Positions 1 to 64,000 of a stretch of DNA of 64,000 bases are shown in pieces (the stretch's first letter is position 1; the number at the start of each line of letters is the position of its first letter). The notes beneath the pieces were generated by a model that searched no databases, was not told where the DNA came from, and worked only from the letters and a program-made list of their open reading frames with translations. Origin of the DNA: Vibrio quintilis (GTDB taxonomy: Bacteria; Pseudomonadota; Gammaproteobacteria; Enterobacterales; Vibrionaceae). The stretch lies in the NCBI RefSeq assembly GCF_024529975.1, contig NZ_AP024897.1, forward strand, positions 1,550,001 to 1,614,000, in the 5' to 3' direction. Made by a program: the position numbers and the translations under genes.

Positions 1-2
1 AT

Positions 3-98
3 GGTGTCAGATACGATGGTAACGGTATTGCGACTAATGTGCTGACCAACAATCAGTATTTGCTGAATAATAAATTGACCGTGAAGGCAACATCTTAA
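3..98 (+). CDS. C-terminal end of a tail fibre-type protein (partial)
   Basis: An open frame enters from the left edge and stops at 96-98. About 31 residues are visible, rich in Asn, Thr and Gly (ends LTVKATS). It is followed 12 bp later by a tail fibre assembly chaperone, which is the usual neighbour of a fibre gene, so this is most likely the distal end of a fibre or tail collar protein. Function is inferred from position; the visible part has no diagnostic motif. Confidence 0.5.
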   Translation, partial: GVRYDGNGIATNVLTNNQYLLNNKLTVKATS

Positions 99-110
99 TA
101 CGGGGGACTT

Positions 111-407
111 ATGGTAACGCTTTCTTATAATGGCAACACTTATGAAGAGTGGGATATCGATGCCTTACTGGCTGCGGGTGTCCCGGAATCACTCATTCAT
201 CAAACCATCACTGACGATCAATGGCATACAATTCGCGTGAAGCGTGATGCTTTAATGGCGCAGTGTGACTGGACGCAAATGCCGGATGTTGAATTGAATG
301 AAGCACAAAAGGCAGCATACACTGCTTACCGGCAGTCTTTGCGTGATATACCGCAGAAGTTCAGTGAGCCGGATACTGTGATCTGGCCGGAAAAACCAGC
401 CCTCTAA
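111..407 (+). CDS. Phage tail fibre assembly chaperone
   Basis: 98 residues. The second half (RDALMAQCDWTQMPD, then an AYRQSLRDIPQ-type stretch) is the conserved core of the Phage_tail_APC-type chaperones that help fold or attach tail fibres. The N-terminal 40 residues resemble the second chaperone at 1306-1572 (GxPESxI motif). A GGGGGA-like ribosome site precedes the ATG. It directly follows a fibre C-terminus and is closed by a terminator, forming a fibre plus chaperone cassette. Confidence 0.75.
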   Translation: MVTLSYNGNTYEEWDIDALLAAGVPESLIHQTITDDQWHTIRVKRDALMAQCDWTQMPDVELNEAQKAAYTAYRQSLRDIPQKFSEPDTVIWPEKPAL

Positions 408-410
408 ACC

Positions 411-433
411 AACCGCCGCCGGGCGGTTTTTTT
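411..433 (+). terminator. Rho-independent terminator after fibre chaperone
   Basis: Stem AACCGCC / GGCGGTT with a 4-nt loop, followed by a T run. It closes the first fibre cassette. Confidence 0.8.
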
Positions 434-479
434 ATGCCAGTCAATGATAAAAGCACTGAAGAACAGAGGAATAAATAGT

Positions 480-1292
480 ATGTCTTTAACTCAGGAAATC
501 ACTAAAGTCGTTCAGGCCGCGAATAATCTGACCCAGGCGGTGATGAATAAAATAGGTCAGATTGACCGGAGAGTTGTTCAGATCGAAAACACAGCCAAAG
601 ATGCTGTGTTTAGCGAGATGAACAAAACGGTTTATTTGGATAACGTGAATGGTAAGGATTCAAATCCGGGAACAGAAAACAGTCCCATCCGGAGTTTTAG
701 TTGTGCGTTGAAAATGATTCCGGCGGGCGGGAAAGTGAATATTATCTGTCAAAGTGATATGACAAACTTATACGGGTATGATGCAAATTTAAAATCTTAT
801 CAGATGGCGATTATCTCTGATGGAAAGAGCGTCAGTATCGACCTTGGACAGCATACATGGTATGTCAAAACATGCCAGAAGCTCCTGTGGTCTGATTACC
901 CAAACGCGGATGATTATATTCAGATTAATCAGCATATACATACGGATGCTAATTCGAAATTGTATATTAGTAATGGTGATATCAGGGTTGATTATGCTTC
1001 AGAGACGCATAAGAAACTAAAATTTTTAGATCATCCCACATGCCGCGGATTACAACGGATATCGAATGGTTTTATTCATAATTACGAAACTAACTTTTAT
1101 TGTACTGTTCCGGATGTTTCAATTTTCAGCCTTGATGGCTGGACAGGCACACAAGGCGATGCATTATTGAATAAATGTAATATATATGGTGTTGGCTGTG
1201 TTCGGGTAGCAGGGAATAGTGATGTCACTCTGGACGATCTGAATTTGTGCAAACGGACAGTGACGTTTGATGAAACTTTTACAAATAATTAG
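480..1292 (+). CDS. Short tail fibre / spike-like protein
   Basis: About 270 residues from the ATG at 480, which has an AGAGGA ribosome site; an upstream ATG at 444 lacks one. The N-terminal 60 residues are helical (possible trimerisation or tail-attachment stalk). From about residue 65 the pattern YLDNVNGKDSNPGT...SFSCALKMIPAGG is typical of the start of a right-handed beta-helix repeat domain of phage tail spikes. No catalytic residues can be assigned. It sits between two fibre chaperone genes and probably contributes to receptor recognition. Confidence 0.6.
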   Translation: MSLTQEITKVVQAANNLTQAVMNKIGQIDRRVVQIENTAKDAVFSEMNKTVYLDNVNGKDSNPGTENSPIRSFSCALKMIPAGGKVNIICQSDMTNLYGYDANLKSYQMAIISDGKSVSIDLGQHTWYVKTCQKLLWSDYPNADDYIQINQHIHTDANSKLYISNGDIRVDYASETHKKLKFLDHPTCRGLQRISNGFIHNYETNFYCTVPDVSIFSLDGWTGTQGDALLNKCNIYGVGCVRVAGNSDVTLDDLNLCKRTVTFDETFTNN

Positions 1293-1305
1293 ACAGGAAT
1301 GACAG

Positions 1306-1572
1306 ATGAAAGTGACTTACGAGGGAAGAGTTTTTGACAGCTTTTCTGACGCCCTGATGCTTGAGGCTGGTATCCCGGAATCCGTGATTACCAGTGCGCA
1401 ACAGGAACAGGCAGTTATTGATATCCAGACAAAACGCAGAAAGGCCTATATTGCAGAAAGCGACCCACTGTACATGGAATGGCAATATGATCAAACGCCG
1501 CAAAAAGAACAGCAATGGCGCGATAAGGTGGCTGAGATTAAAAAACGCTATCCACTGCCAGCCGCTGAATAA
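1306..1572 (+). CDS. Second tail fibre assembly chaperone
   Basis: 88 residues, distantly similar to the chaperone at 111-407: a V-T-Y-x-G start, an EAGIPESVI segment, and an acidic/aromatic centre (ESDPLYMEWQYDQ). It begins 13 bp after the short fibre gene with a GACAGG-like ribosome site and is followed by its own terminator. It is probably the dedicated chaperone of the protein encoded just upstream. Confidence 0.6.
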   Translation: MKVTYEGRVFDSFSDALMLEAGIPESVITSAQQEQAVIDIQTKRRKAYIAESDPLYMEWQYDQTPQKEQQWRDKVAEIKKRYPLPAAE

Positions 1573-1582
1573 ACAAGAATCT

Positions 1583-1604
1583 ACCGCCAACAGGCGGTTT
1601 TTTT
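1583..1604 (+). terminator. Rho-independent terminator
   Basis: Stem ACCGCC / GGCGGT with a short loop and a T run, closing the second fibre cassette. Confidence 0.75.
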
Positions 1605-1702
1605 ATACCTGAAAATTATGATTTGTGCCGGTCGGGCACATCCGGCTGGGTGCCGGAATTCACACATCTGGTCAATCAATTAATACACAGCCATAGGAGT
1701 AT

Positions 1703-2191
1703 ATGACAGTGGCCATTTTAACTAAGTCAGGCAGAACGGCGATTGCACAGTCAATTGCCGCTCAGCCTGTATTCATGGCGTGGGGCCATGGTGATACCGA
1801 ATGGGAAGAAACCCCGCCATCAGAATCTGTTACCAGTACGGCGTTACTGGATACAGTCGGTTACCGTAAAGCATCACGCGTTCTGTTTTGCGAACCGGAT
1901 CCGGACGGTGAAATTGTTGTCACCTCCGGCCGTTTCAAACTCTCAGATACCCCGACGAATCATCTGTTCTGTGAATTCCGCTTCGATTTTGAAGATGCAC
2001 AGGGAGAAACCCTGCGGGAAGTCGGTGTGATGGTGGGAACCGAACCTAAAGCTGACGCACCTGCCGGGCAGTTTTACTTTCAACCTGAAGAGCTGGAAAA
2101 AAGCGGCACCCTGTTGTTGCTGGAACACCGCAAACCGCTGTACCGCGATACCGGTGTCCGTGAAACCTTCGAATTTGTAATTACGTTCTGA
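1703..2191 (+). CDS. Phage tail-associated protein, unrecognised
   Basis: 162 residues with a strong AGGAG site 4 nt before the ATG. Beta-rich and acidic, with a hydrophobic N-terminus (ILTKSGRTAIAQSI) and a WGxG motif (AWGHGDTEW). No domain I can name. It is 11 bp upstream of the DUF4815-like tail gene and co-oriented with the module, so it is likely a structural tail or baseplate component. Confidence 0.5.
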   Translation: MTVAILTKSGRTAIAQSIAAQPVFMAWGHGDTEWEETPPSESVTSTALLDTVGYRKASRVLFCEPDPDGEIVVTSGRFKLSDTPTNHLFCEFRFDFEDAQGETLREVGVMVGTEPKADAPAGQFYFQPEELEKSGTLLLLEHRKPLYRDTGVRETFEFVITF

Positions 2192-2202
2192 CGGGAGCGA
2201 AC

Positions 2203-4200
2203 ATGCAAGATAAAAATGAACGATTAAATCCGGCGGATTATCTCCAGGATTATTATGAGCGCTTTGATGCGGATGATGGTTACGAACAACTACTGTTCCG
2301 GGCCGGAAAAGGATTACAGTCTGCAGAACTGAATGATATGCAGACACAGGTATTTAACCAGGTACAAGGCGTCGCTGACGCTATTTTGAAAGACGGGGAT
2401 ATTGTCTCCGGCGGTGAAGTTCTGGTTGGTGAAGACGGTAAAGTCACTTTGGGTGCGGCGAAGATTTATTTGCGTGGTCAGGTGCGGACGATACAGCCAG
2501 CAACACTGACAATTCCGGTTGATCAGATTTTGGATGTTGGTGTCAGACTGACAGAAACTGTGATTACAGAGCTGGAATCACCCGCTTTGCGGGACCCGGC
2601 TCAGGGCACACATAACTACGGTGAAGGTGGTGCCGGTCGTTTAAAAGTCACCTGTGCCTGGGGATTAGCTGCCGACAGTAATGAGGGTAACTTTTATCCG
2701 GTTTATAAAGTCGATAATGGCGCTTTGGTTGTCAATACAACACCGCCACAACTGGACAGCGTGAATGTCGCGCTGGCACGTTATGACCGTGAATCCAATG
2801 GTGGTAATTATGTTGTGGATGGCATGTATGCCTCCTACCGGGAAGAAGAAGATCTTGGTGATGCCGGCAAGAAGCAGGTATTCAGTATTGCAGAGGGCAA
2901 GGCCCATATTCTGGGATATGAGATTGAATTCCCGACGGCGATTCGGAAAACGTTCCCGTCAGATCCTGATTTACAGACAATTGATTCTGAGATTCATACG
3001 TTTACCCCTGATTCTGAAGGTAAGATGCGGATTAATACAGCATTCAGCCCTATTTATGAAGGCAGTCAGGTTCAGGTAAAAATGTTAGTCCGGGAAACCC
3101 GTGAGATTACCCGGGGTGGCTCGAGTAATGGTTTGCTGGATCCATTGCTGGGTATTTCATCATTACAATCTATCGAATCTGTCAAACAAAATGATACAGA
3201 ATATACATCCGGCGTTGATTATAAGAAAACCAACAATCAGGTTGACTGGACACCGGGCGGAACTGTACCCGCATCAGGTTCAACCTATACTGTTGAATTT
3301 TTGTATCTGAAAACGGTGATGGTTTCTGCCGATGAAGAGGGCTTTACCCTGAGTGGTGCGGAAGCCAAATCACAGGTATTTCTTCAGTATCAGTGGAAAA
3401 TGCCCCGAATTGATGCGTTAACACTGGATCGTACAGGCGTTGTTCGTCGGGTAAAAGGTATCCCGAATGCTTATCAACCAGCGACCCCCGCCATCCCTGA
3501 AAATCAGTTGTTGCTGGCAAATGTCACTCAGAAATGGAATCAGGCATCAGGTACTACGATTTCGGATAAAGCCGTTCGTTCGGTAACGATGGAAGCACTG
3601 GGTGAAATGCAGTCACAAATAGCAGATTTATATCAACTGTTAGCGCTTGAGAAGCTGCGTAACAATGCGACGGCAGAAGAGTCTGCATCGAAATACGGTG
3701 TATTTGTTGATCCGTTTCTTGATGATGATTTGCGTGATCAGGGCTTGGATCAAACTGCTGCGATTGTCGATGGTGAGCTGATATTGCCGGTTGACAATAT
3801 TAATGTGACGGATATTCAGCTACCGGATGGACAAGCCCGGATAACTTTAGATTATGAACTTGAGCCTGTGATTGAGCAGACATTAAGCACTGGTCAGATG
3901 AAGGTAAATCCATACAAAGCATTTGAACCATTACCTGCTTTAGCCACATTGACGCCAAGCGTTGACCATTGGGTGCAGTCGAGGACTCTATGGAGAAGTC
4001 AGACAACAAGAAACACAGTTAATAGTAGTAGTACCAGACCTGTAAGAACGGAATATTATACCCGCCTGGCATCACAATATTATACAAAACTTGAGTATAT
4101 CAGAGTTCAGGATGTGAAGTTTGTATTGACAGGTTTTGGTCCGGGTGAAGCTTTAGAACGGGTACGTTTTGATGGTTCAGACGTTGAGGTAAATCAATGA
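2203..4200 (+). CDS. DUF4815-type phage tail protein
   Basis: 665 residues. The N-terminus (ERLNPADYLQDYYERFDADDGYEQLLFRAGKGLQSAEL) and following region match what I recall of the DUF4815 phage tail family, large baseplate or fibre-associated structural proteins. Largely beta, acidic, with no membrane segment. An ACGGGAGCG ribosome site precedes the ATG. Its stop overlaps the start of the next gene (ATGA), so the pair is translationally coupled. Its exact place in the virion is not shown by the sequence. Confidence 0.65.
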   Translation: MQDKNERLNPADYLQDYYERFDADDGYEQLLFRAGKGLQSAELNDMQTQVFNQVQGVADAILKDGDIVSGGEVLVGEDGKVTLGAAKIYLRGQVRTIQPATLTIPVDQILDVGVRLTETVITELESPALRDPAQGTHNYGEGGAGRLKVTCAWGLAADSNEGNFYPVYKVDNGALVVNTTPPQLDSVNVALARYDRESNGGNYVVDGMYASYREEEDLGDAGKKQVFSIAEGKAHILGYEIEFPTAIRKTFPSDPDLQTIDSEIHTFTPDSEGKMRINTAFSPIYEGSQVQVKMLVRETREITRGGSSNGLLDPLLGISSLQSIESVKQNDTEYTSGVDYKKTNNQVDWTPGGTVPASGSTYTVEFLYLKTVMVSADEEGFTLSGAEAKSQVFLQYQWKMPRIDALTLDRTGVVRRVKGIPNAYQPATPAIPENQLLLANVTQKWNQASGTTISDKAVRSVTMEALGEMQSQIADLYQLLALEKLRNNATAEESASKYGVFVDPFLDDDLRDQGLDQTAAIVDGELILPVDNINVTDIQLPDGQARITLDYELEPVIEQTLSTGQMKVNPYKAFEPLPALATLTPSVDHWVQSRTLWRSQTTRNTVNSSSTRPVRTEYYTRLASQYYTKLEYIRVQDVKFVLTGFGPGEALERVRFDGSDVEVNQ

Positions 4201-5381
4201 TTAAAGCAGATAATAACGGAAATGTAACTGGTAAGTTTCGTATTCCGCCCAACACACCGGTTGGGACAAAGCTGGTCGAATTTTTCGGGCACACAGGGAC
4301 GCAGGCGACAGCGACTTTTATTGGTGCATCTTCATTAAGAACTGAAGTTTTGCAGAAAGTAAAATGGATTCATAACTATGATCCTTTAGCACAAACTTTT
4401 ACGTTAAGTAGTGATCGCCATATTGGTGGTGTTGATCTTTGGTTTAAGAAAAAAGGCCCTGAAAGTGTGCGGGTACAAATCCGTGAAACAGCAACAGGCC
4501 TGCCGACTAAGACAGTTCTGGCAGAATCGATTCTCAGTAGTGAAGATATTCTGCTCAATGGCAGCGCTACCCGATTTGAATTCTCCCCGGTATTTCTGAA
4601 TGCAAATCAGGAATATGCCATTGTCGTCTTAACTGATGGTGCTGAGCATGAAGTTGCTATTTCTACACTTGGGGATTTTGATCAGGAAAAAGGCTGGGTC
4701 ACCAGTCAACCCTATCAGGTCGGTGTATTGCTTTCTTCAAGCAATGCCAGTACCTGGACTTCTCATCAAAATAAAGACCTGACTTTCCGATTGCTGGGTG
4801 CAAGGTTTACTGAGACAGAAAAAACGGTTGATTTAGGTGAATTTGATGTTTCAAAAATGACGAATTTTAAGCCGCTGACAGTGGTTGAACGTCCGGCAAG
4901 TGATACAGATCTTTCCTTATATATGACAGATATCAATCAAAAGGTTTATCAATTGCAGGAAGGGGAAGCATTAAGTGTTTCGTCTGAGCAAACCGGGAAA
5001 GTCAGGTTACAGGCAAAACTAACCGGTTCCCCGTTGAGAAGTCCTGTCCTGTATGAAAATGTGCAGGCAGTGACAGCAACGGTGCAGGAAGAAGCCGACT
5101 ACATTTCCCGTGCGATTCCCGGCGGTACTGATGTGAAAGCAATCGTAACCTTTGAATCTTCATTACCGGGAGATGCCGGGGTTGAGGTCTATATTGAAGT
5201 CGGTAATGACTGGAAGAAAGTTGATTTACATTCAGCAAGTGCAACGGATGATGGCTGGCAGGCCTGTCAGTATATTCTGGAAGACATTACCAGCACGACG
5301 ATACGTACCAAGCTGGTGCTGAAAGGAAACGCGGCCAACCGGCCAAGAGTTCGCTCCCTGCGGATGATTACGACTAAATAA
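4197..5381 (+). CDS. Phage tail protein coupled to DUF4815 gene
   Basis: 394 residues, ATGA overlap with the previous gene. The motif DPLAQTFTL near residue 60, followed by a beta-sandwich-like region (GGVDLWFKKKGPESVRVQIRE), recalls the C-terminal part of longer DUF4815-type tail proteins. The two genes may be a split version of one long protein. Acidic, Thr/Ser-rich, probably a structural fibre or baseplate subunit. Confidence 0.55.
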   Translation: MIKADNNGNVTGKFRIPPNTPVGTKLVEFFGHTGTQATATFIGASSLRTEVLQKVKWIHNYDPLAQTFTLSSDRHIGGVDLWFKKKGPESVRVQIRETATGLPTKTVLAESILSSEDILLNGSATRFEFSPVFLNANQEYAIVVLTDGAEHEVAISTLGDFDQEKGWVTSQPYQVGVLLSSSNASTWTSHQNKDLTFRLLGARFTETEKTVDLGEFDVSKMTNFKPLTVVERPASDTDLSLYMTDINQKVYQLQEGEALSVSSEQTGKVRLQAKLTGSPLRSPVLYENVQAVTATVQEEADYISRAIPGGTDVKAIVTFESSLPGDAGVEVYIEVGNDWKKVDLHSASATDDGWQACQYILEDITSTTIRTKLVLKGNAANRPRVRSLRMITTK

Positions 5382-5394
5382 ACCGAGGTGAGCA

Positions 5395-5583
5395 ATGCAA
5401 GACTCACGTACACCGCACCGGAATTATCCGGTGCCCGTGCCGGATAACTTTCTGCAGGATGATGTCGGGCGGATTGCTCAGGCAATTACGGATGTCGACG
5501 CAGATGTTGACCAGCACCAGAAACAACTTCACAAACTCAAGCATCGCCTGAGACGCCTCAGGCTTGAAGTATTGCTGGGTTAA
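5395..5583 (+). CDS. Small tail-module protein, paralogue of 7750-8157
   Basis: 62 residues after a GAGGTGA ribosome site. The first ~35 residues (NYPVPVPDNFLQDDVGRIAQAI) are nearly the same as the N-terminus of the protein at 7750-8157, at both DNA and protein level. The C-terminus is basic and helical (LKHRLRRLRLE). The shared N-terminus is probably an attachment segment; this copy lacks the longer C-terminal domain. Function unknown. Confidence 0.55.
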   Translation: MQDSRTPHRNYPVPVPDNFLQDDVGRIAQAITDVDADVDQHQKQLHKLKHRLRRLRLEVLLG

Positions 5584-5614
5584 ATCTTTTCTTTTTATGT
5601 AAAAAGAGGAAATT

Positions 5615-7033
5615 ATGTCAACAATTTCAAATGCCGTGCAGGCCATGGTCGATAATCTGGTGGCTAAAATGGCCAGCAACACGCCGCTGGCACCGGAAGA
5701 ACAATCCATGGTCGCAGAGGCGATTGCGCTGCTGTCCAAAAGCACCACACTGGAAGCGGCCCTGATTGCCGTGGCAGAAAAACATCTGGATACGGCAACC
5801 ACAGCGCTGGACAGCGCTAAAGCATCGCTGCAGGAGAATGCTGATTATCTTAAGCTGCTGCCGCAGATTAATGAGATTAAAAACTCGTTTGGTCAAATTC
5901 AGACTGATTTTAACCAGACTCTGGGGAGTTTGGGAACCGTTATGAGGGAGGGGGCACCAGCAGCCCCGGCCTTGGATTATTCATATTTTGGAGCAGATGT
6001 TTATACGCTCAATTCATATGAGAATATAAACGTTTCGTCTAAACCACCAAGGGTATCGTATCGTTTCAATACCAGTCCTTCCACAGTTGTATCGCTGTTT
6101 GATGAAGATGAAAAATGTTTTTACGTCTATTTAGGTTATCGGAAGACTCATAACTATGATTTAGCAGCTTCATTTGATGTGGCACTAAAAATTGATAGTA
6201 AAGGAGAGAAAACAATGAACCGTACTTCAGAGCGACTTTCCGCATCTGGTGACGCTTCATTTTTACTGATAAAAACGTTGAAAGGTGTCCGTTTAGCGCA
6301 ACTTAGCGAGACGGGATTGCAATTTTTTGAAGTAATGCCTTCACTGAAGAAATTATCTGATGCTATTCCTGTATCGGGGGGAGCATTTTATCAGGATCCT
6401 GATTCACTAGATATCTGGAGTTACTCTGAAGGGCGGGCACAGTACTCAGTCTGGGATGAAAGTACAGGTAGCTATCAAACATCACCGAATAATAAGCATG
6501 ATTTTCTGGTCGAAGCTAATTTTAATGATTGGGCTGCTCAACAAGGTTACTCACGCCTTGAAATGTCAATGGGTTCATCTGGTGGTGCTCTGTACCCTTT
6601 AAATACTTGTTGGAATCCTTTACTGCCAAGTAATAGTCGAATAAGAAGTAATTACGGGAGAAATATTAGTCGTTCAGCTTGTATGAGCGTGACAAAAGGT
6701 CAATATATTAATCACTTGCTGGGTGATACTTATTTTCAATCTAAGAATTATTCTTCAGGTCCAATGCCTTATGGGCTGGCCTGTAATAGTGTGTTTGAAG
6801 ATAATGCAGCGAACTATACCTTGAGTTTGCTTGGTCATGCTAATTATACTCCTTATCATCCAGATCCTGATGAACAAGCACGTGCATTTGATACATATTA
6901 TGCGCCAGCGTTGCTTGCTTTATCACCATATCACCGTATTGCAATACTCGCGATGTCACAGTGTACTCAAACTGAAAATGACTCATATAAGGGATATCTC
7001 GATTACCGAAAAACCGTGCTGCGGGCATTTTAA
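5615..7033 (+). CDS. Large tail fibre-like protein
   Basis: 472 residues with an AGAGGA site before the ATG. Residues 1-110 are helical and Ala-rich (coiled-coil-like stalk); the rest is beta/aromatic-rich and Asn/Ser/Tyr-heavy, as in receptor-binding domains. Codon use is more A+T-rich from about 6000 onward than in the stalk portion, suggesting that the distal domain was exchanged horizontally. It lies between the two paralogous small proteins, so this block may be a fibre cassette. No specific family recognised. Confidence 0.55.
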   Translation: MSTISNAVQAMVDNLVAKMASNTPLAPEEQSMVAEAIALLSKSTTLEAALIAVAEKHLDTATTALDSAKASLQENADYLKLLPQINEIKNSFGQIQTDFNQTLGSLGTVMREGAPAAPALDYSYFGADVYTLNSYENINVSSKPPRVSYRFNTSPSTVVSLFDEDEKCFYVYLGYRKTHNYDLAASFDVALKIDSKGEKTMNRTSERLSASGDASFLLIKTLKGVRLAQLSETGLQFFEVMPSLKKLSDAIPVSGGAFYQDPDSLDIWSYSEGRAQYSVWDESTGSYQTSPNNKHDFLVEANFNDWAAQQGYSRLEMSMGSSGGALYPLNTCWNPLLPSNSRIRSNYGRNISRSACMSVTKGQYINHLLGDTYFQSKNYSSGPMPYGLACNSVFEDNAANYTLSLLGHANYTPYHPDPDEQARAFDTYYAPALLALSPYHRIAILAMSQCTQTENDSYKGYLDYRKTVLRAF

Positions 7034-7058
7034 TCAGACCTATTAAGGAATCAAACAT

Positions 7059-7616
7059 ATGAACAATGGAGAATTTGATCCGGTCACGGGTGGTATCTAC
7101 CTGAATGGTGGTTATCTGGTCGGAAACACACAAACCGGGGAGCTTTGGAAAAACGAAGCCGAAGCACTCGCCTGGTGGGAAACCGCGGAAGAGAACCCGG
7201 CCAACCAACCGGAACCAGCAGCCGAAGTGGCTGAAGAAACCACTGATGCCGAAGACACCCGCAAAGCTGTCACCGTCACTGAAATCAACGGCACGGTCCG
7301 TAAGCCGGAAGATATTGCGGCGCAGGATGTGGTGCGGATTACGGCGATGGAAGATACGGACCTGACCCTGAAAGGCACACTGGATATTGACGATGAATCC
7401 TTTGTGGTGCCATTTCGTCAGGATGGCGGACCTTTGGTGTATTTCAATGCACAGGTTAGTGAGGGTGAATTTACTGCGACACTGAATTTCCGTGATTCAG
7501 GCCGCTATGAAGTGAATACTGAACTGCTGAACGCAGAGCTGGCAACGCCACGTTTTACATCCAAACCACTGGTGGTTTACGTGATGAGAAATACATCCGC
7601 TGCATCCGCGAGTTAA
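7059..7616 (+). CDS. Phage tail-module protein, unrecognised
   Basis: 185 residues, AAGGA ribosome site. The N-terminus (NNGEFDPVTGGIYLNGGYLVGN) is short and Gly-rich. An acidic Glu/Pro linker follows (residues ~45-75), then a beta-rich domain. Located between the large fibre-like gene and the small paralogue, co-directional with 26 bp spacing. Probably structural or a fibre accessory; no family assigned. Confidence 0.5.
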   Translation: MNNGEFDPVTGGIYLNGGYLVGNTQTGELWKNEAEALAWWETAEENPANQPEPAAEVAEETTDAEDTRKAVTVTEINGTVRKPEDIAAQDVVRITAMEDTDLTLKGTLDIDDESFVVPFRQDGGPLVYFNAQVSEGEFTATLNFRDSGRYEVNTELLNAELATPRFTSKPLVVYVMRNTSAASAS

Positions 7617-7749
7617 ACCGCTGCTTTTATCGTTCATCCTGCTTTTCATTCTGATCTGTTTTTCATTCCGGATTGCTTTTGTCCTGAAAAAAATGCCACA
7701 GCCTGTGCTGATGGGTGACGGATAAGCACATTCTGAAAAAGGAGCAACG

Positions 7750-8157
7750 ATGCAAGATACACGCACGATACACCAGAACTACCCGGTGCCGGTGGCTGAT
7801 AATTTTTTGCAGGATGATGTCGGGCGGCTGGCACAGGCATTCACTGCGGTGGATGCGGATGTGCATCTGCTCCGCCAGCATCAGGCCACTGCGGACAGCC
7901 GGATTCTCACCCTGCAACAGGATGTCGCCCATCCGACAGCGGTGGACATCCGTTATACCGATGGCCGGGTGTCCGGCATGACAGAAACCTTCGCCGATGG
8001 TCAGCGCACCACACAGTATCAATATGATACAGAGACAAACCAACTCACACAGGTTGACGTAGTTTTTCGTGGCAGTCGTGAGACGACCACGCTGAATTAC
8101 GACAACGATACACTCACCGGACTGACAACAAAGACAGAGAGCGTCTCTGACCGTTAG
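7750..8157 (+). CDS. Tail-module protein, long paralogue of 5395-5583
   Basis: 135 residues. Its N-terminal 40 residues repeat those of the 62-residue protein upstream (NYPVPVADNFLQDDVGRLAQAF). The C-terminal part is beta-rich with YD-type repeats (YQYDTETNQLTQVDV). AAAGGAGCA ribosome site. Followed by a terminator that separates the fibre block from the sheath operon. Confidence 0.5.
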   Translation: MQDTRTIHQNYPVPVADNFLQDDVGRLAQAFTAVDADVHLLRQHQATADSRILTLQQDVAHPTAVDIRYTDGRVSGMTETFADGQRTTQYQYDTETNQLTQVDVVFRGSRETTTLNYDNDTLTGLTTKTESVSDR

Positions 8158-8190
8158 TCCTTTCTTTGAAAACTATTTTTTAATCCATCG

Positions 8191-8219
8191 GGGCATCTCA
8201 GTCAGAGACGCCCTTTTTT
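8191..8219 (+). terminator. Terminator before the sheath operon
   Basis: GGGCATCTC / GAGACGCCC stem (one A-C mismatch), 5-nt loop and a T6 tail. Confidence 0.75.
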
Positions 8220-8245
8220 GCATAAACCGAGAGAGTAATATCGAT

Positions 8246-9421
8246 ATGGCAGAAAATTATATGCACGGCGCTGAGGTCGTGGAAATTGATGATGGTTCCC
8301 GTCCGATTACCACAGTAACAAGTGGCGTAATTGGTGTTGTGGGAACGGCACCAGATGCGGACGCGACGAAGTTTCCGCTCAATAAACCCGTACTGATCGC
8401 TGCGAGCCGCCGTGAGGCAGCCAAGCTCGGTTCAAGAGGTACGCTGCCCCAGGCAATTGACGGCATTTTTGACCAGACAGGCGCGGTCGTAGTCGTTATT
8501 CGTGTTGAAGAAGTGATGGTTGATGGTTATGTCGATAAAAACCAAACCAAAAGTCACTTTACCAAAGAAATGGATACGGAGACTGGCCAGTATACCGGGA
8601 TTGAAGCAATGTTGAGTGCTGAGCATGTGGTCGGCGTTCAACCGCGGATTCTGATTGCTCCCGCCTACTCGAGCGATCTTGATGTGGCAACAAAACTGAT
8701 TTCTGTCGCGGACAGATTACGTGGCTTTGCGATTCTGGATGGTCCGAACCTCAATGATGATGCGGTGAAAGAGTACCGTAAGAACTTTGGTTCCCGTCGC
8801 TGTGAAGTCGTTGATCCCTGGTATACCGTATGGGATTCAGAAACGAGTTCAGAAGTCATTCAACCGCCATCAGCCCGTCATGCAGGGGTTATGTCTCGTG
8901 TGCATAACACATTGGGCTTCTGGTGGTCAAACTCAAACCAGGCTATTTATGGCATTAATGGGTTATGTCGTTCGGTTGACTTCAAACTCGATGATGCAGG
9001 TTGTCGGGCGAACCTGCTGAACGAAGCGCAAGTCACAACAACCATTCACCATAATGGCTTCCGTATCTGGGGTGATCGAACTTGTGCTGATGATGCGAAA
9101 TGGGCATTTAAAAACGTGGTGATTACCAACGATATGATCTCAGACAGCCTGATTAAAAACCACTTCTGGGCGATGGACCGCAATATTACCGCGACCTACG
9201 TTGAGGATGTCACCGAGGGGGTGAATAACTACCTGCGTCATCTGAAGTATATCGGTGCGATTGCCGGTGGTGAATGCTGGGTGGATCCGGAGCTGAATAC
9301 CGCAGACCAGATTCAGGCCGGTAAAGTGTATTTTGATTTTGATTTCAGTGCCTATGCGCCGGCGGAACACATTACTTTCCGCAGCCATATGGTCAATGGT
9401 TACCTAACGGAGATTGTATAA
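8246..9421 (+). CDS. Contractile tail sheath protein (P2 FI-like)
   Basis: 391 residues, the usual length for P2 gpFI sheath proteins. The N-terminus (HGAEVVEIDDGSRPI, then VTSGVIGVVGTAPDADA) and the C-terminus (EHITFRSHMVNGYLTEIV) are characteristic of the sheath family. The sheath wraps the tube and contracts to drive it through the envelope. GAGAGAGTA-type ribosome site before the ATG. The tail tube gene follows after 1 nt. This gene defines the module as contractile (myovirus or R-type). Confidence 0.93.
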   Translation: MAENYMHGAEVVEIDDGSRPITTVTSGVIGVVGTAPDADATKFPLNKPVLIAASRREAAKLGSRGTLPQAIDGIFDQTGAVVVVIRVEEVMVDGYVDKNQTKSHFTKEMDTETGQYTGIEAMLSAEHVVGVQPRILIAPAYSSDLDVATKLISVADRLRGFAILDGPNLNDDAVKEYRKNFGSRRCEVVDPWYTVWDSETSSEVIQPPSARHAGVMSRVHNTLGFWWSNSNQAIYGINGLCRSVDFKLDDAGCRANLLNEAQVTTTIHHNGFRIWGDRTCADDAKWAFKNVVITNDMISDSLIKNHFWAMDRNITATYVEDVTEGVNNYLRHLKYIGAIAGGECWVDPELNTADQIQAGKVYFDFDFSAYAPAEHITFRSHMVNGYLTEIV

Positions 9422-9422
9422 T

Positions 9423-9938
9423 ATGTTGCCACAAGTAATTCGCGGAATGAGTCTTTTTGTTGGGAGTGGAAATGATGCCCGTGGTTATGCGGGTGTGATT
9501 GAAGAAGTCACGCCACCAAAAATGACAATTAAAACAGAGGAGTTCAGGGCAGGGGGCATGGACGCCCCGCTTGAGATTGACCTTGGCATGAACAAGCTGG
9601 AATGTAGTTTCACAATTGCAAATTATGACCCGACGCTGTTTAAAGCATACGGTCTGGTTCCTGGTGAAATGGTGACTTGTACCCTGAAAGGTGCAATTGA
9701 AGAAGATGGCACCACGGTTCCGGTCGAGATGACCATGACCGGCAGCTGGAAAGAAGTCGACTTTGGCAGCTGGAAATCGGGTCAGAAAGTACAGTTGAAA
9801 GTTGCGATTGCACTGAAGAATTACAAACTGCAAATTAATGGCGAAGAGCAACTGTTCATTGATGTGCAGGGTATGATTCGTAGAGTCAAAGGCACCGATA
9901 AGCTGGAAGCCACAAGAAAAGCATTGAAAATCAGTTAA
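9423..9938 (+). CDS. Contractile tail tube protein (P2 FII-like)
   Basis: 171 residues from the ATG at 9423, with CGGAG 11 nt upstream inside the sheath gene; an in-frame TTG at 9414 is less likely. LPQVIRGMSLFVGSGNDARGYAGVIEEVTPPKM and MDAPLEIDLGMNKLE are typical of P2 gpFII tube proteins. It forms the inner tube over which the sheath contracts. Confidence 0.92.
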   Translation: MLPQVIRGMSLFVGSGNDARGYAGVIEEVTPPKMTIKTEEFRAGGMDAPLEIDLGMNKLECSFTIANYDPTLFKAYGLVPGEMVTCTLKGAIEEDGTTVPVEMTMTGSWKEVDFGSWKSGQKVQLKVAIALKNYKLQINGEEQLFIDVQGMIRRVKGTDKLEATRKALKIS

Positions 9939-9949
9939 GAGAGTGAAAG

Positions 9950-10135
9950 ATGACAGAAATTACCGATAAAAAAACATATGTTGTGAATGATACCATCGAT
10001 GTCGGCTCCAAATATAAACTGGCATTTATGTTTGAAGATAAAAAATATCAGGCTGGTGATCAAATCTCACTCAATGATATTCAGGCAGCTAACCTGATTG
10101 CAGCGGGCTTTATTAAAGGTGCCACAGCTGCGTAG
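9950..10135 (+). CDS. Small phage protein between tube and gpE genes
   Basis: 61 residues, preceded by AGAGAGTGAAAG. Acidic/basic mix ending in a small helix (NDIQAANLIAAGFIKGATAA). The sequence YQAGDQISLNDIQAANLIAAGFI resembles short phage proteins often placed after tube genes. Function unknown. A terminator follows at 10204. Confidence 0.5.
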   Translation: MTEITDKKTYVVNDTIDVGSKYKLAFMFEDKKYQAGDQISLNDIQAANLIAAGFIKGATAA

Positions 10136-10203
10136 GCAAGTACGTAAGCCGGATCATCACACACGATATAATTAAATCAATACTGAACTGAAAATGAAAA
10201 CAG

Positions 10204-10227
10204 AGCGCCCTGCGGGGCGCTTTTTTT
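10204..10227 (+). terminator. Terminator after the tube operon
   Basis: AGCGCCC / GGGCGCT stem, 4-nt loop and T7. It may be partial, since the chaperone and tape-measure genes continue on the same strand 16 bp later. Confidence 0.75.
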
Positions 10228-10242
10228 ATAAAGGCCTTGAAT

Positions 10243-10590
10243 ATGACTGAATTAAATAAAGCACAAACAACTGAAACAAACGACGTAAAACCAACAAATA
10301 CACCAGCACAATTTCCGGGTGCAGATAAAGTGATCGCACTGGATACGGCTCTGGATGACGGCAAAATCACCTGTGTGGCACTGCGTAAACCGATGCCGGG
10401 TGATCTGCGTGGCCTGAAATTGCTGGATATTATTCAGATGGATGCCGGTGCGGTTGCACAGCTGATTCCACGCATAGCAATCAATCACTTCACGGCACAA
10501 CATTTCTATCAACTGGATCCGGCGGATTTGCTGGAAATCATGACGGAAATTGCAACTTTTTTCACCAAAGATCAGCACCTGACTCAGTAG
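10243..10590 (+). CDS. Tail assembly chaperone gpE (P2 E-like)
   Basis: 115 residues from the ATG at 10243 (AAGG 9 nt upstream); an in-frame TTG at 10237 is possible. The core VALRKPMPGDLRGLKLLDIIQMDAGAVAQLIPRI matches the gpE/Mu gp41-type chaperones encoded just before tape-measure genes. The protein coats the tape measure during tail assembly. Its last codons contain a T TTT TTC heptamer where a -1 shift would fuse it to E' (next entry). Confidence 0.85.
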   Translation: MTELNKAQTTETNDVKPTNTPAQFPGADKVIALDTALDDGKITCVALRKPMPGDLRGLKLLDIIQMDAGAVAQLIPRIAINHFTAQHFYQLDPADLLEIMTEIATFFTKDQHLTQ

Positions 10591-10736
10591 ACGAGGCATG
10601 GGCTGATATTGCGGCGGTCTTTCACTGGCCGCCGGAACAAATGAACGGGATGGATTTTGAGGAGCTGATGCGCTGGCGTGATCTGGCGATTGAACGCTTC
10701 AAATCAATGCATCAGGTACAATCTCAGGGCGACTAG
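10557..10736 (+). CDS. GpE' extension reached by probable -1 ribosomal frameshift
   Basis: At 10557-10563 the zero frame reads T TTT TTC. Slipping back one base gives TTT TTT CAC and then an open frame to the stop at 10734-10736. The frame encodes DEAWADIAAVFHWPPEQM...LMRWRDLAIERF, the known short gpE' family with its FHW-P motif. No good start codon or ribosome site serves this frame alone. In P2 and lambda-like phages the same gene pair is joined by a -1 shift, giving a minor long chaperone (about 164 residues here) that links gpE to the tape measure. The shift itself is inferred. Confidence 0.8.
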   Translation, partial: FFHQRSAPDSVDEAWADIAAVFHWPPEQMNGMDFEELMRWRDLAIERFKSMHQVQSQGD

Positions 10737-10811
10737 TGTCACCGGTGTCGGTCAATGAACCGGTATCTGTATTTCTGACACGAAGTCGCCCGCTTTTTTC
10801 TTGGGTGGCGC

Positions 10812-13781
10812 ATGGCATCAGATAAAAAAAATTTAGCTGTCAGACTGGAGCGGATTCGTCAGCTTCAGGCGCAACTGAATCAACAGACCCAAACGCTGGC
10901 TGACAAAACGCAATCGGTCGTTGCCGGGATCGAACAAACGGCTTCAGGCGCATTGTCTTTGGGCTCCCGGATGACAGCGTCTCTTTTTCAGGCGACCGAT
11001 CAGGCTGCTGAATTCGGCAATCACCTTGCACAAGCCGGTTTGCTGAGCGAAGGCACGAAAAACCACCTGAGCGGGTTGATTGATTCGGCAAAACAGTTTG
11101 GCGAAAAGGCGGGTTCCGGTTTTGATCAGGCAGCGCACGGGATTGAATCCCTGAAAACGGCCGGACTGGATACCGGCAAAGTCATGAATGCGCTGGTTGA
11201 TTTTGAAGGGCTGGCTGGCATGACCGGGATGGGAAATGAACTGAAAGCGATTGAAGACACAGTTCAGACCATTTTGCCGGTGGTGAGTCAGACGGTCGAT
11301 CAGGCCAGACAGGTTTCTGCTATCTTTCAGGATTTCTCTGCCGGAACGGGGCTGGACAAGTTGGGTGAGAACCTGAAAACAGCCCGGGGTCAGGCCGGGG
11401 AAACCCGCAAAGAATTCCGTAAATTCGGCAAGCTTTCAACACTCATGTTTGCCAAAATCCGCCGGGGCGACAGCCTGCCTGATTTAATGGATCACACCCT
11501 GCGGATGGCTGATGTTGCAAAGGCTGGTGCCGGAAAAATCGAAGCACTGGGCACAACCGTCAGTCAGGCTCTGGCTGCACCAACACAATATGCGGCTGAC
11601 TTTAAAGATAAAATTGCCACAGTTGCCAAAGCAGCAAATGCAACGGATGGTGAATTAGGTCAGCTGTCTGATTCAGCGAAGCGACTGGGATTAAATACAT
11701 CAATCGGCACCAGTCAGGCGATCGCCGGGATGCAGGCGCTGGCGAGTGCCGGCATGAATGCCAGCCAGATTCAGGCAGCGATGCCGGATATGATTAACAT
11801 TGCGAAAGCGTCCGGAAGTACCGGTGATCTGCATGCAGTTGGAGAAACAACGGCTGCGCTGATGGCTGAGTTCGATATCGTGCCGGAAAAAATGGGCAAG
11901 TTGTCGGATGTGCTCGCTACTGCGACCAGCGCGACCGGATTAAAACTCGGCGCGCTCGGTGAGACAATGCGTGGCATCGGTCCGATTGCCCGCCATTCCG
12001 GGATGAATCTGAAAGAAACTGCGGCGATGGCCGGGTTACTGGCGGATATGGGCGTCAAAGGTGCGGATGCCGGTGCTTCTCTGGAAGCGATGTCAGCCCG
12101 GCTGGCTTCGCCTTCTGATGCAGCGGCGGCAACATTAGATCGCCTGGGCGTCAGCACCAAAGATGCGGGCGGCAAGATGCGCAATACGGCGCAGGTCATT
12201 GGTGATGTGATTAAAGCCACCAAAGACATGGCCCCGGAAGCGCAACTGAAAGCGATGCAGGATGTACTCGGTGAAGATGCCGGGCAGGGCTTGCAGCAGG
12301 CAGCGCAGAGTGGTGGTCAGGGCGTGGCCGGTTTCAGCCAGGTTCTGAATACCAAAGACGGCGCATCGGCAGACATTGCCGGTGGCGTGGACCAAAGTAT
12401 TCAGGGCGGGATCAATAAACTGTCAGCCGTGGTGGATTCCATCAAGCTGCGGTTTGGTGATTTGATGACGCCGGTGAAAGGTTTTGCGGATTCAGTGGTC
12501 AGTGCTGCGCAGAAAGTGCCGGAAATGACTAAGGCGTATGCTGACTTTGTCGATAATGCCAAATCAGCTTACCAGTCGGTTCAGGATCTGAAAGCAGCCT
12601 GGCCACAACTCGGTCAGCGGGCCGGAAAAGCCATGCGCCGGATGAAAGCGATGGGACGTCTGTCCCGCCGTTTTTCAACCCGCACGGCTGGCCGGATGAT
12701 GCAAAGTATCCGGGGAATCAGTCAAAGCATGCTGCGCATGGTGCCGCCATCAGCGATCAATATGCTGTCGCGGTTTGGCAGCGGTTTAATGAGATTGATT
12801 CCATCCTCTGCGATTCGGATGATCTCAGGCTTTGGCGGTGTGTTAATGCGGTTAGCCATGAGCGTCTTTCCGGTGGTTATGTCCGGGATTCGTGCAATTG
12901 GCATGGCGATGATGGCTAATCCGGTTGGTCTGGTTATTACCGCTATCGCTGCGGTGGCCGGGCTGATTTACTACTACTGGGAGCCGATTAAGAAATTCAT
13001 GGGCACCTTGTGGGATGGTTTTGTCGCCGGTCTGGACTGGGTGATGGAAGCCTGGAACAACTTCAGCCTGCTCGATACGCTGAAAACATTGTTTGAATGG
13101 TCCCCGATGGGCTTATTGATGAAAGTCTGGGGCGTTGCCTTCGACTGGATTGAAGACAAGCTGGGATGGGTCGGCAAAGCTGTGTCCGGCATCTGGTCCT
13201 TTTTCTCCGGCGATGACGACGACGATGAGAAAGCGCGCAAAGAATCCGGCAGAAAACAGCAGAACAAAGCGGTTGAGCGAACTCAATCAGTGCGTCATCA
13301 AACAGCAAAGGCAGAGAAAGTCAGCCAGGCTGCGGCGAAAACTGAACCGGTTCGCCGCAGAGCGAAGCAGGCTGAAAAAATTTCCGGTAAAGCGGCGTCT
13401 TCCAAAAAACTACGGACGAAGACGGCCACTGTTGCTAAAGCAGCAGCAAAAGGGCAGGTCTCTTCTGCCGGTGGTAAACAACGCACGGTCAAAATCCCCA
13501 AAACCGTCCGTTTGAAAAAGAATTACCGCGAAACCGTTCATGCGCATAGCACACCTTCAGCCGGGAAACAGAGCCGGGCCGCATCGATTCCCGGCGCAGC
13601 AAGCCGGATGCAACGTTCAGGTCAGGGTGAAACGATGATCTCCATCAATCAGCTTGATATTCATGTGCAAGGCAATGAATCGATGGATATGCGTGATCTG
13701 GCCGGAGAAGTGCGCCGTCAGTTTATGGAGCTGATGGAGAATCAGAAAATGAAATACCGTGGAGGATTGTATGACTACTGA
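10812..13781 (+). CDS. Phage tail tape measure protein (P2 T-like)
   Basis: 989 residues. Coiled-coil N-terminal ~230 residues, then the conserved tape-measure core (about 260-600, with ANATDGELGQLSDSAKRLG and GLLADMGVKGADAGASLEAM). A hydrophobic segment at ~690-720 (ANPVGLVITAIAAVAGLIYYYW) could insert in the membrane. A Lys/Arg/Ala-rich helical stretch covers ~815-905. It sets tail length. Start chosen at GGGTGGCGC-ATG. The C-terminus overlaps gpU by 11 bp. Confidence 0.92.
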   Translation: MASDKKNLAVRLERIRQLQAQLNQQTQTLADKTQSVVAGIEQTASGALSLGSRMTASLFQATDQAAEFGNHLAQAGLLSEGTKNHLSGLIDSAKQFGEKAGSGFDQAAHGIESLKTAGLDTGKVMNALVDFEGLAGMTGMGNELKAIEDTVQTILPVVSQTVDQARQVSAIFQDFSAGTGLDKLGENLKTARGQAGETRKEFRKFGKLSTLMFAKIRRGDSLPDLMDHTLRMADVAKAGAGKIEALGTTVSQALAAPTQYAADFKDKIATVAKAANATDGELGQLSDSAKRLGLNTSIGTSQAIAGMQALASAGMNASQIQAAMPDMINIAKASGSTGDLHAVGETTAALMAEFDIVPEKMGKLSDVLATATSATGLKLGALGETMRGIGPIARHSGMNLKETAAMAGLLADMGVKGADAGASLEAMSARLASPSDAAAATLDRLGVSTKDAGGKMRNTAQVIGDVIKATKDMAPEAQLKAMQDVLGEDAGQGLQQAAQSGGQGVAGFSQVLNTKDGASADIAGGVDQSIQGGINKLSAVVDSIKLRFGDLMTPVKGFADSVVSAAQKVPEMTKAYADFVDNAKSAYQSVQDLKAAWPQLGQRAGKAMRRMKAMGRLSRRFSTRTAGRMMQSIRGISQSMLRMVPPSAINMLSRFGSGLMRLIPSSAIRMISGFGGVLMRLAMSVFPVVMSGIRAIGMAMMANPVGLVITAIAAVAGLIYYYWEPIKKFMGTLWDGFVAGLDWVMEAWNNFSLLDTLKTLFEWSPMGLLMKVWGVAFDWIEDKLGWVGKAVSGIWSFFSGDDDDDEKARKESGRKQQNKAVERTQSVRHQTAKAEKVSQAAAKTEPVRRRAKQAEKISGKAASSKKLRTKTATVAKAAAKGQVSSAGGKQRTVKIPKTVRLKKNYRETVHAHSTPSAGKQSRAASIPGAASRMQRSGQGETMISINQLDIHVQGNESMDMRDLAGEVRRQFMELMENQKMKYRGGLYDY

Positions 13782-14244
13782 TCAGGATGGCAACCAACAG
13801 TCGTCCAATAATCCGAATGTGGTGATGATGAAGCTGGGAGATTTCTCTTTCTCAGTGGAAACAGCGGCTTATCAGTCTATGAAGCGTGATTTTTCTTTTG
13901 AGTGGAAAATGGAAACTGTGGGAAAAATTCCCGGTTTGCAATTTGTGACTGAAGGCGCATATAAACGGTCACTGAGCGGGGTGATTTATCCTGAGTACAA
14001 AGGTGGATTCAGCCAGATTGACAGCATGGCAGCACTGGCCAGAACCGGCCGGCCGCTACGGCTGCTGATGGGGTCTACTGAGTCTAAACAGGCCGGGATT
14101 AACCTCGGCTTCTGGTGTATCACCAGCATCAGTGAAACAGCCACTATTTTTCACCGCAATGGCCGGCCCCGCAAGCTGGAGTTCAGTATGGGGCTGGTGT
14201 ATTACGGTAACAAATATCCGGATCCGGATAAGGAGAAAAGCTAA
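13771..14244 (+). CDS. Tail terminator / completion protein gpU-like
   Basis: 157 residues from the ATG at 13771, 5 nt after GGAGG inside the tape-measure 3' end. VMMKLGDFSFSVETAAYQSMKRDFSFEWKMETVGKIPGLQFV is typical of P2 gpU. gpU caps the tail in P2. Order T-U-X-D is conserved here. An alternative start at 13759 would place the ribosome site inside the gene. Confidence 0.88.
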   Translation: MTTDQDGNQQSSNNPNVVMMKLGDFSFSVETAAYQSMKRDFSFEWKMETVGKIPGLQFVTEGAYKRSLSGVIYPEYKGGFSQIDSMAALARTGRPLRLLMGSTESKQAGINLGFWCITSISETATIFHRNGRPRKLEFSMGLVYYGNKYPDPDKEKS

Positions 14245-14246
14245 TC

Positions 14247-14453
14247 ATGCAATACAGAACGAAAGAAGGTGATGTTGTGGATGCGATTTGTTATCGCGAA
14301 TACAGTAATGCAGCCCTGTTTGTTCAGGTGTATGAAGCGAATCCCGGACTGGCCGATTATGGCCCGGTACTGCCGGGTGGTTTGCTGATTGAGCTGCCGG
14401 ATATTTCTGTACCGGATGTGCCGGAACTGCCAAAAATCTCACTGTTTGATTAA
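14247..14453 (+). CDS. Phage tail protein X (P2 gpX-like)
   Basis: 68 residues. EGDVVDAICYREYSNAA...VYEANPGLADYGPVLPGGLLIELP is the LysM-like fold of gpX, a small baseplate hub-associated protein. Begins 2 bp after gpU. The C-terminal PDISVPDVPELPKISLFD tail is also typical. Confidence 0.88.
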   Translation: MQYRTKEGDVVDAICYREYSNAALFVQVYEANPGLADYGPVLPGGLLIELPDISVPDVPELPKISLFD

Positions 14454-14480
14454 TTGTTTCTGATATTAAAAAATGGCAAC

Positions 14481-14506
14481 GATTCAGGGGCAATAGCTCC
14501 TGAATC
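14481..14506 (+). other. Hairpin between gpX and gpD genes
   Basis: Perfect inverted repeat GATTCAGG / CCTGAATC with a 10-nt loop and no T tail. It may be an mRNA processing or stability element; it is not a convincing terminator. Confidence 0.45.
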
Positions 14507-14530
14507 CTGAACGAACCAGCAGGTAATTCA

Positions 14531-15547
14531 ATGCAACCAACATATAAAGTCATCGTTGATGGTGAAGATATTACGTCCAGGCTTGATCGCCGGCTGATGG
14601 AAATTCGTTTGACTGACGAAGTCGGCTGGTTTTCAGATACCATGACCATGGTTGTGGACGATGCCGGCGGGCGGATTAAACTGCCGAAAATCGGTAAACC
14701 GATTCAGGTTCAGCTCGGTTATGAAGAAACAGGTATTGCCCGTGTGGGTGACTACCTGATAGATGAAGCCCGAATCAGCGGACCGCCGGATCAAATGTTA
14801 ATCCGGGCACGTTCTGTTGATATGTGTCAGCAGATGAAAACATTGCGCCGCCGCTCGTGGGATCATTTATCGCTTGGCGGACTGATCGGAAAAATCGCGG
14901 AACAATATGGGCTGAAACACCGGATTACGCTTGATCTGGCTTCTGTTTTCATTGATCACATTGAGCAAAATAATGAAAGTGATATCCATTTTCTGACCCG
15001 ACTGGCCCGCCAGTATAATGCGGTCTGGAAGTCAGTCAGCGGTTATCTGATCTTCATTACTTCTCAGGAAGGAAGAACGCCGCAGGGCACGCCGCTGCCG
15101 GTATTTAAAATTCACCGGACGGGGGTGACTGAATATGAACTGTCCTGGGCCGAGCGCTCAAACCTGAAGCATGTCACTGCTTACTGGCGGGACCGGGATA
15201 AGGCACAGTTTATGCCGGAAACCGCAGGAGATACCGGCCAGCCGGGAAAAATTCTGCAGCCGGTTTATCCGGATGCCGGACGGGCGAAGGCTGCGGCCCA
15301 GGCGGAGCTGACCCGGCTGCAACAGCAGCACAAAGAGTTGTGTATTTCCATGCCGGGAAACCTGACCATGATTGCTGAAAGCCCGGTGCAGCTGACCAAT
15401 GAGGGCATCAGTGTGTCCGGCCGGGGTAAGGAACAGTCGAAAGAGCACCATCTGTGGCGCGATGGTTATCCGGGAGACTATACGGTTCACTGGGTTGAGC
15501 ATTGTTTCAAAGGCAATGGCTACACCACAACTTTCCGGGCACGCTGA
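14531..15547 (+). CDS. Baseplate hub protein gpD-like (late control D)
   Basis: 338 residues. PTYKVIVDGEDITSRLDRRLMEIRLTDEVGWFSDTMTMVVDD at the start and WVEHCFKGNGYTTTFRAR at the end are hallmarks of P2 gpD, a hub protein of contractile tails related to the T4 gp27/VgrG fold. Last gene of the module: a strong terminator follows and no ogr, integrase or attachment site is visible downstream, unlike P2. Confidence 0.9.
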   Translation: MQPTYKVIVDGEDITSRLDRRLMEIRLTDEVGWFSDTMTMVVDDAGGRIKLPKIGKPIQVQLGYEETGIARVGDYLIDEARISGPPDQMLIRARSVDMCQQMKTLRRRSWDHLSLGGLIGKIAEQYGLKHRITLDLASVFIDHIEQNNESDIHFLTRLARQYNAVWKSVSGYLIFITSQEGRTPQGTPLPVFKIHRTGVTEYELSWAERSNLKHVTAYWRDRDKAQFMPETAGDTGQPGKILQPVYPDAGRAKAAAQAELTRLQQQHKELCISMPGNLTMIAESPVQLTNEGISVSGRGKEQSKEHHLWRDGYPGDYTVHWVEHCFKGNGYTTTFRAR

Positions 15548-15602
15548 TGCGTTGTCCGCCAATCTCATTTCTTTAACTTTTCTTTTTCATGTTATGTTTT
15601 GA

Positions 15603-15652
15603 CCTGTGTTCTCAAGGCTTTATTCATTGCCTTGAGAGCACAGGCTTTTTTT
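15603..15652 (+). terminator. Strong terminator closing the contractile tail module
   Basis: 16-bp stem (CCTGTGTTCTCAAGGC / GCCTTGAGAGCACAGG, one T-G wobble), 10-nt loop and a T7 tail. Confidence 0.9.
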
Positions 15653-15869
15653 GTTCCTGAAATTCACATTTCTCTCTTCTCATTCTCATTTCATCTCTTC
15701 TCTTTTTCCGCTCACAATTGATAAATTATCTCAAACCTCTCACAAATACTGATGATAACCCACTTAATAAGTACTTCTTTTAATTCTGAAACTGATAATC
15801 GGAGAGCCTGTATATTCTTAATATAATCAGCGATTTATGTGTAATGTTATTTATATCAACAAATAAAAA

Positions 15870-15884
15870 CAATAATTATTATCG
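15870..15884 (+). promoter_or_regulatory. Candidate Fur box
   Basis: CAATAATTATTATCG matches 11 of the 14 bases of the 7-1-7 Fur consensus (TGATAAT-N-ATTATCA). An isolated perfect TGATAAT half-site occurs about 80 bp upstream, near 15792-15798. Position directly before a sigma70-like -35 element fits iron repression of the NRPS operon. Confidence 0.5.
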
Positions 15885-15913
15885 TTGACGACTGAACTAA
15901 TACTAATTACCAT
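15885..15913 (+). promoter_or_regulatory. Possible sigma70 promoter for the NRPS operon
   Basis: TTGACG, 17-bp spacer, TACCAT, adjacent to the Fur box. If used, the transcript has a 5' UTR of about 750 nt, which is unusually long, so another promoter closer to the gene is possible. Confidence 0.4.
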
Positions 15914-16667
15914 AGTTGCATATGCGGTCGCTTATCGGTGACTTCTTACTTATGGCACTTTTAAGGTATGCCATTCACAGAAAAACGTTGAAGCTGAGAG
16001 TGCGATGACTCAACCTGAGAAAATTCTCTGTGGTGAGTCTCATTGATGTTGTTATTCATTCAGACTTTAGCAATGACCGCAGATAATATTGCTCGGCGTT
16101 CTTTAATCAGAGTGTTATATCCATTGTTTCATCCGGAGTTTTGGTGCCTCTGCCGGAAAGCTATGTATATTCTTGTTTTCAGATGAAATACCTTTGTCTT
16201 CAGGGCAACATTCGTCTCAAAACATGATGATTATAGCTGCTATTCAGTCCGGTTGCTCTGTACTTATTTTTGGATATTGCTGTTCACTTCTTTAGTTCAG
16301 GTCAGAATTCAGACCTTCACACGCCGAAACCGTATCGGATTAGGTGACATTGATACTGTTCTCAATCAGTTTATAAACTGACCGGAGTCCATCCGGGTTC
16401 TTTCTGAATCTGTTGTGTTCCGGTGACCCAAACTCATACCACAAATATGTCCGGCTCTGGCGGAGAGTTCTGTATGCCCGCAGGCAATCGTTTACTTACG
16501 CTGCCCCCGGACAGAGATAATGACGGGAAGCCAGCTTTGTCAGCTGTTTGTTCCGTCGTTTTTTCATGGTGGCCGGGTCGGTTGACTGATTGTCGTTTTA
16601 CATCATTTATTGAACTAAATCATCAGGGTACTCATCACGACGATGAAACAATGGAGGAAAAATCTTT

Positions 16668-19600
16668 ATGACCGTTAAGACTTTGCTATCCGAAATGGAA
16701 GCGTTGGGAGTCAGGCTATGGACGGAAGCTGGTCAATTGCGCTTTCAGGCACCGGTAGGCGTTTTGACTGAAGACCACCGTAACAGGTTGAAAGCTGCAA
16801 AAGAGGATTTAATCGCTCTTTTGGACGCTCAGGCAGCCGGAGTACAACAAGATCTTGAACACCGTTATGCCCCGTTTCCTCTGACGCCCATACAGGCTGC
16901 ATATCTGGTGGGACGTGGTGATGCATTTGAGTATGGTGGGGTGGGTTGTCATGGTTATCTTGAGCTGAACTTTGACCGGCTGGATATTGAGCGGATGAAA
17001 CAAGCGTGGACTCAGCTGATTCAGCGGCATCCGATGCTGAGGGCCGTGATTTTGCCGGATGGCGTCCAGCAGGTGCTTGAAGACTTTGAGATGCCTGAAG
17101 TGATTGTGACAGATTTAACCACACAGCCCGCAGCAGATGCGGCTCAGAAACTTGAAGCGATTCGTGCTCAAATGGGCAGTAAAGTTTATACCCCGGAGCA
17201 GGCACCGTTGTATGAGCTGAGCATCAGCCGGATGCCGGCGCACGATACGCTGCATGTGTCGGTGGACTTACTGATTGCTGACTTTGTCAGTATTCAGGTG
17301 TTGCTGTCTGAGCTGGACCACTTATATCGTCACCCGGAAGAAGAATTACCTGCAATTCGCGCCGGTTTCCGCGATATCTTGCTGGCGGAACGGGCCGCGA
17401 TTGACACACCGGCAGGACAGGCGAAATATACGCGGGACAAGCAATACTGGACCGAACGTTTAAACACGCTGCCACCTGCGCCTGACTGGCCGGTTCAGGA
17501 GACACAGCAGAAATACGGTAAAGCCGCCTTTGCCCGCCATGACTTTACGCTGGAGAAAGAGAAATGGCAGCAGTTGCAGCAAAAAGCACGGGATCAGCGG
17601 ATGACATCGTCCGGTGTGGTGCTGGCTGCTTTCAGCGAAGTGTTGCGCCGCTGGTCTGCGACCAAAAGCTTTTGTGTCAATGTGACCGTGTTAAACCGTC
17701 CGGCGATTCACGAAGACATTCACCGGATTATCGGTGACTTTACCCAGATCAATATTCTGGAAGTGAAAGAAGCTCCCGGCACAGATTTTATAACCCGCAC
17801 ACGTCACCTGCAGGATCAACTGTTAACAGACCTTGAACACAGCAGTTATACCGGTGTCGATTTACTCAGAGATATTGGCCGGAGCGCGGAAACCCGTGGT
17901 CGTCTGATGCCTTATGTCTTTACCAGTACACTGGGTGCCGGCAAAGGAGACAATGAATCTTTCATGGAAGGTGCGACGCTGGCTTACGGTATTTCACAGA
18001 CACCTCAGGTCTGGCTGGACTGCCAGGTCTCGGAACGTGATGGCAGCCTGCACCTCAACTGGGATGTACGCGAAGGCGTTTTCCGCGATGGGGTGATAGA
18101 ACAGGCGTTTGATGCTATGTGCCGGCTTATCTGTGACCTGGCAGAGAACGATCGCTGGCTTGAATCGTCAGTTGTGACCCTTCCTGAAAACCTGCTCGAT
18201 CAGAGAAAGCTGCAAAACCTGATTCAGGCACCTTTACCGCAAAACCCTTTACACGCAGGTTTCATACGCCAGGTTGTCGAAACACCGGACCGGATCGCTG
18301 TTTCGGCAGACAAACAGCATTACACCTACAAAGCGCTGGCAGAAAAAGCGGCAGCTGTTGCTTCATGGTTAAAAGACAATGGCATCAGCCAGGCGGAACC
18401 GGTGGCTGTGTGCCTGCCGAAATCATTTGATCAAATTGCTGCCGTCATGGGCGTAATGCTTGCTGGTGGTGCTTATGTGCCGCTTTCTGCTGAACAGCCA
18501 CGCCATCGCCATAACCTGATTATGCAGGATGCCCGGATAACCAAACTCATCACTGATCAGGCCAACAGTCAGGGATGGGATGAGCCTATCCGCAGTCTGT
18601 ATACGGAAAACGCCCAACCCGCCCCGTTTTTGCCGGAAGCATGGATACAGACTGAATTTGAGCCGCAGCAACTGGCCTACGTTATTTTTACTTCAGGAAC
18701 AACAGGCAAGCCAAAAGGCGTGATGATCAGCCATCAGGCGGCGCAAAATACACTGTCCGATGTGTCCACGAGAATCAGCCTGCAGGCCGCAGATAAAGTA
18801 CTCGGACTGGCGAGCCTGAGTTTTGATTTATCGGTTTACGATGTCTTTGCCACCTTGTCCTGTGGTGCGGCGCTGGTGTTGCCGGAAACAGATCAGCTGA
18901 ATAATCCGGCGCACTGGCTGGAATTGCTGACCACCCATGAAATCACTGTCTGGAACTCCGTACCGGCACAGTTACAGATGCTGACCAGTGTACTGGAAGA
19001 TCAGGCTGTATCCCTGTCATTACGGGTTGCAATGTTATCCGGTGACTGGATACCAGTGAGTCTGCCGGATACCGCCAGACGCTTTATTCCGGATCTGAGA
19101 ATCATCAGTATGGGCGGCGCAACAGAAGCTGCTGTCTGGTCGGTCTGGTATGACATTGAGTCGGTTAAACCCACAGATAAAAGTATTCCTTATGGCCGTC
19201 CGATGAATAATCAGGGCTTCCATATTCTGGATGACGACATGCAGCCGTGTCCGGACTGGGTACCTGGTGCGCTGTATATTTCCGGACACGGTCTGGCACT
19301 CGGCTATATGGGAGATCCACAGAAAACCCGTCAGCAGTTTGTCACGCATCCGCAAACCGGAGAGCGTTTGTATCAAACCGGCGATAACGGACGCTTCCGC
19401 GAAGATGGTTTGATCGAATTCCTTGGCCGGAATGATACACAGGTCAAAATTAACGGCCACCGGATTGAATTAAGTGAAATTGATTCTGTGCTGCAGCAAC
19501 ATCCGCAGGTGGCACATGTGACCAGTGTGATCAGCCAGCAGGAAGATGATGAAAAACGGCTGGCAGCCTTTATTGAAGCCGCCTATTTAACTGAACCGGC

Positions 19601-22184
19601 AAGGGATGATCGTCAAGCGCTGAGTGACTGTCTGCTGACGACCGGTGATGGAATTACCGCAGAAGTGGACCGGGATAAGCTGGTGCAGTGGGTGGAATGT
19701 GCCGATCGGATTGCGCTGCTGGATATCATGAAAACCTTTCAGGACAGCGGTTTGTTCCAGAGCGCGGACCATGGCTATACGTTAGCGGAAATCATTGAAG
19801 CCACTCACACTTCCGATGACTATCATCACCTGATGCGGCGGTGGCTGCATGCACTGAGTGGTTTTGGCTGGCTGAAAGAATCTCAGAGTTTGTATTACTG
19901 TATCCGGCCATACAGCGGGCAGGAGCACGACAATACCTGGCAAAAACTGCAACAGCTGGAAGATGAAGTGCAGTACAGCGCGGAATTACTCCGCTATCTG
20001 CGTGAGTCAGCCGCCGCATTACCACAGCTTCTGACCGGTGAAGCGGATCCGCTCGATCTGTTATTCCCTCAGGGAGAGATGGATACGGCTCTGGCCGCGT
20101 ATAACAACAATCTGGTTGCCCGGACGATGAACCGGTGCGTGGTTGCTGCAGCAGAGCAACATGCGCAGAAATTCACCAAAGAAAAGCCGATGCGTCTGCT
20201 GGAAATCGGTGCCGGTGTCGGCGGGACATCGAACGATGTGATTCCCGCACTGGATGGCTATGCGGTCGATTACCAGTTTACGGATTTATCCACCTATTTC
20301 CTGAATGCGGCCCGTGAGCGTTACAGTCAGTATCCCTGGGTCAGATACGGTATTTTCGATCTCAATCAGCCCAACTGGCTGCAGGGACAACCCGATCGCA
20401 GCCTGGACATGATTGTGTGCGCGAATGTGCTGCATAACTCAGTTTATGCGCCTGATGTACTGGCACAGCTGCGGCGGATGGTGGTGCCCGGAGGCCTGAT
20501 TGTCATCATTGAAGCCACACGGGAAATTTACTCTCTGATGACGTCGATGGAGTTCAAACACGGCCTGAACGGATTTAAAGATTTCCGGCAGCAAACCGGG
20601 CAGACCTTCATTACCCGCAAGCAGTGGGTCGGACTGTTTGCCGATGCTGAGCTGGAATTACTCGGCGGATATCCGCTTGAAGACGATCCGATGAGTTATG
20701 CCGGACAAACCACCTTCCTTGTCCGCGCGCCGAAAACCCGGCATGTCGTGAGACAGGAAGACATGACCGGCTGGCTGGCAGAGCGCCTGCCGGCCTATAT
20801 GGTGCCTTCTTATATCGAAGTGCTTGAGCACCTGCCGTTGACCGCCAATGGTAAAGTTGACCGCAAAACACTGGCAAAACGGGTTGTTACACCGAAAACC
20901 GGCCAGGCCGTGGAAAATACCGGTGACATGACGGACATGGAGCAAAAAGTTGCTGCCATCTGGTCTGATGCATTAGGCGGCGTGCCGGTCGGACGGGATC
21001 AGGACTTCTTCCTTGCCGGCGGAGACTCGCTGTTGATCGCTCAGGTGGTCACCCGTTTGCGTGAGCAGATTCCGCAGTCACAGGCGCTGAGCTGGGACCG
21101 GCTGATGCGGGAAATGCTGAGTAAACCGACAGTCGCTCATATCGCAAAATTACTGGCGCATATTGAAGCTGGTGCTGAAAGTGAGAATGAAGGGTGTGTC
21201 GAGGTGTCACCCCTGGTACATCTGGCAGGTGCTGCAACGCCTTCAGAGCAGGGCGTGACCCGGATTCTGGTTCATGACGGCAGCGGTACACTGGCGCCTT
21301 ACCGGGAAGTCATCGCTGCAATTCAGGCGGCCATGAGAGAGGAAGACAGTCTGTTCGGCCTGACGCTGACTGACAATGCACAATTTTTACAGCGGCCAAC
21401 CGATGGTCTGATAGAAGAACTGGGCAGTGAATATGCAGCGCTGGTGGCAGATTTGGGTGTCAGCCGGGTGCAGGTGATTGGTTACTGTATGGGGGGCTTT
21501 ATCGCTGCTGAAATCTCCCGTAACCTGCTGGAAGCTGGTGTTGAACCGCATTGCTTTGCCGTCAGCAGTGGTAAATTCCAGCACCAGATTGAGGAAGATC
21601 TGTTACTGGAGCGTGCGTTTGCAACCCTGATGGGGGCTGAGCTGGTGGAAGCGGGGCATGCTCCGGACCATGAGGCACTGGATCGGGCAATTCAGCAAGT
21701 CATGTCGAAACATCAGGGGGTTATTCCTGAAGGCAGCATGTTGCAGTGCGAGGATGAATCTATTCGCCGGGCTTACACGGCGCTGGCAGAAAAACCTCAT
21801 CCACAGCGACTGAAAATGATCGCGACTGCCATGGCAGACGTGCAGGACAATGTCTGGAATGATGATCAGATTCAGAGTGTTTACCAGGTCTTCCGGCATA
21901 GCCTGACGGCCGTGGCAAACTATAATCCGTTGCCTTATCTGGGCGCACTTTCCATTTTTAACGATGATCAGTCGGTACAGCTTCTGCCGGGATTACCGGT
22001 TGAAATGAGCAGTATCTGGGAGGAAATATCTTTGGGGATCGCAGAACAATCAGTCATCAATGCCAATCATGTGACCTGTATGACGGGTGAGAGTCTTCAT
22101 CAGTGGCTGAAAGCACTGTTTGCTGGTGCGCCATTTGAACAGACATCAGCCAAAGAACAAACTGCCGAGGAATCATTATCATGA
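16668..22184 (+). CDS. PchF-type non-ribosomal peptide synthetase (docking-Cy-A-MT-PCP-TE)
   Basis: 1838 residues, close to the length I recall for pyochelin synthetase PchF. Domains: TubC_N-like docking domain (1-55); cyclisation domain (~65-500) with D200-xxxx-D205-xxS in place of HHxxxDG; adenylation domain (FTSGTTGKPKG, 674-684) with pocket residues D720, L721, Y724, N763 as in the cysteine code; methyltransferase (LLEIGAGVGGTS near 1178-1188) inserted before the A10 motif NGKVDRKTL (~1394); PCP with phosphopantetheine Ser1454 in AGGDSLL; C-terminal thioesterase whose elbow reads GYCMGG, with Cys1607 where Ser is usual. Expected chemistry: load cysteine, cyclise it onto an upstream acyl group to a thiazoline, N-methylate the reduced ring and release. 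The acyl donor module is not in the window. First gene of a four-gene overlapping operon. Confidence 0.92.
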   Translation: MTVKTLLSEMEALGVRLWTEAGQLRFQAPVGVLTEDHRNRLKAAKEDLIALLDAQAAGVQQDLEHRYAPFPLTPIQAAYLVGRGDAFEYGGVGCHGYLELNFDRLDIERMKQAWTQLIQRHPMLRAVILPDGVQQVLEDFEMPEVIVTDLTTQPAADAAQKLEAIRAQMGSKVYTPEQAPLYELSISRMPAHDTLHVSVDLLIADFVSIQVLLSELDHLYRHPEEELPAIRAGFRDILLAERAAIDTPAGQAKYTRDKQYWTERLNTLPPAPDWPVQETQQKYGKAAFARHDFTLEKEKWQQLQQKARDQRMTSSGVVLAAFSEVLRRWSATKSFCVNVTVLNRPAIHEDIHRIIGDFTQINILEVKEAPGTDFITRTRHLQDQLLTDLEHSSYTGVDLLRDIGRSAETRGRLMPYVFTSTLGAGKGDNESFMEGATLAYGISQTPQVWLDCQVSERDGSLHLNWDVREGVFRDGVIEQAFDAMCRLICDLAENDRWLESSVVTLPENLLDQRKLQNLIQAPLPQNPLHAGFIRQVVETPDRIAVSADKQHYTYKALAEKAAAVASWLKDNGISQAEPVAVCLPKSFDQIAAVMGVMLAGGAYVPLSAEQPRHRHNLIMQDARITKLITDQANSQGWDEPIRSLYTENAQPAPFLPEAWIQTEFEPQQLAYVIFTSGTTGKPKGVMISHQAAQNTLSDVSTRISLQAADKVLGLASLSFDLSVYDVFATLSCGAALVLPETDQLNNPAHWLELLTTHEITVWNSVPAQLQMLTSVLEDQAVSLSLRVAMLSGDWIPVSLPDTARRFIPDLRIISMGGATEAAVWSVWYDIESVKPTDKSIPYGRPMNNQGFHILDDDMQPCPDWVPGALYISGHGLALGYMGDPQKTRQQFVTHPQTGERLYQTGDNGRFREDGLIEFLGRNDTQVKINGHRIELSEIDSVLQQHPQVAHVTSVISQQEDDEKRLAAFIEAAYLTEPARDDRQALSDCLLTTGDGITAEVDRDKLVQWVECADRIALLDIMKTFQDSGLFQSADHGYTLAEIIEATHTSDDYHHLMRRWLHALSGFGWLKESQSLYYCIRPYSGQEHDNTWQKLQQLEDEVQYSAELLRYLRESAAALPQLLTGEADPLDLLFPQGEMDTALAAYNNNLVARTMNRCVVAAAEQHAQKFTKEKPMRLLEIGAGVGGTSNDVIPALDGYAVDYQFTDLSTYFLNAARERYSQYPWVRYGIFDLNQPNWLQGQPDRSLDMIVCANVLHNSVYAPDVLAQLRRMVVPGGLIVIIEATREIYSLMTSMEFKHGLNGFKDFRQQTGQTFITRKQWVGLFADAELELLGGYPLEDDPMSYAGQTTFLVRAPKTRHVVRQEDMTGWLAERLPAYMVPSYIEVLEHLPLTANGKVDRKTLAKRVVTPKTGQAVENTGDMTDMEQKVAAIWSDALGGVPVGRDQDFFLAGGDSLLIAQVVTRLREQIPQSQALSWDRLMREMLSKPTVAHIAKLLAHIEAGAESENEGCVEVSPLVHLAGAATPSEQGVTRILVHDGSGTLAPYREVIAAIQAAMREEDSLFGLTLTDNAQFLQRPTDGLIEELGSEYAALVADLGVSRVQVIGYCMGGFIAAEISRNLLEAGVEPHCFAVSSGKFQHQIEEDLLLERAFATLMGAELVEAGHAPDHEALDRAIQQVMSKHQGVIPEGSMLQCEDESIRRAYTALAEKPHPQRLKMIATAMADVQDNVWNDDQIQSVYQVFRHSLTAVANYNPLPYLGALSIFNDDQSVQLLPGLPVEMSSIWEEISLGIAEQSVINANHVTCMTGESLHQWLKALFAGAPFEQTSAKEQTAEESLS

Positions 22185-23284
22185 GCGCTGTTATTGGTGT
22201 GACCGGCATCACCGGAATGGTCGGGAAAGCATTGCTTTCCCTGATTGAAACTTATCAGCCTGATGCCCGGATTTGTCTGGGTGTCAGGCAGCCGGAGCGT
22301 CTGGCTGACAGCCCGTATCCGGTTGTTCATGTTGATCTGGAACAGCCGGCGTCTCTGGCTGCGTTTTGTCAGGGCTGTGATGTCATCGTTAATTGTGCCG
22401 GTCCTTCTGCATTTTATGGCCTCAATGTTGCGCGTGCAGCGGCTATCGCCGGGGCTCACTGCATTGAGGCATTTGGCAGTTATGGCCCGGATTCTGCCAG
22501 CGAGCTGGATGAAATCATTGCTGTTCCCGGCGCGCGAAGTGTGATTACCGGGGCGGGAGTGTTCCCCGGATTGTCCGAATTACTGCCGTTAGCAATGGCT
22601 GACCGGTATTTTGATAACGTCAGCACACTGCATGCTGCTGCCGGCGGGCTGGAGCCCTGTTCGAAAGGTGCCGGGATTGACATACTGATGAGTGCAGTCG
22701 CCGGATATGGTCAGGCAGCAGGTGCCGATCTGACAGAGCTGGAAGGCTTTCCGCCTCACATCATTGCCAAGCCATTCCGGAGTACGGATTTTGTCCAAAT
22801 GACGGAGACATTCGGTTGTCAGGAAGCCAGCTGGTATTCGGTTTTTTCTTCACCCCGGGTACCGGAAGTGATTTCTGCTCAGTGCCACCGGCTGGCTTCA
22901 GCCGGTGATTTTACGGAAAGTATGATGTTGTCCGCAGCTGAAAAACTGATTGAAGTTGCCGATGAACAGCTGGCCGGCAGAAAACCATGGTACCGGATGC
23001 GTATTGAGATGAGCGGCAGCCAGCAGGGGGAACCGCTGTGTTACCGGGCACTGCTGCAGACACCGGAAAGTTATGTGCTGACGGCGCTGACCATGTATGC
23101 CGCATTAAAAACTGTGCTGCAGGATCTTTCCCTGCAGGGCTGTTACCGCGCCAGCCACATTGTCAGCCCTGAACTGATGGTGTCTCTGATCAAAGATGAT
23201 GAACGTCATCAGCTGCATATTGTTCAGGTTCCGGTTCATTCAACACTGATTGATTCCACAGAAACAGAGGAAGGCTTCTTATAA
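22181..23284 (+). CDS. Saccharopine dehydrogenase-like oxidoreductase, possible PchK-type thiazoline reductase
   Basis: 367 residues, start overlaps the NRPS stop by 4 bp. N-terminal Rossmann motif GVTGITGMVG (residues 6-15) and the NCAGPSAFYGLNVARAAAIAGAHCIEAFG segment place it in the NAD(P)-binding saccharopine dehydrogenase-like superfamily. From memory, the thiazoline reductase PchK of enantio-pyochelin clusters belongs to this superfamily and is unrelated to PchG, so reduction of an NRPS-bound ring is plausible. It is unusual that a PchG-type reductase follows immediately. Function is inferred from context. Confidence 0.7.
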   Translation: MSAVIGVTGITGMVGKALLSLIETYQPDARICLGVRQPERLADSPYPVVHVDLEQPASLAAFCQGCDVIVNCAGPSAFYGLNVARAAAIAGAHCIEAFGSYGPDSASELDEIIAVPGARSVITGAGVFPGLSELLPLAMADRYFDNVSTLHAAAGGLEPCSKGAGIDILMSAVAGYGQAAGADLTELEGFPPHIIAKPFRSTDFVQMTETFGCQEASWYSVFSSPRVPEVISAQCHRLASAGDFTESMMLSAAEKLIEVADEQLAGRKPWYRMRIEMSGSQQGEPLCYRALLQTPESYVLTALTMYAALKTVLQDLSLQGCYRASHIVSPELMVSLIKDDERHQLHIVQVPVHSTLIDSTETEEGFL

Positions 23285-24411
23285 TGACTGATACATTGAT
23301 GAAATCCAGTGATTCGGTGCAACCTTTACGGGTGTTACTGTGTGGTGCCGCTTTTGGTGAAGTGTATCTGAAAGCGATAGAGCGCCTGCCTCAGTACTTT
23401 CAGCTGGCTGGTGTGATGGCCCGCGGGAGCGAACACAGCCGGAAGATTGCACAAGCGCATCAGGTGCCACTGGTGACATCGGTTGATGAGGTGTCGAAAG
23501 CCGATTTTGATCTTGCCTGTGTGGTGATTAAATCAGGCGTAGTCGGTGGCCCCGGCACCAAAATCAGCTGTGCTTTGATGGAAAAAGAGATTCCGGTGAT
23601 TCAGGAATACCCGTTGCACTGTGATGAAGTGGTTCAGTGCATCAAAACGTCGAATCAGTTTAAGACGCCGTGGGTGATGAACAGTTTTTATCCCGATGTT
23701 GCACCGGTCCGGCGGTTTATCGAAGCGGTACAGGGACTGCGCAAGCTGTCAGATATCTGTGCTATCAATATTGAAACCAGTATTCAGGTGATGTATCCGC
23801 TGATTGATATTCTGATGCAGAGTCTGGGAAATCTGCGACCGTGGCGTTTCTCTGAAGTCCTGTTTCAAAACGGGCCATTCTCCGTCATTTCGGCCCGGTT
23901 TGGCACTATTCCCGTGGTGTTTCATATTCAGAATCAGATTCATCCGGATGATCCGGACAATTACATGCACGTATTACACCGTATTTCGGTGACATCAGAA
24001 GATGGCACACTGACACTGAATGATACTCACGGTGATGTGACCTGGTCGCCACGGGCGCACGTCCCCAGAAACGAACAGGGATATCTGGATTTGTTTAATG
24101 ACGATTATCCGCAGATGAAAGAGAAAGTCCTGCAATCGCTGACCGGCGAAGGCGGTGATTCACCGGTTCGCTATGCCGAAGTTTTCAGTCAGTTGTTGCC
24201 GGAGGCGATGGAAAAAGTGCTGACCCGCTTTTATCATCAGGTTGTCCGGGGAGATCTGAACCGGCCGCTTCAACAGCGGCTGCTGACAACCTGCCAGTGC
24301 TGGCAGGCACTGAATGAAGCGTTGGGACCAACGGAAGTGATCAGTCAGGAGCGGCCATACCGGTTGATCACTGCCCGGCACCTGGAGGAAGCGATTGATG
24401 ATTTACAATAA
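23284..24411 (+). CDS. Thiazolinyl imine reductase (PchG/Irp3-like)
   Basis: 375 residues; the ATG overlaps the previous stop by one base. RVLLCGAAFGEVYL (about 16-29) is the atypical dinucleotide-binding motif of the Irp3/PchG family, a Gfo/Idh/MocA-like branch. The later IPVIQEYPLHCDEV region is also typical. Known members reduce a thiazoline ring on the carrier protein to a thiazolidine using NADPH in yersiniabactin and pyochelin assembly. It would act in trans on the PCP of the upstream NRPS. Confidence 0.85.
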   Translation: MTDTLMKSSDSVQPLRVLLCGAAFGEVYLKAIERLPQYFQLAGVMARGSEHSRKIAQAHQVPLVTSVDEVSKADFDLACVVIKSGVVGGPGTKISCALMEKEIPVIQEYPLHCDEVVQCIKTSNQFKTPWVMNSFYPDVAPVRRFIEAVQGLRKLSDICAINIETSIQVMYPLIDILMQSLGNLRPWRFSEVLFQNGPFSVISARFGTIPVVFHIQNQIHPDDPDNYMHVLHRISVTSEDGTLTLNDTHGDVTWSPRAHVPRNEQGYLDLFNDDYPQMKEKVLQSLTGEGGDSPVRYAEVFSQLLPEAMEKVLTRFYHQVVRGDLNRPLQQRLLTTCQCWQALNEALGPTEVISQERPYRLITARHLEEAIDDLQ

Positions 24412-25288
24412 CCAGTCTCAGGGGCAGTTCTCAGAGATGCCCGTTTCTGACGTAACTGAGCCTGACCGTCAACCACAGAACCGGGGGCAAAGCGCCCCCG
24501 CAGGATCAAAAAGCGCCCCCGCAGGCTCCAAATGGTTGAAAGTGTTTGCGCCCAATCCGGACGCATCGCTTCGGTTAATCTGCCTGCCACACGCGGGCGG
24601 CGGCGCCAGTGCCTATGCGACCTGGGCTAAATTATTACCGGTACATACCGAGCTGGTGGCGTTACAGTTACCGGGCAGGGAAGACCGGCTGGCAGAGCCG
24701 ATGATTGACTCGATGCCGGCGCTGGTCAATATACTGCTGCCTTATCTGCTGCAACTGAGTGACAAGCCATATGTTTTATTCGGCCATAGTATGGGCGCGG
24801 TGCTGGCCTATGAAATTTGTCAGATGATGCTCAGAACCGGTCAGCGGCTGCCGGAGCATTTAATCGTCTCCGGCCGGGAAGCGCCCCGACTGAGTCGTGC
24901 CGATAATCTCCACCTCGTGCCGGATCAGGAACTGACGGAAGCGATGATCAAACTGGAACCACAGAGTCAGGCGGTGTTTGATCATCCGGAACTGGCAGCC
25001 ATCAGCCTGCCGGTGATTCGCAATGATTACCGGCTGATTAATGGTTACCGGTATCACCCGGACAGCCAGAGGCTCAACCTTCCGCTGACTGCAATCAGCG
25101 GTGACGATGATCCGGAATTATTACCCGGTGACATGTCAGCATGGCAGGAAGTCACTGAAGGGCATTTCAGCTGGCATCGTTTCAGTGGCGGGCATTTCTA
25201 TCTGAAACCACACCGGGAAGGCGTGGTCCGGATTATTGCTGACGTCATGAATACCGTGTTACAGAAGCAGGACAACCACGTCGCATAA
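24398..25288 (+). CDS. Type II (editing) thioesterase, PchC/Irp4-like
   Basis: 296 residues from the ATG at 24398, 9 nt after GGAGG and overlapping the reductase stop. Alpha/beta hydrolase with LICLPHAGGGASAYATW, LQLPGREDRLAEP and nucleophile Ser131 in GHSMG; a histidine near the C-terminus (SGGHFYLKPH) completes the triad. It removes wrongly loaded acyl groups from carrier proteins. The ~45-residue N-terminal extension is unusual and contains a direct 7-residue repeat (SAPAGSK twice) made by a 21-bp tandem duplication. Confidence 0.88.
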   Translation: MIYNNQSQGQFSEMPVSDVTEPDRQPQNRGQSAPAGSKSAPAGSKWLKVFAPNPDASLRLICLPHAGGGASAYATWAKLLPVHTELVALQLPGREDRLAEPMIDSMPALVNILLPYLLQLSDKPYVLFGHSMGAVLAYEICQMMLRTGQRLPEHLIVSGREAPRLSRADNLHLVPDQELTEAMIKLEPQSQAVFDHPELAAISLPVIRNDYRLINGYRYHPDSQRLNLPLTAISGDDDPELLPGDMSAWQEVTEGHFSWHRFSGGHFYLKPHREGVVRIIADVMNTVLQKQDNHVA

Positions 25289-25302
25289 CCAGATGCAATG
25301 AC

Positions 25303-25626
25303 TCACTTTTTCGGTGTATACACAGGGCCGGGAAAGTGTGTCACCTTATCATTCAGTTCAATGATTTTTGCCGTGCCGTTTTGGGCAACCCGATCAACTC
25401 TCAGAATGCAGTGCATCGGCAGAAAAGTGTGGTCAACAGCCGTGAATTCATCCTTCAGCTTCTCATGGCTGGGGTCGAGTACAATCGTCGTTTGGGTATC
25501 CCAGACAAAATCACCAATTTCAATAAAACCGAAGATATTGCTGCTGTGCAATTCCCGGACAAACACTTCATATTGCTTTCCGGCCTGGATAAAAATCACT
25601 TTATATAATGCTTTTGGCTTCGTCAT
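25303..25626 (-). CDS. DUF1820 family protein
   Basis: 107 residues. LYKVIFIQAGKQYEVFVREL...GFIEIGDFVWD and VLDPSHEKLKDEF...THTFLPMHCILRVD-like spacing match the DUF1820 family, small conserved gammaproteobacterial proteins of unknown role. Convergent with the NRPS operon, 14 bp from its end, so it marks the return to chromosomal backbone. Confidence 0.8.
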   Translation of the reverse strand: MTKPKALYKVIFIQAGKQYEVFVRELHSSNIFGFIEIGDFVWDTQTTIVLDPSHEKLKDEFTAVDHTFLPMHCILRVDRVAQNGTAKIIELNDKVTHFPGPVYTPKK

Positions 25627-26019
25627 GGCTTGTTTTTTTATCGTGAGCCCGGCTCTTGAGCCCGTCTTTTACAGCGGTTTCTTTTTACAGCGGATAGCCG
25701 GGCAGGCATTGATGGTTAACCTGATTCTGGCACAGAATGGTATCACCGGTGAATCTTTGTGGTTAATTTGCGTACAGGTCAACACTTTGCCGTGAATTTG
25801 CTGTCAGCCATTGTCAGGTATTAAGTGATCAGAATGATTCTCCGGCATTCCGGGGTGCAGGTGATCGCATCCTGCAGAAAAATAGTTTGGTTTCCGGCTG
25901 ATAATCTGTATCTTTTCCCGGAGCATTTTTGAACAGATATACCCTGGCAACCTGCATCTTCAGGTTGCCAGGGTATTTCAGGTTGCCTGGGTATAGGTAT
26001 ACAGGGTTTTCCCTGAAAG
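25627..26019 (+). other. Intergenic region with palindromic repeat
   Basis: Nearly 400 bp without a supported gene. It contains the REP-like palindrome at 25939-25976 plus an extra right half (25979-25995), immediately upstream of the HAD gene. No clear promoter seen. Confidence 0.5.
25939..25995 (+). repeat. REP-like palindrome with extra half-site
   Basis: Perfect inverted repeat ATACCCTGGCAACCTG / CAGGTTGCCAGGGTAT around a CATCTT loop, followed by a second right arm (CAGGTTGCCTGGGTATA). Related copies lie at 27762, 50648 and at both ends of the element at 53394-53661. Confidence 0.85.
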
Positions 26020-26694
26020 ATGAATAAAAACAGACTGATACAGGTCATGGAGAAAGATTTGAAAAATTATAAAGCTTATTTATTTGATTTGGATGGCACG
26101 CTGGTGAATTCTGAGCCTTTAAAAGGGCGGGCGATTGCGCTGACCTGCCATGATTATGGCTTCCCGGTTGATTATCATCTGTATCAAACGGTGATGGGGC
26201 AGCACTGGTCAGCAGTGACGGCGCATTTCTTTCAACACGCAGGATTTAATCCGGATCAGGCTGAATTTGATCAGAAATTCAGGGCGCATTATGAACAGTT
26301 ACTTGCCCGGGAATTAGCGCTGAACCCCGGTGTGTCTGACTATCTGCAATCCCTGCAAGATGCCGGTCAGCCCTGTGCTGTGGTGAGCTCCGGCGCCCGC
26401 TGGATGGTGGAAAATATTCTCAGTGCGATGCAGATCGCAAAGATATTCAGCGTGGTGATTGCCAGAGAAGATGTCACCCGTCATAAGCCGGATCCGCAGG
26501 GGTATTTGTCCGCCTTGTCTCAGCTGGGCGTTGCGCCGCAAGACGCGCTGATCTTTGAAGATTCTGCAGCAGGGATTGAATCAGGCATCGCCTCCGGGTG
26601 TGATGTGGTTGCCTTTGCCCACGAATTTAATGCAAACAATGATCTATCTCAGGCGGTACAGGTGATTTCAGATTATAGTCAAATGGGCCGGTAG
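26020..26694 (+). CDS. HAD-superfamily hydrolase (phosphatase / beta-phosphoglucomutase-like)
   Basis: 224 residues. Motif I YLFDLDGTLVNSEP (Asp nucleophile), motif II VVSSGAR, Lys of motif III in TRHKPDPQGYL, and motif IV IFEDSAAGIESGIASG define subfamily IA with a helical cap. It probably dephosphorylates a sugar phosphate; the substrate is not predictable. The start is uncertain: ATG 26020 or 26047, neither with a strong ribosome site. Confidence 0.85.
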   Translation: MNKNRLIQVMEKDLKNYKAYLFDLDGTLVNSEPLKGRAIALTCHDYGFPVDYHLYQTVMGQHWSAVTAHFFQHAGFNPDQAEFDQKFRAHYEQLLARELALNPGVSDYLQSLQDAGQPCAVVSSGARWMVENILSAMQIAKIFSVVIAREDVTRHKPDPQGYLSALSQLGVAPQDALIFEDSAAGIESGIASGCDVVAFAHEFNANNDLSQAVQVISDYSQMGR

Positions 26695-26724
26695 TCAGGG
26701 TCAGCAGCAGACAGGGAGGCAGGG

Positions 26725-27000
26725 ATGAGCCAAAAGGATATTCAGCAGGTCATTGCAGCGTTTACTTCGATTGAACAAGCGCTGAATTACTTTGAAATTG
26801 AATTTGACCAACGCTTTATCGACCAGCACGGCAAGCAGTTAGTGAAGCGGTTTAACGGCTATCTGCTGCTGGAAAAACCCGAAGACTGGTTTGCCGCCCG
26901 GCGCGCCCTGAAAAATGCCTACTGCAAAGTTCAGCGCAGCCTGCTTGACCCGCACACCCGCTCCGCCTGCCGCGGCTGCACGTCTTGCCAAAGGCGGTGA
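26725..27000 (+). CDS. Small conserved protein, possibly NifW-like
   Basis: 91 residues with a strong GGGAGG site. The pattern SIEQALNYFEIEFDQRFIDQHGKQLVKRFNGYL resembles the N-terminal signature of NifW (ED-FF-F-YD...H-L-RF--YL). The C-terminus ends in a Cys cluster (CRGCTSCQRR) that could bind metal. No nif genes are nearby, so a nitrogenase role is unlikely; the family call is tentative. Confidence 0.5.
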   Translation: MSQKDIQQVIAAFTSIEQALNYFEIEFDQRFIDQHGKQLVKRFNGYLLLEKPEDWFAARRALKNAYCKVQRSLLDPHTRSACRGCTSCQRR

Positions 27001-27247
27001 GGGTGTTAAAGCCCGGTTTTGTGGCTGAACCCTCCGTAAATGTCAGATTTGTGGTCAGATCATTATTGGATGGAAAAAAGATTTGGGCAGAAAAGAATTT
27101 AGCTCAAATCTGATTTGAAGAAAGCACCAAAAAACAGGTCACTGTCAGATCAGATTTGAGCTGGTACATGCGTTTTTAACGCGTTCAGATCATCAACATT
27201 TTGTTATGTCTTTTTATCAAAACGACCTGGAGTGGCCTTTTGTTGTA

Positions 27248-27553
27248 TTATTCGAAGCAGCTATCTTTTTCTGAATGAGGACAGTAATACTTCCTTGCTT
27301 CCTTATTCCACTTCGGAGTCCAATTTTTGCCATATCCCTTATGTGTTGGTTTACCCCACTCGTATGTAGTACACAATCCACAATTTTCATACTTTCTTGC
27401 TTGATACTTAAAGAAGTGACCATGGCAATTTCCTTGTGCCCAAATAGAATGAGCAACGACTTTTCCACATGATCCCGATGCAACTGCTTGAGAACTAAGT
27501 ACCGAAAACGACAACATAAGTGCGACATTTAGAGCTAAATTCAATTTTTTCAT
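27248..27553 (-). CDS. Small exported cysteine-rich protein
   Basis: 101 residues. Signal peptide: KK start, hydrophobic NVALMLSFSVLSS, and AVA-S cleavage near residue 26. The mature ~75 residues contain six cysteines (GSCG, GNCHG, ENCGLC, YYCPH, DSCF), consistent with three disulfides in the periplasm or outside the cell, and many aromatic and Lys residues. No family recognised. Monocistronic, A+T-rich surroundings. Confidence 0.65.
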   Translation of the reverse strand: MKKLNLALNVALMLSFSVLSSQAVASGSCGKVVAHSIWAQGNCHGHFFKYQARKYENCGLCTTYEWGKPTHKGYGKNWTPKWNKEARKYYCPHSEKDSCFE

Positions 27554-27949
27554 TGTTTTTCCATAAAAAATTTTAATACAACTAAATTAGTTTCAGGTAA
27601 GTCTGGCAATGTAATATGCGAAAACCTACTTAATCTATTAAATCAGAAAATAATATAAATGATATGAACATGATCACATATAAATGGAGTTGTCTTTTTT
27701 AATCAATACATCATTGCAATGAAAGAAGTGTGATGTCACGGAAAGCCTTAAATGTATAAACTTATACCCAAACAACCCTGCATCTTCAGGTTGCTTGGGT
27801 ATAAAACATATCGTAACTTTCAGTCACTTTCCTTTCATATATTCACCTGATTGATATTCAACTGAAATGATTTAAGATGTCTTAAGAATAAATGGAATGA
27901 TTACAGGCGGTAGTATTTGGTTTGGGTATTTTGAACTGGGGAATACTGA
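27554..27949 (+). other. A+T-rich intergenic region with palindrome
   Basis: About 400 bp without a supported gene. Holds one copy of the REP-like palindrome and presumably the promoters of the exported protein (minus) and the membrane-protein locus (plus). No precise boxes called. Confidence 0.45.
27762..27803 (+). repeat. REP-like palindrome
   Basis: TTATACCCAAACAACCCTG / CAGGTTGCTTGGGTATAA around a CATCTT loop; nearly identical to the copy at 50648-50690. Confidence 0.85.
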
Positions 27950-28454
27950 ATGGGGTGGTCTTTTAAAGATGTTATTGGTTTGTTTTCATGGCAATGGTTG
28001 TTGCAGCACTGGTATATATCCGGACCCATTGTTGGAACGTTCTTTCTCATTTTGGTTAAAACTGCGCCTCAACGGTTTTTAAACCTGTTCGGTTTTAAAG
28101 AGATCTATGAAGGCGGGTCGGATATCAATGGCCCCAGGCTAAAAGAAAAGCAAATCAATCAATTAAGATCAACACTGCAATCTAATCCTTTTCTAAGTGC
28201 CAAAAATTTAACTGAGCAGATACTCGCTAAAATCTATGACCAGAAAAAACTGGATATTGCCGGTTTTAACCGGGCTTTATTCATTGCATTTTTCTACCCC
28301 ATTGCTTTTGTCGTCCTTACCTGGGTTTTTTCTGATAATGTGTTTTTTTTCAATAGGATTGAATTATTTACGAATACTCATTTATATATGAAATGGTTAT
28401 TTCTCATCATATGTATATTGGTTGCGTTTTTTTTCTTAAACATTTCGTTTATTC

Positions 28455-29708
<1,254 letters not shown>

Positions 29709-29940
29709 TCGTATTCTCTTTATGTGTAGAAGTGATACCCCGGATAAAACCGCGCCTTTGCTATGAGCGCTTCAACTCAGCTTTTTTACCTGTGGCACAT
29801 TGAGCCATCACTATCAGATCTCCGTTTTCGAAGCAGGTATCAATATTTTTCCGTCGAAGATAGATAGTCTTTTTCTGATTTGAAAAGATCTTCATTTCAT
29901 TCAAAATAAACAGAACCAGGGCGAAAGTGAGGTGAAGCCG

Positions 29941-30411
29941 ATGAGTCACAACAAAAAATCCATTCTGGTGATCTGCATGGGTAACATTTGCAGATCCCCA
30001 ACCGGGGAAGCGGTGCTGAAAGCCAAAGCGGCTGAGATGGGGATTGACGTGGTGGTCGATTCAGCCGGGACGATTGCTTACCATCAGGGAAATCCGCCGG
30101 ACAGCCGGGCGAGGGCGGCCGGAGAGCAGCGTGGTTACAGCTTTGAGGGAATGCAGGCGCGGCAGGTGACGGCAGATGATTTTGAACGCTTTGACGTGAT
30201 TCTGGCGGCTGACAGAGCGAATCTGGCTGATTTGAAAGCGCAGTGTCCGTCGTCTTTACAGCACAAGCTTTCTCTGTTTCTCAGTCATGGCAGCTCATCG
30301 TATGAAGAGATTCCCGATCCTTACTATGGCGGCGGGGATGGATTTGAGCTGGTGCTCGATTTGCTGGAAGAGTCCGCGGAGGCGGTGCTGAATCAGATTG
30401 CGATAGCCTGA
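29941..30411 (+). CDS. Low-molecular-weight protein tyrosine phosphatase
   Basis: 156 residues from the ATG at 29941 with GAGGTGA upstream; an earlier in-frame GTG (29932) overlaps that site. P-loop CMGNICRS (Cys12 to Arg18, CX5R) and the general-acid Asp in PDPYYGG are both present. Cytosolic phosphotyrosine phosphatase; in bacteria often tied to BY-kinase-controlled polysaccharide export, but no such genes are adjacent here. Confidence 0.92.
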   Translation: MSHNKKSILVICMGNICRSPTGEAVLKAKAAEMGIDVVVDSAGTIAYHQGNPPDSRARAAGEQRGYSFEGMQARQVTADDFERFDVILAADRANLADLKAQCPSSLQHKLSLFLSHGSSSYEEIPDPYYGGGDGFELVLDLLEESAEAVLNQIAIA

Positions 30412-30420
30412 TTCTGAGAT

Positions 30421-30448
30421 AAAAAATCCGCCGGGTGGCGGATTTTTT
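30421..30448 (+). terminator. Terminator between phosphatase and fadL-type gene
   Basis: AATCCGCC / GGCGGATT stem with a T run on the plus strand and an A run upstream, so it can serve both convergent genes. Confidence 0.85.
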
Positions 30449-30472
30449 CTGTTTGGTGTTCAGCAAGCCGGA

Positions 30473-31747
30473 TCAGAAAGAATGGCTGTACTGAATGGCC
30501 AGCATGATTGCATCCGCGTGTGTGGTGCCGTCCAGTGTTGATAATGTCATGCCAGACATACGGGTTGATTCCGTGACATCCACATCACGACCCAGCAGAT
30601 AAGTCATGCCGAAATCAACTGTTGACTGTTCATCCAGATGATAACTCACACCGGCAGAGAACCAGTGACGGTCAGAATCCGGCACAGAAATCGAGCGGGT
30701 GTCGTTCTGTGCGCTGGTGTCAAACATATAGCCGGCACGCAGTGTCCAGGTTTTATTCATGTAATACGTGCCGCCCAGCGCATAGTGCCAGCCGTCCTGC
30801 CAGTTATATGTTTTCAGCAAACCGCTGGTATCGGCTTCCAGCTGGGAAAACTCAGACCATTTCAACCACTGAATACTATAGTGAACCGCAAAATCTTCAT
30901 TCAGGCGATGATAACCGGAGAACTCTGCAAAGTCCGGTAGTTTTAGTGGCAGATGATCGGTAATGCTGCCACTTGCCTGAGGATAACCAGCATAGCTGAT
31001 ATCGCCTTTGGTCTTGATTTCCGGGCTGTAGTGATAGTCAAAGCCGAAGCGGTTATCTGTATCCATTTCATAGACAACGCCGAGGTTAAATCCGGCTGCC
31101 CAGCCATCTGCATCCACATCAAGCGCTGTTGATGTACCCGCCACTGCGGCAATACTGCTGCTGAATGAACGTTGTAATTTTCCCTTGCCGTAAATCAAAT
31201 CCAGACCGGCGCCAAGGCTCCACTGTTCATCAAGCCGGTACGCCCCGGATAAGCCAAGGTTAAAGCTTTTGACATCCGTTGTGCCGCCGTATTCATATCC
31301 TTCATAGGAATTGCTGAATTCAGTTTTGGTACCGAAATTAGAGTAGGCGCTGAAACCCCAGGCGAACTTATCATCAACAGGGACAATCAGATAAAAGTTT
31401 GGTGCGACAGAGGTATCACCGGCATTGTCGTAAGAAGCATCTTCGGCGGACGTTGCACCAAGCTGGCAACCCAATCCGCAGTACTGACCGTTCTTTACAT
31501 CAATCAAAGTGGTGATTGTCTCGACACCCAATGATAACGAGACACTGTCAAACATGGTCATTGCTGCCGGGTTTTTCGAGATGACGGATGCGTTATCGGC
31601 AATAACGGCGTCACCGGCAAAAGCGCGGCCCAGACCTGTGGCTGATTGTGCATTAACCTGAAAGCCTGCTGCTGCCGCTTGTTGCGCTGTCAATGAGACT
31701 GCCACGGCAATCAGGGCTTTTTTGTAATATTCGCACGGTTTCTTCAT
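30473..31747 (-). CDS. fadL: FadL-family outer membrane fatty acid transporter
   Basis: 424 residues. Signal peptide ending AAAAG (~27), then the FadL N-terminal hatch signature GFQVNAQSATGLGRAFAGDA and NPAAMT. Beta-barrel pattern to the C-terminal aromatic residue (YSHSF). It imports long-chain fatty acids across the outer membrane. It lies divergent to fadI-fadJ, supporting a fatty-acid-use role. Vibrios often have several paralogues, so the symbol marks family only. Confidence 0.9.
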   Translation of the reverse strand: MKKPCEYYKKALIAVAVSLTAQQAAAAGFQVNAQSATGLGRAFAGDAVIADNASVISKNPAAMTMFDSVSLSLGVETITTLIDVKNGQYCGLGCQLGATSAEDASYDNAGDTSVAPNFYLIVPVDDKFAWGFSAYSNFGTKTEFSNSYEGYEYGGTTDVKSFNLGLSGAYRLDEQWSLGAGLDLIYGKGKLQRSFSSSIAAVAGTSTALDVDADGWAAGFNLGVVYEMDTDNRFGFDYHYSPEIKTKGDISYAGYPQASGSITDHLPLKLPDFAEFSGYHRLNEDFAVHYSIQWLKWSEFSQLEADTSGLLKTYNWQDGWHYALGGTYYMNKTWTLRAGYMFDTSAQNDTRSISVPDSDRHWFSAGVSYHLDEQSTVDFGMTYLLGRDVDVTESTRMSGMTLSTLDGTTHADAIMLAIQYSHSF

Positions 31748-32229
31748 CTATACTTTTTCCTTACATACTCTCTGAGATTCCGGTTCAGGATTCCGGAAGA
31801 GATAATTTGAGCTTTTACTCAGTTGGCGGCAGATAGTAGACAGAAGTGAGGGCCAGAGAAATCCGACCACACGAATTTGACGGAGAAAAAAGTCAGAAAT
31901 GCTGACTATACAGTGCATATGTTCTGAAGAACTGCATTTTTAAAGTATATGCTCTAACTGTATTTTTCTTTCAGATTGAATGAGTTTTGTACATATTCAG
32001 GCTAAATGACAGAATTTACAGTAAAACCGGTTACGTCCAAGGTGGGCTCTGGGTTGTATAGTGACACTTTGCTTATATCATAAATCTGTTATTGTCCAGA
32101 TCATTTTTAAGTGTGTTGTAATTTTTCATATATTTTTTGTTCTATGTATGTTTTTGAGCTGATTCAATGCCGATTTTTATCTAAATCAATACAAAATTGA
32201 TCTAATTCAAAAAAAGAAGACAGAAAGTG

Positions 32230-32401
32230 ATTATATTAACACTTGTCATCTGGTTAGCCGTCAGGCTGACATGTTGAGCAAGATGACACTTCCTTTTGAA
32301 GGCTGACTTTACTTTCTCCTAATCAGGAAACTGATTTTTCAATTGGCGTAAGTTAATTGCTTTATATTTTCCAACCACACAGTTTTGTGTGGTTTTTTTT
32401 T
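32230..32401 (+). ncRNA. Candidate small RNA upstream of fadI
   Basis: The plus-strand terminator here lies between two divergent genes, so something must be transcribed into it. The preceding ~170 nt include an unpaired CTTTCTCCT stretch that could pair with ribosome binding sites, and a U-tail typical of Hfq-bound RNAs. The 5' end is a guess and no clear promoter is visible. It could instead be an attenuated fadI leader. Confidence 0.3.
32373..32401 (+). terminator. Orphan plus-strand terminator
   Basis: AACCACAC / GTGTGGTT stem, 6-nt loop, T9 tail. The minus strand lacks a T run after the stem, so it works only rightward. Confidence 0.8.
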
Positions 32402-32550
32402 GCCTGCGATTTAACCCTGCATCCACGATTATGATGGCTTTCCCCCGTTTTCTTACTTCAAATTTCCAGCATTTACACGTCCTGTTTCTTGGTAGATAAA
32501 GCGCGGCTTGACTACAATTTTTACAGGTCAGACCTTGTTGCAGGTGGATT

Positions 32551-33861
32551 ATGTCAGAGCAGTTATTTCGTACTCATGCCGGGGAACGAATCGCCATTGT
32601 TTCCGGAATCCGGACGCCTTTTGCCAAACAGTGCTCTGAACTCCGGGAGATGATGGCACTTGAACTCGGTACGCTGGTGGTCAATGAATTGTTGATGCGG
32701 ACCGGAATTGACCGGGACTGGGTCGATTTGGTGGTGTTCGGGCAAGTGATTCAGATGCCACAGGCCCCGAATATCGCCAGGGAAATCGTATTGAATGCCG
32801 GTCTGAATCCCGCCACGGACGCGTATAGTGTTACCCGCGCCTGTACTACCAGCATGCAAACACTGATTTGCGCCGCGCAGGAAATTGCCTGCGGTCATCA
32901 CGAAGTCGCTATTGCCGGTGGTGCTGATTCGTCATCAATTCTGCCGGTTGGTTTATCCCGGCGGCTGGCAGATGCTTTGATCCGCAGTACCAAACAGAAA
33001 CGGTTTGCGGATAAGCTCAGGGCTTTCCGTTGTGTCCGGCCCCGGGATTTGTTGCCTGTCCCGCCACCGGTTGCTGAGTTTTCGACCGGCCTGTCGATGG
33101 GACAGACTGCAGAACAGATGGCCAAAACCTTTCAAATCAGCCGGGAAGTGCAGGATGACTTTGCCTGGGAATCGCATCAGCGGGCTGCGAAAGCATGGCA
33201 ACTGGAACTACTCAGTAATGAGGTGATGACCGTTTATCCGAAACCATATCGCACCAGCTTAGTGCACGATAACCCGGTGCGGGAGAAGACCCCGCGCTCA
33301 TCGTACGCAGAACTCAAGCCTGTGTTTGACCAGGATTTCGGCACCGTGACGGCGGCAAACAGCTCGGTTCTGACCGATGGGGCTGCGGCGATGCTGCTGA
33401 TGCGTGAACAACGGGCTAAAGCGCTTGGGCTGCCGGTTTTAGGTTATCTGCGGGCATTTGCCGGCAGTGCGATTCCGGTGCATAAAAATATGCTGATGGG
33501 ACCGTCGTACGCGGTGCCGGTTGCGTTGAGGCGGGCCGGGCTGAGTTTATCTGACATCGCTTTGATTGATATTCATGAAGCGTTCGCCGCTCAGGTGCTG
33601 GCGAATCTGAAGGCGCTGGACTGTCATCAGTTTGCCCGTGAACTCGGGTTGCCTTCTCCGGTCGGTGCGGTTGAGCCGTCAAAGCTGAATGTGCTGGGTG
33701 GGTCGATTGCTTATGGTCATCCGTTTGCGGCAACCGGCGCGCGTATGATCACGCAACAGTTACATGAGTTACGTCGCCGCGGTGGTGAATTTGGGCTGGT
33801 CACGGCATGTGCTGCCGGTGGCCTTGGGTGTGCAATTGTTTTGGAGGCCGCCTATGAATGA
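32551..33861 (+). CDS. fadI: 3-ketoacyl-CoA thiolase (FadI)
   Basis: 436 residues, the FadI length. Nucleophile Cys98 in [10 protein letters not shown]; histidines in IHEAFAA and [11 protein letters not shown]-terminal ACAAGGLG with the acid/base Cys. It cleaves 3-ketoacyl-CoA to acetyl-CoA in beta-oxidation. AGGTGG ribosome site. Its stop overlaps the fadJ start by 8 bp; the two proteins form a complex. Confidence 0.95.
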
Positions 33862-35983
33862 TGCTGCCGGTGTTCCGCAAAGTGGTTTTGAGCTGACGTA
33901 TGACGAGGATATTGCCTGGCTGGCCATTGATATCCCCGGAGAGTCAGTCAATATACTGAAAGCCTCCTTTATTGAAGAGCTCAGTACGGTATTCGCCCGG
34001 CTGAGATCTCAGCCGCCAGCCAGCGGGCTGGTCATTTACTCGAAGAAGCCGGATAACTTTATTGCCGGGGCGGACATTGGAATGTTCGATCAATTTCATT
34101 CCGCACAGGAAGCCCGGCAGCTGGTGCAACAGGGGCAGGAGATTTTTACTCAGCTGGCGGAATTACCGTTTCCTGTGATTGCGGCGATTCATGGCGCCTG
34201 CCTGGGTGGCGGGCTTGAACTGGCGCTGGCCTGTGATTTGCGTGTGTGTTCGGATGATCCGAAAACCTGTCTGGGGCTGCCCGAGTTGCAGCTGGGTATA
34301 TTACCCGGACTGGGCGGCACACAGCGTTTGCCCCGGCTGATTGGTTTGCTGCCGGCACTGGACATGATGCTGACCAGTAAAAAACTCCGCCCGAAAAAAG
34401 CACTGAAGCTTCATCTGGTTGATGCCTGTGTTCATCAGGACGGGCTGCTGGATGTAGCCCGGAAAATGGTCCGGGTTCATCAGGCTTTCAGCTTCCGGAA
34501 AAAATCACTGTTGCAACGCTTGTCTGAATTCAGGCCGGTTCGTCATTTGATCATCCGGCAGGCGCTGGCAAAAGCACAGGCGAAAGCCCGTCATCATTAC
34601 CCGGCTGTGGACGCGGTGCTGGATGTGATTCAGCTGGGACTGGATGAAGGAATGATACCGGGACAGCTGCAGGAAGCTCAGTGGTTCGGACAACTGGTGT
34701 TTTCTCCGCAATCCTGCGCACTGCGCGCCGTTTTCTTTGGAACGAACCGGCTGAAACGTGAACTGAAGCCGGAGAAAGTGGTGCCCGGCAGCTTGCGGGT
34801 TGCCATTCTGGGAGGCGGACTGATGGGCGCGGGTATTGGTTGTGTGACGGTGGAGAAAGCCAGACAACAGGTCCGGGTCAAAGACATCAGTCATCAGGGC
34901 GTGTTACATGCATTTCGCTATATTGACCAGGTGCTGCGAAAAAAACTGCGGCGGCGAATCATCTCACCCGCTGAATTGCGGGCAACGATGGCCCGTCTGT
35001 CAGGCAGCATCGATTATTCAGGACTGGAAAAGACGGATATTGTGATTGAAGCCGTTTTTGAAGATTTATCCCTGAAACAGGAGAGCGTGCAACAGACCGA
35101 AGTAAGTACTAATCCTGAGACGGTTTTTGCGACCAATACCTCTTCGTTGCCGATTCATCAGATTGCGCAGGCTGCTGAGCGTCCGGAAAATGTCGTCGGG
35201 CTTCATTACTTTAGTCCGGTAGAAAAAATGCCGCTGGTGGAAATTATTCCTCATGCACGAACTTCAGCACAAACACTTTCCCGGGTGATTTCTCTGGCTT
35301 ATGCGCAGGGCAAAACCCCGATTGTGGTTAAAGATAGCGCCGGGTTTTATGTGAACCGTATTTTAGCGCGCTATATCAATGGTGCTTTACAGTGCCTGGC
35401 CGAAGGTGTGCCGGTGGAAACCATCGATCAGGCGCTGGTGGAATTTGGCTTTCCCGTCGGGCCGATGACATTACTGGACGAGGTTGGTTTTGATGTGGCG
35501 ATGAAAATTTCACCGGTACTGATTCAGGAACTGGGTGATCGCTTCACCAGTCCGGATTTTCTTAGTCGTCTGACCGGCCATCAGCGGAAAGGCCGGAAAT
35601 CAGGTCAGGGGTTTTACCGCTATAACCGGCGGGGAAAACAACCGGACCCAACAATTTACCCGTTACTGAATATCGGCCAGTCATCACACCGGCTGGAACC
35701 GGATGAGATTGTGATGCGTTGCCTGCTGCCAATGTTGAGCGAAGCGGTGCAGTGTCTGGAAGAATCGGTGATTCGCTCTGCCGGAGATGGTGATATTGGT
35801 GCCATCTTCGGTATTGGTTTTCCGCCTTTTCTTGGCGGACCTTTCCGCTATATAGATGATATTGGTGCGGAGAAAATTGCTGTGCAAATGGAACGGTTAT
35901 CGGTGAATGATCTCCACCAGACCAGCCAGCGGTTGAAAGCAATGGCACAGGCCGGCGAGCGTTTCGACAAGAATTTTGAGTAG
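33854..35983 (+). CDS. fadJ: Fatty acid oxidation complex alpha subunit (FadJ)
   Basis: 709 residues from the ATG at 33854, which has TTGGAGG upstream inside fadI; an earlier in-frame codon lacks support. Enoyl-CoA hydratase domain (1-190, [17 protein letters not shown], and [19 protein letters not shown] with catalytic Glu). 3-hydroxyacyl-CoA dehydrogenase domain from ~310 ([15 protein letters not shown] site, [19 protein letters not shown]). It carries out hydration, dehydrogenation and epimerisation steps with FadI. Confidence 0.95.
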
Positions 35984-36149
35984 TGTCCGGGGTTGGGAAT
36001 GTCATTTTCCTGAGGTATGCTGCCTTCCTGAAGAAAAAATCCGGAGGTCATTCGTCCGGAAAAATAAAACATCAGTCAGGCTGTCATTCGTCAGATGTTG
36101 TGATGAATTTCAGCGGCTAAGTCAGTTTATCTTAAGAAAGGAGAGATTC

Positions 36150-36698
36150 ATGGACGCTTTAGAGCTATTGTTAAATCGTCGTTCCGTCGCAAAACTTGAG
36201 GCACCGGCACCGGAAGGTAAAGCACTGGAAAATATTATTCAGGCCGGATTAAGGGCGCCGGACCATGGCGGATTAACCCCATGGCGGTTTGTGATTGCAC
36301 AGGGCGAAGGACTGAAAAAATTATCAGACATCCTGCTGAAGGCTGTTTTGGCAGAAAATGGGGATGAGGCGACCTGCGATAAGGTGAAAAATGCGCCTTT
36401 TCGCGCGCCGATGGTGATTACCGTGATTGCGAAAATAACGCCTCATGAGAAAGTTCCGGCATTCGAACAGCATCTGTCCGCCGGATGCGCGGTGCAGGCG
36501 ATGCAGATGGCGGCGGTCGCTCAGGGATTTCAGGGAATTTGGCGATCAGGGCAGTGGATGTTCCATTCCGAAGTTCGTCAGGCGTTTGATGTGCAGGGCG
36601 AAGATGAAATTGTCGGGTTTCTTTATCTGGGAACTCAAACAACAGAGCCGGTGAAAGCACCCCGGCGGGAACTTTCACAGTTTGTTGAATATTTATAA
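36150..36698 (+). CDS. YdjA-like NAD(P)H nitroreductase
   Basis: 182 residues from the ATG at 36150 after AAGGAGAG. LLLNRRSVAKLEAPAPEGKALENIIQAGLRAPDHGGLTPWRF is the FMN-binding signature of the compact YdjA branch; GFQGIWRSGQW follows the same family. Probably a flavin-dependent reductase of unknown physiological substrate. Convergent with the LysR gene, 27 bp apart. Confidence 0.88.
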   Translation: MDALELLLNRRSVAKLEAPAPEGKALENIIQAGLRAPDHGGLTPWRFVIAQGEGLKKLSDILLKAVLAENGDEATCDKVKNAPFRAPMVITVIAKITPHEKVPAFEQHLSAGCAVQAMQMAAVAQGFQGIWRSGQWMFHSEVRQAFDVQGEDEIVGFLYLGTQTTEPVKAPRRELSQFVEYL

Positions 36699-36725
36699 TT
36701 TGATAAAACTAACAATATTTTTTTG

Positions 36726-37604
36726 CTATGATTCGGGCTGGTAACCCATCACAAAGTCGATAAACAGCCGTACTTTTTCCGGCAGGTGATCTTTGTGGTT
36801 GTACAGCATGTAGATGTCGCGGGAGTTAGCACTCCAGTCGTCGAGGACGCGAATCAGTGTTTTGTTCGTCAGATGTTCTTTTAACATGACATCCGGCATC
36901 AGCGTGATTCCCAGCCCTTCTGAACAGGCCATACGGACAACATCCAGTGCGTTGGCCTGAAAGCGGCCTTTATCGTTATTGACAATGGTTTCGCCGTCAG
37001 TGTGTGTCAGTTGCCATTTGATCAGCGGAAGACCTTTGAGCAGTGAATGATTGGCAAGGTCTTCAGCGTGGACTGGTGCCGGATGTTTCGCCAGATAATC
37101 GGGGCTGGCGACCAGAATGTCTTTCACTTCGCTGATCTTACGGGCGATCAGGGATGAATCCCGCTGAGGTCCGACCCGGAAGATAACGTCCCATTCTGTT
37201 GGGTCGAGCTGGTCTGCCTGATTGCTGGTAGTCAGCTCAATATTGATGTCCGGATAATGGCGCATAAAGGTGGTGAACATCGGCATGATCATGCGTTTGG
37301 TCAGGTTGGATGGGGCAGAAATCCGGATTCTGCCGGAAGCGCCTCTGCATTCATCACTGATCTCTTCAGCTGTGATGGAAAGACGTTGCAGTAGCGGGGA
37401 ACACTCTTTAAAAAAACGCTCGCCAGCTTCGGTCAGAGACAGCTTTCGCGCGTGACGGTTAAGAAGTCGCAGATTGAGGGAATCCTCAAGTGCCTGAATC
37501 CGTCGGGTAATTGTGGCAACAGGAATCATCGTTTTTCTTGATGTTGCAGTATAACTGCCATTCTCGACGACCAGGCGGAAGAGATTTAAATCATCTAGCT
37601 TCAT
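36726..37604 (-). CDS. LysR-family transcriptional regulator
   Basis: 292 residues. N-terminal winged helix (LNLFRLVVENGSYTATSRKTMIPVATITRRIQALEDSL) and a periplasmic-binding-like effector domain. Close to the group whose members read DLNLF..VV..GS, often near nitroreductases or quinone reductases. Target genes unknown; the convergent nitroreductase does not share its promoter. Confidence 0.88.
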   Translation of the reverse strand: MKLDDLNLFRLVVENGSYTATSRKTMIPVATITRRIQALEDSLNLRLLNRHARKLSLTEAGERFFKECSPLLQRLSITAEEISDECRGASGRIRISAPSNLTKRMIMPMFTTFMRHYPDINIELTTSNQADQLDPTEWDVIFRVGPQRDSSLIARKISEVKDILVASPDYLAKHPAPVHAEDLANHSLLKGLPLIKWQLTHTDGETIVNNDKGRFQANALDVVRMACSEGLGITLMPDVMLKEHLTNKTLIRVLDDWSANSRDIYMLYNHKDHLPEKVRLFIDFVMGYQPES

Positions 37605-38007
37605 GGTTTTTAATACATCTGTTATTTATTTAACCAGTTTCATTTTATATACGTAACTGAATTGTCAGAGTTTGAGGTATATCAACATCTATAACGAAAA
37701 CTCATTTTTCATTCTTAATCATAGATATTTTTACCGTTTCCTAAAGCATTATGCAACTATGAAAATATCTGTCACAATTTCTGAACTATTGGTCTGGTAA
37801 ATGTCTAATACCAGATGAATCCATTAACACAATGATAAAAAAGGAAAAAAAAGCTGATATGCAGGCTGATGTTTGTATAAATCAATCGAAACAGCTACCT
37901 TTACTAGATAACATTAAAAGTGTCATTAATGCAATAAGGCATGTTGACCGTGGTGTGACATCGATATTTTTCCCGGCGCATTATTTTGTTTATGTGAGGC
38001 TGTAAAC
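37605..38007 (+). other. Intergenic region between LysR gene and RssB-like gene
   Basis: About 400 bp, A+T-rich, holding divergent promoters for the two flanking genes. No repeat, terminator or RNA recognised. The RssB-like gene has GAGG 9 nt before its ATG. Confidence 0.4.
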
Positions 38008-39126
38008 ATGCTTAAAACCGACCAGTCCAATAAGGGGCAGTCTGCTGCTCAACCGTTGTTAAACGGGAAGCTGATCCTCGTCGTGGATGATGATCCGGTT
38101 TTTCGCCGGTTGACTGGCGGATATCTTATTTCTCAGGGATGCACGGTATATGAAGCCGCAAATGGTGTTGAGGGATTGCAGTCACTGAAGTATGAAGTAC
38201 CTGATCTGGTGATTTGCGATATTAATATGCCGGTTTTGAATGGTCTGGAGTTCGTTGAGGAAGTTTGTCAGGCCTATCCATCGCTGCCGATGATTGTTAT
38301 TTCTGCGACTGAAGATATTTCTGATGTCGCGAAAGTTTTAAAATTTGGTATCAAAGACTTTTTACCGAAGCCGATTGAAAATTACGCCTATCTGGGAGAG
38401 GCTCTGGTCAATACGCTTGACGATTCCGCAAATCATATCGCCGATCAGCGGGATTTTGCCAGTCAGTGGTTCAGGGTTGATGGTGGCGGTGAAATTCCTG
38501 AAGAAGAACAGGAACTACACTGGCACCTGGAATATTTACAGCAAAATCCCGGCGCTGCGAGAGATTTACTATTGGCGCTGATGCCGGAAAATGATTCCTC
38601 GCAGGGGGTCTGGCGATGCAGTTACCGTTTACTCCAGTCAGCGGATGCACTGCCGCTGGTTTTTGATTATATCTGGTCGATGAATGGCCAGTATGCGTTC
38701 TACATTGTTGATTCGAATTCTCAAACCTGTTGCGATGGTATTGCAACCAGCCTGCTGGTGCGGGCACTGTTTCATGATTATTTACGCAACCAGAAATCGT
38801 TAAGTGCTGATTTAAAAGATCTGGCTGATATTCTGGAGAAGGGTATCAGCTGTACCCGGACAGCCTGTCCGATCTCTGCTATTTTCGGGATTGCCAATGT
38901 TGTTGACGGCACCCTGTCGATTCTCCCGGCTGGCATGGACTGCCACTGGAGTAACGGGCACTGTTCGCAGCATATTACCGGTGGTGTGCAACTGGGTCAC
39001 AATTGCCGGAAAAATTTTATTACGCAGGATTTGCCGCTGGGTGATCTGACACAACTATCGGCCAGCAGCCTGGGCGTCAGTTCATTTTCACTGAATATTT
39101 CCCGGCGTCAACGGCCGGATATTTAA
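38008..39126 (+). CDS. RssB-like response regulator (receiver + PP2C-like domain)
   Basis: 372 residues. Receiver domain (22-145): acidic pocket VVDDDP, phospho-Asp71 in ICDINMP, Thr/Ser in VISATE, Lys in LPKPIE. The C-terminal ~190 residues resemble the degenerate PP2C/SpoIIE-type domain of RssB, the adaptor that delivers the stationary-phase sigma factor RpoS to ClpXP. This genomic position next to ybaN-apt-dnaX fits vibrios. No partner kinase adjacent. Confidence 0.8.
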   Translation: MLKTDQSNKGQSAAQPLLNGKLILVVDDDPVFRRLTGGYLISQGCTVYEAANGVEGLQSLKYEVPDLVICDINMPVLNGLEFVEEVCQAYPSLPMIVISATEDISDVAKVLKFGIKDFLPKPIENYAYLGEALVNTLDDSANHIADQRDFASQWFRVDGGGEIPEEEQELHWHLEYLQQNPGAARDLLLALMPENDSSQGVWRCSYRLLQSADALPLVFDYIWSMNGQYAFYIVDSNSQTCCDGIATSLLVRALFHDYLRNQKSLSADLKDLADILEKGISCTRTACPISAIFGIANVVDGTLSILPAGMDCHWSNGHCSQHITGGVQLGHNCRKNFITQDLPLGDLTQLSASSLGVSSFSLNISRRQRPDI

Positions 39127-39168
39127 TATCCGCTTCCACTGAGAAAACTCCGGAACAGAGGAATCCAC

Positions 39169-39558
39169 ATGATGAAACATTGGTTTCTGACCGGCGCAGG
39201 AATGTTGTCACTGGCACTGGGTGCTTTGGGTATTTTTCTGCCACTGTTACCGACAACGCCTTTTATTCTGTTAGCCAGTGCCTGTTTTATGCGCAGTAGC
39301 CCGCGGTTTCACAACTGGCTGCTTAGTCATGCTGTTTTCGGGCCGATGATTGAAAACTGGCAGACGCGGCGGGCAATTTCACCAGAAGTCCGGCGGCGCG
39401 GCTCATTTCTGATGGTGATCACATTCACATTTTCAATCTGGATGGCACCATCCACGATATTAAAAATTATCTTATTTTTGTTCTTTATCATTGCATTAAC
39501 GCTTTTTCGCCGCCTTCCTGTGTTCGACCCGGTTGCGCATCGCGAAGAAAATCACTAG
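39169..39558 (+). CDS. YbaN family (DUF454) inner membrane protein
   Basis: 129 residues. LGALGIFLPLLPTTPFILLASACFMRSSPRFHNWLLSHAVFGP is the DUF454 hallmark. Three membrane helices (about 8-35, 75-92, 95-112). Function unknown. Two adjacent ATG codons; the ribosome site is AGAGGA. Confidence 0.9.
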   Translation: MMKHWFLTGAGMLSLALGALGIFLPLLPTTPFILLASACFMRSSPRFHNWLLSHAVFGPMIENWQTRRAISPEVRRRGSFLMVITFTFSIWMAPSTILKIILFLFFIIALTLFRRLPVFDPVAHREENH

Positions 39559-39575
39559 CATTAGCGGGAAGTGTG

Positions 39576-39604
39576 CCCACTCTTCATTTTAAGAGTGGGT
39601 TTTT
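39576..39604 (+). terminator. Terminator after the ybaN-type gene
   Basis: CCCACTCTT / AAGAGTGGG perfect 9-bp stem, 6-nt loop and T5. Confidence 0.9.
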
Positions 39605-39713
39605 ATTTTGTGGCAGATTGATTTTAAATGAGCTGCCCATATAACATTTGAACGGCGCTTTGTCTGCTGGCAGACAACTGCCTGATTCAAACCGAAATAT
39701 AAAGTTATTTACG

Positions 39714-40259
39714 ATGACAACTGAAACAATTTCACTGATTAAATCCAGTATTAAAAGTATCCCCGATTATCCGAAACCAGGCATTCTGTTCCGGGATGTC
39801 ACCAGCCTGCTGGAAGACGCCAGAGCTTATCACGCAACCATTCAGCTGATGTTTGAACATTACAAAAACATGGGCTTTACCAAAGTCGTCGGGACTGAAG
39901 CGCGTGGGTTCCTGTTTGGTGCGCCTTTGGCAATAGAGCTGGGAATCGGCTTTGTTCCTGTTCGTAAGCCAGGCAAGTTACCCCGTCCGACGATTGCTGA
40001 GTCTTATGAACTGGAATATGGCGTGGATACACTGGAAATTCACTCAGATGCGATCGTTGCCGGTGACAAAGTGCTGGTTGTTGATGATTTGCTGGCAACC
40101 GGCGGTACGATTGAAGCGACGACTAAGTTAATTCGTCAGCTGGGTGGTATTGTTGAACATGCAACTTTTGTAATTAATCTGCCAGAGATTGGCGGAGAAA
40201 AGCGTCTGGTAGAGCAAGGCTTAAAAATTTATAGTATCTGTGATTTTGATGGCCACTAA
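39714..40259 (+). CDS. apt: Adenine phosphoribosyltransferase
   Basis: 181 residues from the ATG at 39714, matching the start I recall for E. coli Apt ([23 protein letters not shown]). PRPP-binding loop [13 protein letters not shown] and [13 protein letters not shown] present. Converts adenine and PRPP to AMP in purine salvage. It directly precedes dnaX, a conserved gammaproteobacterial order. Confidence 0.96.
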
Positions 40260-40271
40260 ACGGAACCTTTC

Positions 40272-42578
40272 ATGAGTTATCTGGCATTAGCAAGGAAGTG
40301 GCGGCCCGGACAGTTTTCTGAAGTTGTCGGGCAGTCCCATGTGTTGACCGCGCTGGAAAATGCGTTGTCACAAAACCGGCTACACCATGCTTATTTGTTC
40401 AGCGGCACCCGCGGGGTGGGGAAAACCACCATAGGCCGGTTGTTTGCCAAAGGGCTGAACTGTGAAAAAGGCATTACCGCTCAGCCTTGCGGTCAATGCG
40501 CTGCCTGTCAGGAAATTGCGCAGGGGCGCTTTATCGATCTGCTGGAGATTGATGCGGCTTCTCGTACCCGGGTTGAAGATACCCGGGAACTGCTGGATAA
40601 CGTTCAGTACAAACCGGCCCGCGGGCGCTTTAAAGTGTACCTGATTGATGAAGTACACATGCTGTCGCGTCACAGTTTTAATGCGTTGCTGAAAACGCTT
40701 GAAGAGCCGCCGGAATATGTGAAATTCCTGCTGGCGACGACCGACCCGCAAAAACTGCCGGTGACCATTTTATCCCGCTGTCTGCAGTTTCATCTTAAGC
40801 CGATCAGCGTTGAACATATCGAGCATCAGCTTGAACATATTCTGCAGGCAGAAGCGATTGAGCAGCATCCGCGGGCGCTTGGTCTGATTGCTCACGCTGC
40901 TGATGGCAGTATGCGTGATGCACTGAGCCTGACCGATCAGGCGATTGCTCTGGGCAATGGCAAAGTGGATGCGGAAATTGTGGCCGGTATGCTGGGCACG
41001 ATTGATACCGATCAGGCGCTGCATCTGATTCAGGCGCTCAGTCATAAAGAAGTGCAGCAGGTGATGGCTTGTGTCAGCTCGCTGGCTGCGAATGGTGTGG
41101 CATGGGATGTTTTGCTTCAGTCGCTGGCTTCACAGTTACACCGGATTGCAATGTATCAGATGTTACCTGCATCGCTGGACAAATCCCTGCCGGATGCCGG
41201 GAAAATTCAACAGCTGGCTCAGGTGCTGACGCCTGAAGATGTCCAGCTGTTTTATCAGATTGCCCTGAAAGGCCGCGAAGATCTGCCCTTATCACCGACG
41301 CCACGTACCGGGCTGGAGATGATTTTGCTGCGGATGATTGCATTCCGTCCGGTGGATGTCTCTCCGCTTCATTCCATCAGTACAGAAGTACACCAGACCC
41401 CGGCTCCGGCTCAAATCAGCACTCAGCCGACAGCTTCACCGACTGCCAGCGGGCAATCAGTGAACAGTCAGTCTTTGAGCGGACAATCTGCAGACAGGCA
41501 ATCAGTCAGCGAATCTCCGGTCAGCCCGGGAAGCGCTCCGGGTGAAAACCCCGCGATAGTTGCCGAAGCTGCATCTGTACCTTCTTCTTCTGAACCTGAA
41601 CCTGCTGCTCTGCCGGAAATGTCAGCCGGGCCTGTCTCTGAACCGCCGACATCTGAAGCGATGGACACACCGGTGAACTGGCCGGAGTCGCTGGAACCTG
41701 CGGCGGATTATACCCCTGAACTGTACGATGAATATCAGCATGCTTCGGCTGTTGACGGGCAGATGGCACCGGGTCAAACCAGTCAACCGCAGGCGCCTGC
41801 TTCACAGCCAGCGCCGCAACCGGCTGAGCCTGAGGAGCCGGCATCGCCGCGCAGTCCGTTACTCGGGTTACGGCATCAGCTGCGCTCTCAGCGGCTGGCA
41901 GGCAAAGATGCCGGGAAAGACAAGCCAAAAAAGCTTAAAGCGACATCATCAGCGCCGCACCAGAAACCGGCGCCTGAGTCGATTATTGACCGGCTCAACC
42001 AGAAACAGGCTGATTATCAGCCGGTGATGTCGCCAGAGACGGACACTGAAGCTGCTCCGGCACCGGATGAGCCATACCAGTGGCGTCCGATGAATGCACC
42101 GGACCCGGCGGCGGAAGAAAAACACCTGACACCCGCGGAGCTGAAAAAATCACTGGAACATGAAAAAACGCCAGAGATGGCAGCAAAACTGGTGCAGGAA
42201 GTGATTGAAGAAGATGCGTGGGCTGCGACGATCAGCCAGCTTTCTATTCCAAAAATGGTTGAACAGCTGGCGTTAAATTCTTCTTATCAGTTGCAGGGGA
42301 ATGTTGTGCAACTGACCCTGCGGGGGAATCAGGCCCACTTGAATACTGAAAAAGCACAGGCTACGCTCAATGAAGCGTTGAACCATCTGACAGGAGCATC
42401 CCGTGAGCTGGTGGTCAGGACCGGTGATGAAGGTGTCACGCCTCTTGAAAGGCGGGAAGCCTGTTATCAGAAGAAACTGAGTCAGGCGCTGGCGAGTTTG
42501 AATGCCGATCCGAATATTCGCTGGATTGAGGAACGCTTTCAGGCTCAGCTCGATAAATCGACGGTTCGTCCGGTCTGA
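40272..42578 (+). CDS. dnaX: DNA polymerase III tau (and probable gamma) subunit
   Basis: 768 residues, 12 bp after apt. AAA+ clamp-loader ATPase: Walker A GTRGVGKTT (~45), four-Cys zinc site (CEKGITAQPCGQCAAC), Walker B LIDEVHML, and SRC sensor region LSRCLQF. A Pro/Ala/Ser/Gln-rich linker covers ~370-600, then the tau-specific C-terminal domain that binds polymerase alpha and helicase. A frameshift heptamer inside the linker can yield the short gamma form. Confidence 0.96.
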   Translation: MSYLALARKWRPGQFSEVVGQSHVLTALENALSQNRLHHAYLFSGTRGVGKTTIGRLFAKGLNCEKGITAQPCGQCAACQEIAQGRFIDLLEIDAASRTRVEDTRELLDNVQYKPARGRFKVYLIDEVHMLSRHSFNALLKTLEEPPEYVKFLLATTDPQKLPVTILSRCLQFHLKPISVEHIEHQLEHILQAEAIEQHPRALGLIAHAADGSMRDALSLTDQAIALGNGKVDAEIVAGMLGTIDTDQALHLIQALSHKEVQQVMACVSSLAANGVAWDVLLQSLASQLHRIAMYQMLPASLDKSLPDAGKIQQLAQVLTPEDVQLFYQIALKGREDLPLSPTPRTGLEMILLRMIAFRPVDVSPLHSISTEVHQTPAPAQISTQPTASPTASGQSVNSQSLSGQSADRQSVSESPVSPGSAPGENPAIVAEAASVPSSSEPEPAALPEMSAGPVSEPPTSEAMDTPVNWPESLEPAADYTPELYDEYQHASAVDGQMAPGQTSQPQAPASQPAPQPAEPEEPASPRSPLLGLRHQLRSQRLAGKDAGKDKPKKLKATSSAPHQKPAPESIIDRLNQKQADYQPVMSPETDTEAAPAPDEPYQWRPMNAPDPAAEEKHLTPAELKKSLEHEKTPEMAAKLVQEVIEEDAWAATISQLSIPKMVEQLALNSSYQLQGNVVQLTLRGNQAHLNTEKAQATLNEALNHLTGASRELVVRTGDEGVTPLERREACYQKKLSQALASLNADPNIRWIEERFQAQLDKSTVRPV
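41927..41973 (+). promoter_or_regulatory. Probable programmed -1 frameshift site in dnaX
   Basis: In the dnaX frame, 41927-41933 reads A AAA AAG. A -1 slip gives AAA AAA GCT TAA, stopping at 41936-41938 after one extra residue and producing a ~555-residue gamma protein. A 6-bp stem (GCGCCG / CGGCGC, 41952-41957 with 41968-41973) lies downstream. E. coli dnaX uses the same heptamer with an almost immediate stop. Confidence 0.75.
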
Positions 42579-42661
42579 GTCAAAGAATCGGAATCCGGGG
42601 GTTGAATCACAGGTGAATCATCCCCACAGTATGTGAAACATATCAATTGTGAGAAATAAAC

Positions 42662-42994
42662 ATGTTTGGTGGTAAAGGTGGAATGGGCAATCTGATGAAG
42701 CAGGCCCAGCAGATGCAAGAGCGGATGCAAAAGCTTCAGGAAGAAATTGCGACAATGGAAATCACGGGTGAAGCAGGTGCTGGTCTGGTGAAAGTGACCA
42801 TCACAGGCAGCCATAGTGTGCGTCGTGTGGAAATCGACGACAGCCTGATGGAAGACGACAAAGAGATGCTTGAAGATCTGATTGCGGCTGCATTCAATGA
42901 TGCGGCACGCCGGGTTGAAGAAACACAGCAGGAAAAAATGTCTGCGCTGACTGGTGGCATGCAGTTACCACCAGGCATGAAAATGCCATTTTAA
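42662..42994 (+). CDS. ybaB: YbaB/EbfC nucleoid-associated protein
   Basis: 110 residues. Starts [48 protein letters not shown], the family signature. Small dimeric DNA-binding protein. Conserved between dnaX and recR. Confidence 0.95.
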
Positions 42995-43009
42995 TTCAGC
43001 AGATAACTG

Positions 43010-43615
43010 ATGCGAACCAGTCCGTTACTTGAACAGCTGATTGAAACGTTACGTTGTCTGCCGGGGGTGGGTCCGAAGTCTGCTCAGCGGATGGCATTTC
43101 ATCTGTTGCAGCGGGATAGGCAGGGTGGCCTGAAACTGGCAGATGCCCTCAACCAGGCGATGACTGAAATTGGTCATTGTCAGGAGTGCCGGACCTTTAC
43201 CGAAGATGATGTCTGCCATATCTGTAAAAACCCCAAGCGTCGTGAAAATGGCCAGCTGTGTGTGGTGGAAAGCCCCGCCGATATTGCCGCTGTGGAAGCA
43301 ACCGGGATGTTCTCCGGCCGTTATTTTGTGCTGATGGGACACTTATCCCCGCTCGATGGTATCGGTCCCGGAGATATTGGCCTGGACATTTTTGACTATC
43401 GGCTGCAGCAGGGCGATATCAAAGAGGTGATTCTGGCAACCAACCCGACCGTTGAAGGGGAAGCGACCGCGCATTATATTGCCGATTTATGTCAGGCACA
43501 TCAGGTCACTGCAAGCCGGATCGCTCATGGTGTTCCGGTGGGTGGAGAACTGGAACTGGTCGACGGAACCACATTATCTCACTCGTTGCTGGGACGTCAG
43601 CGCATCACTTCCTGA
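43010..43615 (+). CDS. recR: Recombination mediator RecR
   Basis: 201 residues. Helix-hairpin-helix at the start ([20 protein letters not shown]), four-Cys zinc motif [16 protein letters not shown], and a Toprim domain with [12 protein letters not shown]. Works with RecF/RecO to load RecA at gaps. 15 bp after ybaB; likely co-transcribed with dnaX-ybaB. Confidence 0.96.
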
Positions 43616-43635
43616 CCGGATAACAGCTGAATCAG

Positions 43636-43665
43636 ATAAAGAAGCGGTGACGCTTCTTTATTTTT
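43636..43665 (+). terminator. Terminator after recR
   Basis: ATAAAGAAGCG / CGCTTCTTTAT perfect 11-bp stem, GTGA loop and a T run. Confidence 0.92.
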
Positions 43666-43853
43666 ATGTTTTCCGGATTTGTGGGCTTTCCTTTGTTTTT
43701 TTCTTCTTCTTGCCCGGTCTTTTTTATCCGGATTTAACCGGAATTATTCTTTGTATGTCACTGTTTTAATCAGCAGTGTGCAGTCTGTCTTGGCGTTGTT
43801 TCACTTTATGCCATATCATAAATACCTATAAATAAGCGATTTACTGCAGGTTT

Positions 43854-46800
43854 ATGACTGAACATACGGATTCATTATCCCTGACTATTCGTTATGATCC
43901 CCATTCACCGGCATCGATTGAAGCCGGGCTGGCTGCGTACCGCCATTATTTACCTCTTAAACCAGCTTTCGAACAGGGCCTTTGCCAGATTCAGTTTGAA
44001 GTGATTTCCGGGTCAGATGATACCATAGGTTTGCTGTCGCGCAGTCTGTCTGGACAGGCAGTATTTGATTACTGGCGTCTCTCTTCTGCTTATTCCCGTC
44101 ATCCGGATTTTCGCCCGGAAAGCTTACTTTCTGACACCGGGCTGGTGGCTGAAACCGTTTTTTTCCTGCGGGCCTGTCAGTTTCCTGAACTGCAGCAGGC
44201 GCTTTATGAAACGGCTCAGGTGATTTGTCAGGTGTCGCGTCAAATCAATGACCCGACCCGGATGCGGGTATCCGGCAGCGAAGTTGCCGGCGGGATGCCA
44301 TTGTTTATGATTGGCCTGTGCTACCCGCAATATGCGTATCTGCTGGGCAGTTTTATTGTGCCTTACTGGGATAGTGAGCACTTATCCTGCGGGGAAGAGC
44401 TGCCTGCTTTACTGGTGAGTTATCTGGGCTATTCGCGGGAGACTCTCAAAGTCTTCTGTTATTGTGATAACCCGCATGCCAGAGCCCGGATGTTCAGCCC
44501 GGACAGTTTTACACAATATTATCAGCGCGTGGAACATCAGCGCACAGAACATCAGGATCAACTGGAGCAACACATCTCATTGCTGAATATTTTTCGCGCC
44601 CGGCCGGAAGAGTTTGCCGCGTTGAAAACAATGCTGGCCCGGCGTTTTGCTGAGCAGCCTTATTTGCAGGATGATGATCCCCGTTATTACCTCGATAATC
44701 CGCTGGAAAGCTTTTTACTCACCGTGTTGTATCCGCATCAGAATGACCACGATTATCTGCCGGAAGAACAGCCGGAGCAAACGCTGGATGCCATTCTGAT
44801 TGACGCTCCGGCAAGAGAACTTGCGGCTGCACTGAAAGCGGAGATTGAACAATCGCTGGCGCATCCCATTGACAGGGCCGGTTCGCCTTCCGGAGATATC
44901 TATCATACGGATCATTATATTTGTGGCACGGGTATTTCACACTGGCGGGCATTTATTACCGGCGCTTTTGAGCAGGGCGGGCAGATTTGGGCTTATATTG
45001 AAAACGGCCTGTATCCTGATGTACCGGCATGTGTGACGGCTTTCGATATCCGGGATGTGGTCGATCAGAGACATTTCACCCTGCTGGATTCAATCCGGCA
45101 GAGCCTTGGTCCGTATGATTCCCTGAACAGTGAGATTGTCCCGGTTTTACAGGGATTGCTGGATGACTGGAGCGGGGATGTGCTGGCTGAAGAGGAACGG
45201 GAACAGAACCTGCAAAAACTACTGCGGCTACTGGATGTCATTCACCGCTGGAATCAGTTACAGCCTTTTCCGGTAGAGTTAAAGTTTCTGATAGTCGATG
45301 ATTATCAGGCAATCTCTGAGCCTGAGTTTTTACTGCGTTATCATGGTGACTGGGTGCATCTTTTTACCCGTCTGGTGAAAGATATTGGTGACTATCGCGG
45401 GATTATTGAGTCAGCGCATTTCAGCCGGTGTTATGCACTGCTGTGTGCCAGCCGGGATGAAGCTGGTGAAGTGATTCGATCACTGGTTGCTGATGAATCG
45501 ATCCCCAGAGTGACGATTGCAGCACTGCTGGCAGGTGTGGTGTATCACGACCGGAATCGTGTGTGTGAAGATGCAATCACTGCATTTGCCCTCGGTTTTC
45601 TCAACCAGTTTTTACCCGGCCTGATTCTGGAACAGCTGGCGGCCTACAGTGCTTTCCCGTTCCCGGCTGATGCTGCGGGAAGCGATTCTCAGATGTTACG
45701 CGATTATCATTACCTTGAAGCTTATCTGGCAGGTGAGCATGAAGCGCGGGATGATGTCATTGACCGGATGAACTGCTGGCTCAGCCGGGAGCAGCGGGCT
45801 TATTCTGTCTCTGACACCCAGGTGTATTATCAGTTTTTGAATGATTTTGAAGAAGACAGCCAAAAGCTGCTGGTCAGTGCGCTGGTGGTGGGAGAATGCC
45901 ATGAATCACCGGTTTGTGGCTGGTGCAGCCGGTTTTTGGGTTTATGGCTGGATATGGCACCGGGAAAAGTCTGCCGGATGCTGGGGCATTTCTGGCTGGA
46001 TAAACGCCAGCCGGTTGAAAGCAGAATTGCCGGTATTGAATTGTTAACAGCGATGCTGGTTCCTCATGGTTTGAAGCAGGTGGCAGCAACGGCCTATCTG
46101 CTTGAATCGGTGATCGATGCGCTGGAGCAGACGGATGATATCCCACAGGTACTGGCGCCATTTTTTGAACGCTACCTGAATGAAAGGGTGAATGAAAAGG
46201 TGAATGAGCAGGTAAAAGGGCAGGCGGTTGATTTGTCTGCCGGCATAGAACCGGCACTGAAACTGATTAAGCCACTGCGTGAGCAGATCTTTTATATTGC
46301 CATGCAGTCGGCCCATCCCGATTTAAAGATTTGTTATTTTGATCAGGCGCTGCTGCAACTGCTGAGTCGTTGCCTGTATCAGCAGATGATGGCGCAGGTC
46401 CCGGACGGAGCTTCCATGCCGGAGAAAGCGCACATCGATTTGGAACACTTTATCCGCCTGCTGGAGCTGCCGGTGTTACTGTCTCCCCGGCAGACCGATG
46501 AACTCTTGCACATTTGTGATCGTTATCAGCTGACGGATTTTGAAACCCCATACGGGCAAACTGTCCTGGGCGAACTGCTTTGGTACGCATCACCGATGCT
46601 GCGGGCAAATGTACTGAACCTGCTGGCAGCCCGGCCATCTCTGGGGTTGGATCATTGCTACAATGACACGCTGATGACACCGGAGGCATTTTGTCGCATG
46701 CTGCCGGATCATGATATCCGGCAGGCTGATTTGCTGTCCCTGATCTTAGATGCCCAGTGGCACGCCTGCCTGCCGTGGTTCGCAGCGACCTATGATATTC

Positions 46801-46946
46801 ATCCTCTGATGGAAACCCAACCACTGGAACAACAGCTGGAAATTCTCCGGACACTGGCCGCAGAAGCCCGGCAGCGTGATTTTGTGGATGGTTATCCGGA
46901 TGAATTGCCGGGGAAAATTAAACGCACTCAGGATGATGCCGGATAA
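43854..46946 (+). CDS. Large protein of unknown function (1030 residues)
   Basis: I do not recognise a family. No signal peptide or convincing membrane helices; acidic, Leu/Gln/Asp-rich, predominantly helical, probably cytosolic. Composition (many L-L-x-L-L and Y/W pairs) suggests a solenoid or scaffold. A short lysine-valine repeat NERVNEKVNEQVKG occurs near residue 780. Codon use matches the neighbouring core genes. It stands alone between the recR terminator and the convergent acetyltransferase. A weak AGG precedes the ATG. Confidence 0.75.
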   Translation: MTEHTDSLSLTIRYDPHSPASIEAGLAAYRHYLPLKPAFEQGLCQIQFEVISGSDDTIGLLSRSLSGQAVFDYWRLSSAYSRHPDFRPESLLSDTGLVAETVFFLRACQFPELQQALYETAQVICQVSRQINDPTRMRVSGSEVAGGMPLFMIGLCYPQYAYLLGSFIVPYWDSEHLSCGEELPALLVSYLGYSRETLKVFCYCDNPHARARMFSPDSFTQYYQRVEHQRTEHQDQLEQHISLLNIFRARPEEFAALKTMLARRFAEQPYLQDDDPRYYLDNPLESFLLTVLYPHQNDHDYLPEEQPEQTLDAILIDAPARELAAALKAEIEQSLAHPIDRAGSPSGDIYHTDHYICGTGISHWRAFITGAFEQGGQIWAYIENGLYPDVPACVTAFDIRDVVDQRHFTLLDSIRQSLGPYDSLNSEIVPVLQGLLDDWSGDVLAEEEREQNLQKLLRLLDVIHRWNQLQPFPVELKFLIVDDYQAISEPEFLLRYHGDWVHLFTRLVKDIGDYRGIIESAHFSRCYALLCASRDEAGEVIRSLVADESIPRVTIAALLAGVVYHDRNRVCEDAITAFALGFLNQFLPGLILEQLAAYSAFPFPADAAGSDSQMLRDYHYLEAYLAGEHEARDDVIDRMNCWLSREQRAYSVSDTQVYYQFLNDFEEDSQKLLVSALVVGECHESPVCGWCSRFLGLWLDMAPGKVCRMLGHFWLDKRQPVESRIAGIELLTAMLVPHGLKQVAATAYLLESVIDALEQTDDIPQVLAPFFERYLNERVNEKVNEQVKGQAVDLSAGIEPALKLIKPLREQIFYIAMQSAHPDLKICYFDQALLQLLSRCLYQQMMAQVPDGASMPEKAHIDLEHFIRLLELPVLLSPRQTDELLHICDRYQLTDFETPYGQTVLGELLWYASPMLRANVLNLLAARPSLGLDHCYNDTLMTPEAFCRMLPDHDIRQADLLSLILDAQWHACLPWFAATYDIHPLMETQPLEQQLEILRTLAAEARQRDFVDGYPDELPGKIKRTQDDAG

Positions 46947-46973
46947 GCGGACCCGTCTGGCCGGGTGCACGCC

Positions 46974-47666
46974 TCAGTCATTTGCTGCCTGACGAAGTGT
47001 GTTGAGGTCATTGCTCACAATCGCTGGCAGATTCGAGGTGATTTTTTCAGCCGGCCAGTCCCACCAGGCGATATCCAGCAACGCCCCGATCTCTTCTTTT
47101 TCAAACCGGTAGCGAATCATCGTCGCCGGGTTTCCGCCAACCACACAGTAAGGTGGAACGTCATGCGTCACAACCGATTTACTGGCGACAATTGCACCAT
47201 GCCCGATTTGGATACCGGGCATCACGGTTACGTCATAACCCAGCCACACATCATTACCAATCACGGTATCCCCTTTATAAGGCAGTGTACCGGCTTCTGG
47301 TGCTGCTTTTTCCCATCCCTGACCGAATATATAAAAAGGATAGGTGGAGAATCCGGCGGTACTATGATTCGCGCCATTCATAATAAAAGTGATATTTCTC
47401 GCTATCGCACAAAATTTTCCGATAATCAGTCGATCGCCGATAAACGGAAAATGATACAGGACGCGGGATTCAAAGCGCTCCGGGCCACCCGGATCGTCAT
47501 AATAGGTATAATCACCGACCTGAATATTCGGGCTGGTGATAAAGTTTTTAAGAAAACCGACCTGCGGAAAGCCTTTCAGCGGTTCCCTGTCATTTGGGTT
47601 CGGGCCGTTCAATGTTTGCCTCCGGAAGCGTTGTTGACTGGATGAAATAGATGTATGCAGGATCAT
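46974..47666 (-). CDS. CatB/Vat-type hexapeptide-repeat acetyltransferase
   Basis: 230 residues from the ATG at 47666. LNGPNPNDREPLKGFPQVGFLKNFI and YTYYDDPGGPERFE...LYHFPFIGDRLIIGKFCAIA, then IMNGANHSTAGFSTYPF with the active-site His, match xenobiotic acetyltransferases (Vat streptogramin A and CatB chloramphenicol types). Left-handed beta-helix fold, trimeric, acetyl-CoA dependent. Chromosomal members often do not confer resistance, so the substrate is open. Confidence 0.88.
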   Translation of the reverse strand: MILHTSISSSQQRFRRQTLNGPNPNDREPLKGFPQVGFLKNFITSPNIQVGDYTYYDDPGGPERFESRVLYHFPFIGDRLIIGKFCAIARNITFIMNGANHSTAGFSTYPFYIFGQGWEKAAPEAGTLPYKGDTVIGNDVWLGYDVTVMPGIQIGHGAIVASKSVVTHDVPPYCVVGGNPATMIRYRFEKEEIGALLDIAWWDWPAEKITSNLPAIVSNDLNTLRQAAND

Positions 47667-47807
47667 CACCCCGGCTTGTTATTATGAATCTGATGGTGAG
47701 GATAGTTCAACCGGGTCATGTCTGAATTCTGTCATGTCGGTTATGGTGAATTGTTGAATATTTTGGGTTTCTCAGTGTTTGTCAGGTCTGTTTGTTGTTC
47801 AGCATGT

Positions 47808-47937
47808 GCTTATGGTTATATGGTGAGCGAATATCGTACAAGACCAGAGTGGTTTGAAGATGCCTTGGATAAAATAAGGTATTAAAAGAGCACTAACCCG
47901 GGAAGAACGAGATTGGTTTGATACTATTGATTGGTAA
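47808..47937 (+). pseudogene. Toxin C-terminal remnant with one-base frameshift
   Basis: Frame one reads AYGYMVSEYRTRPEWFEDALDKIR then stops at 47883. The +1 frame continues IKRALTREERDWFDTIDW to the stop at 47935-47937. Dropping one base near 47877-47881 joins them. It lies 4 bp before a small acidic gene of immunity type, so it looks like the last ~40 residues of a displaced polymorphic toxin. No start codon or core region is present. Confidence 0.45.
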
Positions 47938-47941
47938 GATG

Positions 47942-48187
47942 ATGATTGATTCGAAAACAGGTGAGCGAATTGTTGTATTAATAAACGATGAGTCAGGCCC
48001 ATACATCAGAGTGTCCACCTGGATCGATGCTGATGAATTGGAAGATTTATTGTCTGGGAAATATGATGTTCTCTATGAGATGAAAACTCCGGAAGAATTT
48101 AAAGCTGATGGAGGAAAAGAGTATTACTTTGGTAATGCTGCTGATCCCGATAAGCTTCAAAAAATTCTTGATGATATTCATTTGTAA
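47942..48187 (+). CDS. Probable immunity protein
   Basis: 81 residues from the second of two consecutive ATG codons. Small and acidic (DADELEDLLSGKYDVLYEM, ADPDKLQKILDDIHL). Placed right after a toxin tail remnant at the start of the Rhs orphan array. No family recognised; role inferred from context. Confidence 0.5.
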   Translation: MIDSKTGERIVVLINDESGPYIRVSTWIDADELEDLLSGKYDVLYEMKTPEEFKADGGKEYYFGNAADPDKLQKILDDIHL

Positions 48188-48318
48188 TAAAGCCCCGGCA
48201 AGCCTGAAAATCCATGACCGCGGTAAGAGCCGCATTTCAAAATTTATATTTGTGATGAGAATAGTGTTCGGCACAAACCAGCCATGTTCATTGATGATTA
48301 ATTTAAGGACCACTGGTA

Positions 48319-48738
48319 ATGACAGTTGATGAAATAGTTAATTATATAATGTCAGGTTCTCGCTCCCTAATCTGTATCACTAGGGAAAAGCTGGAAAGGC
48401 TGGACCTGTTTGTACTGTCTTTATACATTATGGGTAAGCCTGGCGCTTATGTTCTTAGTGTGGAAATTGATCCTATTGATATGGTCGATGATGGTGAAGG
48501 TTGGATATGGCAATCCAAACCTATGGATATGACGAAACTTATAAACGTTCTGGAGGAGCACCTCGATTCGCCCCTTGAAGATTGGGAAAATGTAACTAAA
48601 TCAGGTCACCTCTCGTTGTGTGAGGAAGAGATAGATAACGACTTGTACCAAGAGCAAGAAGTTATTTTTAAGAATGATTTGAGGTTTGGTGAAGTTTTGC
48701 TCCCGGCGGGCATTATTTGGGTAAAACGAGCTGATTAA
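48319..48738 (+). CDS. Probable immunity protein
   Basis: 139 residues, acidic and soluble (GEGWIWQSKPMDMTKLINVLEEHL...CEEEIDNDLYQEQEVIF). AAGGA-type ribosome site. Followed 49 bp later by the first 248-bp Rhs-tip repeat. Presumably immunity to a toxin tip lost from this locus. No family assigned. Confidence 0.5.
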   Translation: MTVDEIVNYIMSGSRSLICITREKLERLDLFVLSLYIMGKPGAYVLSVEIDPIDMVDDGEGWIWQSKPMDMTKLINVLEEHLDSPLEDWENVTKSGHLSLCEEEIDNDLYQEQEVIFKNDLRFGEVLLPAGIIWVKRAD

Positions 48739-48787
48739 ATGTTCCAAAGGGACTGAGTATAGTGGTACATTAAATTCGTAATCATTT

Positions 48788-49035
48788 AAGCCCGCACTCG
48801 CGGGCTTTTTACACAGGGCCCGTCTGTCCCAACTCTCCACCAATCACCTCATAACCATCATTATCGATCGAACCAAGCCAACATTTTCTTCTGAGATTTT
48901 GCAAATATAGGTTGCTTTGTGGGTTTATGATCAGGATCTTGGGCGGTTTATCAGTGCGGATCCGGACATACAGGCCCCGTTTGTGACAAACAGCTTTAAC
49001 CGGTATGCGTATGTGTGGAATAATCCGCTGAAGTA
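48788..49035 (+). repeat. 248-bp direct repeat, copy 1 (Rhs tip plus upstream segment)
   Basis: Apparently identical to 52126-52373 (3338 bp apart). It starts with the hairpin AAGCCCGC / GCGGGCTT and includes a segment that, on the minus strand, encodes the end of another protein (GYEVIGGELGQTGPV) with that hairpin as terminator. It ends with the conserved Rhs core tip YDQDLGRFISADPDIQAP. A diverged partial copy lies at 53317-53391. Confidence 0.9.
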
Positions 49036-49816
49036 TACTGATCCGACGGGGTTCTGGACTGCGGAAGAGACTGATGTGACAACTGGTGAGGCAAACCAGT
49101 TTGAGGTCAATGATGATTTTGCATCGCCGCAAACTGTCGGAGATGATAACTCATCACACCATAGTCATAGTAATGATAACGACAGCCATTCTGGTGATTC
49201 TCATGATAAGTCTCCCTCATCAGGTAGCTTCGGAGAGGGTATTTTCTCTCGTATTCAGCAGTGGGGCGATGAGTTTGACGAAACAATAAAAGGCTGGTCT
49301 AACTATATACCAGTCAGTGTTAAAGCTGGCATGACCATTGCTGGTGGATTTTACCATAGTGGTGGCGGGCATATCAGTGAATCCTTGAGTGCTCAGCACC
49401 TTGAAGTAAACCAGGATATCGTCGATGTGGCTTATGCTGCAGCATCGGGTGTGGCGGCTGTTGCGCGTAGTAAGTCGTTTAAGGGGGTTAAGCCTTAGGT
49501 TGTAAATGGGTTAGAGAGCAGAGGTATACGCCCACAACCCGGAACAAGAGTTAAACCTGAGGGTATTCCAGATAACTGGCGTGTTCGTCCATCAAAATCT
49601 AAAGGTGGAGTTAAATACTCAGATCCAAAAAACCTTCGCAAAAACGTAAGAGTAGAGCAAGATGTTACTGATCATCCTCATGCCAACTCCAGAGTGCCGC
49701 ATGTTAGGGATATGAGAAATGGCAGATATGTCGATAAAAATGGAAATCCTGTTCAAGGCGGAAGAAAAGATCCTGCTGGACATATACCTTTAGATGAATA
49801 TCGTTATACACCATAA
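48917..49816 (+). pseudogene. Orphan Rhs tip plus C-terminal toxin, interrupted by TAG
   Basis: Begins with the Rhs core end (YDQDLGRFISADP...NRYAYVWNNPLKYTDPTG), then a variable Ser/Asp/His-rich linker and a Gly-rich helical region. An in-frame TAG (49496-49498) follows SFKGVKP. The same frame then continues for 105 codons: RGIRPQPGTRVKPEGIP, WRVRPSKSKGGVKYSDPKN, RVPHVRDMRNGRYVDKNGNPV and AGHIPLDEYRYTP, a pattern I recall from C-terminal Rhs toxins. The next gene is a likely immunity. Only a TTG could start it, so it is a displaced tip cassette. Confidence 0.75.
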
Positions 49817-49828
49817 TTGAGGTTGTCT

Positions 49829-50164
49829 ATGAGTACTATAAATGTTGATAAACCACTCATTATTGAGTGCTTAAAAGAGTTAAGTGACATTGACTACCAG
49901 CAACGAGTATGGATTGTGGGTTCTACTGATGAGGTTTCTGGTTTCAACGATGTTGTTGCTGCCCTTTTTGATGATTCGCTCTTGGAGGACGCACTATTAA
50001 AGAACAAAGTTACATTTACGATGGAAGCTGATAATAAGCTTCGTTTACTAGGGGAACTGATAGCATTCCTGCCAGATAATATAACCACTAATGTTTTGGT
50101 ATCACAACCAAAATGGAAAGATATCGTCAAATTGTCTGGAGATGTATACCACTTGATTAAGTAG
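49829..50164 (+). CDS. Probable immunity protein for the 48.9-49.8 kb toxin tip
   Basis: 111 residues from the ATG at 49829 (an in-frame codon at 49817 overlaps the toxin stop region; GAGG upstream of 49829). Acidic, soluble: QRVWIVGSTDEVSGFNDVVAALFDDSLLEDALL. Immediately follows the toxin C-terminus, the standard tip/immunity order. Confidence 0.65.
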   Translation: MSTINVDKPLIIECLKELSDIDYQQRVWIVGSTDEVSGFNDVVAALFDDSLLEDALLKNKVTFTMEADNKLRLLGELIAFLPDNITTNVLVSQPKWKDIVKLSGDVYHLIK

Positions 50165-50451
50165 TTGTTACAAAGAGTGGAGGGAAGCGAATAAAAAATA
50201 GAATTCCAGATAAAGGTGAGCCAGGTAACGTTGCTGAGAATCCCGCAGGTACTACGCGTAAAAGGTATGGCTCTGATGGCAATGTTTAAAATGAATGGAA
50301 CAAAGGGCATTGGCCAGACGCTCCCAAAAATGAACAGAGTGATCATATTCACGATTATAAACCTAATCCACGAAATCCATCTGGACTTGGTGAGAGAATG
50401 TCTGGTCGGGAGCCTGGACCAAGAGACTTACATGATATGGATCTCTTATAG
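50161..50451 (+). pseudogene. Second displaced toxin C-terminus, interrupted by TAA
   Basis: One frame reads GGKRIKNRIPDKGEPGN, AENPAGTTRKRYGSDGNV, then TAA at 50287-50289, and continues in the same frame NEWNKGHWPDAPKNEQSDHIHDY to RDLHDMDLL, stopping at 50449-50451. The KYGxDG...H...D-HxHD arrangement is typical of Rhs/CDI-type toxin tips. It has no start codon and no clear immunity gene after it. Confidence 0.6.
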
Positions 50452-50645
50452 GTGGAATACTAAGTGCAATTAATTTGTAGCAATGAAAAATGAATAGCCT
50501 ACTTTGTAGGCAGCAATAGCTTGCTTGATTGATGGGGAAATTGAAAAATAGAAATATTTGATGTTGGTTCATCTGTATGTATAAATATCAATTTTAATAT
50601 GAGGCCGTCTTCGGTTTATCAAAAAGTTCAATTTAAGTTTGTTGG

Positions 50646-50924
50646 ATGTATACCCAAACAACCCTGCATCTTCAGGTTGCTTGGGTATATACATACGGAC
50701 AATCAATAGTTGGAAAGATAACGAAGGAAACTTATGAGGTTACAACCCACTATAAGAACAATATAGATGTAAATATGGACGGAGAAATTGATGCATCAGA
50801 TCAGTTAAGCTCGTCAACAAAAACAGATATCAGATACCAAGATGAAATAGTCGATGTACACGATACATGGAAGGAAACAGTTTATGAAGATACACATGTT
50901 AGTTTTTCGGCGCCTGGTTATTAA
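50646..50924 (+). pseudogene. Toxin-like C-terminal fragment with EF-hand/dockerin-type loop
   Basis: The frame runs through the palindrome; the meaningful part starts near 50700 (IVGKITKETYEVTTHYKNN). It contains DVNMDGEIDASD, a canonical DxNxDGxxxxxD calcium loop, and ends VYEDTHVSFSAPGY. The ATG of an exported protein overlaps its 3' end. Probably the C-terminus of a tip whose upstream part was lost. Confidence 0.4.
50648..50690 (+). repeat. REP-like palindrome
   Basis: TATACCCAAACAACCCTG / CAGGTTGCTTGGGTATA around CATCTT, nearly identical to the copy at 27762. It interrupts the 5' side of the EF-hand-containing fragment. Confidence 0.85.
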
Positions 50925-51540
50925 CCTCGCATTAGTCTTATTATGTCGAGTTTCTTATGCAAATGATGCTTGTAGTGTAATCGGCAAATATGTAAATGTT
51001 GGAGTTGAACAGTCTGAAATTTCTGAAAAAATATTTGGTATAGAAAGAGAAATGAGTGAGTTGCGATATGTAGCGGAAATTGAAAATTCAATTGGAAATG
51101 ATCATTATGAATACCATGACTATGAGAAATTTATTAAATGTATTGATGGTTATGATTCAAGGTTTATAAAAAGGAACTCCACTTATTTTAAACTATCATT
51201 AATATCAGTATTGAAGAATAAAATGCCTGTTTCTGAAGAAAAGAGAATTATGAAATATGTAATTAAAGAGTTACATTCAGACGATAATTTGATTTTGGGA
51301 CAAGCCGTGCGTGCAACGGTACCTTTTAATAATGATATGTTTATCCCTTATCTTAAGGATATTATTATTAATAATAAAAATAATAGAGGACTTCAGAAGC
51401 TTACGATAGATATGTTATCGTATATAAGTGGAAGTAAAACCCGGGAAGCTTTTAATGAAATTAAAAATGAGATATCTGATCCTAAATTGATCAATTTAAT
51501 TGATAACAGGTTAAATAAATTCAATGATATGTATCATTGA
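50884..51540 (+). CDS. Exported protein, possible periplasmic immunity protein
   Basis: 218 residues. N-terminal signal (RRLVINLALVLLCRVSYA). The mature part is helical with alternating Lys/Ile/Asp, ending in HEAT-like helices (GLQKLTIDMLSYISGSKTREAFNEIKNEI). Overlaps the preceding fragment by 41 bp, as toxin/immunity pairs often do. An exported immunity would imply a toxin acting in the periplasm. Very A+T-rich, unlike the core genes. Confidence 0.55.
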   Translation: MKIHMLVFRRLVINLALVLLCRVSYANDACSVIGKYVNVGVEQSEISEKIFGIEREMSELRYVAEIENSIGNDHYEYHDYEKFIKCIDGYDSRFIKRNSTYFKLSLISVLKNKMPVSEEKRIMKYVIKELHSDDNLILGQAVRATVPFNNDMFIPYLKDIIINNKNNRGLQKLTIDMLSYISGSKTREAFNEIKNEISDPKLINLIDNRLNKFNDMYH

Positions 51541-51565
51541 AGATGATTGCTCGGTCCCAGTTAAG

Positions 51566-51949
51566 ATGAAAAAATTATATTTTATATTATTACATTTATT
51601 AGCAATTTTTGGTTTTATATCATTCATGTTGAGTGTTGCAAATAGCTTAAACTTGTCTGAATGCCACTCTGTTTTTGGGCAGGTAATATATTCTCTAGAT
51701 TCTTCAAAAAGTGCTTATGCCAGGTTTCAATCATGTAAAAAAGAGCCATCAGTGATGGAAGTGTGGATGCGTATTTAATCAGATGGGAGTGAAGTGTTAG
51801 TTTTTAGTGCTAAATATTCTTCTACAAAAAAGTTGGATCTTCAATGGGATAATTCTGGAAACTTAACCATAATTTATCCATCTTCCATTTCTCCTGGTAC
51901 TCATTTGAGACGATATAATGGAACAGAGATTTATTATAAAAAATATTAA
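51566..51949 (+). pseudogene. Membrane-anchored small protein interrupted by TAA
   Basis: ATG at 51566; hydrophobic N-terminal anchor (LYFILLHLLAIFGFISFML). The frame stops at TAA 51776-51778 after VMEVWMRI and continues in the same frame SDGSEVLVFSAKYSSTKKLDLQWDNSGNLTIIYPSS to a stop at 51947-51949. The pattern after the stop completes a beta-rich domain like small lipoprotein or DUF5412-like proteins often found as immunity genes. Intact length would be 127 residues. Confidence 0.5.
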
Positions 51950-52045
51950 AAGTCTACTCTTAAGCTACCGTCTTGGGATGTGAATTTGGATACTAATAAA
52001 TTGTTTAGTAAAACTAGTGATTTTATTAATTTGAGGTCAGGTCTA

Positions 52046-52100
52046 TTCGTGAAATTGCGCAGGCAAACCAGCAGGACACGAAGGCAGAAGATGAATAAAA
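52046..52100 (+). repeat. 55-bp copy of the hicB 3' end
   Basis: Matches 54235-54289 exactly: the last 16 codons and stop of hicB (REIAQANQQDTKAEDE). It sits without the rest of hicB, just upstream of the second Rhs-tip repeat. Confidence 0.9.
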
Positions 52101-52125
52101 GAGACTTGGTATAAGTCTTAATCCA

Positions 52126-52373
52126 AAGCCCGCACTCGCGGGCTTTTTACACAGGGCCCGTCTGTCCCAACTCTCCACCAATCACCTCATAACCATCATT
52201 ATCGATCGAACCAAGCCAACATTTTCTTCTGAGATTTTGCAAATATAGGTTGCTTTGTGGGTTTATGATCAGGATCTTGGGCGGTTTATCAGTGCGGATC
52301 CGGACATACAGGCCCCGTTTGTGACAAACAGCTTTAACCGGTATGCGTATGTGTGGAATAATCCGCTGAAGTA
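52126..52373 (+). repeat. 248-bp direct repeat, copy 2
   Basis: Same sequence as 48788-49035. Divergence begins exactly within the Rhs codons KYTDP (TAT ACT GAT versus TAC ACG GAT), where tips normally become variable. Confidence 0.9.
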
Positions 52374-52395
52374 CACGGATCCCTCAGGTTATTGA
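52255..52395 (+). pseudogene. Truncated orphan Rhs tip
   Basis: Rhs core end (YDQDLGRFISADP...LKYTDPSGY) followed at once by TGA at 52393-52395. No toxin domain in frame. An immunity-type gene follows 51 bp later. Confidence 0.7.
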
Positions 52396-52446
52396 TCAGT
52401 TCAATAAAGCGGTACAGAGCATCGAACACGTATTTTAGGTGAAATT

Positions 52447-52728
52447 ATGCTTACAATTGAAGCAAAAATATACTTTAAAAAGCAAGAGGATGGTGGGTTT
52501 CACAAGAATGGAGTTTCGGGAATGCAAACTTCATTTTCTGTCACTGATGACCTTATCATGTGCAAAGTTATAGGTAAGGGTGACCTTTCCGACTTTGTGC
52601 TTGGCAAAGAATATGAGGTTTCGATTGAACTCCCTTATGGTGAAATGTTTGAGGCGGAAATACAAAAAGGCTACAAATTCCATTTGAATATTGGTGGGAA
52701 AGAGTTTGCTAATGGCGTAGTTCTCTAA
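52447..52728 (+). CDS. Probable immunity protein
   Basis: 93 residues, AGGTGA site 4 nt upstream. Beta-rich and acidic: IEAKIYFKKQEDGGFHKNG and LSDFVLGKEYEVSIELPYGEMFEAEIQKGYKF. Placed after a truncated Rhs tip. No family assigned. Confidence 0.55.
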   Translation: MLTIEAKIYFKKQEDGGFHKNGVSGMQTSFSVTDDLIMCKVIGKGDLSDFVLGKEYEVSIELPYGEMFEAEIQKGYKFHLNIGGKEFANGVVL

Positions 52729-52960
52729 CGTTACAAACAAAGTAACCGGTGCCAGAACTCTGAAAGACTGGGACTTTGATGCTGATCCTGCGATCGCAAA
52801 CGCTTGGAATCGTATGCAAGCTGGAACACAAACAGCTGCGGATATGAAAATTCCTAAACATGAACTATTTGAGTCTAAGTTTGAAGGTATTTTTAAGACT
52901 AACTATAGAACTTCTCATAATGCCGCTAATAGAGCGGGTTACCACTCAGGGTTAGAATAA
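52721..52960 (+). pseudogene. Displaced toxin C-terminal fragment
   Basis: Open frame without a start codon, bounded upstream by a stop at 52718-52720. Reads ARTLKDWDFDADPAIANAWNRM and HELFESKFEGIFKTNYRTSHNAANRAGYHSGLE. Its stop overlaps the ATG of the next small gene (TAATG), the usual toxin-immunity junction. It resembles Rhs/MafB-type toxin tips; the specific activity is not recognisable. Confidence 0.6.
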
Positions 52961-53199
52961 TGGCAGTTTATATTGATATAAAAAAGAAAGAGACCAAAGA
53001 TGCTGAGGTCGTCTATTCCTATGCAATAGAAGCTTTATCTCCCGGTCTACTGTCTTTAAACACTAAGAATGGTGAAGTAAGCCAGTTGAAAAAGATAGAA
53101 AGTGATAACGATGAAATGCTGTTTGCAAGAGCTGTTCATAAGGTTAAAAAAGCTTTCGATAAAGGAGAATTACCAGACGTTTTAGTCTGGGCGTCATAG
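52960..53199 (+). CDS. Probable immunity protein of the 52.7-52.96 kb toxin fragment
   Basis: 79 residues, start overlapping the toxin stop. VYIDIKKKETKDAEVVYSYAIEALSPGLLSLN, then ARAVHKVKKAFDKGELPDVLVWAS. Small, mixed-charge, soluble. Coupled placement is the main evidence. Confidence 0.6.
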   Translation: MAVYIDIKKKETKDAEVVYSYAIEALSPGLLSLNTKNGEVSQLKKIESDNDEMLFARAVHKVKKAFDKGELPDVLVWAS

Positions 53200-53316
53200 A
53201 AGTTAATCAAAGCGAGACTATTCATAATTCTGTGTCACGCTTATTCTTATAAAACCAGATGCTTATCCAGCCAGGCTGGAAAATGGATGCTCAATTGCGA
53301 CAGCGTTAAATTCCAG

Positions 53317-53391
53317 TTTTACACAGAGCCCGTCTGTCCCAACTCTCCACCAATCACCTCATAATCATCATCGATCGAACCAAGCCCACAT
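53317..53391 (+). repeat. Partial, diverged third copy of the 248-bp repeat
   Basis: Matches the first part of the repeat (ACACAG-GCCCGTCTGTCCC through the GATCGAACCAAGCC segment) with a few substitutions and a short deletion, then is cut off at the MITE-like element. Confidence 0.8.
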
Positions 53392-53393
53392 CC

Positions 53394-53661
53394 TTTATAC
53401 CCAAGCAACCTGAAGATGCATGATTCAGCGTGCAGCCGAAAGGTGCAGTTCAAGGAAAGGGAATGCAGGAATGTACCCACCTTTCAAATTTACTTGACGC
53501 AGAAATGTGCCTTTCAGCTCACGTCCTTCGGGTGAGTTTGTCTGGCTTTGATACGGCGTGACTGATTTTCAACGTAGAATGACTCTGTCTTCAAATCAGT
53601 GCCTTGTCTCAAAGCCAGACAAATCTCACTGAACCCTGCATCTTCAGGTTGTTTGGGTATA
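53394..53661 (+). mobile_element. MITE-like element with terminal inverted repeats
   Basis: About 265 bp. Left end TATACCCAAGCAACCTGAAG, right end is its inverse (CTTCAGGTTGTTTGGGTATA with two changes). An internal inverted repeat (GTGAGTTTGTCTGGCTTTGA and its near-complement about 75 bp later) would form a long hairpin. It codes for nothing. The ends equal the short palindromes elsewhere in the window, which may be solo or collapsed copies. Its right end abuts the truncated hicA. Confidence 0.75.
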
Positions 53662-53820
53662 GATAAAAATGGATGGGAACTTATCAGCACCAGAGGAAGT
53701 CACCACAAATTCCGGCATCCGGATTATCCATACCCGGTGATTGTTCCACATCCGAAGAAAGATTTAAAAACAGGGCTGGTAAGAAAATTAATCCAGCAGG
53801 CCGGGTTATATACATATTGA
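53659..53820 (+). pseudogene. hicA: hicA toxin, 5' end removed by the MITE-like element
   Basis: Residual ~53 residues DKNGWELISTRGSHHKFRHPDYPYPVIVPHPKKDLKTGLVRKLIQQAGL contain the HicA dsRNA-binding-like core with GSHHKF (catalytic His). The usual first ~12 residues are missing and the frame continues into the element, where only a GTG at 53599 without a ribosome site could start it. Probably inactive. hicB follows 30 bp later. Confidence 0.75.
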
Positions 53821-53849
53821 TCAGGCAAATAACTGAACAGGAACCCAAC

Positions 53850-54287
53850 ATGTTATATCCAATTGCGATTGAAACCGGTGATAAAGAATACGCTTATGGC
53901 GTCGTTTTTCCTGATTTGCCCGGCTGTTTCTCGGCGGGTGATACGTTAGAAGAAGCACTGGCAAATGCGAAAGAGGCCGTCACATACTATCTGGAAGATC
54001 TGGCTGAACATGAACAGGTGCCGCCTGCTGCAGGCTCATTATCAGACTGGCAGAAGGACGAAGCTTATCAGGGCTGGGCGTGGGCGGTAGTTGAAATCGA
54101 TATTGAGCCGTATCTGGGTGGCGCGGTGAAGAAAAATGTCACGCTTCCCAGATTACTGCTGATGAAAATTGATAATCTGGTGAAAAGTAACCCGGCTTAT
54201 AAAGACCGTTCTCACTTTTTGCAAACGGCGGCATTTCGTGAAATTGCGCAGGCAAACCAGCAGGACACGAAGGCAGAAGATGAATAA
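53850..54287 (+). CDS. hicB: HicB-family antitoxin
   Basis: 145 residues. N-terminal partial RNase H-like fold (YPIAIETGDKEYAYGVVFPDLPGCFSAGDTLEEALANAKEAV) and a C-terminal ribbon-helix-helix DNA-binding region (VTLPRLLLMKIDNLVKSNPAYKDRSHFLQTAAFRE). Normally binds HicA and represses the operon. Intact here while the toxin is truncated. Confidence 0.92.
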   Translation: MLYPIAIETGDKEYAYGVVFPDLPGCFSAGDTLEEALANAKEAVTYYLEDLAEHEQVPPAAGSLSDWQKDEAYQGWAWAVVEIDIEPYLGGAVKKNVTLPRLLLMKIDNLVKSNPAYKDRSHFLQTAAFREIAQANQQDTKAEDE

Positions 54288-54355
54288 AATCGGCTGAAAA
54301 GCTTCCACCGCCGTGCAGTTACTCCCCTGAACCTGCTGGCGGCAGGCTGATATGA

Positions 54356-55057
54356 CTAAACCAGCACCGAATACCAGAATACCTTACCGATAATGCGTAT
54401 CTGTTGTACTTCATCGCCGGAGTAGGTTTCATCCGGATATTCTTCATGATTAAAACTCCGGATACGCAGGCCGCCACCGGGCACCCGGTATAAGGTTTTT
54501 ACCCTCAGCATTCCATCATGATCAATCGCAAACATTTTACCGTCTTTAACTGCGGTGCTGGCTGTATCGACGCCGACTGTTGCGCCGTCAGGCAGGACAG
54601 GCTCCATGCTGTTGCCGCTGACCCGCACGCAGGCGGCGTGTTGCGGATCAACATTCTGTTGTTTGAGTGTGGCACGGGCAAATCTGAGCTTTGGTCCGTG
54701 ATTCTCCCTGACTTCCGCCATGCCGTGGCCGGCAGACAGAGCTACTTCGGTAAAGAAGGGCAGTTCCACTTCATCGGAGGATAACGCTGTCTGACTGTTC
54801 CAGGGATCCATTTCACCCAGCCATGAGGCATTGCCATGTTCTGACTGATCTGCGGGTGCTGAATCACCGAGCAGCAGCCAGTCCGGCTGGCACTGAAGGG
54901 CTTTACATAAAGCGATCAGATTCTGGCCACTTGGCTTTGAGGCGCCATTGACCCACTGGCTGACCGAGCCCTTTGAAGCACCGGTCAGTTTGACGATATT
55001 GACTGCTTTTAAGCCTAAAGCCTGCATTCTTTGTTTGATTCGTTCTGAGGCACTCAT
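54356..55057 (-). CDS. Phage CI/C2-like repressor with S24 self-cleavage domain
   Basis: 233 residues. N-terminal XRE helix-turn-helix (AVNIVKLTGASKGSVSQWVNGASKPSGQNLIAL) and a C-terminal LexA-like peptidase S24 domain: cleavage Ala-Gly in ALSAGHG, Ser in VSGNSMEPVLPDG, Lys in LRVKTLYR. Cleavage on RecA activation would derepress the rightward tail operon. Divergent from the Q-like gene, with a palindromic operator between them. Confidence 0.93.
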   Translation of the reverse strand: MSASERIKQRMQALGLKAVNIVKLTGASKGSVSQWVNGASKPSGQNLIALCKALQCQPDWLLLGDSAPADQSEHGNASWLGEMDPWNSQTALSSDEVELPFFTEVALSAGHGMAEVRENHGPKLRFARATLKQQNVDPQHAACVRVSGNSMEPVLPDGATVGVDTASTAVKDGKMFAIDHDGMLRVKTLYRVPGGGLRIRSFNHEEYPDETYSGDEVQQIRIIGKVFWYSVLV

Positions 55058-55121
55058 TGTTTGTTTATCTGAATTTGTGTGTTTTGTTTAATAGACAACT
55101 GATTGCTTTTAAGTTAGATTT

Positions 55122-55137
55122 GTTTGGAATTCCAAAC
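55122..55137 (+). promoter_or_regulatory. Candidate repressor operator
   Basis: Perfect 16-bp palindrome GTTTGGAATTCCAAAC in the divergent intergenic region. Nearby weaker GTTTG/CAAAC-like half-sites and a poor -35/-10 pair (TTGTTT, 16 bp, TAGCAT at 55142-55169) point rightward. Confidence 0.55.
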
Positions 55138-55229
55138 TAACTTGTTTTCTGACCTGTTTAACCTAGCATTTTTTGTCGGTCTCCCCAATCGTTAATGCCG
55201 GAAACGGGAAAATTTATGGAGTAAATACA

Positions 55230-55622
55230 ATGACAAATACTATCATTCATACCACTGACTGGCTGATTGAGCAATGGGTTCACTGGCTCCGTCACAACCG
55301 GGAAGGTGTGGCCGGATACGCTTCAAGCTCAACTTTTACCCGTTTACTGGGAAACGGACTGCCGTCTCCCGGGATTACGGATGAAGACGCCATGCTGGTT
55401 GATGGCGCAATCGCCCGGCTTAGTCAACGTAATCCGCAGATGGCCAAAGCATTAACACTGTATTTCTTTGCCGGCGGTAATATTTCTTATGTGGCGAGGC
55501 AGCTCAACCTTGATCGCCGTCAGGCCACCATCCTTGTTAAATCAGGTACTGCATGGATTGATGCGGTGATTGATTTATCTGAATCAGCAAAAAATCAGAA
55601 GGCTGAACATAAAAAAGTTTAA
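55230..55622 (+). CDS. Phage antitermination protein Q-like
   Basis: 130 residues from the ATG at 55230 (GGAG 9 nt upstream); an earlier in-frame start at 55173 is less likely. The body (LIEQWVHWLRHNREGVAGYASSSTFTRLLG, then MLVDGAIARLSQRNPQMAKALTLYFFAGGNISYVARQLNLDRRQATILVKSGTAWID) matches the Phage_antitermQ family that lets RNA polymerase read through into late genes. Next to the repressor, so likely the late-gene activator of the tail module. Confidence 0.85.
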   Translation: MTNTIIHTTDWLIEQWVHWLRHNREGVAGYASSSTFTRLLGNGLPSPGITDEDAMLVDGAIARLSQRNPQMAKALTLYFFAGGNISYVARQLNLDRRQATILVKSGTAWIDAVIDLSESAKNQKAEHKKV

Positions 55623-55638
55623 AAAAGTAAACTTTTTT
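55611..55638 (+). terminator. A/T-stem hairpin at the end of the Q-like gene
   Basis: AAAAAAGTTT / AAACTTTTTT around an 8-nt loop, overlapping the Q stop codon; ends in T6. Could act as terminator or as part of a Q-dependent read-through site. Confidence 0.55.
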
Positions 55639-55701
55639 CCCGCAACCTATTGCAAATGTGTGCACAGTAATATATAGTATATCCCATAGTCTCAATACAT
55701 C

Positions 55702-55733
55702 CGCCCTGAAGTACATACTTCAGGGCGTTTTTG
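55702..55733 (+). terminator. Terminator before the IS200-type element
   Basis: CGCCCTGAAGT / ACTTCAGGGCG perfect 11-bp stem, ACAT loop and T5. It lies where Q-modified polymerase would have to read through to reach the tail genes. Confidence 0.85.
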
Positions 55734-55817
55734 TTGTCATCCCTAAACCACCGCCTTGGGCGGTGGTGATTGAACCTTGGGGCTATTGCCCGAAGAAATG
55801 CCCATGTTAGAAGTAAA

Positions 55818-55842
55818 CCTCTTATTCACCACAAGTAAGAGG
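55818..55842 (+). promoter_or_regulatory. Hairpin hiding the transposase ribosome site
   Basis: CCTCTTA / TAAGAGG stem whose right arm contains the AAGAGG ribosome site 11 nt before the tnpA ATG; low translation by sequestration is a known IS200 trait. Confidence 0.6.
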
Positions 55843-55853
55843 AAACAAAAAAC

Positions 55854-56291
55854 ATGGGCGACTATAGAAGTTCATCACATGTCTATTGGCGTTGTAAATA
55901 CCATATAGTTTGGACGCCGAAATACAGATTCAAGATCCTGAAAGGTAACGTAGGTAAGGAGCTTTATCGCTCAATCTATATTTTATGCAATATGAAAGAT
56001 TGCGAGGTCTTGGAACTAAATGTTCAGCAAGATCATGTTCATCTGGTTGTGATAGTTCCACCAAAAGTGTCTATCTCAACGTTGATGGGGATGTTGAAAG
56101 GACGTTCGGCAATCCGGTTGTTTAACAAATTCCCGCATATAAGAAAGAAGCTCTGGGGAAATCATTTTTGGGCAAGAGGTTACTTTGTCGATACGGTTGG
56201 CGTAAATGAAGAAATCATCAGACGTTACGTCAGACACCAAGATAAGAAAGATCAAGAATACGAGGCGCAGTTAGAGTTGAAGATGAACTAA
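55854..56291 (+). CDS. tnpA: IS200-type transposase TnpA (Y1 HUH)
   Basis: 145 residues. HVYWRCKYHIVWTPKYRFKIL, the HUH motif DHVHLVV and the catalytic-tyrosine region FWARGYFVDTVG are intact, so it looks functional. Acts on single-stranded DNA hairpin ends. Confidence 0.95.
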   Translation: MGDYRSSSHVYWRCKYHIVWTPKYRFKILKGNVGKELYRSIYILCNMKDCEVLELNVQQDHVHLVVIVPPKVSISTLMGMLKGRSAIRLFNKFPHIRKKLWGNHFWARGYFVDTVGVNEEIIRRYVRHQDKKDQEYEAQLELKMN

Positions 56292-56358
56292 CAGCGCGAG
56301 AATGCTCCCTTTCAGGGGGCTGTAAACCAAAGCCGCCTTCTAAGAAGGCGGATTTTTA

Positions 56359-56636
56359 CTTCTGCCTTTGTGATGAGACTCTTTTGATTTACCCCGGTGC
56401 CGGTACTTTTTATCCGATTGGATGACAAGTCGCTGGTCCGGGGTTTTTCGTTTTCGCGACAACCATTCACCGCATCGCTAAAGGTTCATCTTCACCGGTG
56501 AATCAAAGCTGGCAGACTGCGGTCCCCCGGATGGTTGATGTGAAATGAAGGCGGCCTGACCGGTCGCCTTTTCTTTTTCTTAATTCACACACTTTCATTA
56601 ACAAACATGTTCGTATGAGCATGAGGAGAAAATATT
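56359..56636 (+). other. Intergenic remnant upstream of the tail operon
   Basis: No complete gene. A start-less frame ending MVDVK* (56547) could be the 3' end of a lost head-tail gene. A hairpin AAGGCGGCC / GGTCGCCTT with a T-rich tail (56548-56578) then precedes the tube gene ribosome site (GAGGAG). Confidence 0.4.
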
Positions 56637-57572
56637 ATGGCAGACGGTTCTCGTCATCTGATTAGTCTTGTCGCTGAATCAACTTACGGCGTCACACCTG
56701 ACAGTCCGGAATTTACCCCAATCCGTCATACAGGCACGACACTGGCACTGACTAAAAATACCATGCAATCTGAAGAGATTCGTGCCGACCGGCAAATCTC
56801 TGATTTCCGCCACAGCACATCTCAGACCGGCGGCGATATTTCAACTGAACTGAGCTTTGGCAGTTTCGACCAGCTTTTGGAAGCTTCTCTTCTCGGGACC
56901 TGGAAAGAAGATGCTGATAAAAGCAGTCATTCACTGAAAGCAGGTGCAACGCGCCGCAGCTTCAGTGTGTTGCGTCACTTCTCAGACTTAGCTGAATCGG
57001 ATAAACCTTATCATCTGTTTACCGGGGTTGAAGTCAATACGCTGAATTTACAGGTGACACCGGACGCTGTGGTTTCAGCGACATTCACGGTCGTGGGTAA
57101 GGGCCTGTCGACGGCGGCACAGGCACCCGCAGGCATGAAATCCGGCACGGTATCATCCACACCGGTGATTAACTCGTTTACCGGCACACTCAAAGAAGGA
57201 GGTGAAAATATTGGGGTCGTGACAGAAATTCAGCTGACGCTGGAAAATGGCATTGACCCGCGCTTTATCATTGGTTCGAAAGAAACCATTCGTCCGCAGA
57301 TTGGCCGCTCAAATCTCTCGGGGCAGATCACGGCTTATTTTGAAAATGCACAGTTGCTGGATAAATTCATCAACGAAACGGAAACCAGTCTGGAATTTAC
57401 CCTGCCGGACGATGCCGGGAATGCTTACACCTTTATCATTCCGCGCATCAAATATAATGGCGGCCAGCCTGATGTATCCGGTCAGGGTTCTATTCAGCTG
57501 ACACTGCCATTCCAGGCACTGTTTGATGAAGCCCAACAATCCAACATTGTGATTCAGAGAAAGGCCGTCTGA
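56637..57572 (+). CDS. Non-contractile phage tail tube protein
   Basis: 311 residues. DGSRHLISLVAESTYGVTPDSPEFTPIRHTGTTLALTKNTMQSEEIRADRQISDFRHSTSQTGGDI is the Phage_tube_2-type major tail protein. First gene of a lambda-like tail operon; the stop overlaps the next ATG (TGATG). No sheath gene exists in this module, so the tail is flexible. Confidence 0.9.
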   Translation: MADGSRHLISLVAESTYGVTPDSPEFTPIRHTGTTLALTKNTMQSEEIRADRQISDFRHSTSQTGGDISTELSFGSFDQLLEASLLGTWKEDADKSSHSLKAGATRRSFSVLRHFSDLAESDKPYHLFTGVEVNTLNLQVTPDAVVSATFTVVGKGLSTAAQAPAGMKSGTVSSTPVINSFTGTLKEGGENIGVVTEIQLTLENGIDPRFIIGSKETIRPQIGRSNLSGQITAYFENAQLLDKFINETETSLEFTLPDDAGNAYTFIIPRIKYNGGQPDVSGQGSIQLTLPFQALFDEAQQSNIVIQRKAV

Positions 57573-58012
57573 TGCGGGAAATGAAAGCATTTTTTACCCG
57601 TCAGAAAGCCAATGAAGGCGTGCGCCTGCCTTTAACGCTGCCGGACGGGACAAAAACAGAACATTTCTTACTCATTCGCGGTATTGACTCGGATGCATTT
57701 CGTGAAGCGGAAGCAGAAGCGAAGCGTCAGGCGATGCAACTGTCAATGATCGAAGATGAGGAAGAAAAGCAGCAGGCGATTTCGGACAGGAAACTCTCAC
57801 TGGTGGCGACACTCGTGCTGGACTGGTCATTTGAACAGGAATGTTCCCCGGAAAACGTGACGTCATTTCTGCGCGAGGCGCCGCAAATTGCTGATCAGGT
57901 TGATCAGCTTGCTGCGAGACGAGCACTTTTTTTCGACAAAAGGTTGAGCAGCTCTTCAGGTTCGCAGCCAGCGAACGGCAGCTCAGCCAAATCCCGCCCG
58001 GTTCACGGGTAA
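57572..58012 (+). CDS. Tail assembly chaperone (lambda gpG-like)
   Basis: 146 residues in the zero frame: LPLTLPDGTKTEHFLLIRGIDSDAFREAEAEAKRQAM, then a helical region. Acts with its frameshifted form to bind the tape measure. After ARRALFF the zero-frame tail is a low-complexity Ser-rich end (LSSSSGSQPANGSSAKSRPVHG), as is common for the short G-type product. Confidence 0.8.
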   Translation: MREMKAFFTRQKANEGVRLPLTLPDGTKTEHFLLIRGIDSDAFREAEAEAKRQAMQLSMIEDEEEKQQAISDRKLSLVATLVLDWSFEQECSPENVTSFLREAPQIADQVDQLAARRALFFDKRLSSSSGSQPANGSSAKSRPVHG

Positions 58013-58260
58013 CTCACCGGCAGACACTGATTCAGGTATGGAAAACCACAGGCAAAAAACCTCAGGCGCTTGCTGAGCACCCTGAGGTGCCTGATGAGCT
58101 GAAGTATCTGTGGGAATGGTTTCAGGAGCTTCACTCAGGTGAAGCGCTTTCTTTTTCAGAGATTCATTCCTGGGCTTTGATGACCCGCAGATGTCTGCGT
58201 GGCTGGGAAGTGGATGTTTTGCGGTCGTTAGACCGCATTAACAGGAGCATTTATTCATGA
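57928..58260 (+). CDS. GT-type chaperone extension via probable -1 frameshift
   Basis: Zero frame reads T TTT TTC at 57928-57934. The -1 frame then stays open (RQKVEQLFRFAASERQLSQIPPG ... LKYLWEWFQELHSGEALSFSEIHSWALMTRRCLRGWEVDVLRSLDRINRS) to TGA 58258-58260, overlapping the tape-measure ATG. The sequence LWEWF...W..D.LR.LD is like the T domain of tail chaperones. No start codon or ribosome site for this frame alone. Long product about 229 residues. Confidence 0.82.
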   Translation, partial: FFRQKVEQLFRFAASERQLSQIPPGSRVTHRQTLIQVWKTTGKKPQALAEHPEVPDELKYLWEWFQELHSGEALSFSEIHSWALMTRRCLRGWEVDVLRSLDRINRSIYS

Positions 58261-60020
58261 CAGAAATCAACACGCTTCAAGTTGCAGCATCGGTTCGCAG
58301 TCTGTCTCAGTTAGAAAAACAGGCGGAACAGACACAAAAGGCAACGACAGCACTCACGCATGCTTTTGAGGGGTTATCCAAACCCGTTAAGACGATGCAA
58401 TCTGCGTTCGCTGACCTTAACCGTGTTGTGACCAAAAGTCAGAAACTGACATCGCTTCAGCGCCAGTTGACGACTGCAAAAGAGAGTACGGCAAATTTAA
58501 CCCAGGCTGTCAGACAGCTGAATAAAACCGCCGGGCAGGGCTTCGGCGACAAGATGCAGAAGGAGGCTCAGACCGGGGCAGCGGCATTGAATTCACTGGC
58601 GCAGACCCTGGCACAATACAAAGAGGATGCACTGTTTTCGGATCTCATTCCGGATGCGATGTTTGAAAAAGCGGATCAACTGACATCGGCCTTTGCCTCG
58701 TTAAATAGCCAGCTGGCTCAGTCCGCCGGTCAATCCGGCCAGCAGGGAAGCGACGGGCTGTTTTCCGGCCTGATTCCCGATCAGGCCAGCCAGCAACTGG
58801 ATGGCATGACTCAGGAACTGGCGGCGTTTGCAACGGACTGGGAAACGTTGATCAGCAATGTTCAGAACAAAGGGCTGGACCAGATTGTGGCTCAGTCGCA
58901 GGAGATTGGCACCAATGCGCTGAAGGATTTTGCATCAGACTTCGGAAAAGCTTATGGCAATCAACTTAAAGATGAGCTGTTACCGGAAGATTTCATGAAA
59001 CACATTAGCGGTGTGGATGATTTCTTCGATCAACTGGATGAAGGCTGGGATTATTTTACCAGCCGGATTCAGGAAAAAGGGCTGAGCGGTCTGTGGGATG
59101 AGGCCCTTGACGCTGGCGCCGAACCATTCGACGAGATGCTGAGCAGCCTGTCTTCCGGCTTTAAAAGCCAGATTGTCGATACCCTGGTGCCGGAAGGCTT
59201 GTTTGATGAGTTTCGGCAGTTAGGCAGTGTCTTTTCAGATTTAGGCTGGGATGGCGCCACCTCTTTCTTCAACGGGATGTTTACACCGGCAGAAGGGTCG
59301 CAGTCAGGCTCTGGTGGTTCGGGTTCTGGTGGATCAGATAGCACGCTTGATGCAACCCGTCAGCAGTATGACAGCCAAACCGGTCTGGAGCTGGATTTGA
59401 CCGAGCAACGGGAAAGTCAGAAAGCGCAGATCGAAAGTCAGTACCAGCAGACCCGGCTGCAAAGTGCCTCCGACTTTTTCAATAATATTGCAGAGTTAGC
59501 GGTCACTTCCGGCGGAAAACAATCCAAAATTGCCAAAGCGGCTGCTATCGCGCAGGCCACGATGAAAACCTATGAATCGGCCACCGGCGCTTATGCCGCT
59601 TTAGCCGGTATTCCTTACGTCGGTCCGGCACTTGGTGCCGCCGCTGCCGCTGCGGCTGTTGCCGCCGGTATGGCAAATATTCAGGCGATTCGCTCGGCAA
59701 ACTTCTCCGGTGCTTATGATCACGGCGGACTGATTCCTTCCGGCAAGATTGGCCTGGTGGGTGAATACGGACCGGAACTGATTGCCGGCCCGGCGACAGT
59801 CACCAGCCGCAGGGCGACCGCTGAGCGTTCGTCCGGTACTTCGGCCACGGCCAGTCAGGTGTCGTTTGCGCCTGTGATTAATATCTCGGGACAGACCGAC
59901 AACTCCGCCCGGCAGACCGCGCAGCAAGTCCGCAGTACGCTGCAGGGGCTGATGGCCGAATTCATTACTGATCAGCAACGTTCCGGGGGCATGCTGAACC
60001 AACAAAGTGAGGTATCCTGA
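58257..60020 (+). CDS. Tape measure protein of the lambda-like tail
   Basis: 587 residues. Coiled-coil N-terminal half, Gly/Ser linker near 350-360, then an Ala-rich hydrophobic region (GAYAALAGIPYVGPALGAAAAAAAVAAGMANIQAIRSANF) and the YDHGGLIPSGKIGLVGEYGPELIAGPATVTSR motif typical of tape measure C-termini. Shorter than the 989-residue P2-type one, implying a shorter tail. ATGA overlap with the chaperone. Confidence 0.9.
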   Translation: MTEINTLQVAASVRSLSQLEKQAEQTQKATTALTHAFEGLSKPVKTMQSAFADLNRVVTKSQKLTSLQRQLTTAKESTANLTQAVRQLNKTAGQGFGDKMQKEAQTGAAALNSLAQTLAQYKEDALFSDLIPDAMFEKADQLTSAFASLNSQLAQSAGQSGQQGSDGLFSGLIPDQASQQLDGMTQELAAFATDWETLISNVQNKGLDQIVAQSQEIGTNALKDFASDFGKAYGNQLKDELLPEDFMKHISGVDDFFDQLDEGWDYFTSRIQEKGLSGLWDEALDAGAEPFDEMLSSLSSGFKSQIVDTLVPEGLFDEFRQLGSVFSDLGWDGATSFFNGMFTPAEGSQSGSGGSGSGGSDSTLDATRQQYDSQTGLELDLTEQRESQKAQIESQYQQTRLQSASDFFNNIAELAVTSGGKQSKIAKAAAIAQATMKTYESATGAYAALAGIPYVGPALGAAAAAAAVAAGMANIQAIRSANFSGAYDHGGLIPSGKIGLVGEYGPELIAGPATVTSRRATAERSSGTSATASQVSFAPVINISGQTDNSARQTAQQVRSTLQGLMAEFITDQQRSGGMLNQQSEVS

Positions 60021-60361
60021 TGAGAGAAACCTTTCCCGATCTTTGTCCGGATTATAACTCCGGTGCATCGATTTCTCATGACGTTGTTTCCGTCTCTTTC
60101 GGAGATGGTTATGAACAGAAAATGCCTAAAGGCATCAATCATACGCAGCTGAGTTACTCGTTAAGCTGGTCCGGGCTGACACAAAGTGAACGGGACACCA
60201 TCGTCGCTTTTCTGATGAAACACGGCGGTGTGACGCCATTTCACTGGACGCCGTGGGATGGTCCGGAGCAGTTATGGACCTGTGAGAAATACACAGTTTC
60301 TCCGAAACCGGCCAGTTACTACGACATTTCAGCTACTTTCACAAAGTCTTATAGCCTATGA
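60020..60361 (+). CDS. Minor tail protein M-like
   Basis: 113 residues, lambda gpM length. VVSVSFGDGYEQKMPKGINHTQLSYSLSWSGLTQSERD and FHWTPWDGPEQLWTCEKYTV are family hallmarks. Part of the tail tip. ATGA junctions on both sides. Confidence 0.92.
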   Translation: MRETFPDLCPDYNSGASISHDVVSVSFGDGYEQKMPKGINHTQLSYSLSWSGLTQSERDTIVAFLMKHGGVTPFHWTPWDGPEQLWTCEKYTVSPKPASYYDISATFTKSYSL

Positions 60362-61059
60362 ACTACACAGAAACGGTTCAGAAAACGTCTTTACCGGCGA
60401 TTGTCGAGATGTTTTCTGTCACAACCTCAACAGGCACGCTCCGTTTTGTCACGGGGCCCCGCGATGGCAAGCCGGTTGTCCATGCGGGTAAAACTTATAC
60501 GCCATTGCCGATTGACGTGTCCGGCTTCGGCTTTAATACCACAGGCTCAATTCCGCGCCCGACCATGCGGATCAGCAATATCGACAGTGCGCTGATTCCG
60601 GTGATTGCTGAAACGGATGACCTGATCGGTGCGCGGGTGGTTCGCCAGCGGATTTTTGCCACCAATCTCGACGGAGAACCGGATGAAGATCCGGGACAGA
60701 CCTTTCCGCCGGATATTTATGTGGTGAACCGCAAGTCCGTTCAGACCCGCGCATCGATTGAATGGGAGCTGGTGGCGGCGATTGATCAGGAAGGCGTCAA
60801 ACTGCCGCGCAGGCAGGTGATCCGCGATTACTGCCAGAGTATTTACCGGATTTATGATGCTGAGCAGGCAGCGTTTGATTACAGCGCGGCGACCTGTCCG
60901 TATACCGGTGTGGTTTGCTTTAATGCTCAGGGAAAAAGCGCCGGTGCGGATTCAGATGCGTGCGGCAAAACCCTGGCGGACTGCAAAAAACGCTTTGGTG
61001 AACACGGCATTCTGCCGTTTGACGGCTTCCCCGGCGTTGCCCGGGTAAGGAAAAGCTGA
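60358..61059 (+). CDS. Minor tail protein L-like (Fe-S tail tip protein)
   Basis: 233 residues. PIDVSGFGFNTTGSIPRPTMRISN at the start; C-terminal four cysteines (TCPY, VCFN, DACG, DCKKRFG) are the conserved set reported to bind a 4Fe-4S cluster in lambda gpL. Tail tip component. Confidence 0.92.
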   Translation: MNYTETVQKTSLPAIVEMFSVTTSTGTLRFVTGPRDGKPVVHAGKTYTPLPIDVSGFGFNTTGSIPRPTMRISNIDSALIPVIAETDDLIGARVVRQRIFATNLDGEPDEDPGQTFPPDIYVVNRKSVQTRASIEWELVAAIDQEGVKLPRRQVIRDYCQSIYRIYDAEQAAFDYSAATCPYTGVVCFNAQGKSAGADSDACGKTLADCKKRFGEHGILPFDGFPGVARVRKS

Positions 61060-61775
61060 TGCTCAAACAGGACATTATTGAGGCGATACAGCAACACGCG
61101 CTGGCCTGTTATCCCGAAGAGAGCTGTGGCTTTATTTTCCCGGACCGTTATGCGCCTCAGCGGAATGTGTCTCCCACACCGGCGCAGCACTTCAGGATCA
61201 GCCGCCAGGCGATGACGGAAGCAAGGGCTGAACACATTGTGGCGATTGCGCACTCGCACCCGGACGGCAATCACTTCCCGTCGCTGATGGATATGCAGGG
61301 CCAAATCTCGACCGGAGTGCCCTGGTATATCTGCAATATTGATCAAGGCAGGGTGACGGATTTTTTTGGCTGGGGAAAGCCGGGAATGACACCGCTGACC
61401 GGCCGGCCTTTCCGGCATGGCGTCACCGATTGTTATGCCATCATCCGCGATTATTTTTTTCGACACCGCCGGGTGACGCTGAATGATTATCCCCGCAGCT
61501 GGGAATGGTGGAAATCCGGGGAAGATCTGTATGAGAAGTATTTCCGGCAGGAAGGATTTTCAGTGATTGAATCGTCTGAAGTTGAAGCCGGGGATGTCTT
61601 TCTTGCTGCGATCGCCTCCAGACAGATCAATCATGGCGGAGTTTATACCGGTAACGGACTCATTCTGCATCAGCTTGGTAACCAGCATGGTTACGCGCCT
61701 GATCGTCTGAGTTGTCGTACACCGGTGACTCCTTGGTTAAAACATATCAAATACTGGATTCGTTACGATGGTTGA
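61059..61775 (+). CDS. Tail assembly protein K-like (JAB/MPN + NlpC/P60)
   Basis: 238 residues. JAB domain: Glu in PEESCGFIF, HSHPDGNHFPSLMD metal ligands. NlpC/P60 domain: Cys in HGVTDCYAIIRDYF and His in INHGGVYTG. In phages it processes tip proteins or cuts peptidoglycan. Overlaps L at its start and I at its end. Confidence 0.93.
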   Translation: MLKQDIIEAIQQHALACYPEESCGFIFPDRYAPQRNVSPTPAQHFRISRQAMTEARAEHIVAIAHSHPDGNHFPSLMDMQGQISTGVPWYICNIDQGRVTDFFGWGKPGMTPLTGRPFRHGVTDCYAIIRDYFFRHRRVTLNDYPRSWEWWKSGEDLYEKYFRQEGFSVIESSEVEAGDVFLAAIASRQINHGGVYTGNGLILHQLGNQHGYAPDRLSCRTPVTPWLKHIKYWIRYDG

Positions 61776-62244
61776 AATTCATCTCCATGGAGAATTAGCA
61801 AAGCTTGAGTGTCCGGAAGCAATTGATGTGCAGAGTCCCTATGAAGCAATTCAGTTTCTCTGCGAAGTTGTACCCGGATTCAGGCAGTGCTACTTCTCCG
61901 GTCAATATACGATTGAAAATGATCAGGGTTCGTTCGTGACAGAAGATAACTTACATCTGCAAGGGTGTCAGTCGTTGCATTTCTATCCGGCAGCGGCGGG
62001 CGCTGTGACGGGGGCGCTGGTTGGGGCCGGTCTGCTGATGGGCGGGATGCTGGCTGTTAAATATATGGATCTGAAGTTGTCTGGCTATGAAGAGCGTGAG
62101 TCGGTTGACAGCCGCAATTCATACCTGTTTAACGGTGCGAAAAACACGGTTGAACAAGGTGTCGCAAGGCCACTGCTTTACGGAAAAATGGAAGTCGGTG
62201 GCCACATCATCTCTACAGGATTAACGACGGAGCAAATTATCTGA
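61768..62244 (+). CDS. Tail assembly protein I-like
   Basis: 158 residues. IHLHGELAKLECPEAIDVQSPYEAIQFLCEVVPGFRQ (ubiquitin-like start) and a Gly-rich hydrophobic hinge AAAGAVTGALVGAGLLMGGM. Required for tip assembly in lambda. Stop overlaps the ATG of J. Confidence 0.9.
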   Translation: MVEIHLHGELAKLECPEAIDVQSPYEAIQFLCEVVPGFRQCYFSGQYTIENDQGSFVTEDNLHLQGCQSLHFYPAAAGAVTGALVGAGLLMGGMLAVKYMDLKLSGYEERESVDSRNSYLFNGAKNTVEQGVARPLLYGKMEVGGHIISTGLTTEQII

Positions 62245-64000
62245 TGCAACCTTATATGACAGACAATATAGAAGGTGCAAAAGGTAGCAGCGGAAAGTCA
62301 GGACAAAGTAGTGGACGGGTCGCAAAAGAAGACCCGAACACGCTCCAGAGTAATGCTACCTGCCGGTGTCTTTTCCTGGTCTCCGAAGGCCCGACTATCG
62401 GGCCGGAACGGGGCGCACAGGATATTCTCATCGACGGCACCCCCCTGCAAAGTGAGCAGGGAAGTTACAATTTTCAGGGGGTTCACCTTGCTATCCGGCA
62501 AGGGCACCCTCAACAGGAACATTTACCCGGTTTCCCGGCAGTTGAAAATCAGGTTTCTGTCGGTACGGAAGTGACCTTCAGTACCCCGGTGATCCGGACC
62601 ATTCACACTGAGATTGATGCGGCACGGGTGACGGTGCGGATTCCCCGGCTGACCAGTCAGGATGCCAAAACGGGGGATTTACACGGTTCATCGGTCGGTA
62701 TTTATATTGACAGCCGTGCGGAAGGCGGCAGCTGGACAAGGGCTGTGACCGATACGATCAAAGGAAAAACGGTCTCGGATTATCAGCGGGACTATCGGGT
62801 TGAGCTGACCGGCGAGCCGCCCTGGGATATCCGGGTCGGACGTATTTCGCCGGACAGTACCTCTTCGACACTCTCAAATCAAACCTACTGGGACAGTTAT
62901 ACCGAAATCACAGACGCCAAACTCTATTATCCGAACAGCGCCCTGCTGGGGCTGACTATTGATGCGAAGCAGTTCAGCGGCAGTATGCCGAAAGTTTCTG
63001 CGGTCTGGTCGGGAATGGCGGTGAAAGTGCCCGCGAACTATGACCCGCAGAAGCGGACTTATCAGGGAATCTGGGATGGCACTTTTCAGGTGGCATGGAC
63101 CGATAACCCGGCCTGGGTACTGTATGATTTATTAACCAATACGCGCTACGGCCTTGGTCAGGAAGTCGATCATCAGTCCGTCAGTAAAGGCCACTTCTAC
63201 ACCATTGGTCAATACTGTGATGAACTGGTGGATGATGGTTACGGCGGTAAGGAGCCGCGCTATACCTGTAACATCTATCTGGCCAAACAGCAGGATGCCT
63301 TTGCGGTGGTGAAAAATCTGGCAACGGTTTTCCGTGGCATGACCTACTGGGGCAGCGGGCAGGTCGTCCCGGTACAGGATGCCCCGCAGGATGCCACGCA
63401 ACTGATCACGGCGGCCAATGTTGTTGACGGGCTGTTTACTTATAAAGGGAAGAACTCATCCTCTGAACGACACAGTGTCGCGCTGGTGTCATGGAATGAC
63501 CCGGAAGATAACTACCGGCTGAATGTCGAAGTGGTGGAAGACAAAGAGGCGATTCAGGCGATCGGCTGGAAGACAACCGATGTGGTTGCGGTCGGCTGTA
63601 CTTCCCGTGGTCAGGCCCGCCGGGTTGGCCGCTGGACGCTGGACGCAGAATGGCATGAACCTGAAACCATCACTTACCGGTGTGGTTTTGATCAGCTTGG
63701 CGTTCGTCCCGGTGACATCGTTAATGTGCTGGATCCGGATATTGCCGGTATCCGCCTTGGCGGCCGGATTGCCGGGGTGACGCCGGGTGCTGTGACCGTC
63801 GATGAATTACCGGCAGATTTTGATCCGGCGCTGGCGTATCAGCTTTCTGTGGTGCTGCCGTCCGGCGGAATTCATACCACGGATGTTCAGTCGGTTGAAG
63901 GCAATACCTTATCGGTTGCGACTATGGATGTACTGCCGGTCGCCGGGGCGATGTGGGCTTTGACCACCGACCAGGTTCAGCCACGGCCATTCCGGGTGAC
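62244..64000 (+). CDS. Host specificity protein J-like (partial, runs off the end)
   Basis: 585 residues visible, frame open to the window edge. Starts MQPYMTDNIEGAKGSS; FLVSEGPTIGPERGAQDILIDGTPLQSEQGSYNFQGV, then WVLYDLLTNTRYGLGQEV and AFAVVKNLATVFRGMTYWGSGQVV are typical of gpJ, the central tip fibre that meets the receptor. The receptor-binding C-terminus is beyond the window. Confidence 0.93.
   Translation, partial: MQPYMTDNIEGAKGSSGKSGQSSGRVAKEDPNTLQSNATCRCLFLVSEGPTIGPERGAQDILIDGTPLQSEQGSYNFQGVHLAIRQGHPQQEHLPGFPAVENQVSVGTEVTFSTPVIRTIHTEIDAARVTVRIPRLTSQDAKTGDLHGSSVGIYIDSRAEGGSWTRAVTDTIKGKTVSDYQRDYRVELTGEPPWDIRVGRISPDSTSSTLSNQTYWDSYTEITDAKLYYPNSALLGLTIDAKQFSGSMPKVSAVWSGMAVKVPANYDPQKRTYQGIWDGTFQVAWTDNPAWVLYDLLTNTRYGLGQEVDHQSVSKGHFYTIGQYCDELVDDGYGGKEPRYTCNIYLAKQQDAFAVVKNLATVFRGMTYWGSGQVVPVQDAPQDATQLITAANVVDGLFTYKGKNSSSERHSVALVSWNDPEDNYRLNVEVVEDKEAIQAIGWKTTDVVAVGCTSRGQARRVGRWTLDAEWHEPETITYRCGFDQLGVRPGDIVNVLDPDIAGIRLGGRIAGVTPGAVTVDELPADFDPALAYQLSVVLPSGGIHTTDVQSVEGNTLSVATMDVLPVAGAMWALTTDQVQPRPFRV

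Follow-up and report, generated by a model that had tools for sequence, protein, structure and literature searches.

An orphan PchF-type operon in Vibrio quintilis as the probable second half of a two-locus thiazoline pathway

In PchF, the methyltransferase (MT) domain is inserted between the core and the C-terminal subdomain of the adenylation (A) domain; the micacocidin and massiliachelin lines make an alkylsalicylate, and the domain order of the piscibactin, photoxenobactin and yersiniabactin lines differs from that of the pathway described below. The latter three are reported to start from salicylate (PMC12421891), unlike the pathway proposed here, and two papers name PchK a saccharopine dehydrogenase or reductase (PMC3377617, PMC8150894). 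Docking between a SLiM and a beta-hairpin docking domain (bHD) is established at PCP/C and PCP/Cy junctions, including a productive watasemycin Sven_0512 SLiM (PMC9113145); the same review describes the pairs as promiscuous and places SLiMs at the C-terminus of ‘oxidases’ as well.

Here we describe an operon in a 64,000-nucleotide stretch of the Vibrio quintilis genome (the window), to which coordinates refer unless another contig or locus is named. From its genes, domains and tags, from co-occurrence and from colinear versions elsewhere, we consider it probable that the operon encodes the latter half of a thiazoline pathway split over two loci and assembled in trans, with a distant FAAL synthetase as the first half. 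With less confidence, though still favouring it, we propose that the bHD of the PchF-type protein is one socket for two visitors: a donor carrier and then the PchK-type reductase would take turns on it through an EEGxL tag, which would let the halves live 2 Mb apart and lead to a fatty-acid-started, salicylate-free analogue of pyochelin. A literature search, read in passages of a few papers, turned up no named compound and no report of the tag on PchK.

The operon (16668–25288, + strand) consists of four open reading frames that overlap head to tail in the ORF list and encode a TubC_N-Cy-A-MT-PCP-TE synthetase (16668–22184), a PchK-type reductase (22181–23284), a PchG/Irp3-type reductase (23284–24411) and a type II, or editing, thioesterase (24395–25288). 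Pfam and NCBIfam matches bear out the initial annotation, which had read from the sequence one termination module that begins with a docking domain, two reductases and an editing thioesterase in overlapping genes, and had noted the lack of starter, salicylate and transport genes: none lies beside them in the 1–30 kb of the window that were annotated. The left neighbours are phage tail genes and the right neighbour is a DUF1820 gene. In the 1.1 kb 5′ of the operon, tblastn revealed nothing recognisable as left over from an upstream synthetase (best E 0.96), and 15500–16700 gave no Rfam match at E 0.1.

The synthetase (1,838 aa) has the PchF-type Cy-A-MT-PCP-TE module of pyochelin-type lines. 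Its TubC_N docking domain (residues 3–52, 16674–16823; PF18563, 3.9e-15) is the single match found in the genome; the AF2 model (mean pLDDT 77) has an alpha-beta-beta-alpha-alpha order, and the top 11 PDB matches to it, two of them at E ≤ 0.001, all contain a bHD, so that the predicted fold at the N-terminus of the module is that of the bHD class. The heterocyclisation (Cy) domain (residues 104–507, 16977–18188) matches the Condensation profile from position 38 and has the motif DLLIADFVS, and the A domain (AMP-binding match, 18267–19520) carries the code DLYNMSMVW; we take this code and that of the distant partner to be of the cysteine type. A Methyltransf_12 domain (20199–20501) lies between the A core and the A C-terminal subdomain and is followed by the peptidyl carrier protein (PCP; 20943–21071, PP-binding match with GGDSL serine) and the terminal thioesterase (TE; Pfam match 21390–21674), in whose nucleophile motif (GYCMGG) Cys 1607 replaces Ser. 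An incomplete regex survey of 65 loci found Cys at this position in 38, Ser in 1 and no motif in 26. Among fetched loci the protein is closest to its counterpart in a related genome, G174 (86% identity), and then to that of Pseudomonas karstica (48%); it is only 36% identical to the PchF of the colinear clusters of G047 and G188.

The reductases come from separate families, and by sequence or fold both would qualify as the thiazoline reductase of pyochelin-type lines. The PchK-type protein (367 aa), encoded beside pchF, has the saccharopine-dehydrogenase fold (epimerase/saccharopine-dehydrogenase-like NADP domain) and ends in EEGFL (23267–23281, + strand), which we propose as a docking tag for the synthetase bHD; the PchG/Irp3-type thiazolinyl imide reductase (375 aa) matches TIGR01761 at 264.7 bits (cut-off 188.8) and Irp3-like_C. 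Having both types together is not unusual, as the second is also present in 62 of 80 fetched loci. The type II thioesterase (Thioesterase match) opens with TTG at 24395, and its true start is probably further 3′, because a Pantoea relative aligns with it only from its residue 47; Pantoea sp. At-9b has the same gene order, PchF-SDH-Gfo/Idh-hydrolase.

A partner synthetase encoded elsewhere, as the initial annotation had expected from the docking domain, is supported by a protein of 2,407 aa with the order FAAL-ACP-KS-ACP-Cy-A-PCP (C1:3595323-3602546), 2.03 Mb from the operon. It ends in YEEGAL, the short C-terminal tag of an upstream subunit in this docking class. Residues 1–550 match structures 7r7f and 3kxw, which we take to be fatty-acyl-AMP ligases; the ACP2-Cy-A part has PchE (7emy) as its best solved-structure match (1.2e-204), with residues 1255–2225 aligning from PchE residue 12 and a DMVIADAMS motif in Cy. 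The PchE-like carrier-Cy-A-PCP module found upstream in pyochelin-type lines is therefore present, though 2.03 Mb distant. Of the FAAL-ACP-KS-AT-KR-ACP order of micacocidin and massiliachelin, the partner has a FAAL-like ligase, ACP and KS, and Pfam detected no AT or KR in it and no methyltransferase-like insert in its A domain. The KS reads NGTGT, the His of HGTGT being replaced by an Asn that presumably makes it non-elongating; G047 and G188 retain the His.

Both loci recur about 2 Mb apart in G174 (partner 84%, reductase 83% identity), a co-occurrence that is not independent because the genomes are related. In G047 and G188, of the same family, the FAAL-KS-Cy synthetase, PchF, SDH-like, Irp3-like and TE genes are colinear with an adjoining TonB receptor gene, and the synthetase gene, whose product terminates in FEEGTL, overlaps that of the bHD protein by 4 bp. 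When 296 family genomes were searched with the partner, 18 passed 1e-200 and only 4 matched from the FAAL end; the PchF-reductases-TE block is present in all four of those with the full-length type. In the class, 1 of 369 genomes passed 1e-250, namely the partner’s own. A complete cluster just beyond a misassembled border, which the initial annotation had held out as the outcome contradicting its reading, does not appear in 1–30 kb, and the same split is found in G174. Separate donors for the two halves were considered and dropped: in a quick tree built from the N-terminal parts of 28 PchF proteins, a single clade of window and colinear PchF was not rejected (p-AU 0.70), and we claim no chimera.

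The tag on the reductase forms part of a wider pattern. A PchK-type reductase with an EEGxL-type tag occurs in 56 of 65 loci whose PchF has a docking domain, compared with 3 of 15 lacking a detected one, two of these three being cut by contig ends; in 61 of the 65 a frame whose end resembles the tag (loose pattern) terminates where the bHD begins, and PchK-type reductases end in Leu in 61 of 65. A tagged reductase is also present in Gordonibacter (L073). The pattern EEGxL-stop itself matches 5 times in the genome, compared with 8 times when reversed as a control. Two of the 5 matches are the window reductase and the partner; the others are a 46-codon frame and two sites at which no frame of at least 40 codons ends. 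Among the condensation-domain proteins found in the genome, only the partner ends in this way. SLiMs have also been found on ‘oxidase’ C-termini (PMC9113145), so a tailoring enzyme that bears one is not entirely unexpected.

Instead of a docking tag, the codons of the EEGxL end of the PchK-type reductase could form a Shine-Dalgarno site that serves the overlapping gene after it, which we regard as unlikely. A start lies within 12 nt in 55 of 59 strict-tail reductase genes (in the window, an overlapping ATG), and 56 of 59 tails contain a Shine-Dalgarno-like string, as do 53 of 55 coupled tails compared with 14 of 61 coupled PchF ends. Yet PchF ends are coupled too (61 of 65), with the tail in 0 of 61, the Glu codons of the tail (90 GAG of 105) resemble those of the gene body (690 of 865), and the terminal Leu shared by most of the reductases is no demand of coupling. 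The tail is also kept in the 4 reductases with no start within 12 nt and in the partner, which is uncoupled (189 nt, and 224 nt in G174). The Shine-Dalgarno explanation is not supported.

What we infer under the two-locus reading is the docking, the reaction order, the fatty-acid start, the product and a possible role in metal uptake. The FAAL would load a fatty acid and the AT-less KS would pass the acyl chain to the second carrier without extension; Cy1 and A1 would add and cyclise a cysteine, the EEGAL tag would dock the partner on the window bHD, and Cy2 and A2 would add and cyclise a second cysteine. The PchK-type reductase, bearing the same kind of tag, would probably be recruited to the same socket once the donor synthetase leaves; the PchK- and/or PchG-type enzyme would reduce a ring, MT would methylate, and the Cys-type TE would release an alkyl analogue of pyochelin. 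The predicted product is a fatty-acyl bis-cysteine thiazoline/thiazolidine.

Other origins of the acyl group have to be weighed against this. The genome’s four chorismate-binding enzymes score as EntC/DhbC, PabB, TrpE and MenF, all below the salicylate-synthase cut-off; at the level of the synthase, no pyochelin-type salicylate synthesis was found, in line with the initial annotation. ACP2 might be loaded in trans with 2,3-dihydroxybenzoate by EntE, giving a catechol-capped pyochelin analogue with FAAL-ACP-KS idle or conditional. The partner does align with PchE from PchE residue 12, a region we take to be the aryl carrier, and the genome encodes an isochorismate synthase as well as a DHB-AMP ligase that scores above cut-off; but these genes sit elsewhere with a catecholate-receptor-like gene, the FAAL core motif and ACP1 serine are kept in all four partner versions compared, and between the two related genomes FAAL-ACP1 (87%) is at least as conserved as Cy-A-PCP (85%), with the KS part also within 85–87% and linker-ACP2 the least conserved (67%). 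We judge a catechol cap very unlikely. Less probable still is that the operon, left over from a contiguous cluster after loss of the upstream synthetase, no longer makes a product: neither an upstream synthetase nor a transporter is encoded beside it, but all four frames are intact and, the distant locus included, 81–88% identical in G174, no synthetase remnant lies 5′ of them, and both genomes keep the tag-matched synthetase.

The reading we credit least is that the four genes make a small thiazolidine by themselves or with acyl groups from a different donor, for instance a third Cy-type protein. The operon is indeed self-contained except for an acyl donor, but the genome encodes a tagged partner for its bHD and tag-like ends precede the bHD in most loci; with a matching starter/elongation synthetase and the block co-occurring in four of four genomes, the fallback of the initial annotation, four genes acting alone, is not supported, while its terminal module, its partner elsewhere and its missing salicylate pathway stand. 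The third Cy-type protein (C2:91509-96176, 1,555 aa) has tandem condensation domains and A, DMIAADALS plus a second DxxxxD, and 24–29% identity to the synthetases compared; we rejected it as donor, as it ends in ALLHTT with no tag and Pfam finds no carrier or TE in it, although its existence counts against the two-locus reading. A nearby 955-aa C-A protein (L011:6495-9362, 6.5–9.4 kb past the right edge of the window) was likewise set aside as partner, lacking a Cy motif, a Pfam carrier and a tag.

Also against the two-locus reading count the promiscuity of SLiM-bHD pairs (PMC9113145), the low identity of the window PchF to that of the colinear clusters (36%, compared with 48% to Pseudomonas karstica) and the surroundings of the partner, which give no sign of co-regulation or of a dedicated exporter: the MFS protein encoded next to it scores as a lactate transporter, and no Fur-like site with 12 or more matches lies 5′ of it. 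Upstream of the operon, by about 0.8 kb, is a weak Fur-box-like palindrome (15865–15886, unstranded) with 14 of 19 matches to a Fur consensus, a score reached by 4% of mononucleotide shuffles; its G174 counterpart, in a conserved stretch, has 13 matches (21% of shuffles). Fur control of both halves was discarded, the weak site being at the window operon only.

The two-locus reading turns an orphan, seemingly incomplete operon into a testable pathway of a kind that cluster-by-cluster genome mining would probably miss, whose product, if the reading is true, would be a fatty-acyl and not a salicyl thiazoline. It also hints at the way in which free-standing thiazoline reductases may reach their module: by bearing the same docking tag as the upstream synthetase. 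Such a tag would be a usable part for assembly-line engineering.

Compared with known systems, the pathway shares with pyochelin, enantio-pyochelin and watasemycin–thiazostatin the PchF-type module, a PchE-like module, PchK- and PchG-type reductases and a type II TE, but has a FAAL-ACP-KS starter with no salicylate synthase found, an upstream synthetase 2 Mb away and, by Pfam, no methyltransferase-like insert in the upstream A domain. A FAAL-ACP-KS start followed by thiazoline-forming modules is shared with the agrochelin-type micacocidin and massiliachelin lines, for which AT and KR are also listed (PMC6604713); Pfam finds neither in the partner here, whose KS has NGTGT. Piscibactin, photoxenobactin and yersiniabactin are likewise thiazoline metallophores, piscibactin reportedly being the one known from Vibrionaceae. 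The epothilone, tubulysin, rhabdopeptide, enacyloxin and FR-901375 docking pairs share an N-terminal bHD on a Cy or C module and a short C-terminal tag on the upstream carrier, whereas here the tag is also on a free-standing reductase.

The four genes described in the initial annotation were borne out in position, tight overlaps included, when gene content was annotated for 1-30 kb of the window. The operon (16668-25288, plus strand) encodes a PchF-type synthetase ordered TubC_N-Cy-A-MT-PCP-TE, a 367-residue NADP-binding reductase of PchK type (SDH) that no NCBIfam model matches and that Pfam links only weakly to the epimerase and saccharopine-dehydrogenase NADP domains, a PchG/Irp3-type protein above the cut-off for thiazolinyl imide reductase, and a type II thioesterase, the annotated start of which probably lies too far upstream. 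The terminal TE of the synthetase has Cys in its nucleophile motif (21486-21488), as do all seven PchF proteins first compared and 38 of the 39 in which a regular expression detected the motif among 65 PchF loci. Phage tail genes flank the operon on the left and a DUF1820 gene on the right. Contractile-phage morphogenesis genes (virion structural protein, sheath, head closure, tape measure and tail proteins) occupy 1703-15547, with a tail-fibre J-like gene just beyond the right window edge (L011:5-1486), and an array of 6-bp units at 28509-28916 with an 18-bp higher period (78% and 73% matches) creates long low-complexity frames on both strands.

The TubC_N domain is the only beta-hairpin docking domain (bHD) detected in the genome (5.85 Mb, three contigs), in which the window spans C1:1550001-1614000, and the predicted model of the domain resembles solved bHD domains. 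Three of the 31 condensation-family stretches in this genome carry the usual Cy-type DxxxxDxxS active-site motif: that of the window, C1:3597237-3598409 and C2:91596-92894. The second is part of a 2,407-residue synthetase, hereafter the partner (C1:3595323-3602546; L014:2324-9547, minus strand), 2.03 Mb away and a few kilobases from nif genes (nifHDK here, nifDK in its relative G174; L014, L009, L040). Its Pfam domains are an AMP ligase, taken as a FAAL, then ACP, KS, second ACP, Cy, A and PCP, with no AT, KR or TE, and the best match among solved structures for the region starting at its second ACP is PchE. The A-domain codes of the partner (DLFNLSLIW) and the window synthetase (DLYNMSMVW) are of the cysteine type. 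The third Cy-type protein (C2:91509-96176, L140; 1,555 residues) combines an A domain with tandem Cy-like condensation domains; it has no carrier in Pfam and no EEGxL-type tag, and perhaps belongs to a vibriobactin-like catechol pathway.

A search of 296 family genomes recovered the window reductase at E ≤ 1 × 10−10 only in V. quintilis and G174, and 18 pass 1 × 10−200 with the partner as query, four of them (these two, G047 and G188) matching from the FAAL end. All four genomes with this full-length FAAL-type synthetase have the PchF-reductases-TE block, two split and two contiguous. In G174 both halves sit on one 3.93-Mb contig, separated by roughly 2 Mb, in similar surroundings, the partner sharing a very large repeat-rich gene, an MFS gene and nifD/nifK as neighbours, and the operon a D-like tail gene, which abuts it there too, and a counterpart of window gene 26020-26694. 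In G047 and G188 a single run holds a TonB receptor, a 3,785-residue synthetase (FAAL-ACP-KS-ACP-Cy-A-(MT-like)-PCP-Cy-A-PCP, as read in G047), bHD-PchF, two reductases (one SDH-like, one Irp3-like) and a TE. The SDH-like proteins of these two genomes have diverged so far from that of the window (BLAST E about 1 × 10−8) that neither genome appears among the reductase matches. The window PchF shares 48% identity with that of Pseudomonas karstica and 36% with that of G047, but in a tree analysis a single clade of window and colinear PchF proteins is not rejected.

The partner ends in YEEGAL, as does its G174 counterpart, a short tag proposed to dock on the bHD. EEGxL or a close variant (EEGTV, ETGEL) likewise ends the synthetase upstream of bHD-PchF in clusters from Azospirillum, Pantoea, four Streptomyces, Vibrio lentus, Pseudoalteromonas and Burkholderia, and a Clostridiaceae cluster has a divergent end. 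In the V. quintilis genome the EEGxL-stop pattern matches five times, against eight for a reversed control. One match each falls at the window reductase, at the partner and at a 46-codon frame, and two fall at sites ending no frame of at least 40 codons; no other protein in the set of 31 condensation stretches has such an end.

The window SDH itself ends in TEEGFL. Three SDH relatives served as queries in a scan of the named genomes that relied solely on internal peptide patterns. Of the 127 relatives obtained, the best 80 were kept, and 65 of these 80 loci have a same-strand bHD-PchF. The strict form [ED][ED]Gx[LIV] ends the SDH in 56 of these 65, the other nine being EQGVI, EAGSL, EAGAL, five xVGAL and one unrelated, and it ends 40 of 59 upstream synthetases in the named loci, where the remainder are mostly ESGxI or xTGxI, with two of the picked frames unrelated; with a looser form, a tag-ending frame stands at the junction for 61 of 65 bHD starts. 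The xVGAL ends, which have lost the acidic pair, are from five actinobacterial loci whose synthetases end in EDGSL (L061, L071, L075, L082) or EEGEL (L068). In the Terasakiispira locus L119, a PchF-like frame is reported with one internal TGA and may be a broken gene or a sequence error. Among 7,282 other frames of the 80 loci the same ending occurs four times, three stopping at a bHD start and one in a 1,528-residue frame. Outside this set 9 of 12 SDHs have the strict form, with misses in Pantoea (EQGVI), Clostridiaceae (ETDFI) and a Klebsiella plasmid (SGGAL).

Where no bHD was detected (15 loci), 12 SDHs have unrelated ends and three carry the tag. In two of the latter (L099 and L128) the contig ends inside a large frame just upstream, with a TE motif there in L128, and the 21 kb of the third, L073 from Gordonibacter, contain no frame resembling a synthetase. 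The association of tag and bHD gives Fisher P = 8 × 10−9 without these three loci and 1.5 × 10−6 with them as exceptions, both too optimistic owing to kinship. On these sequence patterns we lean towards bHD-PchF docking the upstream synthetase and then the PchK-type reductase through the same tag in this split, fatty-acid-started line, a preference slightly weakened because L073 is a real exception.

In 42 less-redundant sequences of the 65, the last five SDH positions hold 3.35, 2.89, 4.03, 1.82 and 3.59 bits, compared with 0.52-1.15 over the preceding 25, and the last ten residues of the window SDH are the sole stretch under 50 in its AlphaFold model (mean pLDDT 91.7). Such conservation could instead reflect a Shine-Dalgarno site for the next gene, as the EEG codons look like a ribosome-binding site, a start codon follows within 12 nt in 55 of 59 tagged SDH genes and an SD-like string occurs in 56 of 59 tails. 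However, PchF ends, coupled in 61 of 65 cases, never carry the tag and have an SD-like string in only 14 of 61; Glu codon use in the tag resembles the remainder of the SDH gene; Leu is the last residue in 61 of 65 SDHs; and the tag persists in the uncoupled partner and in four SDHs not followed by a start within 12 nt. These results make the ribosomal explanation improbable and point to conservation mainly of amino acids, whose codons may double as a ribosome-binding site.

Gene content, domain order, tags, co-occurrence and colinear versions are observed for the split pathway. In the route we propose, the FAAL would load a fatty acid that the KS hands on, two cysteines would be added and cyclised across the tag-bHD junction, one ring would be reduced and methylated, and the Cys-type TE would release an alkyl pyochelin analogue. 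The partner KS keeps its Cys and second His and has NGTGT in place of HGTGT in V. quintilis and G174, which under the rules for polyketide synthases presumably marks it as non-elongating, whereas HGTGT is intact in G047 and G188; the starter might therefore undergo extension in only one of these two pairs of genomes. The partner A domain has no methyltransferase-like epimerase insert, and the first ring should thus stay in L configuration by the rule given for such domains in PMC6604713. The pathway may or may not serve metal uptake: the operon is preceded by a weak Fur-like site and the partner by none; no TonB receptor gene adjoins either half; in V. quintilis one (L009:4171-6180) is interspersed with the nif genes close to the partner, and none is obvious near the G174 partner among frames of at least 200 codons; and V. 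quintilis carries a separate DHB/catecholate gene group.

The modelled fold of the window SDH is that of carboxyspermidine and saccharopine dehydrogenases, in line with the naming of PchK as a saccharopine dehydrogenase in PMC3377617 and PMC8150894. The literature drawn on also included PMC13324335, PMC11626248, PMC8807600 and PMC12421891. The literature searched, in the portions consulted, yielded no statement of a tag on PchK. According to a review (PMC9113145), such short C-terminal motifs are present on oxidases as well as on carriers, and a tag on a tailoring enzyme was therefore partly foreseen.
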